Part shown: piece after piece, positions 1 to 33,461 of the stretch | Layout: each line of letters starts with the position of its first letter | Position numbering within the stretch: the first letter of the stretch is position 1 | Origin: a virus | Virus record (IMG/VR): IMGVR_UViG_3300025732_000152 | Coordinates: 1-33,461 of that record | Direction: 5' to 3' (one strand) | DNA: 33,461 nucleotides | Program-made: the position numbers and the translations under genes | Notes under the pieces: model-generated | The model's input: only the letters and a program-made list of their open reading frames with translations | What the model was told of the DNA's origin: nothing | The model's database searches: none

Positions 1-110
1 TGCCCAACCTCAAACCGACCACCGCAAATTGCACAACGATGCGGAGCAAACGGGCCGTTAGGAGGGAACAGCTTGCTCGGGTAACGAGCATCTGGAAATA
101 CTGGTTTCAA
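1..110 (-). CDS. Partial small protein with a CxxC knuckle, TTG start, runs off left edge
   Basis: A frame starting with TTG at 110-108 stays open to the left edge, giving about 36 residues that begin MKPVFPDARYPSK. It contains a CAICGG knuckle (Cys-x2-Cys) near residue 27, which suggests a zinc ribbon or HNH-type fold whose second half lies outside the window. The start overlaps the TGA of the upstream gene as TTGA. It is preceded by the same AAGGAGAAGAACAC ribosome-binding segment that precedes the ATG at 340, which is the main reason to believe the start. The gene is last in the leftward chain of small accessory genes. The function cannot be assigned from this fragment. Confidence 0.6.
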   Translation of the reverse strand, partial: MKPVFPDARYPSKLFPPNGPFAPHRCAICGGRFEVG

Positions 111-340
111 GTGTTCTTCTCCTTCAATAAAGCCTCTACCTTCTCAATCAGGAATGTGTTACCACCCCTCTCCCACAGGTGTTCTTTCTCAGCGTCCGTC
201 AGCCCAACCCATGTGCGCTTTTGATTCAATGCCATCCCGCCCACAACGCCGATCAGTCTTTTGATTTCAGCCACCAGCGCGGCTGTAGTTGCAACGTCAA
301 CCGGAACCACGGCTCCGGGAAATAGCCATTCTTCTTTCAT
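107..340 (-). CDS. Small phage protein with a WVGLTDAE motif, unknown function
   Basis: This 77-residue protein starts MKEEWLFPG. I chose this start over the upstream ATG because AAGGAG lies nine bases before it and the ATG overlaps the TGA of the preceding gene (ATGA), a sign of translational coupling. The middle carries RTWVGLTDAEKEHLWE, a motif that recurs in many unrelated small phage proteins and that reappears in altered form (REWVGITTEEMEK) in the upstream neighbour. The N-terminal half is predicted helical. The last residues (LLKEKNT) are encoded by the ribosome-binding segment of the next gene, so they need not matter for function. No catalytic residues are visible. Confidence 0.75.
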   Translation of the reverse strand: MKEEWLFPGAVVPVDVATTAALVAEIKRLIGVVGGMALNQKRTWVGLTDAEKEHLWERGGNTFLIEKVEALLKEKNT

Positions 341-1095
341 GTGTTCTTCTCCTTGAGTTTGGCTTCGGCCCATTCGACAGCAAGTTCCCAAACTATTGCG
401 TCATTTGACAAAGGCGGTTTACTTTTTTCCATCTCTTCAGTTGTTATACCAACCCATTCACGCCGCGCTGTTACTGGTCCGGCTTTCTCAATCGGCCCAA
501 TGTCTTTTTCGTACTTGGCTTGCCACATATCGCTGCGGCGCTTTTGCTTTTCGTACTGATCTTTCCAGTCGATTTCCTGCTGCTGTGCCGTGGGTGCTTC
601 ACCTTCGTACAGCTTCATCGTGAAACCGAACTCAGCCAACACACGCTGCAAGTCATACAGCTTCACGTTTGGAATGAAGCTCACCACATCCAGCCAAACG
701 TGCTGCAACCGTTCCTGAAATCCTTCGGGCCATTTGCGGATGATTTCCAGCGCCACTGGCTCCTGCTTCGCAGCCTGCTGTAGTTGTGGGGTGGTGTAGC
801 CGCCACAGTCACAATCGCCTTTTGGATATGCAGGCTCGTTGTGAACGGCGCAGTCCGACCAGTGCTGAATTGCTGGCACAAGGGGAATCACAGCGTCTTC
901 GCAACCTGCCGCTTTTTCTTCAAGCGAGTAGATGTTGCGATAGCCATCCATCCACGCCACAGGCACCTGCTTCTCAGCCTGCTCTATGGCTTGGCCCATG
1001 TTGGTCATCGCCAACAGCATGGCCTTGTGGTGGCGTTCGCTTCCATAGACAGACGTTTGCCACGCCTCCAACGCCTGTTTCATGACTTCGATCAT
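337..1095 (-). CDS. Conserved phage hypothetical protein, mosaic, 252 residues
   Basis: The protein has the mosaic look of phage accessory proteins with modules such as VPVAWMDGYRN and KQEPVALEI. The N-terminal region (residues 1-45) is helical. The middle has several Cys and His residues, including HWSDCAVHNE and DCDCGG near residues 78-98, which could bind a metal. A lysine-rich helical stretch follows (about 175-200), then REWVGITTEEMEK near residue 213. The start overlaps the upstream stop as ATGA and has AGGGGG upstream. It ends KLKEKNT, matching the end of the downstream gene because both ends double as ribosome-binding sites. It is not a recognised enzyme. The modular make-up suggests recombination among small phage genes. 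Confidence 0.75.
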   Translation of the reverse strand: MIEVMKQALEAWQTSVYGSERHHKAMLLAMTNMGQAIEQAEKQVPVAWMDGYRNIYSLEEKAAGCEDAVIPLVPAIQHWSDCAVHNEPAYPKGDCDCGGYTTPQLQQAAKQEPVALEIIRKWPEGFQERLQHVWLDVVSFIPNVKLYDLQRVLAEFGFTMKLYEGEAPTAQQQEIDWKDQYEKQKRRSDMWQAKYEKDIGPIEKAGPVTARREWVGITTEEMEKSKPPLSNDAIVWELAVEWAEAKLKEKNT

Positions 1096-1307
1096 CGCTT
1101 CATCCCCCTGATGTAGATAGCAAAGCTACTGACAGTGTCATCGCCAAAGGCACCCCGGAACCTCTCAACGGCCCGGGCTATCTCATCAATGGTGTCGTTC
1201 CTGACCTTGGTGGTGTATGGATCTACGTCTACCTTGTCTGCGATCTGCCGCTTGCGCCAGCCCTGGGCCTTCTCAATGCAGTCAAATGCTTCGTCCTCTG
1301 GTGTCAT
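1092..1307 (-). CDS. Small conserved phage protein, unknown function
   Basis: This 71-residue, mostly helical protein contains GWRKRQIADKVDVDP near residues 16-30 and NDTIDEIARAVERF near 37-50, ending SSFAIYIRGMKR. Proteins with a similar ending are common beside one another in tailed-phage accessory regions, but I know no function for them. The start is fixed by an ATGA overlap with the upstream gene and by AGGAG eight bases before the ATG. The stop overlaps the next start in the same way. The WRKRQ segment and basic C-terminus would be compatible with nucleic-acid binding, but this is only a composition argument. Confidence 0.75.
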   Translation of the reverse strand: MTPEDEAFDCIEKAQGWRKRQIADKVDVDPYTTKVRNDTIDEIARAVERFRGAFGDDTVSSFAIYIRGMKR

Positions 1308-1537
1308 TTGCTTCTCTCCTCAATCATCGCGTTGGCCATCTCGTAGCACCACCGGGCGATATCCTGGGGTTTTTGAATCTTGTTGCGATACAGCTGGTCC
1401 TTTAGCTCCAGGCGCAACACGTCCATAGCTATAGCATCCCTGAGCGTGAGGCCACTGGTGTGAAAAGTATTTAGTTTTCCATTCTTGTCAATCGATGCAA
1501 TTTCGACTGACTTTCCGGGGTAGTACGGCGTGTCCAT
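1304..1537 (-). CDS. Small phage protein, unknown function
   Basis: The 77-residue product starts MDTPYYPGKSVEIA. An upstream in-frame ATG would overlap the preceding gene by 40 bases. The chosen ATG sits two bases after that gene's TAA and has GGAG six bases upstream. The N-terminal half looks like a small beta segment (KSVEIASIDKNGKLNTFHTSG). The C-terminal half is helical and ends WCYEMANAMIEERSK, a tail seen in other small phage proteins. It is coupled to the next gene through ATGA. No enzymatic motif is present. Confidence 0.72.
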   Translation of the reverse strand: MDTPYYPGKSVEIASIDKNGKLNTFHTSGLTLRDAIAMDVLRLELKDQLYRNKIQKPQDIARWCYEMANAMIEERSK

Positions 1538-1539
1538 TC

Positions 1540-1854
1540 TTACTCCAAAATCAAGGTCATCGAGGTGCTGGACATGCACTTGCCGTCGAACGGGTCATAG
1601 AGCGTCCCAGTGTCTACGTCCGCCCAGTATTCACCCATCTCCTCGTATCGGTTGAGCACCGGGTAGAAGATCTCTACGTCCACCATCTTCATCGGGCGCT
1701 CGAGAATCTCAAACGACGTATCCACCCTGCGCTTGATGATCTTGTGCTTCTGCTTCCTCAGGTTGTCAAAGCCCCTGGTCAGGCACAAAGGCTGGCCATA
1801 GACCACCACATAAGGTGACTTGACCTTAGCGTGCAAATCCTTTTCCTCGCTCAT
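1540..1854 (-). CDS. Small phage protein, unknown function
   Basis: This is a 104-residue product starting MSEEKDLHAKVKSPY. The longer frame upstream lacks a ribosome-binding site, while this ATG follows AAGGAG with seven intervening bases. A basic central segment (LRKQKHKIIKRRVD, about residues 33-46) is followed by an acidic, aromatic C-terminal half with YWADVDTGTLYDPFDGK, a short beta-rich module. It is the first gene after the candidate leftward promoter at 1882-1910. Nothing identifies a function. Confidence 0.7.
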   Translation of the reverse strand: MSEEKDLHAKVKSPYVVVYGQPLCLTRGFDNLRKQKHKIIKRRVDTSFEILERPMKMVDVEIFYPVLNRYEEMGEYWADVDTGTLYDPFDGKCMSSTSMTLILE

Positions 1855-1881
1855 GCTGTTCTCCTTGTTAAGGTTTTTGAA

Positions 1882-1910
1882 ATGTAACTCATGAATTCTC
1901 AGCAAGTCAA
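1882..1910 (-). promoter_or_regulatory. Candidate leftward promoter for the accessory gene chain
   Basis: Read on the minus strand there is TTGACT, 17 bases, then TTACAT. The -35 box is close to consensus but the -10 box is weak. It lies about 25 bases before the start at 1854 and overlaps the end of the gene at 1907-2062. Transcripts from further upstream could equally cover these genes. Confidence 0.3.
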
Positions 1911-2062
1911 GTGTTATATCCATGATTAGGGTAAGTCCTTATCTCCAGTCTGTGTGGTCTTAGTTTCCTTGGGACAAGCCTGTTTACCTCACTAAACCAA
2001 GAACTAACAAACCAAGGCAAAACACTACCCTTAACCCGTTTATTCTCAGTCTTATCTGACAT
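1907..2062 (-). CDS. Possible small basic protein, 51 residues
   Basis: The frame starts MSDKTENKRVKGSVLPW with AAGGGG seven bases before the ATG. It is basic (many Lys and Arg) with one short hydrophobic, Trp-containing stretch (LPWFVSSWF), then VNRLVPRKLRPHR. It lies between the gene-free structured region and the chain of small genes, with a 52-base gap to the next start. Length and composition give little to judge by. The start site and co-direction with its neighbours argue for a real gene, but it could instead be the 3' end of the structured RNA. Confidence 0.4.
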   Translation of the reverse strand: MSDKTENKRVKGSVLPWFVSSWFSEVNRLVPRKLRPHRLEIRTYPNHGYNT

Positions 2063-2465
2063 GCCTGCCCCTTGGTTATCGCCCCGAGTGAGGGCCTGAG
2101 CTGCTTGGACACAACCCACCCCTAGCCCACTGGACGCGGGGTTGGCTGAAGATCAAAAGTCTGGGATCGCCCGTCGGTCGTTCCGTCGCCCTTTTGGTTG
2201 CGCTTACCTCTCAATGTTCCGGCGCAACTGGTCAGACATTTAGGCCCATTGTGAGACCCCTCCTTAGCGCACTGACCGAGCTTGACCTGGATGCTGTCGT
2301 TACCCCGGATTACCCCAATCTCTCGACCTGGATCCGTTCTGGCGTTTTCATCAACATCCAGCGCTATCTCCACCCGCGCTTGCCACGGCGGTAGTTCTTA
2401 TGGCTCTCGCGCTGAACAAGAACGTTCGTGTCACCAAGAGGATCAGCGCAAAGCCGGTGCCAAAA

Positions 2466-2606
2466 GCAAAAACCCCGCAAGATACTCTGTGGCCTTGGCT
2501 CTTGGCGGAGCAGCAGCAAGCGATTGAAGATAAGTCCAAAAGACTCGCCTACTACACGACAAGACCACACAGTACCCTGCGGGGTTTGCAACTTATCTTC
2601 AATCGC
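2466..2606. repeat. Interlocked inverted repeats in pseudoknot order
   Basis: A perfect 16-base inverted repeat (2520-2535 with 2591-2606) interleaves with a second, 25-to-27-base one (2466-2492 with 2565-2589). On the minus strand the order is B, A, b', a', so the two stems cannot nest. The longer stem has a two-base bulge and three non-Watson-Crick positions, two of which are G-U on the minus strand. The intervening loops are 1, 29 and 27 bases long. Confidence 0.75.
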
Positions 2607-2628
2607 CGGTTGCCACACCGACGGGTGA

Positions 2629-2657
2629 AATGTACCACGGTTTTTAAGACCCTGCAA
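2629..2657 (-). promoter_or_regulatory. Weak internal promoter candidate before the pseudoknot segment
   Basis: Minus strand TTGCAG, 17 bases, TACATT. Transcription would begin near 2622, about 16 bases before the first pseudoknot arm, giving a short RNA of about 160 bases that could end at the GCGGGG plus U-rich segment near 2460. Both boxes are weak, so this is only a possibility. Confidence 0.2.
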
Positions 2658-2663
2658 CAGGGT

Positions 2664-2831
2664 GCCTGGGCTGCTCACATAAAGCAGTGGCGGTTTGAAC
2701 AACACTTTCGAAAAGTATTCCCCGGCGCTAACCCGGTTCAGCCCAGGCAAAAAAGGTATCCAAGCGGCTCACATGAAGCAGTGTGACTGTTTGAATTCAG
2801 AGCAACGGCGCTAACCCGTTGGACCGCCTGG
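2664..2831. repeat. Two tandem structured repeat units with compensating stems
   Basis: Unit 1 is 2760-2831 and unit 2 is 2664-2748, separated by 11 bases. Shared primary sequence includes the loop GTTAGCG, the heptamer TTCAAAC and the segment CACTGCTT(C/T)ATGTGAG, all read on the minus strand. The flanking stems differ yet still pair: CCAGGCGG with CCGCTTGG in unit 1, and GCCTGGGCTG with CAGCCCAGGC in unit 2. The GTTAGCG loop is closed by CAACGG/CCGTTG in unit 1 and by CCGG/CCGG in unit 2. Unit 2 carries an extra hairpin at 2701-2719. Confidence 0.75.
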
Positions 2832-2839
2832 ATCTAAAA

Positions 2840-2869
2840 ATTCTATCGCTCGTCCAGCCATGCATCCAA
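2840..2869 (-). promoter_or_regulatory. Candidate promoter for the structured RNA
   Basis: On the minus strand TTGGAT and TAGAAT are separated by 18 bases. The -10 box matches the sigma-70 consensus at five of six positions; the -35 box matches at three. It overlaps the last codons of the gene at 2843-3049. The expected transcription start (about 2833) falls two bases before the first closing stem of the structured RNA, which makes the assignment attractive. Confidence 0.42.
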
Positions 2870-3049
2870 CTGCTCATGCGCCCAAGTCCTTACGGCGTCA
2901 GAGGGAATATCCCCCTCGAGCAGCATCTCGAAGCGATTCAGGCAACTCGTCACCTTGGCCGTCCCGATATCCGCCGGCCATGGCTCGACGTCCTGGGTCC
3001 AATTGATTTGCAAGAATGGGTACTTGCTAAACAGTATTCCTGTGAGCAT
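2843..3049 (-). CDS. Small phage protein, unknown function
   Basis: This 68-residue product starts MLTGILFSKYPFL. I chose this ATG because GGAG precedes it by nine bases and the longer frame is of poor composition. The N-terminus is mildly hydrophobic. The rest is acidic and Trp-rich (NWTQDVEPWPADIG), with a helical ending RTWAHEQLDAWLDER. It overlaps the upstream gene by 23 bases and is the last coding gene before the structured RNA, whose candidate promoter lies inside its 3' end. I do not recognise a family. Confidence 0.6.
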   Translation of the reverse strand: MLTGILFSKYPFLQINWTQDVEPWPADIGTAKVTSCLNRFEMLLEGDIPSDAVRTWAHEQLDAWLDER

Positions 3050-3227
3050 TGACTCTCTCCAGTTCTTTCTCAGCCATATCCCTGATAGACACCGAGATGA
3101 TGCGACACTGGGTCGCCGCCTCGAGAGCCTGTTCCAGGGCCGTGTCGTAGTCACGTCTGAGCATGGCGCGGTGTAGCTCGTCAAGAGCCCGCTCGGCCAG
3201 CATGGTTGGGTATGCGTAATCAATCAT
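3027..3227 (-). CDS. Small helical phage protein, start abuts a terminator
   Basis: The frame from the ATG at 3227 gives 66 residues: MIDYAYPTML, then a long predicted helix (AERALDELHRAMLRRDYD, TALEQALEAATQ) and IRDMAEKELERVNAHRN. The start is unusual: the T-run of the intrinsic terminator at 3228-3255 ends directly at the ATG, and the only Shine-Dalgarno-like sequence (GGGG) lies in the 3' arm of that hairpin. Translation may depend on read-through transcripts with the hairpin open, or on an internal start. An alternative is the ATG eight codons in, which also lacks a good ribosome-binding site. Function unknown. Confidence 0.55.
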   Translation of the reverse strand: MIDYAYPTMLAERALDELHRAMLRRDYDTALEQALEAATQCRIISVSIRDMAEKELERVNAHRNTV

Positions 3228-3255
3228 AAAAAAGACCCCGGCACCAGACCGGGGT
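3228..3255 (-). terminator. Intrinsic terminator after the RuvC-like and mini-gene pair
   Basis: On the minus strand a perfect seven-base stem, ACCCCGG and CCGGGGT, closes a seven-base loop and is followed by TCTTTTTT. It lies 18 bases after the stop of the mini-gene at 3274-3366. On the plus strand there is no T-run, so it acts leftward only. It directly abuts the ATG at 3227. Confidence 0.85.
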
Positions 3256-3273
3256 AAAGCAACTGCGCCTTTA

Positions 3274-3366
3274 CTATACCGGAGCATCTTCTGCATCGGA
3301 AGGATAAATGGGCCCCTTAGGTTCTTTGTAAGGGGGTAACGGAAAGGGCGGGAAAGGCCAGGTCAT
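3274..3366 (-). CDS. Proline-rich 30-residue mini-protein
   Basis: A 30-residue frame begins MTWPFPPFPLPPY and ends SDAEDAPV. Nine or more prolines with aromatic residues in the first half, and an acidic second half, make it look like an extended protein-binding peptide. The start is supported by GGAGG four bases before the ATG, among the best ribosome-binding sites in the window, and the gene fits neatly between the RuvC-like gene and the terminator. It is too short for automatic gene callers. The role is unknown; a small regulator or partner of a phage or host protein is possible. Confidence 0.55.
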   Translation of the reverse strand: MTWPFPPFPLPPYKEPKGPIYPSDAEDAPV

Positions 3367-3402
3367 ATCTCCTCCAGGGTGTAACAAGTTACAAAACGTA
3401 AC

Positions 3403-3894
3403 TTAAGTATTAGTTTTTCCATACAGGGCTAACAGCGCAGCCTCTGCACGGCCGTCATCTTTCACGCGCTTGAACACACGAGCATCCTCAGGCCATATCT
3501 CCATGGCCATAAGGCGGCTGGATTCCTTGCTAGAACCGAGTTTGAGCGCTTTTTTCCACACGGCTGGTGCCACGGTATGGGTAGGGATGCAAAGCCCCGC
3601 CATAACGCCTCTAACGAGCCCGTATGCCTCGCCAAAGGCAAAGCACGAGCTAACTCCCTGGCCGGGCCTGGCACCAACCTTTTCGACCCAAGCACAACAC
3701 TGGTTCCCAAACAGATTACTCTGCATTTCTGACAGGATCTGTTGTATTTTTTCAGCGTTGATCCGCTTCTTGTTTGTTTTGCCGATCTTCACCAGGTCAA
3801 ACGGCATGTCGTGTACAGCGACAAGTACCCCGTCTTCATTGATGACAGCCAGCGCGCCAAGAGCTCCCGGGTCAACACCTAAAAAATATTTCAT
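3403..3894 (-). CDS. RuvC-like Holliday junction resolvase
   Basis: The product (163 residues from MKYFLGVDPG) fits the RuvC/RNase H-like fold. The first catalytic Asp is D8 in the strand motif FLGVDPGALGALA, a Glu follows at E71 (AWVEKV) and the C-terminal acidic motif is DDGRAEAALLA (about residues 146-156). GARPGQG after E71 is the glycine-rich segment often seen in phage members. Such enzymes cleave branched DNA, matching the nuclease and annealing proteins encoded on the other side of the divergent promoter. I chose this start because MKYFLGVD is the usual N-terminus of the fold. The ribosome-binding site is weak, and an ATG six codons upstream (MCCKNF) is possible. The mini-gene and terminator follow. 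Confidence 0.85.
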   Translation of the reverse strand: MKYFLGVDPGALGALAVINEDGVLVAVHDMPFDLVKIGKTNKKRINAEKIQQILSEMQSNLFGNQCCAWVEKVGARPGQGVSSCFAFGEAYGLVRGVMAGLCIPTHTVAPAVWKKALKLGSSKESSRLMAMEIWPEDARVFKRVKDDGRAEAALLALYGKTNT

Positions 3895-3901
3895 AAAGTT
3901 C

Positions 3902-3931
3902 TTGCAACACATGAATTGTTGTGGGTACAAT
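3902..3931 (+). promoter_or_regulatory. Rightward early promoter, with a symmetric element over it
   Basis: TTGCAA and TACAAT are separated by 18 bases, and the -10 box matches consensus at five of six positions. Transcription should start near 3938, giving a short leader before the ATG at 3962. A short inverted repeat, ACACAT at 3907-3912 and ATGTGT at 3930-3935, spans the promoter and could be an operator. No equally good leftward promoter for the RuvC-like gene is seen here. Confidence 0.5.
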
Positions 3932-3961
3932 GTGTCACAGATTTTAGTTGACGGAGAAAAA

Positions 3962-4246
3962 ATGTCAAGCACGCAGTATGAACAAAGAAGGGTTCCTCAC
4001 TTTGACGAATGGTGGGAGTCTGACGAGAACGATCTCCTGGGCCTTGTTGATATTGACGTGGCCAAAGAGATCTGGATGGCAGCTTATCTTGCCGGCATGA
4101 AAGCTGAGCGAGAGGAATGCGCGAAGTTGTGTGAGTCTCTTCCAATTGAATGGGAAGACCAGCCCAACATAGCACAGGCCGAATTGGCAACCATGATGGA
4201 TTGCGCTTTAGCAATTCGAGAAAGGGAAAAAAATGAACAGAGATGA
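3962..4246 (+). CDS. Small phage protein of the AAYLAGMKAEREECAK type, unknown function
   Basis: This is the first gene of the rightward operon, 94 residues from MSSTQYEQRR. GGAG lies five bases before the ATG. The N-terminal third is acidic and Trp-rich (HFDEWWESDEND). The rest is helical with the pattern AAYLAGMKAEREECAKLCE and an ending ALAIREREK. Proteins with this helical pattern and ending are very common in phage accessory gene clusters, without a known function. It overlaps the next gene by 14 bases, and its 3' end provides the next ribosome-binding site. Confidence 0.75.
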   Translation: MSSTQYEQRRVPHFDEWWESDENDLLGLVDIDVAKEIWMAAYLAGMKAEREECAKLCESLPIEWEDQPNIAQAELATMMDCALAIREREKNEQR

Positions 4247-4541
4247 CATCATCCGCATGGCGCGGGAGGCTGGAATGCTGCGAAGCGGTGACGGATGGAC
4301 AGAGCCGCATCGCTGGGGGGTGGCAGAGATTGAAAGATTTGCAAATCTTGCCATCGCCCATGAGCGCAAAAAATCACTTCGGCTTTGGATGCTGCTGGAC
4401 GACGTTGATACCGCTGACGATATTGCAAAGGCTGATGACGCTGTTTACCGCAGCCTGTGCAGAAAAGCTCACGCAAAACGGTGGGGCGTTCTAAACGGCG
4501 ATGAAGTTGACGCCGCTATCCGAGCAAGGGGGCAAGCATGA
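4233..4541 (+). CDS. Conserved phage hypothetical protein, MNRDDIIRMAREAG type
   Basis: The 102-residue protein starts MNRDDIIRMAREAGML and continues EIERFANLAIAHERK, the usual pattern of a widespread phage hypothetical family. A second part (residues 50-102) has an acidic DDVDTADDIAKADDAVY stretch and ends DAAIRARGQA. AAGGG precedes the ATG by seven bases. Its C-terminal IRARG is encoded by the ribosome-binding segment of the following gene. It is mostly helical and no active site is visible. Confidence 0.75.
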   Translation: MNRDDIIRMAREAGMLRSGDGWTEPHRWGVAEIERFANLAIAHERKKSLRLWMLLDDVDTADDIAKADDAVYRSLCRKAHAKRWGVLNGDEVDAAIRARGQA

Positions 4542-4762
4542 ACTTCAAAGAATGGTTTTACAGCGCTTCGCACCGAGCCAAATACACCAATGACACTCCA
4601 GCATATCTCGCGGCACAGGAAGCGTGGGAGGCGGCTCATGAAGCATGTGCGAAGGTGTGTGAGGCTCAAGATCATTATGAGCGTGATGACCCACGTTCAG
4701 GATACAGCATGAAATCAGCGTGCGCTGAAGCCATCCGAGCAAGGGGCAATCATGAAGCGTGA
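4538..4762 (+). CDS. Small phage protein of the CAKVCE...CAEAIRARG type
   Basis: This 74-residue protein starts MNFKEWFYSASHRAK and contains AWEAAHEACAKVCE and ends SACAEAIRARGNHEA. It is related in pattern to the product of 3962-4246, so the two probably derive from one family. The start overlaps the upstream stop (ATGA) and AAGGGGG lies upstream. Its last codons overlap the methyltransferase gene by 11 bases. Two conserved Cys-containing helices suggest a small helical bundle. Function unknown. Confidence 0.75.
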   Translation: MNFKEWFYSASHRAKYTNDTPAYLAAQEAWEAAHEACAKVCEAQDHYERDDPRSGYSMKSACAEAIRARGNHEA

Positions 4763-5264
4763 ACTACTGATCGGCTGCGGGTCTGAGAGGACTAAGCGCC
4801 TGACCTGCGATGGGTCTAAAGAATGGTCTAACCTGACCACGCTGGACTACAACCCAGACCACAAGCCTGATGTTGTGTGGGATCTGATGCAAGACTCCCT
4901 CCCATTCGAAGACAACTCCTTCGATGAGATCCACGCATACGAGGTGCTCGAGCACACAGGTAGCCAGGGTGACTACAAGTTTTTCTTCCGTCAGTTCTCT
5001 GACTTCTGGCGCGTGCTTAAACCCAACGGACACCTGCTGGCTACATGCCCAAGCAAGAACTCGATCTGGGCCCTGGGTGACCCGAGCCACACACGCATCC
5101 TGGTGAAAGAGAACCTGGTGTTCCTGAGCCAGCAAGCCTACGCAGATCAGGTGGGTAAGACTTCCATGTCTGACTTCCGCAATATCTACAAGGCTAACTT
5201 CGAGCCGTCCTTCGTTGATGAAGGCCCGGAGACATTTATGTTTGTACTGAGGGCAATCAAATGA
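4752..5264 (+). CDS. Class I SAM-dependent methyltransferase
   Basis: The 170-residue protein has the Rossmann-type methyltransferase signature: LLIGCGS (residues 5-11) in the SAM loop, LDYNPD (31-36) with the acidic residue that binds the SAM ribose, and LPFEDNSFDEIHAYEVLEH (50-68), the motif of the Methyltransf_11 family. The glycine loop is short (GCGS), as in many small phage members. RVLKPNGHLLATCPS near 88-101 is the usual later strand. No separate target-recognition domain is present, so a small molecule, protein or nucleotide substrate is as likely as DNA. It overlaps the genes on both sides, and the following start overlaps its TGA. Confidence 0.85.
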   Translation: MKRELLIGCGSERTKRLTCDGSKEWSNLTTLDYNPDHKPDVVWDLMQDSLPFEDNSFDEIHAYEVLEHTGSQGDYKFFFRQFSDFWRVLKPNGHLLATCPSKNSIWALGDPSHTRILVKENLVFLSQQAYADQVGKTSMSDFRNIYKANFEPSFVDEGPETFMFVLRAIK

Positions 5265-6145
5265 TCATCACTAACAAATACAACCTACCCCAGACCTTCG
5301 TCAACATCACGAAGCGCCCGACCTACTCCAAGGGTAAGGCTCACCTGTCTGTGACCGAGCTCATCAACTCACCCCGCATCGTCCAGTTGCGTAAGGCCCA
5401 CGAGCAAGAGATTGAGACAGACGTGGCCGACATGGTCTGGTCTATCTTTGGCACGGCCATCCACGGCGTGCTAGAACATGGCAAGGATGACAACCACTTA
5501 GTCGAAGAGCGCCTGCACGCACAGCTCGATGGTTGGAATATCTCTGGTGCTATTGATCTGCAGATCGTGAACGAAGACGGCAGCATCACCATCAACGACT
5601 ACAAGACCACGGGCGCATGGTCAGTGATGAACGAGAAGATCGACTGGGAGTATCAGCTCAACATCTACGCATGGCTAGTTGAGACGGTGAAGCAAGTCCC
5701 GGTCAAGAATTTAGAGATTGTGGCCATCATCAGGGATTGGAGCCGACGTGACGCAGCTCTCAAAGAGTCGTATCCTGACGCCCCCATCAAGACAATCCCG
5801 ATCCAGCTATGGCCATACGAGATGAGAGAGTCGTTCATCCGCGAGCGTTTGATCAAGCATTCAGAAGCAGAGTTTCAGTTTGATACTGGAGACGACCTGA
5901 CCCAGTGCAATGCCGACGAGATGTGGGAGAAACCAAGCACATACGCGGTTAAGAAGAAGGGTGGAGTCAAGGCACGCAACGTCTGCTCTACCTTAGAAGA
6001 AGCCAATATCAAATTGGCCGAGTATGGGAAGGACTACGAAGTTGAGGTCCGCCCCGGAGAAAGAACCCGCTGCAAAACCTTTTGCCAGGTCAGCAGGTTC
6101 TGTGATCAATATCAATCCTACCTGGCGCAAGGAGAAGTCGAATGA
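5261..6145 (+). CDS. PD-(D/E)XK (RecB/Cas4-like) exonuclease
   Basis: The 294-residue protein shows the order of the PDDEXK_1 superfamily: GTAIHGVLEHG with His68, GAIDL with Asp99, NDYKT with Asp113 and Lys115, and EYQLNIYAWL with Gln132. These are the usual metal-binding and catalytic positions of RecB/Cas4-type nucleases. The C-terminus holds three cysteines (C271, C275, C281) and two more lie upstream, so an iron-sulphur cluster as in Cas4 is possible but the spacing is not standard. With the ERF annealing protein three genes downstream it most likely forms the phage's end-resection and annealing pair. The start overlaps the methyltransferase stop (ATGA). Confidence 0.85.
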   Translation: MIITNKYNLPQTFVNITKRPTYSKGKAHLSVTELINSPRIVQLRKAHEQEIETDVADMVWSIFGTAIHGVLEHGKDDNHLVEERLHAQLDGWNISGAIDLQIVNEDGSITINDYKTTGAWSVMNEKIDWEYQLNIYAWLVETVKQVPVKNLEIVAIIRDWSRRDAALKESYPDAPIKTIPIQLWPYEMRESFIRERLIKHSEAEFQFDTGDDLTQCNADEMWEKPSTYAVKKKGGVKARNVCSTLEEANIKLAEYGKDYEVEVRPGERTRCKTFCQVSRFCDQYQSYLAQGEVE

Positions 6146-6363
6146 AAGACATAGCAGACAAGTTCGTTACCAAGGTGTACAAGCTGGGCCAGATCATTTA
6201 CGTCCCGCACTATCAGGATGCCACGGCATTTGTGCGGCCTGGGTTCGGCCACTTCCACCGTGATGTGTACGCAGAGAAGGAGCTCATCGATGCAGGGGCC
6301 ACTCCTTCTACGTTGTTGCTCTGGCCGCGTTCTCGCTTTGGCAGCATGAGTAAGGGGGCCTAA
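6142..6363 (+). CDS. Small phage protein in the recombination operon
   Basis: This is a 73-residue product starting MKDIADKFVTKVYKLGQ, coupled to the nuclease gene by ATGA. It has a compact beta-type sequence with several aromatic and His residues (IIYVPHYQDATAFVRPGFGHFHRDVY) and a short basic tail. No known motif is present. Placement between the nuclease and the annealing protein suggests an accessory role in early DNA metabolism. Confidence 0.7.
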   Translation: MKDIADKFVTKVYKLGQIIYVPHYQDATAFVRPGFGHFHRDVYAEKELIDAGATPSTLLLWPRSRFGSMSKGA

Positions 6364-6537
6364 ATGAAAAAAGAACCTATGGTCCACCACACCAAGCCCG
6401 CCGGCCTGATGAATCCGTTTTTTGTTTACAAGAAGGGATCAGACGTCCAGCTCCTGTGGCGCAAGCACGGGTGGACCCCGCCTACTGAGTATCGCAATGA
6501 CTATGAGTTCGCCAAGAACCGAGAAGGAACAAAATGA
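6364..6537 (+). CDS. Small phage protein, 57 residues, LWRKHGWTPP motif
   Basis: An ATG immediately after the previous stop opens a 57-residue frame, with AAGGGGG as ribosome-binding site. It reads MKKEPMVHHTKPAG early on and LLWRKHGWTPPTEYRNDY in the second half. Short proteins with a W-x3-GW-x-PP-x-E pattern occur in other phage early operons without assigned function. Its stop overlaps the ATG of the annealing-protein gene (ATGA), so translation of the two is probably coupled. Confidence 0.65.
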   Translation: MKKEPMVHHTKPAGLMNPFFVYKKGSDVQLLWRKHGWTPPTEYRNDYEFAKNREGTK

Positions 6538-7235
6538 AAGAGATCTTCGCAGCACTGACCAAGGCCCAGAAAGAGTTCGGGCCTGCTCTCAAGACGAGCA
6601 GCAACCCACACTTTAAGACTCGTTACGCGGCCCTGGATGCATGTATCGAGGCAGTGATTGACGCCTTGAACAACAACGGCATCATGCTCATGCAGCAGAC
6701 CCACCTGTGTGATGACGGGGTGATTGTTGAGACCACGTTCTTGCACGAGTCTGGCCAGCAGTTCAGCGCCGGTAAACTGCACATCCCCGCAGCCAAGCAC
6801 GACCCCCAGGGTTTCGGTGGCGCGCTTACCTATGCACGCCGCTATAGCCTGCAAGCCGCCTGCGGTATCGCACCAGAAGACGACGACGCCAACAAGGCTA
6901 CGGCTTCCTATAACGAGCGTAAGAAGCCTGAGGCTAAGGTAGAAGAGGTCAAGCCCACACCTAAGCCTGAGCCTAAGCCCTCCCCTGAGAAGAAGACGTC
7001 AGGCAATGGTGGTGAGTGGAACATTGTGCTCAAGGAGAAAGATGGCGGTGACTGGGCACAGGCCATCATGGATGCTGTTGAGGTTGCCCTGGAGCTGGCC
7101 AAGAGCGCAGAAGACGTTAACAACATCTTCCGGGTTAACAAGGTTCACTTCGACCGCCTGAAGGAGGAGACACCCACCATCTACGCAGACGCACTCGAGC
7201 TGCTCAAGAAAACCAAAGGTTCATTTAAGGAGTAA
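6534..7235 (+). CDS. erf: ERF-family single-strand annealing protein
   Basis: The N-terminal 120 residues carry the ERF core: SSNPHFKTRYAALD (22-35), GGALTYARRYSL (95-106) and the acidic DDDAN after GIAPE (112-120). ERF proteins anneal complementary single strands and promote recombination or circularisation of phage DNA. A Lys, Glu and Pro-rich linker follows (about 130-156, with KPEPKPSPEKK), then a separate C-terminal helical domain of about 75 residues of unknown role. The start overlaps the stop of the small upstream gene. It is encoded close to a PD-(D/E)XK nuclease and within the same region as a RuvC-like resolvase, a complete recombination set. Confidence 0.9.
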   Translation: MKEIFAALTKAQKEFGPALKTSSNPHFKTRYAALDACIEAVIDALNNNGIMLMQQTHLCDDGVIVETTFLHESGQQFSAGKLHIPAAKHDPQGFGGALTYARRYSLQAACGIAPEDDDANKATASYNERKKPEAKVEEVKPTPKPEPKPSPEKKTSGNGGEWNIVLKEKDGGDWAQAIMDAVEVALELAKSAEDVNNIFRVNKVHFDRLKEETPTIYADALELLKKTKGSFKE

Positions 7236-7237
7236 AC

Positions 7238-7498
7238 ATGGACTATCCCAATCGCGGAACACTCTGGTCTAACCAGTACAAGAAGACAGACACCCAGCCT
7301 GACATGAAGGGGGACATCAAGATCGAGATCGACCTGATACGTGAGCTCATCAAAGAGGCCGAGTCAGACCATGTCGTGATCAAGCTCGACGGCTGGGTCA
7401 GCAAGGACAAGGATGGCAATCGCAAGGTTGGCCTGAAGGTCAACACCTACAAGAAACCCGCAGCATCTGCACCTGGAAAGGATCCCTGGGATGACTAA
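7238..7498 (+). CDS. Small protein with acidic SSB-like tail, after erf
   Basis: This 86-residue protein starts MDYPNRGTLWSNQYKKTDTQPDMKGDI and ends GKDPWDD. Phage proteins with NRGxLWxN...PDxxGDI starts and VGLKVNTYKK segments are common beside annealing proteins. The beta-rich centre (HVVIKLDGWVSKDKDGNRKVGLKV) and the acidic, aromatic C-terminal tail resemble single-stranded DNA-binding proteins, whose acidic tail recruits partners. I infer a possible ssDNA-binding or accessory role. It lies two bases after erf, with AAGGAG before its ATG, and overlaps the next gene by eight bases. Confidence 0.7.
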   Translation: MDYPNRGTLWSNQYKKTDTQPDMKGDIKIEIDLIRELIKEAESDHVVIKLDGWVSKDKDGNRKVGLKVNTYKKPAASAPGKDPWDD

Positions 7499-7760
7499 TA
7501 CCATTACTGTATCTACCAAGCCCGCCAAGCGCGGCCGTCCTCGTAAGGCTCGTGTTGGCCGTCCGCCGACTGACTGGGAGAAGCTGTCCAAGCAGCTGCA
7601 GGAGGCCCTGGAGTCCAGCGTCAAGGAGAACAATGATCTGACCAAGGCAAAGGCACGCATCATCAAGATGGCACATGAGCTGGAGAAGCAGGTCGTCGGC
7701 CTGACCGCCGTGGTTGAATTACTGGAGGAAAAACTTGACCGAGCCAACGATTCAATTTGA
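7491..7760 (+). CDS. AT-hook and coiled-coil protein
   Basis: The 89-residue product has a basic N-terminus with KRGRPRKARVGRPP (residues 13-26), two adjacent GRP cores as in AT-hook DNA-binding motifs. A heptad-rich helix from about residue 30 to the end (LSKQLQEALESS, LEKQVVGLTAVVELLEEKL) probably forms a coiled coil. The layout suggests an oligomeric minor-groove DNA-binding protein. It overlaps the genes on both sides. Regulation or DNA packaging in the early phase are both possible; this is inference from motif and context. Confidence 0.7.
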   Translation: MTNTITVSTKPAKRGRPRKARVGRPPTDWEKLSKQLQEALESSVKENNDLTKAKARIIKMAHELEKQVVGLTAVVELLEEKLDRANDSI

Positions 7761-8160
7761 AGGCGTCAAGGCTGGGTTGAAACAGTCTAAGGATGGATAT
7801 ATCCTGACTTTGGCTGTTCACCCAGATGAAATACCTGACGATCTAGTTCGTGACTTTGTTGGCTCCCGGTATGTTGTTGTAATGGTGCGACTCGACGAGA
7901 ATGAGCAACCCATGAACCGCAATAACGAGTTTCCGGGAGACCATGCTGTCAAGATGGCTGGTATCCTGTGCCGTGACCCAGACTTCTGGGAATGGCTCCA
8001 CGCCAAAGAATGGTTATTTGAGAAAAACGAAAAGGCTTGCACTGAATGGCTAATCTCTTACCTTGGCATTGAGTCCAGGAAGGAGCTAAAGACAGATCAG
8101 GAAGCACGCGAGCTATTTGTAAAACTAAAGAACAGTTTTGACGCATGGAGGCGTTCATGA
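7735..8160 (+). CDS. Conserved phage protein of early operons, TTG start
   Basis: I place the start at TTG 7735, because GGAGGA lies five bases upstream and the product then begins MTEPTIQFEGVKAG. This 141-residue protein has a beta-rich N-terminal part (KQSKDGYILTLAVHPDEIPDDLVRDFVGSRYVVVMVRL) and a helical second half (AGILCRDPDFWEWLHAKEW, then YLGIESRKELKTD). Proteins with this order are widespread next to phage recombination genes but have no assigned function. It overlaps the coiled-coil gene by 26 bases, and its stop overlaps the next start (ATGA). Confidence 0.7.
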   Translation: MTEPTIQFEGVKAGLKQSKDGYILTLAVHPDEIPDDLVRDFVGSRYVVVMVRLDENEQPMNRNNEFPGDHAVKMAGILCRDPDFWEWLHAKEWLFEKNEKACTEWLISYLGIESRKELKTDQEARELFVKLKNSFDAWRRS

Positions 8161-8429
8161 AGAAACTCATCCCCTACAGCGTGTACTTGCCGCCCGAGTA
8201 CCACGACCAGATCAAGGAGCTGGCCAAGGAGCGCAAGGCATCGAGCACTGTACGTGATGCTATCCAGATGATCTTGGATGGTGACGGAAGCTACGACGCC
8301 GGCTACCGCAAGGCCGTGAAGGACTGCATCAAGGTCATTGACGCCTGCAAGGAGATCGAGCACATCGCTATCAAGGGCAAGTACTTGAGCGAGGTCTTGG
8401 TTGACCAGTTGGAACAACTAGAGCCGTGA
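8157..8429 (+). CDS. Ribbon-helix-helix-like DNA-binding protein
   Basis: The start at 8157 (MKKLIPYSVYLP) follows GGAGG by five bases and overlaps the upstream stop. Residues 4-10 can form the beta ribbon (LIPYSVYLP), followed by a helix (PPEYHDQIKELAKER) and a second helix after KASSTVRDAIQMIL. This is the order of a MetJ/Arc-type ribbon-helix-helix fold, in a form common in phages. A second helical part (45-90) may be for oligomerisation. It may be a transcription regulator of the early operon; the targets are not visible here. Confidence 0.68.
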   Translation: MKKLIPYSVYLPPEYHDQIKELAKERKASSTVRDAIQMILDGDGSYDAGYRKAVKDCIKVIDACKEIEHIAIKGKYLSEVLVDQLEQLEP

Positions 8430-8632
8430 ACAAAGAGAAGTACGCCTATAAGTTTGTCCAGCTTATCAATGAACATGATGAGCAGGAGATGATCCCACTG
8501 CTGGCCGGGATGTACCTGGCAGTAGTTGGGACATCGCTAGAGCTTGGCATGTCAGACAACATGATCCGGGCGCATATGGAGCGTGCTATCGATTACTTTG
8601 AGGCTCAGAACATGGATACAACGAGGCACTAA
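8426..8632 (+). CDS. Small helical phage protein, GTG start
   Basis: The GTG start overlaps the TGA of the preceding gene (GTGA), and the 68-residue product begins MNKEKYAYKFVQLINEHDEQ. It is entirely helical in appearance, with a hydrophobic middle helix (LLAGMYLAVVGTSLELGM) not long enough to be a confident membrane span. The next gene begins within its stop codon (TAATG). There is no recognised family. Confidence 0.65.
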   Translation: MNKEKYAYKFVQLINEHDEQEMIPLLAGMYLAVVGTSLELGMSDNMIRAHMERAIDYFEAQNMDTTRH

Positions 8633-8823
8633 TGACTGAACATGAAGAAAACCTACGAGACCTAGCCGCCATGTTTGCCTTGTGTGGTTTGCTTAACAAA
8701 AACGGTTTCTATGAAACAGCCGCCAAGGATGCCTACGAGCAGGCAGACATGATGATGGACGCCAGGAAACCCGTGGAGGAGGCTGGCATTGTGGCCATCA
8801 AGAAGAGAAAGAAGGCGTCTTGA
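8632..8823 (+). CDS. Small helical phage protein with basic tail
   Basis: This 63-residue protein starts MTEHEENLRDLAAMFA and ends IKKRKKAS. An acidic and hydrophobic helical N-terminal half contains a single Cys (FALCGLLNK), and the basic C-terminus could contact nucleic acid. Translation is coupled on both sides: TAATG at its start and TTGA at its end. Function unknown. Confidence 0.65.
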   Translation: MTEHEENLRDLAAMFALCGLLNKNGFYETAAKDAYEQADMMMDARKPVEEAGIVAIKKRKKAS

Positions 8824-9116
8824 ACTACCGCAACTCCAAGCTCACCGAGGCCGTGCGCCAGCTACCCTGCCAGCAGTGCGGCATCCAGGATGGCACGGTG
8901 GTAGCCGCGCACTCTAATCAGCTGAGGGACGGCAAGGGTAAGGGCATCAAGGCCCACGACTTCAGGATCGCAGCTCTATGCTATCGGTGCCATGCAGACT
9001 TGGATCAGGGCAGCAAGATGAGCAAGGAAGAGCGTAAGGAAGTATGGGAAGAGGCTCACCGGGGGACTATCGGTGAGCTCTTCTCTCGTGGTCTTATTGA
9101 CGTTGTAAAGCCTTGA
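8820..9116 (+). CDS. YbcO/DUF1364-like zinc-binding nuclease-type protein
   Basis: The TTG start overlaps the upstream TGA. The 98-residue product contains LPCQQCG (Cys-x2-Cys), AAHSNQ with a His and Asn, GKGKGIKAHD and LCYRCHADLD (Cys-x2-Cys-His). This order matches the DUF1364 (YbcO) family of lambdoid phages, an HNH-like zinc fold thought to act as a nuclease. It is the last gene of the rightward operon, and its final 23 bases overlap the end of the convergent giant gene. A role in processing recombination intermediates fits its location but is inferred. Confidence 0.85.
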   Translation: MNYRNSKLTEAVRQLPCQQCGIQDGTVVAAHSNQLRDGKGKGIKAHDFRIAALCYRCHADLDQGSKMSKEERKEVWEEAHRGTIGELFSRGLIDVVKP

Positions 9117-12100
9117 TACGTTCATTGAAGTTATTCATCATCCGTTGCTTTTGTTCTTTGTAGCGCTCGATCTGGGCCTTGGTCTGCTCAGTCTCCGGGC
9201 GCTTTTGTATTTCCTTGATCGTCTTGTTAATCTTGGAAATCTGATTCTCCAGGTTGTTGGCGTTCTGGATGAATCGGTACTCGGGATTATCCTTCATGAA
9301 CTCTGAGAGATTCTCACGCTTCTCCCGCATGCGCTTCATCTCACCCTCGAGCTCAGCCAACATCGTGACGTTCTTGTAGAACTTGTCCGACACAGCTGAC
9401 GGGGTCTCTGTCTCACCATAAGCCTTGCCCAGGATCGGCACCTTGTACGGCGGGGTTTCTTCACCCTCGACCTTGGCCTTGACGAAGCCGGCAGCTTTGG
9501 CAACCTCACGACCCAGGCCACCCACGTACTGGGAGAAAGCATAGTCAATGTCGTCAGCGGTCGGGCTGAATGCCCCGATGCCGTACTTACCACCACCCGT
9601 CAGGTAGTTGATACCGTAGGCCAGACCCTGGCTGATAGCAGATGCATTGTCTCGGCTGCGCTCCCATCCAGGCGACGGATTGGTAGCACGGTTCTCCTTG
9701 GAGATCGGCCGGCCAAAGGCATCCTTGTTCTCAGCGATAGCAAAAAATGGATCTGACAACGTGGGCGACAGGGTCTGGATCAGGCCGCTAGAACCCAGCG
9801 GGTTGAAGGCATCCAGCACAGCAGAGGCAATGCTCAGTATGGTCTTGGGCAGATCACGCTTGCCCGTCATAGCCCCGGCCTGGGTCAGTGCATACTCGGT
9901 CACCAGGCGTGCCACGTTGGGGAACACGTTCAAACCCAGTGGCATCGGGATGATTGCGTAGCCTTGGCCAAACGGGTTGGGGATGATCAGGTTCTTGTTC
10001 TTCAGGAACTCAGGGGGCTCGTCTGCGTCAAAGCCTGCGAAGGCCAGGAGCGCAGCTTGCATTGCCCCAATCATCATGCCGCCAGCGATAACAGCCTTAC
10101 CACCCTTTGTCAGGCTGATCTTGCCATTGTCATCACGCTTGAAGAGCAACTGAGCCATACGGGCAGAGCCCTGCACAGAGGCGTTCAGGAAGGCATAGAA
10201 GGCATTAGCATTGGTAGTCCAGGATCCTTTACGGTTGAAGTTAACCGTAAGGTTCTTGGCCAACTCAGCAGCCCGATCCTCGGACATGCCTGACTCCAGG
10301 CCAGCCTTGAATGCTGACAGACGCACGGCGTTTTCCATGGCGTCGTTGTAGTCAGACAACCAGTCAGCCACAGACTGGGCAACCCGGCGCACATTAGAGC
10401 GGTCCAGACGGGCCATCTCACGTTGAACCAGGGTTGCCTTGTCCTTGGCGCGCGTGAACTGCTCGCGGTAACCAGTCTGGCCACCAGCGTTAGCGAAGCG
10501 CTCGTACAGGTCGATCCACTCCTTAGCCTCGGCATCCTTCGGGGTCTTGCCGCGCAGGTCACGGTAGATAGCTTTGAGCGCAGGGATAGCCCCGGCCACA
10601 ACTTCCATGCGCTTGTCTGCGATCGGAGTGCCAGTCAGGTTAACGGCTGCAGACTCCACGTCACGCACAAAGTTCCAGGCACCGAACACAGGGTTGAACT
10701 GGGTGTTCATGGCCGCGATCAGGCGGGTCAGCTCAGCAACCGTGTCCAGCCCGTTCTCAAGCTGGTTGGCGTCCAGGTTCTTCAGAGCCTTGACCATACG
10801 TTTGGCACGCTCATCAGCCGGGTTAAAGATGATGAACCGGTCTTTGCCATTGATACGAACCGGGAACACGTTCTCTGCATTAAGAACGTTGGGATTGATT
10901 CGGTATTGAACCAGTCCTGTTTTCTTATCGATGCTAGGACTGCGTGGTTGCTGGAAGATGTTCTCTGCCGTGTCAGGATCCAAGCCCATAGCCTGGAGCT
11001 CGGCGATCAGCTTCTTCTTGTTCTTGACCGCATCAGGATTGATGGGCATCCAGAACTCAGGGTTGGGAGCCTGCAGAGCCATGCCGTACAGAGCACGACC
11101 CACGCGGGCTTTCTCAGACCTGACGATCGCCATCTCACGCTGGAGGGCAATGTTGTTCAGGATATCCACAACCGTCTTCAGCGAGCCGGTAGCCGTACGG
11201 GAGAAGTCACCCTTGATGGCAAAGCCCTTACCCATGCCAAAGCTCGGGTTCACAAAGTCCAGCTCGTTGGGATCGCGCTTGAGCGGGACGTAGTGCTTGA
11301 ACATGTCACGCCAAGAATCGATACGCTCCTGGGTTTCAAGCCCGTTGGCCACCAGCATGTCCTGGGTGCCCTCGACAAACTTGTCGATGTCCTTGGCCAG
11401 CTCTTCGTACTTAGCTTTCTCTTCCTTGCTCAGGCCGTTGAGATAAGCAATTGCATCATCAGTGGGGATGCCAGAACCAGCGTCAGGCATGCCAGGGTTA
11501 CGGGCCGCGATGAGATTGTTGTATTCCTGGGCGTGGCGGTTCTGCAGGTAGAACTCAAACTCGTCAACCTTGACGCCCATCTTGTCCATCTTCTCGATGA
11601 ACGGACGGAAGTCACGCTTGAGGAAATCCATGGTCTGCTTTGAAACACGACCGTGGTACAGCGTCTCTTTCAGGTAGGCGTCAAAGCGGTCAGCAATCTC
11701 GCCAATGCCTTTGACCACAGCCTGCACAACACGCTTAGTATCAACGTGCTTGTCCTGCCAGCGGTATGCCCAGTCGTCCATCTTGGACTTCTCAGGAGAA
11801 TCCCACACAGACAGAGGAGCAGGCTTGCCCTTGTAGTTGCGGCGCGTGTTCTCATCCAGGTTGAGCATGCCCATCACGCTGGCTTCAACGTAGTCATTCA
11901 GGGCCGCTTTGGTAAAACGTTCACCCTTAGACGTCATGATGTCGTTGAAGATCCGATGCACAACGTACTGGTTGTCAAACCCGAACATGTACTTCAGACC
12001 TTCGAACAAGCGCTTAGCGGCTAGGACAAACTTATCCCAGGCGGTACCCAGCTTGCGCGCCATCAGCTTCTCAGCATTGACAGCCCAGTACTCAGACGGG

Positions 12101-15100
12101 TTGATGTACTGGTAATAGTCGTAGCTAGGCATCAAGCCCATGGCATTTTTATATGCCTCGATCGACGGGTTCTCAAAGAACTCAAGGATCGCCTGGAAGT
12201 AAGCCCGGGCCTTGGGAGACTTCTCTTTCTTGATCGCTTTACCCAGCTTGTCTGTCCAATCCATGATCAGGTCTGCCGCAGCATCAGCAGTCATCATCTG
12301 CTCGAGGCCATGGGTGACCTCGTGACGAATGGTCACAGGATCTTGGACGCCGTTGGTTCCTTTGTACAGACGGACCAGACGAGCCAGAGAGAAGAACTGA
12401 CCAGCGGCATTACTGTCTGCCGGCTGTTGTTTGACCGACAGGTTCAGCCCTTCCAGCACGAAGGGGAACTTCTCGTACATCGTCTTGATGGCAGCGTACA
12501 CGTCATCGCTGATGTTGCCTTCGTTCCACTGCTTGGTGGCCTGGGCAAAGAAGTTCTTGGCGTCTGTGCGCTTGACCTTGCTTGCAGCGATCTCATCCTT
12601 GAGCTGGCTAGCAACATCATCAAGCGTATTGATTTCCTCTTGCTCATTCAAGCCGGCTTCACCCTTTTTGAACTTACGCATGATCGAGCCACGCTTCTGA
12701 CGCAGGCTCTGGTATCTACGGATCAACGTCTCGCGGTCAGCAACAAAATTACTCGTGGTATCCAGACTCTCACGCTCAACATCAGGCTGTACGTTAGCCA
12801 GAGGAATCTTGGGAGCAAACATCTCCCGAGCTTCGTCCTTGTGGTTGTAAGCAATCAGAGTCTCGCCCCGGTCAGCCAACAGGTACTGGATAGCTTCGTT
12901 GGCTTTATCCTGGTCATAGACCGTTGCGCGCATGATCTGGCCAGACTTGTACAAGTCACCAGTGATATCGGTCAGGCCCTTGTCCAGATAGAAAGAACCG
13001 CCCTCACGCTTGGAGCTGGGTGTAACAAAGCGGTACTCAGTCCCGCCCATGTAGGCAATTCTCAGATTCCCATCCGGCGTGCTGATCTCAGCATTACGGC
13101 CAAATGTGTTGAAGAAGTCCATTACCGCGGCAAGGTTCTTCAGGCGTACATCTGCGTTCTTCTGAGCTTTCTCAAAGTCAAACGTGCGGGGCATCAAGAT
13201 ACCCTGGGCCGTTGTTCCATCATCCTTGGTATAGGTGATGATCTGGCCCATGTTGTTGACAGCAGCAAACCCAGCCAGGATGTTGCCGGTCACCATCCAA
13301 CGCTTCTCACGGCGCACAGTTGCACCCTTGTCGAACAGATCCAGCATGGGGATGTATTCGAACTTGTCGGTCTCTTGGTTGAACCAAGGTGTCTCAGTCT
13401 CTCGCTTCAGCTGGTACACGCTACCAATCTGAGAGAACGTCATTGAGATGGACTTGGCATCCCCGTCAGCCAGGGCAATCGTCATCTTCCAGTCAGAGCC
13501 GGCCGCAGGGTTCTTGGTCTTTTGCTTGTTCTGGATGTCGGTCACAACGCCCTTGACCAGCATACCCTTGGAATGCTTGACCACCACAGGAGTGCCGATC
13601 GGGAACTCAGTCAGGACCGTCTTAATGTGGGTGTATTGGGCGTTGTTTTGGCTTTTGAAGTTTTCAATCTTGACGCGATCAGGTTCCTTCTCTGCCTCCA
13701 TTTTCTCAACAGCGGCATTAACATAAGCCTTGTGGCGAACGCTTAATTCGGATTTTTTGTTTCCTGAACCTGAAATAAGATTTTCGTCAACCTGACGCTC
13801 GACCTCTTCTTTGGAATAAGGTTTGACCGTGCGCTTAACGTCCACCTTTTCCATGATGGCGGGCCTGGCAAAGACAGACGGATCACCCTTATCCTCGGTG
13901 ATGGCAACAGACGCAATGGTCTTGGCATCCAAGTCAACAGCCTTGGCTTCCAGCTTGTTCGTGCCCATGCTATCTTCACGCTCGATCAGATCGTTGTAGC
14001 GCTCAACCAAATCCTTATAAATCTCTTCTTGCTGTTTAATCGACAGGATTGGGATATACCCAGTTAGCTTGCGAATATCTTCTTCGCCGGCCTCGGACGG
14101 ATCCTCTGCAATCTCCATGATCTTCTTGCCGCCCAGGGCTTCATAAACCTCTGGGTTGTCACGCAGGTATTCCTGGGCAACCTGACCACCATACTCGTTC
14201 ATGAAGTCAACAGCGCCTTCAGCCGTCACAGCGGACTTGCGTGAAGCCGTGGTGTTGGCGTTCAGGCTGGCCATCTTCTTGAGCAGGATGGCGGCAGGGC
14301 GCATCTCAGCGGGGATGTCAGCCATCATCTGAGAGTACGCAGGCGGGATAACCTGACCAGTACGGTGAACACGGCCCAGCATCTGCATGTGGGTGTCGAT
14401 GTTTACCTCTGGTTGAACAATGATCATGTGACGCTTACGCTGATCCTTGAACTTGCTAGAGGCGTGCAACGACAGTCCGGTAGAACCAGCCTGGTTCAGG
14501 ATAATTACGTCAACTGCGCCGCTGTTAAAGTTTTTGACAGCCTTAACACGTTGCTTGATGTTGGCAGAACGGCTAGTCAGGATGGGACGGCCACTCTCGT
14601 AGTTCAGGGTCATGGTACGACCCGTGATCTCTTCAGTCTTGTAGCCTGCCTTACGCAGTTCTGCATGCATGTAGTCAATCGGAGACATGGGTGCAGAACC
14701 AAAGCCAGCATTCTCAATGAACTTTTGAATATCATTGAATTGCTTGGTCAATTCAGGCCCAAGGTCGGCGTCCGTCAAACGATACTCTTCACGTTGTCCG
14801 TTCGGGCGTTTTATTGTGACAATCCGTTGTTTCTCAAGGTAACGGTTGTACAGATCCTTGAATGACAGCTCAACGGCATCGCCAACGTTCAAGTCCATAT
14901 CATCAGCATAGCTCTTCAAGAAAGAGCCCATGGTATTAGATACGGTCATGACAACCTTCTCGCCAGCCTTCAATCTCTCGATAGCGTGACGTACAGAGTC
15001 CTGCGCCTTCAAAGACAACAACATCTGGTTAATCAGATTGTGCATGGTTGAACCAAAGTTCGCACTCTGCACCTTAGTCTTTTCGCCTTCTATGGCCAGC

Positions 15101-18100
15101 TTGGCACCTTGCTTGTCAAACTCTTTTTGTAAGCCTTTGACAACTACTTCCTTGGCGCGAGAGAAGGCCAGGATGTCACGCATAGACGTAGCCATGTTTT
15201 CGGCTGTGGCTTTGTCTACGCTGGTTTCCTGCGTGTTGTAAGAGACACCTGCGAACGTGCGCTCGCGGCGAATGTACTGGCCAACCTGAGTCAGCATACG
15301 GGCCACGGTCTGCTGCATCGGAATTCCACCAGCCTTGATGGCTTCTGCCAGATCAGAAATCTTATCCACAGCCAGGCTCATGTCCGTGCTGGAATAAAGA
15401 TCCATCACGTCAGGACGTTTGGCATACGTAGCCGAGGAGAAGAATGTGCCGAATGCTTTACGGACCAAGTTACGCACAAAGGATGCGCGCCCGGTCACCA
15501 GGCTTTCACCCGCTTTGGCCTTCTCTCTTTGTTCTTTGGTTCGAGCCTGGGTCTCACCAGCACCGCCAGCGTTGTGGCTCTCGTCAAAGATCATGTAGTT
15601 GCCAGCGGCAAACTGATTGATAAATCTCTGACGCTCGGTCTCTTTGCCTCTAACCGTTTGTAACTGGTTATACGTAGTGAAAACTACTTTGTAATCACCC
15701 AGGCTATCGTTTTGCTGCATCTTCTTGAGAACAGCATCCATCTCTGCACCGCCAGTTTTTGGAGGTCTGAGGGTTAAGTTGTTCTCAACAATCTCCCCAT
15801 TAACCTCTCGCAAAAGGGTATAGGGAATCGTTTCGTCATTGTTCGTAATCAGGATATTGGGCTTAGCTGTATCCAGGCCAAGCTCTTTGGTCATCCCGAT
15901 ATCGTCCAAGTCCCGGATCATGTCCGAGTACAGGTTGGGCTTCTCGGTCACAAAGAACGGAATCTTGTTGTTGATCAGCGCGTAACGGATCATCCCAGCC
16001 ACAACACGGCCCTTACCCACGCCGGTCTGGTCGCCAATGATGAAGCCTTTGCCGGCCTCTGCGTTGTAGATGGCCAGGGCTAGAGCATCAACCTGCTCAG
16101 CAGAGAACAACACCCGAACAGTCTCAGGATCCATTTCCAGAGACTCAGCAACGTAGTTATCCAGATCTCCGACCGAGCTCTCAATCTTGGCTAGAGAGTT
16201 TTCAATCGATTCAGCCATAGCCTTGGGAACCAGGGTTCCAATAGAGCTGGCTTTAGAGTGGGGATAGTAAGCAACCTGGTTTTCCGTCTCGGTCTCCAGG
16301 CCGGCACGGTCTGCTAGGCCAGATCCGACACGTTCACCTGAGACAACGCTAACTCCACCCAGCTTGGGAAGTCCACGTCCTTCAGCGCCTGCTTCGCCGG
16401 CTCGCTTGGCCCGCTCACCTGCGCCGGCCACTGGTTCTCCCTTTGCTCCACGCTCAGATACGTCAGCAGGTTTAGGTTGTACTTCACCAACGCCTCGCCC
16501 ACTTGGTTCGCGTTGTCCACGCTCGGTAGGTCTAGCCTCCGACACGCCTCGTTCGCCGCCTCCAGCGGGTTCTCTTCCTTCAGCGCTAGGTCCGCCACTC
16601 GGTCGCTCAGCGCCTCGACCCACTGCTTCTCGCTCAGCTTCCCGCTCGGCACTAACACCGACGTCAGCTCCGGCGGGGCCACGATCTTCTCGGGATACCA
16701 TGGGTTCATTTAGCTTCTCCTTCAGTTGTTCGTATGTGGTGATGAGCTCTGGCAGGTCAGCTGCAGGCAGATCGCGGGATGACTTGCCAACCCCATCAAT
16801 CACGATCACATCAACGGGATAGGTGGTGCCCTGCTTGGCGTACATGTTGCCGCCGGCAGTGAAGTGATCCACAACGTTGTACAGGTTGTACAGCTCGTAA
16901 TAGAAGTCACGCTTGGCACGGCCTCTGTAGCCCTCGCGGCGTCCCTCTTCGGTCGTAGCCTGGACACCGCCAACAATCAAGACAGCACGGCCGTCTTCCT
17001 TCATCCCAACCAAAGACTTCAGGACAATGTCGTGGTCGATGTTGCTGATCTCACCAGCCTTGCCAAACGGCGGGTTGGCAATAACAACATCAAATGCGTT
17101 GTTCTCAATGTCCATCTCCAGAGCATTACCCTGGGTAATGTCTGCGCCAGGCATGATGGATTTCAAAGCCTCAAAGCGACCCTTGTCCAGCTCGTTGGCT
17201 GTAACTTTGTCCGGGTTAGCCGCGATCAACAGCATGCCGTTGCCTGCAGTGGGCTCAAGCACGCTGGTTTTGTTGGTGATTCCAGCCAGCTCAGACGCCA
17301 CATAGGCCAGAGGGGCGGGCGTGGAGTAAGCCTGGTTGGCTACGCTGGTTGAGCTACGTACAGACAGATTTGGCTGGCGATCATAAAGGTCCACCAACTT
17401 ATCAAAAATGTCTTGAGGATTCTTGCCGTCTTTGACGATCTGACGAGCGGCAATAACTATCCCTGCCTCAATGGCTTCATCGGCTTTCTTGGCACCCTCT
17501 GTGCCCGGACGTGCATCAACATTAAATTTGTTGGTCAAGAACATGCGCGCAGCATTGATGTTGCCAAACTCATTGCCTTCCAGGAAGTGGTCAGCAATCG
17601 CCTGAGGATTGACGGCAGGAGCTTCTGCCAGACCTTCCATCGACTCAACAGCGATGACTTCTTTCTTGGAGCTAGCGCCCTGATCCTGGTACTTGCCGGC
17701 CATGCCAATGTAGGCACCCTGCAAGTGATCTAGAGTGATCTGGTCAGCAGCTTCGTCACCCAGCTTGGAACGGATCGTGTCCATCACAAACCGGGCAGCT
17801 TCCTTGAACTTGATCTTTCCAAGGCGGAAGGCTGCATCCATGATCCTGGTCAGGATCGGCATGAGCTTTTGCTCTTCCTCGGGGACGATGTTCATGCGAC
17901 CAGGCTTGGTCAGAAGCATGGACAGATCGCCGAGGGCGTCTTCCAGATCTTGCTTAGCCTTGGCTTTCTCGTCAGCTTCGGTAGGCTTGGCTTCAGGAGC
18001 TGCAGGCTCTACTGCTTTGGGAGCTGCGGGTTTTGTTGCGTTTATGGTTGCAGCGCGCTGAGCCTCTTGAAGAGTTCTAAACGTATTAGACGGGGATTCA

Positions 18101-20502
18101 ATTGCATCAGCATTACTGGCAGAAAAAGACTTTGGCCCAGTTTGTAAAACTTGTACTGATTGACCATTGATATCTTTTGTCCAGGTTTTTTGATTTTGAA
18201 AATTAGTTCCCTGTTTCCAGCCCTCCAGCGTCACTGCAGGCTTGGGAGCTTCAACTGCAAGGGCGGCAGGAGCTTCAGGAGCAGGAGCTACGGCAGGTGC
18301 CTTTGCGGCAGGTTGCAACACGTTTTCACGAATCATCGCCTCGGCTTCTTCGCCGGTCGGCTGTCTTGCACTGAGCCCGGGTGGCTTGATTTTGGTAAGC
18401 AAATCACGGCCAGATGGCGTCAAGATTCCTCTGCCGTTAATCATGCCACTTGCTAACAACACATCCTTGACAGGGCCATCTTTCAACGACTCGGTTGAAG
18501 CATCTTCCAGACCCATGTAGACCTGGATTGGTGTCGGTCCTACTGCTGGGGGTGTGGCAGGAGCTGGCGCAGCAGGAACAGGTGCCTTTGCTTTCTTCTC
18601 AAGATCAATTGCATATCTTGCGGCCTGCGCTTCGGCAACCTGACCAGTAAACCGACGAATACTGCCATTGACATATTGGCCTGAATCCGTGTCATAAAGC
18701 CCGGATCCATAACCAGAATCGGTTTTGAAAATGCGCGTCTGCATGCCGTCCGGCAAATCTGTCGAACGAATTACGCTTCCTACTGGAACGTCAGGCTGAG
18801 CTGGTTGCTCGGCGGCAGGCGTTACCGCAGGTGCGGCAGGCTCTTCCTTAACACCATTCTCAGTTAAGTAATCATTGATCCGAGAAAAACCAGACGGCGT
18901 TATTCCGCCTTTTGTTAAAGCATCTATCTGTTGAGTAATTTGTAGCCTTGTCTTTCCAGCAGACAAACCATCCTCAACAGTTTTAACTACCATCTTTCTT
19001 AGAAGAGCGGCGTCATCAGCTGATATTTCTTCATTTCTTGCGTTTTCCCTGGCGGGACCAAGAATGGGCCCAATACGAGCACTAAGCGGCTCAACCGCTG
19101 CAATAGGAGGCATTGCAGGGGGTGTAACTTGTTTCACTTCTGTCCCAAAAGTACTCACTTCTGGGGGTGTAACAGGCTCTGGTGTTACCTTTGGTTCTAC
19201 GGGTTTACCAGTAGAAACAGGCGGTTGTGCAGCAGGTCTTTCCTCTGTTTGAGCCAGGATCTCCCGCAGCATTTCGGAAGTATCTTGGGCCTCTGACGGA
19301 GCTGCTTGCGCCATGGGTTCGGCAGGCGGAGCAGGCGGGGCAGCAGGAGGCTCTGTGGGAGGCGCAGCAGCCTCGGGAGGGGTAACGGTAGGTGCAGGCT
19401 GTTTAAGCGCGCCAGGAAGGCCAGGAGTACGCAGGGAGCGTGCTGCCAGGGGAACTTCAACAGCCGCCCCTCCAAGCTCGCCCAACATCTCCAAGGCAAC
19501 ATCTTCCAGATCTACCTTGCCATAGGCTGCGAGCTGGCCACCGGCTTCAGAAATACCACCGCCCGCAATGTCGATACCAGCACCACCCAGGCCACGGCCA
19601 ACCTTCTGGGCAAGCGTGCGGCTGGCCATGATTTCGTTGGCACGGCTGGCCACTTGAGCCAGATCAGCGCCAGCACCAAGCTCAGTACGAGCCGCCTTGA
19701 TAGCAGCGTTCTTAGCCCCACCAGCAAACCTACCGCCGGCAAGCGTGGTAGCTGCGTCGATAGCAGCAGTGGTAGCGCCTTTGGTACGGGCGTCAGAGAT
19801 GGCTTGTTGCACAAACGCCTTGTCCTGCATCAGGGCCTGGACGTTACGCTCGGTCGGCTCTAGCCCACGGTTCTGCAGCTCTTTACCGATCAGGCCAATG
19901 AACTCAGAGCCGATCTCAACAGGGGCTTGGCCAGTGAATGCGCCGCCGATACCACCAACACCAGCACCAACGGCTGTCGCTCCTGGTAGAGGAATGGCCG
20001 CTCCAACCATAGCACCACCCTTACCGCCAGCCAACATGCCGACGATAGAGGGAACCATGTTTGCCGCCTGCTCAGCGGTCATGTACATCAAGCCCTTTGG
20101 ATTGGTAATGGCCTGACGCCCCACCTCATAGAGCATCTCGCCAATAGCCTTTGAGCTCTGCATGAACCCTTGAGCTTCTTCCCAGGCTTTGCCCTCTTCT
20201 TTGAAGGCACCCTTGATGTCTTTCAGCTCTTTGGGCTCATTGATCGCGGGCGTGGCTAGCTGCTCGGCAATTACGCGAGACTTACCGGCAACATCGCCGC
20301 CAGAGATGACGGCCGGGGCAACCTCAGCTGACGTTAAGGCTTGCTTACCACCCTTGACCAGGAGCTCGCCTACGTTGGATAAGAATCCAGGCTCTTTAGG
20401 AGGATTCTTGTGTGTGTAATTAGCCCACTGCCATGCCGTGTTTGGATCGGGGGCATCGACTTCATACGTTTTACCCCCAACATCAACTTCATAAGTAGGC
20501 AT
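9094..20502 (-). CDS. Giant polyvalent virion-type protein: methyltransferase, helicase, HExxH and LPD38-like regions
   Basis: This 3802-residue protein is the last gene of the late operon; GAGG lies before its ATG. It begins with MPTYEVDVGGKTYEVDAPD, then a Gly/Ala-rich hydrophobic region (about 150-330) and a Pro/Ala linker. An adenine-methyltransferase domain has EPTAGNG (about 1080) and NPPF (about 1143). An Arg/Glu/Gly/Pro-rich linker (about 1270-1400) precedes a strawberry-notch-type superfamily 2 helicase with GDQTGVGKGR (about 1493), DESHN (about 1638) and GRVHRTGQ (about 2040). HEVTHG at about 2725 and NPSEYW at about 2798 resemble a gluzincin metallopeptidase. Residues 3420-3600 resemble LPD38, and the end is a coiled coil. 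P1 DarB, a virion anti-restriction protein, combines methyltransferase and helicase motifs, so packaging and protection of injected DNA is a fair inference. Confidence 0.88.
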   Translation of the reverse strand: MPTYEVDVGGKTYEVDAPDPNTAWQWANYTHKNPPKEPGFLSNVGELLVKGGKQALTSAEVAPAVISGGDVAGKSRVIAEQLATPAINEPKELKDIKGAFKEEGKAWEEAQGFMQSSKAIGEMLYEVGRQAITNPKGLMYMTAEQAANMVPSIVGMLAGGKGGAMVGAAIPLPGATAVGAGVGGIGGAFTGQAPVEIGSEFIGLIGKELQNRGLEPTERNVQALMQDKAFVQQAISDARTKGATTAAIDAATTLAGGRFAGGAKNAAIKAARTELGAGADLAQVASRANEIMASRTLAQKVGRGLGGAGIDIAGGGISEAGGQLAAYGKVDLEDVALEMLGELGGAAVEVPLAARSLRTPGLPGALKQPAPTVTPPEAAAPPTEPPAAPPAPPAEPMAQAAPSEAQDTSEMLREILAQTEERPAAQPPVSTGKPVEPKVTPEPVTPPEVSTFGTEVKQVTPPAMPPIAAVEPLSARIGPILGPARENARNEEISADDAALLRKMVVKTVEDGLSAGKTRLQITQQIDALTKGGITPSGFSRINDYLTENGVKEEPAAPAVTPAAEQPAQPDVPVGSVIRSTDLPDGMQTRIFKTDSGYGSGLYDTDSGQYVNGSIRRFTGQVAEAQAARYAIDLEKKAKAPVPAAPAPATPPAVGPTPIQVYMGLEDASTESLKDGPVKDVLLASGMINGRGILTPSGRDLLTKIKPPGLSARQPTGEEAEAMIRENVLQPAAKAPAVAPAPEAPAALAVEAPKPAVTLEGWKQGTNFQNQKTWTKDINGQSVQVLQTGPKSFSASNADAIESPSNTFRTLQEAQRAATINATKPAAPKAVEPAAPEAKPTEADEKAKAKQDLEDALGDLSMLLTKPGRMNIVPEEEQKLMPILTRIMDAAFRLGKIKFKEAARFVMDTIRSKLGDEAADQITLDHLQGAYIGMAGKYQDQGASSKKEVIAVESMEGLAEAPAVNPQAIADHFLEGNEFGNINAARMFLTNKFNVDARPGTEGAKKADEAIEAGIVIAARQIVKDGKNPQDIFDKLVDLYDRQPNLSVRSSTSVANQAYSTPAPLAYVASELAGITNKTSVLEPTAGNGMLLIAANPDKVTANELDKGRFEALKSIMPGADITQGNALEMDIENNAFDVVIANPPFGKAGEISNIDHDIVLKSLVGMKEDGRAVLIVGGVQATTEEGRREGYRGRAKRDFYYELYNLYNVVDHFTAGGNMYAKQGTTYPVDVIVIDGVGKSSRDLPAADLPELITTYEQLKEKLNEPMVSREDRGPAGADVGVSAEREAEREAVGRGAERPSGGPSAEGREPAGGGERGVSEARPTERGQREPSGRGVGEVQPKPADVSERGAKGEPVAGAGERAKRAGEAGAEGRGLPKLGGVSVVSGERVGSGLADRAGLETETENQVAYYPHSKASSIGTLVPKAMAESIENSLAKIESSVGDLDNYVAESLEMDPETVRVLFSAEQVDALALAIYNAEAGKGFIIGDQTGVGKGRVVAGMIRYALINNKIPFFVTEKPNLYSDMIRDLDDIGMTKELGLDTAKPNILITNNDETIPYTLLREVNGEIVENNLTLRPPKTGGAEMDAVLKKMQQNDSLGDYKVVFTTYNQLQTVRGKETERQRFINQFAAGNYMIFDESHNAGGAGETQARTKEQREKAKAGESLVTGRASFVRNLVRKAFGTFFSSATYAKRPDVMDLYSSTDMSLAVDKISDLAEAIKAGGIPMQQTVARMLTQVGQYIRRERTFAGVSYNTQETSVDKATAENMATSMRDILAFSRAKEVVVKGLQKEFDKQGAKLAIEGEKTKVQSANFGSTMHNLINQMLLSLKAQDSVRHAIERLKAGEKVVMTVSNTMGSFLKSYADDMDLNVGDAVELSFKDLYNRYLEKQRIVTIKRPNGQREEYRLTDADLGPELTKQFNDIQKFIENAGFGSAPMSPIDYMHAELRKAGYKTEEITGRTMTLNYESGRPILTSRSANIKQRVKAVKNFNSGAVDVIILNQAGSTGLSLHASSKFKDQRKRHMIIVQPEVNIDTHMQMLGRVHRTGQVIPPAYSQMMADIPAEMRPAAILLKKMASLNANTTASRKSAVTAEGAVDFMNEYGGQVAQEYLRDNPEVYEALGGKKIMEIAEDPSEAGEEDIRKLTGYIPILSIKQQEEIYKDLVERYNDLIEREDSMGTNKLEAKAVDLDAKTIASVAITEDKGDPSVFARPAIMEKVDVKRTVKPYSKEEVERQVDENLISGSGNKKSELSVRHKAYVNAAVEKMEAEKEPDRVKIENFKSQNNAQYTHIKTVLTEFPIGTPVVVKHSKGMLVKGVVTDIQNKQKTKNPAAGSDWKMTIALADGDAKSISMTFSQIGSVYQLKRETETPWFNQETDKFEYIPMLDLFDKGATVRREKRWMVTGNILAGFAAVNNMGQIITYTKDDGTTAQGILMPRTFDFEKAQKNADVRLKNLAAVMDFFNTFGRNAEISTPDGNLRIAYMGGTEYRFVTPSSKREGGSFYLDKGLTDITGDLYKSGQIMRATVYDQDKANEAIQYLLADRGETLIAYNHKDEAREMFAPKIPLANVQPDVERESLDTTSNFVADRETLIRRYQSLRQKRGSIMRKFKKGEAGLNEQEEINTLDDVASQLKDEIAASKVKRTDAKNFFAQATKQWNEGNISDDVYAAIKTMYEKFPFVLEGLNLSVKQQPADSNAAGQFFSLARLVRLYKGTNGVQDPVTIRHEVTHGLEQMMTADAAADLIMDWTDKLGKAIKKEKSPKARAYFQAILEFFENPSIEAYKNAMGLMPSYDYYQYINPSEYWAVNAEKLMARKLGTAWDKFVLAAKRLFEGLKYMFGFDNQYVVHRIFNDIMTSKGERFTKAALNDYVEASVMGMLNLDENTRRNYKGKPAPLSVWDSPEKSKMDDWAYRWQDKHVDTKRVVQAVVKGIGEIADRFDAYLKETLYHGRVSKQTMDFLKRDFRPFIEKMDKMGVKVDEFEFYLQNRHAQEYNNLIAARNPGMPDAGSGIPTDDAIAYLNGLSKEEKAKYEELAKDIDKFVEGTQDMLVANGLETQERIDSWRDMFKHYVPLKRDPNELDFVNPSFGMGKGFAIKGDFSRTATGSLKTVVDILNNIALQREMAIVRSEKARVGRALYGMALQAPNPEFWMPINPDAVKNKKKLIAELQAMGLDPDTAENIFQQPRSPSIDKKTGLVQYRINPNVLNAENVFPVRINGKDRFIIFNPADERAKRMVKALKNLDANQLENGLDTVAELTRLIAAMNTQFNPVFGAWNFVRDVESAAVNLTGTPIADKRMEVVAGAIPALKAIYRDLRGKTPKDAEAKEWIDLYERFANAGGQTGYREQFTRAKDKATLVQREMARLDRSNVRRVAQSVADWLSDYNDAMENAVRLSAFKAGLESGMSEDRAAELAKNLTVNFNRKGSWTTNANAFYAFLNASVQGSARMAQLLFKRDDNGKISLTKGGKAVIAGGMMIGAMQAALLAFAGFDADEPPEFLKNKNLIIPNPFGQGYAIIPMPLGLNVFPNVARLVTEYALTQAGAMTGKRDLPKTILSIASAVLDAFNPLGSSGLIQTLSPTLSDPFFAIAENKDAFGRPISKENRATNPSPGWERSRDNASAISQGLAYGINYLTGGGKYGIGAFSPTADDIDYAFSQYVGGLGREVAKAAGFVKAKVEGEETPPYKVPILGKAYGETETPSAVSDKFYKNVTMLAELEGEMKRMREKRENLSEFMKDNPEYRFIQNANNLENQISKINKTIKEIQKRPETEQTKAQIERYKEQKQRMMNNFNERIKALQRQ
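16314..16709 (-). CDS. Possible overprinted gene inside the giant gene's linker
   Basis: In the +1 frame relative to the giant gene, an ATG at 16709 opens 131 codons starting MNPWYPEKIVAPPELTS. AAGGAG lies seven bases before the ATG, the same kind of site used by the small genes at the left end. The product has balanced, helix-type composition. The caution is strong: stop codons in this frame need a T in the second position of the giant gene's codons, which is rare in its Arg/Glu/Gly/Ala/Pro-rich linker, so the open frame is expected by composition. Its high GC at third positions (about 86%) has the same explanation. Only the start site argues for it. Confidence 0.25.
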   Translation of the reverse strand: MNPWYPEKIVAPPELTSVLVPSGKLSEKQWVEALSDRVADLALKEENPLEAANEACRRLDLPSVDNANQVGEALVKYNLNLLTYLSVEQRENQWPAQVSGPSEPAKQALKDVDFPSWVELALSQVNVSDLA

Positions 20503-20509
20503 GTTTACC

Positions 20510-22141
20510 TCATTGCTTCAAACGTACTGCGCCTGGCGGGGGGACAGATGCACCGCCTAAATCAACGCCGCCCATCTTAGCCATTGTCGCAGTAACCAGG
20601 GCCAGTTGTCGAGCCGCTTCTTTCTGAGAATCAGGATCAGGGTTCTTCATTGGATCTGCCATGGCTCTCAAGTTGTCAGCCAATGTTTTAAGCTCTGCCA
20701 ATGTCTGTTTATCCGGGGCCAAATAAGCATTTGGTTGCGTCACAGCCATCTGAGCTTCATAGTCAGTAGCCTTGGGATTGGCTTTCTTGTAGCTTGCAAT
20801 TGCCCTTTCAATACGAGCGTTTGCAGCCATTTGCGGGCCGGCATAAATGTTCGCAACTTTAACGGCATTAGCTTGTTTGTCAGCCTCAAGCACAGCCTCT
20901 TGGGCCAGCTTCTTGGCTTCTGCATCAGATTTATTAAGCTCTTTGGCGGCGTCATAATTGTCTTTATAGACCTTGTCAAACTCTGCTTTGCCAATCGTAA
21001 ACAGGTCTTTCTTCCAGCCACGCTTAACGTCAGAGATCTTGGCTTGGGTCTCAAGCATACTCTTGAGAGTCTCAAAGTCTTGCGTTTCAAGCTCACGTTC
21101 TGTAGCCCGCATACGTTCGCTGCCAAACACACCAGCTGCTGCCGAGGTAAGACCACGAGGAGCTGCAGCAATGTTTCGCATCAAAGCATCAAATCCCTTG
21201 TTCTCTTGCTGACGTTGTGCAATACGTTGACGCTTTGCTGCCAACTCATCGGCCAAAGACTGCAGGCTAGCAGTTTCAGGAGCACCAACAAACTTCTCAG
21301 CCTCTTCCCGAGCCAAACGCTCACGCTCATACGGATTCAGGTTCAGGCGGTCCAGTTGAACTTGTTTAACCTGAGATGCCTGCTCCGGAGTCAGAATGCC
21401 CATGGGCGCAGGCCGGGGCTGAGGAGGAGTTGCAGGCGGAGCAGAAGGAGGTGTAGGAGTATCCATCCGAACCTCAGGCGGCTTGGGATATCTACGCGCT
21501 CCAGCAATACCCTGGGGCAGGTCAGGGCCTCCAGGAGGAACTTGGCTCACAACGCGGGGGCGGTCTTGCTTGTCAGCCTCTGCTCTTGCGATAAGCCGCT
21601 GGATTTCCATCTCACGCTCTCGACGATCTCGTTCTTCTGGATCTTCTTTATCTGGACGTGGAGTATCACCACCTGTTTGGAATGCAATGATTCCACCACC
21701 AGCATAGTTACCCACATTCGATGGCAATTGATCCAAGCCACCCTTACCCTGGGCTTGCAAAGCAGCCAGTTGTTGCAACATCTCAGGGCTAGCCTCAGGC
21801 TGGTCTGCCGGTGGAGCCGTCGGGATAGGCTGTGGTTGGGGCGGTTGCTGAGCTTGCTGCTGAGCCTGCATCATGCGCGCTTGCAAAGCCTGCTTAGCCC
21901 GCTCCTGCAGGGTCTGAGCCACTGTAGGCATGTTGGCACCACCAGCCTGTTGGAGCTGGTTCATGGCCGCTTGTCTCTGGGCTGCGTCATTCTCCTCAGT
22001 CAGGATCTGAAGAGCCATCAACTCTGTCAGGTCAGGAGGCAAGCCAGGCTTGGCCTGTTGCTCTTTTTGAACACGTTGCTGCAAGGCCGCAGGATTCCCT
22101 TGAAACAGGGAGGCAATGCCATTTGCGCTGGGTTGCATCAT
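20510..22141 (-). CDS. Internal virion-type protein, Gln/Pro-rich
   Basis: The 543-residue protein starts MMQPSANGIASLFQG, with AAGGA before the ATG. The first 130 residues are Gln and Ala-rich and helical (LQQRVQKEQQ, RMMQAQQQAQQP). A glycine motif YAGGGIIAFQTGG near residues 145-157 is a signature of phage structural proteins encoded near tails. A charged and Pro-rich segment follows (160-245), then long amphipathic helices to the end. It has no enzyme motif. It lies between the 605-residue protein and the giant polyvalent protein, which suggests that all three are internal or ejected virion proteins. The gap to the giant gene is seven bases. Confidence 0.7.
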   Translation of the reverse strand: MMQPSANGIASLFQGNPAALQQRVQKEQQAKPGLPPDLTELMALQILTEENDAAQRQAAMNQLQQAGGANMPTVAQTLQERAKQALQARMMQAQQQAQQPPQPQPIPTAPPADQPEASPEMLQQLAALQAQGKGGLDQLPSNVGNYAGGGIIAFQTGGDTPRPDKEDPEERDRREREMEIQRLIARAEADKQDRPRVVSQVPPGGPDLPQGIAGARRYPKPPEVRMDTPTPPSAPPATPPQPRPAPMGILTPEQASQVKQVQLDRLNLNPYERERLAREEAEKFVGAPETASLQSLADELAAKRQRIAQRQQENKGFDALMRNIAAAPRGLTSAAAGVFGSERMRATERELETQDFETLKSMLETQAKISDVKRGWKKDLFTIGKAEFDKVYKDNYDAAKELNKSDAEAKKLAQEAVLEADKQANAVKVANIYAGPQMAANARIERAIASYKKANPKATDYEAQMAVTQPNAYLAPDKQTLAELKTLADNLRAMADPMKNPDPDSQKEAARQLALVTATMAKMGGVDLGGASVPPPGAVRLKQ

Positions 22142-22156
22142 GATTGATCCTTACTT

Positions 22157-23974
22157 TTAGGGCGTGCCCTTGATACCCAAATTATTCAACAAACTCTGCA
22201 AAGCCGTATAGCCCTGCGAGAAGTTTGTAAGGCCAGAACTCTGAGGCGTGATCGGGGCCTGCGTCTGTAACGGCAAGCCACTGAGCAGCGACTGCTGGTA
22301 CTGAACCATCTTGTACGGGTAGTCGCGGGCCTCTTCGAATTGAGCCTTGTCTGCGGCGATGCCTTCGGACTCGATGCCACGCTGGGTCTGGCCAAGAGCA
22401 GCCTGCTGAGCCAGGTTCTGCAATCCGATCTGGCTTTCCTGAGCCCCCAGAGAACCTTGAGCCTGGGTGCCACTCAAAGCACCTTGCAAAGCCTGGAGCT
22501 TACGAGCCTGGTCAGCGTTGTACTGAGCCATGGCTTGTTGGTAGGCGGTGTTGTAACCCTGGCCCGTAATGTTGGCCAGGTTAGTAGCCAAGTTACGATC
22601 GGCTTCAGACTGCATAATTGCCTGACGACCACCGCCATATGCCCCAGCTTGAGTCAGCTTGGACATATTGGCCATGTTGGTGATCTGAGCTTGACGACGA
22701 GCCTCTGCGATCTGAGGATCAAGCGAAGCCTGCAGGTACGGGTTCATGTATTGCTGAGCCTGGGGAGCACCAAAGGCAGCACCAGCCAAGCCCTGCATCT
22801 GACCAGTAATGTTGCCTGCGGTCTGAGCTGCTTGGGTCACAGCGCCAGGAACCTGAAGGCCACCAGCGGTCTGGAAAGCCTGTTGCTGCAAGCCAGAAGT
22901 GCCGGCAGTCAGTGGCCCCTGATAAGCCTGGTAAGGCATCTCAGACAGAGCCTGCCCCTTACCCAGCATTCCGGTCACATAAGGACCAGCCCAAGTAGAC
23001 AGGTTGGATTCGTAGGAAGTGCCAGCCGGCCTGGTAGAAGTATCAACCAAATTACCTCCGGAATAGCCTTTGATGCCCCCGCCAGCGGCATAGCCCACCG
23101 AGCCGCCAGGCATGTACTTGTCTGGGTTGATCTGCTTGCCTTGTTGCTTAGTCCCAGTACGAGCCATACGGATCTTGTCCATCATCTGATAGAGCTTCTT
23201 GGCACCAGCATCAGAATTACCGTTACCCAGGTGAGATACAACGTCAGCAGGCACAACAAACTCCCCATGACTTAAAGCGGCCGGTTGATCTCCATCGATT
23301 TCAGCCGGTAGTTCATCCGACATTCCATCAGTAGATCCTTGCAGGTAACGACCCTTGGCCAAAGCCATCAAGCCACCATGAGCAGCCTTTACGGGTTGCG
23401 CGGCAATTTGCTTAGCCTGCTCCACAGCCTGCTGTTGAGCGGCTGCAGCGTTGCCAGGGGCGGTGTATTGCACATCAGTAAAGTACTGACGGCCCGCACT
23501 GCCAGGACGACGATTGGGATCGTTCTGGTACGGCACAGCAGCTCGAGTGGCAGCTAACTGAGGGATAGAACCTTGATAGCCAACCCGGTTGTACGTGGGC
23601 TGGGTGTTCAAATTCATCAAACCACCAACCAGACCAGCGGCCTGAGCAGGGTTTTGAGAGATGTATTTTGAAACTGATGCAGCAGACAGATTTCCTCTGC
23701 TAATCTGAGAAACCAGATCGTTGAGCGTTGCCCTGTTGGGGTCATAGACAGGCTGCCCTTGGTAAAAGTACTTGCCTTCAGGAGAAATGGCTGTGCCGTC
23801 AGAATAGTACTTCCAGTTATACCCAATCTCGCCAGGCTTGGTCGTGTTAGGGATCTCTGTTACATAATCGCTTGTTGAAGTATCAGGGGTGGTTGTGATC
23901 GGGGGATCTTCTTCATAAGACCATAACGGTTCCCCAGTCTCGGGATCAAACTCACCAGTCATTACGAGTGCCAT
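22157..23974 (-). CDS. Internal virion-type protein with DGMSDELPA motif
   Basis: The 605-residue product starts MALVMTGEFDPETGEPLW after AAGGAG. Near residue 215 it has DGMSDELPAEIDGDQPAALSHGEFVVPADVV, and near 300 the glycine motif YAAGGGIKGYSGG; both recur in structural proteins of marine and freshwater podovirus-like phages. The second half is Gln and Ala-rich helical (QSEADRNLATNLANITGQG, then QYNADQARKLQALQGAL). The pattern suggests an elongated internal or tail-tube-lining protein delivered with the DNA. No catalytic motif is present. Its gene follows the repeat-containing protein gene and precedes the 543-residue protein gene. Confidence 0.75.
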   Translation of the reverse strand: MALVMTGEFDPETGEPLWSYEEDPPITTTPDTSTSDYVTEIPNTTKPGEIGYNWKYYSDGTAISPEGKYFYQGQPVYDPNRATLNDLVSQISRGNLSAASVSKYISQNPAQAAGLVGGLMNLNTQPTYNRVGYQGSIPQLAATRAAVPYQNDPNRRPGSAGRQYFTDVQYTAPGNAAAAQQQAVEQAKQIAAQPVKAAHGGLMALAKGRYLQGSTDGMSDELPAEIDGDQPAALSHGEFVVPADVVSHLGNGNSDAGAKKLYQMMDKIRMARTGTKQQGKQINPDKYMPGGSVGYAAGGGIKGYSGGNLVDTSTRPAGTSYESNLSTWAGPYVTGMLGKGQALSEMPYQAYQGPLTAGTSGLQQQAFQTAGGLQVPGAVTQAAQTAGNITGQMQGLAGAAFGAPQAQQYMNPYLQASLDPQIAEARRQAQITNMANMSKLTQAGAYGGGRQAIMQSEADRNLATNLANITGQGYNTAYQQAMAQYNADQARKLQALQGALSGTQAQGSLGAQESQIGLQNLAQQAALGQTQRGIESEGIAADKAQFEEARDYPYKMVQYQQSLLSGLPLQTQAPITPQSSGLTNFSQGYTALQSLLNNLGIKGTP

Positions 23975-24011
23975 TTTTAGCTCCTTGGGGGCATTTTATT
24001 CAATTGGTCAT

Positions 24012-26312
24012 TTATCGGGTACGGATATTTCCGAACATGTCTCTGTACGCCTCTGTTCCCCTGGGCTTACTGCCCGTGGACAAAAGGTACTTCAACAACG
24101 AGTTGACAGTTTCACTTCCAGCCGTACCCGCCAAGCCTGCATACTCCTGCAATTGCTTCAAAGGATCAACAGGCGCATTGGCTTGGGCAGCAAGAGCCGG
24201 AGCTGCGGGAGCTGCAACAGGTGCCACAGGAACCGGCAACCCAGTGGGCTTGACTGGAGGCGGGATCCGACCAATCGCCACAGGCCCCTGAGCATTCAGC
24301 AAACGTTGGGTCTCTGCATCGCTTTGATCTTGTAGACCGGCGGATTGCAAGGTCTTGATTATGTCAACGCCACCACTGGGAAGCCCATATTGGCCAGACC
24401 CAGCACCACCACCAAACGGATTAACCGGACCACTTGATGTGTAGCGGTCAAAACCCGCTCCACCACCACCAACCCCAACCGGAGGGCCAAACGTTGCACC
24501 TCGCGTAACAGCACCAGCATCTTTTCCAGGCTCAACCTGGGCTCCCTCAGTAGGCTGTTCCCGCTCCAAAGATCCAAGATAACTTGGCCTGCCGCCAAGA
24601 TTACCAAGGAAGTTAATATCCTCGTTGGATGGACCCGTAGGATCTATTTCAGCAAGACCAGAATCTTCTGATTCTCCTTGCGTAACTTGCTGTTGAGATC
24701 CATCACCCAAAAGCAAGGGGATCAGGCCGGCAATATCTTCTTGAGTAACTTGGTAGCCTGTCTTGTTAAGAGGGCTAGCCTTCATGCGCTCGCTGGCTTC
24801 AATTGTTGCCTCGTTAATACCACCTTGCTCACTCTTTTGGGTAATAGCCCGGTTCTGAGCAGCTTGTTTAATCAGACTGGCATAAGAAACTGACGGTTTC
24901 TTTTGTCCGCTTGGGAGGTATTGATCCTCCGGTGCTTCCATAGCAGAAACGGTGCCATTGGGATTGATGGTAATCGTGCTTCCATCATCACCGCGCAAAG
25001 TGTATCCACCTGAACGAGCCGCTTTAGCAACTGCATCAGTCAAATCAACTTCATTCTCGCCAGTGCCATAGGTGTACTTGACAACGTTACCTTCGTTATC
25101 AATCTCAAGCGTATCGCCGTTTGCACCTTTGATAGTGCTGGTTGATGCTTTCTCTGTGCCATGCCCCAAGAAATCTGAATACTGGCTAAGCGTGTCTTTG
25201 TCTGTAATGCCATATTGCTTGGCAACATTCAAATCAGTTAAGTCTTGAGCTCCAACTTGCTTGGCAAAATTAAAATCTTCAGTATTATTAACACCCAAGT
25301 TTCTGGCATAACCAAAATCCTGGGACGTATCAATGCCAAGCTGTTTTGCAAAGTCAATATCAAGTGCGCTTTGAGCACCAATATCCTTGGCTAAGTCAAA
25401 ATCTTCTTTGTTACTAACACCAATTTGCTTGGCATAATTAAAATCGTCAGCAGTGCTAAGACCAATGTCTTTAGCCAACTGCAAATCAAAGTTATCTTTG
25501 GCTCCAATTGCTTTGCCGACCTGAAGATCGTATGGGTTATCTGCCCCGATCTCTTTTGCATATTGGTAATCTTTTAGATCAGTAACTCCAATTGCCTTAG
25601 CGTCTTTCCAAGCGGCGGCATCATAACCAAACCCGTTATTGTTAGCTTCTTTGTAAGCGTTGTACTCGTCCTTGGCAAACTTGACTCCAAAGTCAATGGC
25701 CGCATTCAGAACGCCGGTGCTGTTACCCTGGATCGCAGCTGCAGTAGCACGGGTAATCTGCTCTTGAGTGGTCTTCGGAAGTTCTGTAAACCCAGGGATC
25801 TCCTGAGCAATAACTTGGGCGCAAGCGTTAGCACCGCCAGTTAGCAAAGCAACCGTCGGATCCTTACCTTGAGCAGCTTGGATGGCTGCATAGGTTGTTG
25901 TGGTCCCAATGTTCTTAGCGAAGGCATCAGGAACAATATCAGCATTCTTAACAATCTCGGTCAGCTTTTGAGAACCAATGTTGCCAACGTACTGCAGAGC
26001 CGTGGTCTTAACAGCTTGTCCAACATCGCCACCGTTCATGGCTGTGTTGAGACACATATTACCCACAGCGGCTGCAGCGGCCGGATATGCAGCGGCTAGC
26101 TCAGCGCCAAGAATCCAATTACCAATAGACGGTGCGGCAGCTGGAAATGCCATGCTAATGGCAACAGCGGCAAGTGCTTTTGGGTTTTCTAATACCGACT
26201 CTACGGCATCACCAACCTTCTGAGCAACTCTCCCAATCGCGTCATACGTATCGCCCGTAACCTTGCGTACTGCTGCAAGGCCTTTTTTTGCTACCTTCTT
26301 TGCGCCGCTCAT
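24012..26312 (-). CDS. Virion-type protein with ten exact 14-residue repeats
   Basis: The 766-residue protein begins with a basic helix (MSGAKKVAKKGLAAVRK) and then Ala-rich hydrophobic segments (about 45-95) that could insert in membrane. Residues 238-377 are ten tandem 14-residue repeats with consensus AK-x-[IL]-G-x5-D-[FL]-x-[YFL], without insertions or deletions, probably a helical solenoid. A short beta-type module follows (GANGDTLEIDNEGNV, GDDGSTITINPNG), then a Pro/Gly-rich tail ending FGNIRTR. The start overlaps the upstream stop (ATGA) with GAGG before it. Position among internal-protein genes suggests a virion or ejection role; this is inference. Confidence 0.75.
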   Translation of the reverse strand: MSGAKKVAKKGLAAVRKVTGDTYDAIGRVAQKVGDAVESVLENPKALAAVAISMAFPAAAPSIGNWILGAELAAAYPAAAAAVGNMCLNTAMNGGDVGQAVKTTALQYVGNIGSQKLTEIVKNADIVPDAFAKNIGTTTTYAAIQAAQGKDPTVALLTGGANACAQVIAQEIPGFTELPKTTQEQITRATAAAIQGNSTGVLNAAIDFGVKFAKDEYNAYKEANNNGFGYDAAAWKDAKAIGVTDLKDYQYAKEIGADNPYDLQVGKAIGAKDNFDLQLAKDIGLSTADDFNYAKQIGVSNKEDFDLAKDIGAQSALDIDFAKQLGIDTSQDFGYARNLGVNNTEDFNFAKQVGAQDLTDLNVAKQYGITDKDTLSQYSDFLGHGTEKASTSTIKGANGDTLEIDNEGNVVKYTYGTGENEVDLTDAVAKAARSGGYTLRGDDGSTITINPNGTVSAMEAPEDQYLPSGQKKPSVSYASLIKQAAQNRAITQKSEQGGINEATIEASERMKASPLNKTGYQVTQEDIAGLIPLLLGDGSQQQVTQGESEDSGLAEIDPTGPSNEDINFLGNLGGRPSYLGSLEREQPTEGAQVEPGKDAGAVTRGATFGPPVGVGGGGAGFDRYTSSGPVNPFGGGAGSGQYGLPSGGVDIIKTLQSAGLQDQSDAETQRLLNAQGPVAIGRIPPPVKPTGLPVPVAPVAAPAAPALAAQANAPVDPLKQLQEYAGLAGTAGSETVNSLLKYLLSTGSKPRGTEAYRDMFGNIRTR
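25182..25601 (-). repeat. Ten 42-base repeats coding a 14-residue solenoid
   Basis: The repeats begin at the Ala-Lys codons at 25601 and continue without gaps. Representative units are AKEIGADNPYDLQV, AKDIGLSTADDFNY and ARNLGVNNTEDFNF. The nucleotide sequences of the units have diverged more than the protein pattern, so the repeat is old and under selection at the protein level. Confidence 0.85.
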
Positions 26313-26713
26313 GCTAACCTCACTTTTGTTAGGTAGGTTCTACCTTCTCCATCGTCTATCTTCTCAGTTGTTACCTGGAAGATTGGGAGCTTACTAAGAA
26401 TGCCGGCAAACTCTTTCTTGTCGTAAGGAATCTGCACTTCCTTGTAACCATCCTCACGAAGCTGCATCAATGCCTTGAAAAGATATTGAATACCTTTTAT
26501 GACAGAGACACCGCCGTTAATAACGTGTGCTTCAGCGACACCTTCAGCAACATCGTCATAAATAAGCAACGCGTCGCCAGACCGAATAATTTTCATTCCG
26601 TTATTTATGGCATCTTCTAGACCGGCAGCATACTCCTCCACAGTGGCATACCCCTCTGGATAGTTATTCTTTAGGTCGTTACTGAGAATCTCTTCAATAC
26701 TCATGTCTGCCAT
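26309..26713 (-). CDS. Small protein of the structural region, possible GNAT-like fold
   Basis: This 134-residue protein starts MADMSIEEILSNDLKN after AAGGA. The pattern ALLIYDDVAEGVAEAHVIN, then FKALMQLREDGYKEVQIPYD and a final beta pair (FQVTTEKI, RTYLTKVRL), resembles small acetyltransferase-like proteins encoded in the tail region of podovirus genomes. The acetyl-CoA loop (RxxGxG/A) is not evident, so enzymatic activity is doubtful. The gene is coupled to the following repeat-protein gene through ATGA. Confidence 0.65.
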   Translation of the reverse strand: MADMSIEEILSNDLKNNYPEGYATVEEYAAGLEDAINNGMKIIRSGDALLIYDDVAEGVAEAHVINGGVSVIKGIQYLFKALMQLREDGYKEVQIPYDKKEFAGILSKLPIFQVTTEKIDDGEGRTYLTKVRLA

Positions 26714-26722
26714 GTTGAATCC

Positions 26723-28114
26723 TTACTGCGTCAGATCGTAGAAAGAGATGGACCCCAATCCATCCCCCGTTGTTGCGCCAGACACCGTGCGTACAGCAAG
26801 TGTGTAGATATCGCTCACCCCAGCCAAGGACACCCCCAGCTGCAAGTCCCAGTTGTACCCGGTCGGAACACTTGTTTCGCTAACGCCAGCACTACCTGAG
26901 GAAGTGACATAGTCTGTCTGAGCAATGGTCCCAATAGAGCTAATAGCCGTGGCTGCAACGTCATATTCCACGTTGCTGTCAGATGGAACTGTAGCCGCCC
27001 AGGTTGCTCCCGTCAAAGTCGGGTTCTTCAGCAAAGCCACTTCGTAGTTCTGGCTGGTTGTGGGAAGAAACTGTACCCGGTTTGGTAGTACCACCGCGCC
27101 AGTCCGACCAGAAGCCAATCGAATAGACACAATCGGGTAGAACGTAGCCGCCGTGTTAATGGTCGTAAAGATTGTGGTGCGACGCGCCACATGGTCAATT
27201 GACGTCTGCTCAAACCCGCCCTCAGATACAACAGAGCAACAGATCTGGGTCAACGTTGCGGCCACCGCCGAGGTCGTGGTTGTAATCTCATACCTTACAG
27301 GCAGAATGGCCGTGGTCATGTAGACCGTGGTGCCATAGACGTTTGCAGTGTTAAATGTGTGGCAAACAATGTATTCACCGTTAATGATGAACCCACAACG
27401 GACCGAGCCTACACCCAACCATTCAAAGTCCATCCACAGAATCTGCGGTTTTGTTAAGTCTAAAGTATACCCACTGGTGCCCGTCCCATCTAAGGGGTCG
27501 CCATTCCAATCAGCCTGGTTGACTGTACGGGCATCGCTGGGAGTTCCTGAGGTGTTAGAACGCAAGACAAAAGAATTAACCCCATCTACCTTCTGGAAGA
27601 ACACACCGTTCTGAGTATTGAAATAACCAACGCGCTGGGTCAGGTTGACGCTGTTACTCGCATCCATCACAAAGGTAGCAAGCACCAATAACCCCTTACC
27701 GGGCTGATATGGGAAGCTCCGGTAGGTCTGACGCACTACAGAACCCACGCCACCGGCCGTCACGCTCATGCTGACGCTGGCCTGGTTTGTATTGAACGTG
27801 GTGGACCCTGTGCCTGTCGTCGAAGAGTCAAACTGGTTATCAGCAGCGTAACGGTTCTGGCTATCAAACAGGGTATAGGGCTGGCTAACCCGCTGTCGAC
27901 CAAACGCATCCAGGGCTGTGGGCGGAAATGAGATTGGTACTTCTGTATTGGAGGCCATAAGCTGTCCTACGATCTTATTGAGCTGGTTGAAGTACAGCCG
28001 TAACACATTGTTGAACTGCTCTTGGTATTGGGAGCTGTATTGTCCCGGGGCAAGAGGCAAGTTCGGGGGAGTAACCCGTAGCAGTTCAGCATCTGATGTG
28101 ACAATCAACGTCAT
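26723..28114 (-). CDS. Phage structural protein with FDSQNRY motif
   Basis: The 463-residue protein begins MTLIVTSDAELLRV, followed by PPNLPLAPGQYSSQYQEQ and FNNVLRLYFNQLNK, an N-terminal module seen in several tail-associated proteins. DAFGRQRVSQPYTLFDSQNRY near residues 69-89 is characteristic of a family of virion proteins from aquatic phages. The remainder is Thr, Ser and Val-rich beta structure, as in receptor-facing or decoration proteins. The start overlaps the upstream stop by ATGA. It may be a head-decoration or tail-associated protein; the exact position in the virion is not clear from sequence. Confidence 0.75.
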   Translation of the reverse strand: MTLIVTSDAELLRVTPPNLPLAPGQYSSQYQEQFNNVLRLYFNQLNKIVGQLMASNTEVPISFPPTALDAFGRQRVSQPYTLFDSQNRYAADNQFDSSTTGTGSTTFNTNQASVSMSVTAGGVGSVVRQTYRSFPYQPGKGLLVLATFVMDASNSVNLTQRVGYFNTQNGVFFQKVDGVNSFVLRSNTSGTPSDARTVNQADWNGDPLDGTGTSGYTLDLTKPQILWMDFEWLGVGSVRCGFIINGEYIVCHTFNTANVYGTTVYMTTAILPVRYEITTTTSAVAATLTQICCSVVSEGGFEQTSIDHVARRTTIFTTINTAATFYPIVSIRLASGRTGAVVLPNRVQFLPTTSQNYEVALLKNPTLTGATWAATVPSDSNVEYDVAATAISSIGTIAQTDYVTSSGSAGVSETSVPTGYNWDLQLGVSLAGVSDIYTLAVRTVSGATTGDGLGSISFYDLTQ

Positions 28115-30480
28115 GAGTTGCCTCTACGCCCATCAGGCCTGATGTCAATACGAGGCGCTCCAAGTTGCCACTGCAATCCCAACTGGTTACCCTGAACCTT
28201 AAACACCAGCTGACGCCCGCGCACACGCACATAGACCTGGCCAGTGAACTCCTCAACCGGGGCCGATGCAATACGGCTGATCGTAGCGTTGTCTGAACCA
28301 CCAACAGAGGCTGGATTGGTATATCCCGACCCAGAGTTCTGCAACGGGATCAAGGTCATAGTGACCTGAGGAGTCGTCTCCCCAGTAGAACTTCTAAACG
28401 TCAAGTCAGGCAGGATACGCCAGATAAAGCCAAAGTTATGGCCGTCGCTGATGTCAAATTCTGAAGACGAGATATACGAGTCAATGGCCGCAGGTACGCC
28501 GGTTATGTTGTCGTCATTACCGTTCTCGTGGTACACCAGATTGTTAGACGTTGAATTGATGTACGGAGCAGCCAGCGGATAGTCCAAGGAACCAGAGTCT
28601 AGCCACGCCGTGCGAGCCATGTTGCCGTAGTACCAAATATCCTCAAGATAGTTGTAAACCACGTACTTATCTATCTGGGTTGAATTAGCCGAGCAGTAGA
28701 ACCACCAGACCTCGTTAAAGCCCTCGTTAGTCCCGCTATACACCTGCTGAGCCTGAGCCAGGTTGATATTGCTATAGATATACTGACGCAGGTCACAACG
28801 CAAGGTAGAGACACGGCCGTCGTATTTATAGAACTTGTCCACACCCATCCAGTACACCACACCAGATGCAACAGACGTAGCGTTCTGACCCATGATGGAG
28901 ATGTTGTCTCCCAGGATCTGGCTACCCCAGACAGTCGGAGCGCCCAAGTACTGCAGTGAATACACCGAGGAGTCCGTGAACACCACAATCTCTTGGCGGG
29001 TCTGCAAGCACGTCACAATCTCTGAGCCATGGGATAGGCGCAAACTGCCAGCCTGGTTGGTAGCGGCAGGGGTCCACTCCACCACAGACTCTTGGTCCGA
29101 CCAGCGGATCAACATGGGGTCTTGGGCGGTAGCCCCGTAGTCATTACAGCCAAAGGCAAACACAAACCGGCTGATGTCAGACACAAAGATCAAATTCTGA
29201 ATCGTTGGAACACCAGACGCGCCAGACAGAGAGGTGACCGGGATCCCCCGGGCCGCAATAGTATGCGTGCCAGACTGAGAGCCAGAAGTAGTGATTGGCG
29301 TACCACCAGCTGTAGCCGCAAGGTTACATGTACCACTAGACGCATTGACAACGTAATACACAGTGCCAGGAGTCAGACCAGTCGGCAACGCCCCGGTCGT
29401 GGTCAGCATGATGGCGTCCCCGTTGGCAAAGTTCACACTGGCCGTCAGCACGCCAGGGGTGGCTATGGTGATGGTGACAGGAGCGCCATTCACGTTGTAA
29501 GTGGCATTCCAGTAGTACATAGCCCCACCACGGGGACCAAATACTAGATCTTCACCAAAGTTAGACTGGCTCCACAGGCGCAACGCATCTGTACCAGTAG
29601 CTCCAACGCCCCAGGCTCCTAAGCCCCAACCGCCTGCACCCCATCCCGTCAAGGCCACCGTGTACTCAGGGCCGGTATTGATCTGGTACATAGCGTACAC
29701 CGTGCCTCCCCCGCTAGCCGTGGTAGACGTGGCTTTGGCAGTGGCCGTATGGATTCCAGACTGCGTGCCGGTCGGAACGATCGCCGTGCCCCCAGAAGTG
29801 GCAGCAAGCTGGAATGTGTACCCTGAAGTATTAACGACGTAATAGGTCGTGCCTGCCACAAAACCTGTAGGCAAAGCGCCCGTGGTGGATAACACCACTT
29901 CAACGTTGTTGGCCAGCTGAAACTGGGCCGTAAATACGCCTGTCGAGAGAACTAGGTCTACCGTGGATTCTGCAGTTATGTTGTAGGTAGTGGCAGACTG
30001 CAAGGAGATCTTGTATTCCCCAAGTAACGTCAGGCCACCTATGGCAGAAGAGCCGTTAAACGTTACATACGCGCCATCAGTAAACCCGCCAGCAGCGTCA
30101 GTTACCAGGACTGTCGAGGAGTTCAGAATGGTCCCGAACGGGTTTGTCAGGGTGGTAGTGGCCCTAATAGGCGTAATATCGTAGTACGCACCGCCGTTGG
30201 ATATATAGAACTTTAGGTTTGTACCAACGCCAATCAGGTTAAGCGAGGTAAGAGTCACCCAGTTCCACAGAGACCGGCACACGCCCTTAAAGTAATTGGC
30301 AGAGATCTGAACCCAACCGCCCAATTTTTCAGGGGTTCCAGCACGGAAACGAACCTTCTCAGACTCGTACCAGCCGCCAACCACCTCGGTGCCAGCATTG
30401 ACTGGGCCCAAAGATTCTGAGGCATACCGCGTATTTTCACGCGACACACCTGGACGAAACATTATTTTCTTGAGCGGCAT
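28111..30480 (-). CDS. P22 gp10-like tail accessory/DNA stabilisation protein with two inserted repeats
   Basis: The 789-residue protein begins MPLKKIMFRPGVSRENT and has GGWYESEKVRFRAGTPEKLGGW (about 35-56), the N-terminal signature of the packaged-DNA stabilisation protein family that closes the portal in P22-like phages. The rest is beta-rich with several Trp-containing strands (VWWFYCSAN, VYWMGVDKFYKY). It is longer than P22 gp10 (about 470 residues). Part of the excess is two copies of a small domain at about 201-245 and 363-408, both with TGALPTG and YYVVN followed by LAAT and GGT. The start has AGGG upstream. It follows the endolysin gene and overlaps the next gene by ATGA. Confidence 0.8.
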   Translation of the reverse strand: MPLKKIMFRPGVSRENTRYASESLGPVNAGTEVVGGWYESEKVRFRAGTPEKLGGWVQISANYFKGVCRSLWNWVTLTSLNLIGVGTNLKFYISNGGAYYDITPIRATTTLTNPFGTILNSSTVLVTDAAGGFTDGAYVTFNGSSAIGGLTLLGEYKISLQSATTYNITAESTVDLVLSTGVFTAQFQLANNVEVVLSTTGALPTGFVAGTTYYVVNTSGYTFQLAATSGGTAIVPTGTQSGIHTATAKATSTTASGGGTVYAMYQINTGPEYTVALTGWGAGGWGLGAWGVGATGTDALRLWSQSNFGEDLVFGPRGGAMYYWNATYNVNGAPVTITIATPGVLTASVNFANGDAIMLTTTGALPTGLTPGTVYYVVNASSGTCNLAATAGGTPITTSGSQSGTHTIAARGIPVTSLSGASGVPTIQNLIFVSDISRFVFAFGCNDYGATAQDPMLIRWSDQESVVEWTPAATNQAGSLRLSHGSEIVTCLQTRQEIVVFTDSSVYSLQYLGAPTVWGSQILGDNISIMGQNATSVASGVVYWMGVDKFYKYDGRVSTLRCDLRQYIYSNINLAQAQQVYSGTNEGFNEVWWFYCSANSTQIDKYVVYNYLEDIWYYGNMARTAWLDSGSLDYPLAAPYINSTSNNLVYHENGNDDNITGVPAAIDSYISSSEFDISDGHNFGFIWRILPDLTFRSSTGETTPQVTMTLIPLQNSGSGYTNPASVGGSDNATISRIASAPVEEFTGQVYVRVRGRQLVFKVQGNQLGLQWQLGAPRIDIRPDGRRGNS

Positions 30481-30488
30481 CTCGATCC

Positions 30489-30965
30489 CTACGACATGAA
30501 CAGGGCGTGTTCGTCAAGCCGACGGTTCTGCAACCCTTTGAGTATTTTGCCACCAGCCATGCAATACTTCAACAGTTCTTGACCCGCGCCTTCTTTGTCG
30601 CCCCTATTGAGTTTTTGACGAAGCGTCGAACGCTGGAGTGTTCCCAGACCGACGTTAAAACTGAAAGACACAAGAGCGTCAAACATGCTTTGTGTAAGAG
30701 GAGCAGTGATGTAGGTGTGAACCCCTCGCTCAAAGCGAGCCAGATCTGCGCGAAGTATTCCATCAACTTCCTCCATGCTGAAGACCCTGAAATCCTCGAT
30801 CTTCAAGGCAAACCCATCCCGCTGGTCGATGGGCAACTTACCCTGCTCCGGGTACAACACATGCCCAACGCCAATCGTCCATAGCTTTGCTGGACATCTG
30901 TAAGGCTTTTGTCTTACACCTTCATGGTGTTTGATCATAGCCACGGCTTTAGGGCTGACGTTCAT
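30489..30965 (-). CDS. Endolysin, GH24 T4-type lysozyme with E-C-T catalytic triad
   Basis: The 158-residue protein matches T4-type lysozymes: E15 in HHEGVRQKPY, C24, T30 in CPAKLWTIGVGH. The spacing is the usual E-8-D/C-5-T, here with Cys in place of Asp, as in several phage members. ALVSFSFNVGLG and QNRRLDEHALF are later family motifs. The enzyme cleaves the glycan strand of peptidoglycan. There is no signal or anchor segment, so it should depend on the holin. The start overlaps the holin stop (ATGA), and the tail gene follows nine bases on. Confidence 0.92.
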   Translation of the reverse strand: MNVSPKAVAMIKHHEGVRQKPYRCPAKLWTIGVGHVLYPEQGKLPIDQRDGFALKIEDFRVFSMEEVDGILRADLARFERGVHTYITAPLTQSMFDALVSFSFNVGLGTLQRSTLRQKLNRGDKEGAGQELLKYCMAGGKILKGLQNRRLDEHALFMS

Positions 30966-31477
30966 TTACCAAATGCCCGACCGCCAAAATGGAACGCAAT
31001 GATGCTGGCAAACAGCGCCTGGGTCTCGTCGTCCCACAATTGATCAGCCATGTCTTGGAACCCAACGCCGGTGCTCAGGCCATGGTAAACCAAGGCGCAG
31101 TCAATACCAACCAGCAGGAAGAAGAAACCATAGGTAATAGCTGGGCGCACACTTGCGCGGAAGTTCTTCATCCACTGGCTAGTGCCCTCGTTGAGCGCCG
31201 TGTCGTGGGCGTAGATGGCCTGCATCTCAGCCTGCTGGGCGGCAATCATGGAGACCTTCTCGTTGGACTTGGTCTCAAGCTCGATCTGTTGGGTGTGGAT
31301 ATTCTCGACCCGTTCTTGGGCTTCAAACCCCAGCTTGCGCATCTCAAGCTCCCGGGCGATCTGCATCTGGGCCAGCTCCAGCTCGTGCTTCTTGTCCGAC
31401 CGGTCTTGAAAGAAGTCCAGGATCTTGGGCAAGCCGCCCATCAGGAACGAGATCAGGGTGGATAGTAGTGTCAGCAT
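30962..31477 (-). CDS. Three-helix holin (3TM holin type)
   Basis: The 171-residue protein has a hydrophobic N-terminus (MLTLLSTLISFLMGGLP), a long charged coiled-coil-type middle (ELELAQMQIARELEMRK to AEMQAIYAHD), a membrane span at ITYGFFFLLVGIDCALVYH (about residues 114-132) and a third hydrophobic segment ALFASIIAFHFGGRAF at the end. This is the layout of the holin family with three membrane segments found in phages and gene-transfer agents, which forms the pore that releases the endolysin. It overlaps the endolysin gene by four bases. Confidence 0.85.
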   Translation of the reverse strand: MLTLLSTLISFLMGGLPKILDFFQDRSDKKHELELAQMQIARELEMRKLGFEAQERVENIHTQQIELETKSNEKVSMIAAQQAEMQAIYAHDTALNEGTSQWMKNFRASVRPAITYGFFFLLVGIDCALVYHGLSTGVGFQDMADQLWDDETQALFASIIAFHFGGRAFGK

Positions 31478-31483
31478 TAGTGG

Positions 31484-31954
31484 TTACCCTTTGATGTTGA
31501 AGTTGAGATTCTTGTGGTTGGGGTAGTTAACAATGACCTCGCCCTCTGGGCACTTGTATTTGATATGTGCCAACAGAGTAGCCTGCCCTGGCGCAACCTT
31601 TTGCTCGGTATCCAGCTTAAATTTATACCCAAACTTGTCTACGTCAGATGAGGCAGGTCCAGAAAACGTTGCAATACTTGGCTTGGCTGGATGCACAACA
31701 AAATCGGCATCGCGCACTTCTAGCTTGAAACTGATGACTTCACAATCGTCGCGGTTCTTTTTACGGGCTACAACAACTTTGAACTCGTCATTTGCAAAGC
31801 CATCGCTAATACTAAAAAACCCTGGAGACCATTCCAAAATGTCTTTCTTGAAGATGCCCATTTTGTCGGCAAGAGTCCAACCGCCACCAACCATCGCAAA
31901 GGATGCAGTAACAATCCCAATGGTTTTAGACGCATCTTCAAGGCCGAACATCAT
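31484..31954 (-). CDS. Membrane-anchored protein of the lysis cassette, unknown
   Basis: I start it at the ATG at 31954, which overlaps the upstream TGA and has AAGGA eight bases upstream; a GTG nine codons earlier is less likely. The 156-residue product has one N-terminal membrane span (TIGIVTASFAMVGGGWTLA, about residues 11-29). The rest is a soluble beta-rich domain that ends NYPNHKNLNFNIKG. The single anchor and position before the holin would fit an accessory lysis protein or an inhibitor, but it lacks the coiled coil of classical spanins. Function unknown. Confidence 0.65.
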   Translation of the reverse strand: MMFGLEDASKTIGIVTASFAMVGGGWTLADKMGIFKKDILEWSPGFFSISDGFANDEFKVVVARKKNRDDCEVISFKLEVRDADFVVHPAKPSIATFSGPASSDVDKFGYKFKLDTEQKVAPGQATLLAHIKYKCPEGEVIVNYPNHKNLNFNIKG

Positions 31955-32499
31955 CTCCACAATCCTTTTGAAATCCCCCACTGGACCAGCCAGTACATCG
32001 CTAGACTAAACGCCGCAATGATTGCCACTGAGAGCTGTATGTCCTGGATCATGTCCTTGCGGTCCTGGGCCTTGGCGGCATCAATGATCTTCTGCTTAAC
32101 CGCCTCAGCCTCTTCCTTGGCAATCTGCCGCTTCATGCTCTCTCTGAGCTTGACCATGTCGTCCCAGATCTTTCCCTGGCCAGACCACACCAGCATCTCG
32201 TACAGCTCGTACTCCTGCCTCTCTAGCTCCCGTCGCTTCAGGACAATCTCCATCGCCTCTGACGTTAGCTCTGCATCCGTTTTCTTGGGCTTGACCCCGT
32301 TGGCCTTGTCCCACAGCGCCTCGCGCTTCTCTCGCTCCTTGACCGCCTCGGCCTTCTCAATGATGGCCTTCTGGTCAAAATACCCGACGATACTCTTGGT
32401 TAACTCATTGGCGTCCTTACCGAGCTTGATAACCTCCTTGATGGTGGCTACCGCCGCTTTGGCCCCGGCAAATGCAACGCCAATGGTTATCGGGTCAAT
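31951..32499 (-). CDS. Coiled-coil membrane protein, apparent ATT start
   Basis: The protein core begins I/M-DPITIGVAFAGAKAAVATIKE. Related phage proteins start MDPITI, and here the corresponding codon is ATT at 32499-32497, preceded by GAGG five bases upstream. No ATG, GTG or TTG lies in frame nearby, and the only upstream ATG (32601) would overlap the previous gene by 95 bases. From ATT the product has 182 residues: an Ala-rich amphipathic helix, a long charged coiled coil (about 45-155) and one C-terminal membrane span (SVAIIAAFSLAMYWLVQWG). This architecture could act in lysis or membrane attachment. It is coupled to the next gene by ATGA. Confidence 0.65.
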   Translation of the reverse strand: MDPITIGVAFAGAKAAVATIKEVIKLGKDANELTKSIVGYFDQKAIIEKAEAVKEREKREALWDKANGVKPKKTDAELTSEAMEIVLKRRELERQEYELYEMLVWSGQGKIWDDMVKLRESMKRQIAKEEAEAVKQKIIDAAKAQDRKDMIQDIQLSVAIIAAFSLAMYWLVQWGISKGLWR

Positions 32500-32506
32500 T
32501 TCAACC

Positions 32507-32677
32507 TCACTGAACCGGGGCTTCTTCCGGCTTGGTCTCAGGCATCGGCACTTGAGGGATTGCCTGCTCCTGAATGGCTTGAACCAGCTGGAACACCTCA
32601 CCGTACGGGCGCGTACCCAGATACTGCAGAGTGGCGTTCACCAGGCTCAGGCTCAACTCGATCTTCTTATCTTCCAT
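32507..32677 (-). CDS. Small phage protein, KIELSLSLVNATLQYLG type
   Basis: This 56-residue product starts MEDKKIELSLSLVNATLQYLG with GGAG six bases upstream. It continues PYGEVFQLVQAIQEQA and a Pro/Glu-rich tail. Short proteins with this helical pattern are frequent in phage late operons between tail-fibre and lysis genes. No function is known. Its stop is seven bases before the apparent ATT start of the next gene. Confidence 0.7.
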   Translation of the reverse strand: MEDKKIELSLSLVNATLQYLGTRPYGEVFQLVQAIQEQAIPQVPMPETKPEEAPVQ

Positions 32678-32727
32678 GGATATCTCCAAATGCAACCGCT
32701 GAGATGGGGCAGCGGCGAAACCCCTTA

Positions 32728-33015
32728 TTACCAAGGCAGGCCAGAGGCAGACACAGGATTCTTCTTCGCGTCGATCTTGGCTTGCACGGCCGCTTCAGTG
32801 GCGTCCTTGTCCACCGTCTCCCAGATCCAAGCTAAAACTTGATCTTGCGTCAGACCATCATAGGCAGCAACAGGCTCGCCATCCCATGAGCAGGTGGCAT
32901 ACACAGAGTCAGAGATGTCCCCATCAACTCCAACGCATTGCCAGTGCGCAGTGTGAACAAAATTATCAGAGGTACGGCGCTCCATTGGGGATACGGTCCA
33001 GGTGATTGTGGTCAT
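32728..33015 (-). CDS. Tail-fibre-linked small protein, TTITWTVSPMERR type
   Basis: The 95-residue product starts MTTITWTVSPMERRTSDNFV, has WQCVGVDGDISDSVYATCSW in the middle and GLTQDQVLAWIWETV near the C-terminus. Proteins with this order sit directly after tail-fibre genes in many aquatic phages and may be fibre-assembly factors or small virion proteins; this is known by context only. AAAGGA precedes the ATG. It follows the fibre gene by 18 bases. Confidence 0.75.
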   Translation of the reverse strand: MTTITWTVSPMERRTSDNFVHTAHWQCVGVDGDISDSVYATCSWDGEPVAAYDGLTQDQVLAWIWETVDKDATEAAVQAKIDAKKNPVSASGLPW

Positions 33016-33033
33016 GGTGATTCCTTTCAGGGG

Positions 33034-33461
33034 TTATTTAGCTTCAAGCGCCGTGATACGGGCGGTTAGTTGGGTGATGAGGGCTTGTTGTTCCTGAATA
33101 CACTTCATCAATGCATATTGCAGATCAGTCTGGTAGATGGACAGGCGCATCTTGGGTTCTTCGCCTTCTTTTGCCCAGTTGCTTTCCATCACCAACTCAG
33201 GAGCGACCGTTTGAACATCTTGCGCTACAACACCCAGCGTCAGGCCGGGGTCTTCTTCCATGTTCTGGTCGATGTAGTTGAAGGTCTGCACGGGAATGGC
33301 GCAGATCTTGGCAAGATAGTCACCTGCCGGAGCAAAGTTGGTTTTTTCTCTGCGGTCTGACAGGTTGGTATTGTTGGCCTGGTAGTTGGAAAGACCGCCG
33401 TTTGAAAGCAGCAAAAACCTATTTGTAGGGCCGCTATCAGTGCCTTTTAGAAAATAATTTG
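33034..33461 (-). CDS. C-terminal part of a tail fibre with S74 intramolecular chaperone
   Basis: The frame is open to the right edge (upstream residues include NYFLKGTDSGPTNRF), so only the last 142 or so residues of a longer fibre are seen. LSDRREKTNF carries the Ser and Lys of the peptidase S74 self-cleavage site. TLGVVAQDVQTVAPELV and LQYALMKCIQEQQALITQL are the other conserved parts, ending in a coiled coil (TARITALEAK). In this family the domain folds the trimeric fibre and then cleaves itself off. The main fibre, and so the receptor specificity, lies outside the window. Confidence 0.9.
   Translation of the reverse strand, partial: NYFLKGTDSGPTNRFLLLSNGGLSNYQANNTNLSDRREKTNFAPAGDYLAKICAIPVQTFNYIDQNMEEDPGLTLGVVAQDVQTVAPELVMESNWAKEGEEPKMRLSIYQTDLQYALMKCIQEQQALITQLTARITALEAK

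Follow-up and report, generated by a model that had tools for sequence, protein, structure and literature searches.

The locus described here raises the question of whether a phage gene can have ATT as its regular initiation codon and, if so, whether its relatives do the same. The window, by which we mean the whole stretch of DNA that was analysed, is an IMG/VR virus record of 33,461 bases, and the gene of interest is read, together with its neighbours, on the minus strand. An earlier note, made from the letters alone, had proposed an ATT start within positions 32497-32509; the position is correct, although the strand was left unstated, and the immediate context that it described is confirmed, in that the codon opens the run ATT GAC CCG ATA ACC ATT (I-D-P-I-T-I) and is preceded at proper distance by a GAGG, which the stop of the upstream gene overlaps (Table 1). 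The statement that no usual start stands nearby in frame holds for 101 nt upstream, but a GTG is present at 102 nt; downstream of ATT, no in-frame ATG, GTG or TTG is found within 150 nt. With start codons compared across related phages, ATT remains the best reading of the initiation codon, and we consider it highly likely that the 182-aa gene is translated from AUU in a manner coupled to the gene upstream, with a yield that is probably limited.

Table 1. Features of the window near the ATT codon, ordered as they are read on the minus strand.
Feature	Position	Strand	Basis or remark
Tail-fibre C-terminus, Peptidase_S74	33034-33459	minus	
DUF7936 protein	32728-33015	minus	
56-aa gene upstream of the ATT gene, ATG start	32507..32677	minus	
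In-frame GTG, 102 nt upstream of ATT	32599..32601	minus	rejected alternative start
TGA stop of the 56-aa gene, overlapping GAGG, 10 nt before ATT	32507..32509	minus	
GAGG, Shine-Dalgarno-like, 5 nt before ATT	32505..32508	minus	sequence; anti-SD duplex -7.2 kcal/mol (computed)
Second TGA in the frame of the 56-aa gene, 1 nt before ATT	32501..32503	minus	sequence
Proposed ATT (AUU) initiation codon of the 182-aa gene	32497..32499	minus	sequence; comparison with relatives
Third TGA in the frame of the 56-aa gene, made by ATTGAC (AUUGA element)	32495..32497	minus	sequence
182-aa gene with ATT start	31951..32499	minus	relatives, purifying selection
Gene just downstream of the 182-aa gene	31484..31954	minus	possible ATG start
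phrog_6637 relative, weakly like holins (phrog_3427)	30962..31477	minus	profile match
Phage lysozyme, PF00959	30489..30965	minus	profile match

A protein search of IMG/VR with the 182-aa sequence returned 29 loci (family A), 27 of which reach the start (L029 and L030 fall short). The codon at the start position is ATT in ten of these relatives (L002-L009, L019 and L028), GTG in 12 and ATG in four, while one (L022) carries ATG one codon earlier; with the window included (n=28) there are 11 ATT, 12 GTG, four ATG and the one displaced ATG. The expectation that relatives begin MDPITI is borne out in part only. All told, 26/27 relatives have ATT, GTG or ATG at this very position. Seven of the ATT forms (L002-L008) are near-identical contigs bearing seven different IMG dataset numbers. 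By eye, sequence similarity between the family A lineages starts at this codon, and the upstream genes differ among the window group, L009, L019 and L028. The start codons of neighbouring genes served as controls: ATG was found in all eight loci holding the 56-aa gene, in 22/22 loci for the holin-like gene, in 21/23 for the lysozyme (the other two alignments stop short of the start) and in all 12 of the 19 tail gene loci in which the start is readable, while the start of the DUF7936 gene is readable in the window only (1/8).

The use of ATT at this codon extends well beyond family A. We define a bare ATT as an ATT at the motif position without ATG or GTG directly before it. The pattern DP[IV][TS]IGxAF was found in at least 119 IMG/VR stretches, with at least 49 ATG, at least 27 GTG and at least four bare ATT; at least eight lay in other proteins, and at least 31 had another codon directly after ATG or GTG. 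A complete scan restricted to ATT gave 43 stretches, of which four lie in another protein, 27 follow ATG or GTG and 12 are bare. Complete scans for ATC/ATA (24/24 directly after ATG or GTG) and for CTG/TTG (6/6 directly after ATG) contained no bare instance of these four codons, and the difference from ATT (12/39 bare against none) has a Fisher p of 0.002, with relatedness ignored. Two of the bare matches, L088 and L198, belong to a different protein family (family B). A family B search retained 80 of its 85 loci, and with L088 added the start is readable in 80 of 81, L280 being left out as clipped by the contig edge; 65 begin with GTG followed by TTT or TTC and 15 have bare ATT, the canonical GTG standing one codon earlier than the ATT position. 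A further scan for ATT before [DE]P[FL]TIG gave 15 stretches, 13 bare, one after ATG and one in another protein. The total is 25 public contigs with bare ATT in addition to the window, comprising nine junction sequences and, by eye, about seven types of upstream gene; the 25 contigs bear 24 different IMG dataset numbers, though some may be re-assemblies of one sample. Bare ATT at this codon would accordingly seem to occur more than by chance, since 25 contigs have it whereas the other four codons invariably follow a canonical start. Putative AUU starts thus recur in two phage protein families that have a DPITIG N-terminus in common. Outside IMG/VR, phage records held no match to the 182-aa protein and no near DNA match to positions 24001-33461 of the window; they yielded one weak relative for the family C query and one for the family B query (MW202484), the latter with a GTG start and a TGA 1 nt before it. 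As an aside, the GenBank start of that gene (L301, MW202484.1 25041-25062) is at 25062, and the GTG that follows the upstream TGA by 1 nt, at 25041, fits the family N-terminus. Among bacterial genomes, none of 320 stretches with the pattern encodes a relative.

One rival to an AUU start is the upstream GTG, from which the frame is open and which any gene caller that bars ATT would choose; the protein would then have a 34-residue N-terminal extension overlapping the 56-aa gene. Within the seven closest relatives, this GTG is kept in L002 and L003 and absent from L004-L008, in which the same interval is devoid of ATG, GTG and TTG and offers CTG alone in frame before ATT. To survey such alternatives we tabulated 25 bare-ATT loci, namely the window, nine of the ten family A contigs (L003 being left outside) and the 15 of family B. 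An ATG, GTG or TTG between the preceding in-frame stop and ATT is found in five (the window, L002, L009, L028 and L281), in each case a GTG or TTG 27-102 nt away, and in none of the other 20; in 15 of the 25 (L019 and 14 of family B) CTG is absent as well, which argues against any alternative start. Indeed, a long extension is impossible in L019, L227, L296 and L270, where only six, three, three and one codons, respectively, separate the in-frame stop from ATT, none of them ATG, GTG, TTG or CTG. As 16/27 family A relatives begin with GTG or ATG at the ATT position, we regard initiation at the distant GTG as improbable.

The feature that unites the bare-ATT junctions is the end of the upstream gene. 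In 9/9 of them a frame that runs open upstream for 66 codons or more terminates no further than 10 nt ahead of ATT and no later than the third base of this codon; for L223, L227 and L296, which have additional open frames upstream, the frame was chosen by conservation (L227 with L296) or by likeness to the upstream gene of GTG relatives (L223). Recurrence of ATT in other lineages, each time at an upstream stop, goes beyond what the earlier note had described, as does the fact that ATTGA itself supplies a stop to the upstream frame: ATTGAY reads TGA in that frame in 8/9 junctions. In four of the nine (L019, the L223/L088 group, L227 and L296) this TGA, which matches the third TGA of the window, is the upstream stop itself, giving what would be an AUUGA stop-start overlap. 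In the window, L009, L028 and the L222 group the upstream gene already ends 10 or 4 nt ahead of ATT, which leaves the TGA of ATTGAY in reserve; the actual stop of L009 sits at the site of the window's second TGA, and three stops fall within 15 nt in the upstream frame of the window. The ninth junction, L270, has an upstream frame identical with that of the ATT gene, closed by TAA 6 nt before ATT. A stop triplet 4 nt before the start was seen in 5/7 bare-ATT contexts versus 12/68 canonical contexts of a wider set without family B. Within family A, however, a close upstream stop does not set ATT apart, because a stop 4 nt ahead of the start also marks the canonical forms (9/9 loci examined), despite exchange of the upstream gene. 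By eye, the gene just upstream has been swapped between close relatives in this family (L009, L010, L015, L019, L022, L028 and window 32507-32677).

The frame relation just described could also be accounted for if the 182-aa protein were a fusion to the upstream gene, made by a +1 ribosomal frameshift at the upstream stop, given that the relation is the same in 8/9 junctions and that a shift just before the stop would enter the ATT frame. Such an account would need a shift site in each of about seven different upstream genes and leaves aside the GTG or ATG found at the same place in relatives; moreover, the upstream frame of L270 is already the same frame and is closed by TAA, and the window has three stops in succession to be passed. 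We find it hard to credit. As to why ATT alone should be found bare, ATC or ATA before GAY cannot form a TGA in the upstream frame, and stop formation may for that reason explain the exclusivity of ATT.

A third possibility is that the start codon has been lost and that the gene is unexpressed or decaying in the ATT lineages; AUU is a poor start, and loss of ATG or GTG would normally be harmful. Values of dN/dS of 0.02-0.13 in 12/14 pairs (the other two being saturated), pairs of ATT forms included, show that the family A gene is subject to purifying selection, and the reading frames are full-length. ATT is also retained at nine junctions while other Ile codons vary: in the bodies of bare-ATT genes ATT accounts for 32/73 Ile codons in five family A sequences and 126/246 in the 15 of family B (L003 excluded), and by our own arithmetic the constancy at nine independent junctions would be expected with a probability of about 0.001, although independence holds only in part. 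A dead gene is on these grounds quite unlikely. Lastly, a sequencing or assembly error for ATG, conceivable for a single virus record, is refuted for practical purposes by the identical ATT in the near-identical L002-L008 and in lineages whose upstream genes differ, and was, like the three preceding accounts, weighed and rejected.

Phylogenetic trees suggest that start codons in these families have been exchanged repeatedly. On the family A tree (built with the first codon removed) and on the family B tree (78 of 80 rows, two short rows having been dropped; 14 of the 78 ATT) the ATT and canonical forms interleave, with at least three and at least four changes between ATT and a canonical start, respectively, and a single ATT clade is rejected in both (AU p 4e-6 for family A and 4.6e-6 for family B). 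In a quick family B tree L296 (ATT) groups with L249 (GTG) with an SH-aLRT of 98. We infer the direction of any such change rather than observe it. Alignment of ATT forms with canonical relatives having similar upstream genes shows a 6-nt gap between L019 and L022 and a 9-nt gap between L223 and L225, each spanning the stop of the other form together with its start, in whole or in part, and a 5-nt gap between L222 and L262 which spans the start alone. After such gaps, the remaining ATTGAY would be read as AUU by the gene itself and as UGA by the frame upstream. Recombination has probably moved some ATT junctions, because L227 and L296 have a common upstream gene (85% identical, with the same AATTGA junction) and lie in different parts of the family B tree; L028 of family A and L222 of family B likewise have similar upstream genes. 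Given this probable transfer, the changes on the trees are not a count of mutations and may exceed the number of mutational origins.

Shine-Dalgarno-like sites accompany the ATT codons. With family B included and contexts collapsed on the last 12 nt, mean anti-SD pairing is -6.6 for ten ATT contexts, compared with -3.1 for 49 ATG and -3.4 for 35 GTG contexts; the ATT sites pair more strongly (p 0.0008 vs ATG and 0.010 vs GTG, relatedness ignored). Loci judged by eye to hold the motif in other proteins (L062, L066, L073, L074, L099, L105, L120 and L164) were dropped before these counts. Duplex energies in the ten ATT contexts range from -2.4, the weak site of L227, to -10.6, and without family B the GTG sites match the ATT sites (-6.58 vs -6.66).

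It is reasonable to postulate from this arrangement that ribosomes finishing the 56-aa gene at its TGA (two further TGAs of that frame begin 4 nt before ATT and at its third base), together with ribosomes drawn by the GAGG, would set initiator tRNA on AUU. The 182-aa protein would then begin with fMet. As AUU fits the initiator anticodon at only two of three positions, IF3 should disfavour it, and the yield is expected to be low. The possible ATG of the gene just downstream overlaps the stop of the 182-aa gene (ATGA, 31951-31954, minus strand), and given this overlap the three consecutive genes (56-aa, 182-aa and 31484..31954) may all be coupled; among the 29 loci, relatives of the third are found only in L002-L004.

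Both elements of this reading, AUU initiation and stop-start coupling, are already known separately, and the present case would vary both. To our knowledge, well-described AUU starts are few. In phage T4, gene 26 has an internal AUU start that gives a shorter product; that example has phage AUU initiation in common with ours and differs in being an internal start of one phage and not a recurrent main start. A further case is E. coli infC, the autoregulated gene of IF3, which starts with ATT and is discriminated by IF3 (PMC5472188). There too AUU replaces a canonical start, whereas the gene of the window is a phage gene with no reason for autoregulation, and its AUU recurs in several lineages at an upstream stop. 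E. coli pcnB has an AUU start limiting expression, according to a title cited in PMC13009471; AUU and presumed low yield are common to both, but pcnB is chromosomal. In S. aureus, cvfC1 (AUU) and ccpN (AUA) combine a non-canonical start with a strong SD and reach about 10% of AUG expression, rising to 30% for ccpN in rich medium (PMC13009471); these are host genes, however, and cvfC1 is first in its operon and so uncoupled there from an upstream stop. As regards coupling, AUGA and UAAUG overlaps and termination-reinitiation, as at M13 geneV-geneVII, place stop and start a few nucleotides apart (PMC2268962, PMC9955659), the RNA phage GA coat-lysis junction being a further example of termination-reinitiation; our junctions are similar, except that AUU gives AUUGA and not AUGA. 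Complexes with non-canonical codons are destabilised by IF3, and inactivation of ribosome recycling leads to such codons being used for initiation downstream of a stop (PMC2268962). AUA placed in an AUAA junction failed to initiate in an E. coli coupling reporter that lacked an SD (PMC9955659), and coupling alone may therefore not suffice. A literature search on phage AUU or ATT starts and on the AUUGA junction gave, among the matches listed, no title or abstract opening that describes such a phage start.

What these families offer is a set of related phage genes in which AUU is used repeatedly, while close relatives carry GUG or AUG at that codon or an adjoining one. Such natural pairs lend themselves to asking how a start disfavoured by IF3 is tolerated or favoured by selection, and whether AUU is compensated for by a strong SD together with a stop upstream. 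They also mark a likely blind spot of annotation, since a gene caller that bars ATT will assign a false start or drop the gene. A more ambitious proposal, which we put forward tentatively and think less probable than not, is that AUUGA is a recurrent stop-start element in its own right, the same five nucleotides closing the upstream gene and opening its neighbour at a codon whose weakness is deliberate. Synthesis of the DPITIG protein, encoded next to the lysis genes, would then depend chiefly on ribosomes that have just terminated; its ratio would be low, and its level would follow how active IF3 or ribosome recycling is in the infected cell. Were this so, the same gene callers would overlook the element itself.

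The 182-aa protein, with its DPITIG N-terminus, has no Pfam match at E 0.1 and a weak profile match over residues 1-152 to phrog_32327, of unknown function (E 0.00058, 20.8 bits). Its structure model is all-helical and of low confidence (mean pLDDT 51.7), and its C-terminal segment is hydrophobic, hydropathy being highest over the 19 residues that start at 154. A role in lysis, whose genes it adjoins, would be a guess. In the window at large, Rfam gave zero matches at gathering thresholds and a tRNA search found none. About one third of the window is occupied by a single open reading frame of 3802 aa (9094-20502, minus strand), a giant phage protein with stretches which, by eye, we take to be helicase-like and methyltransferase-like.
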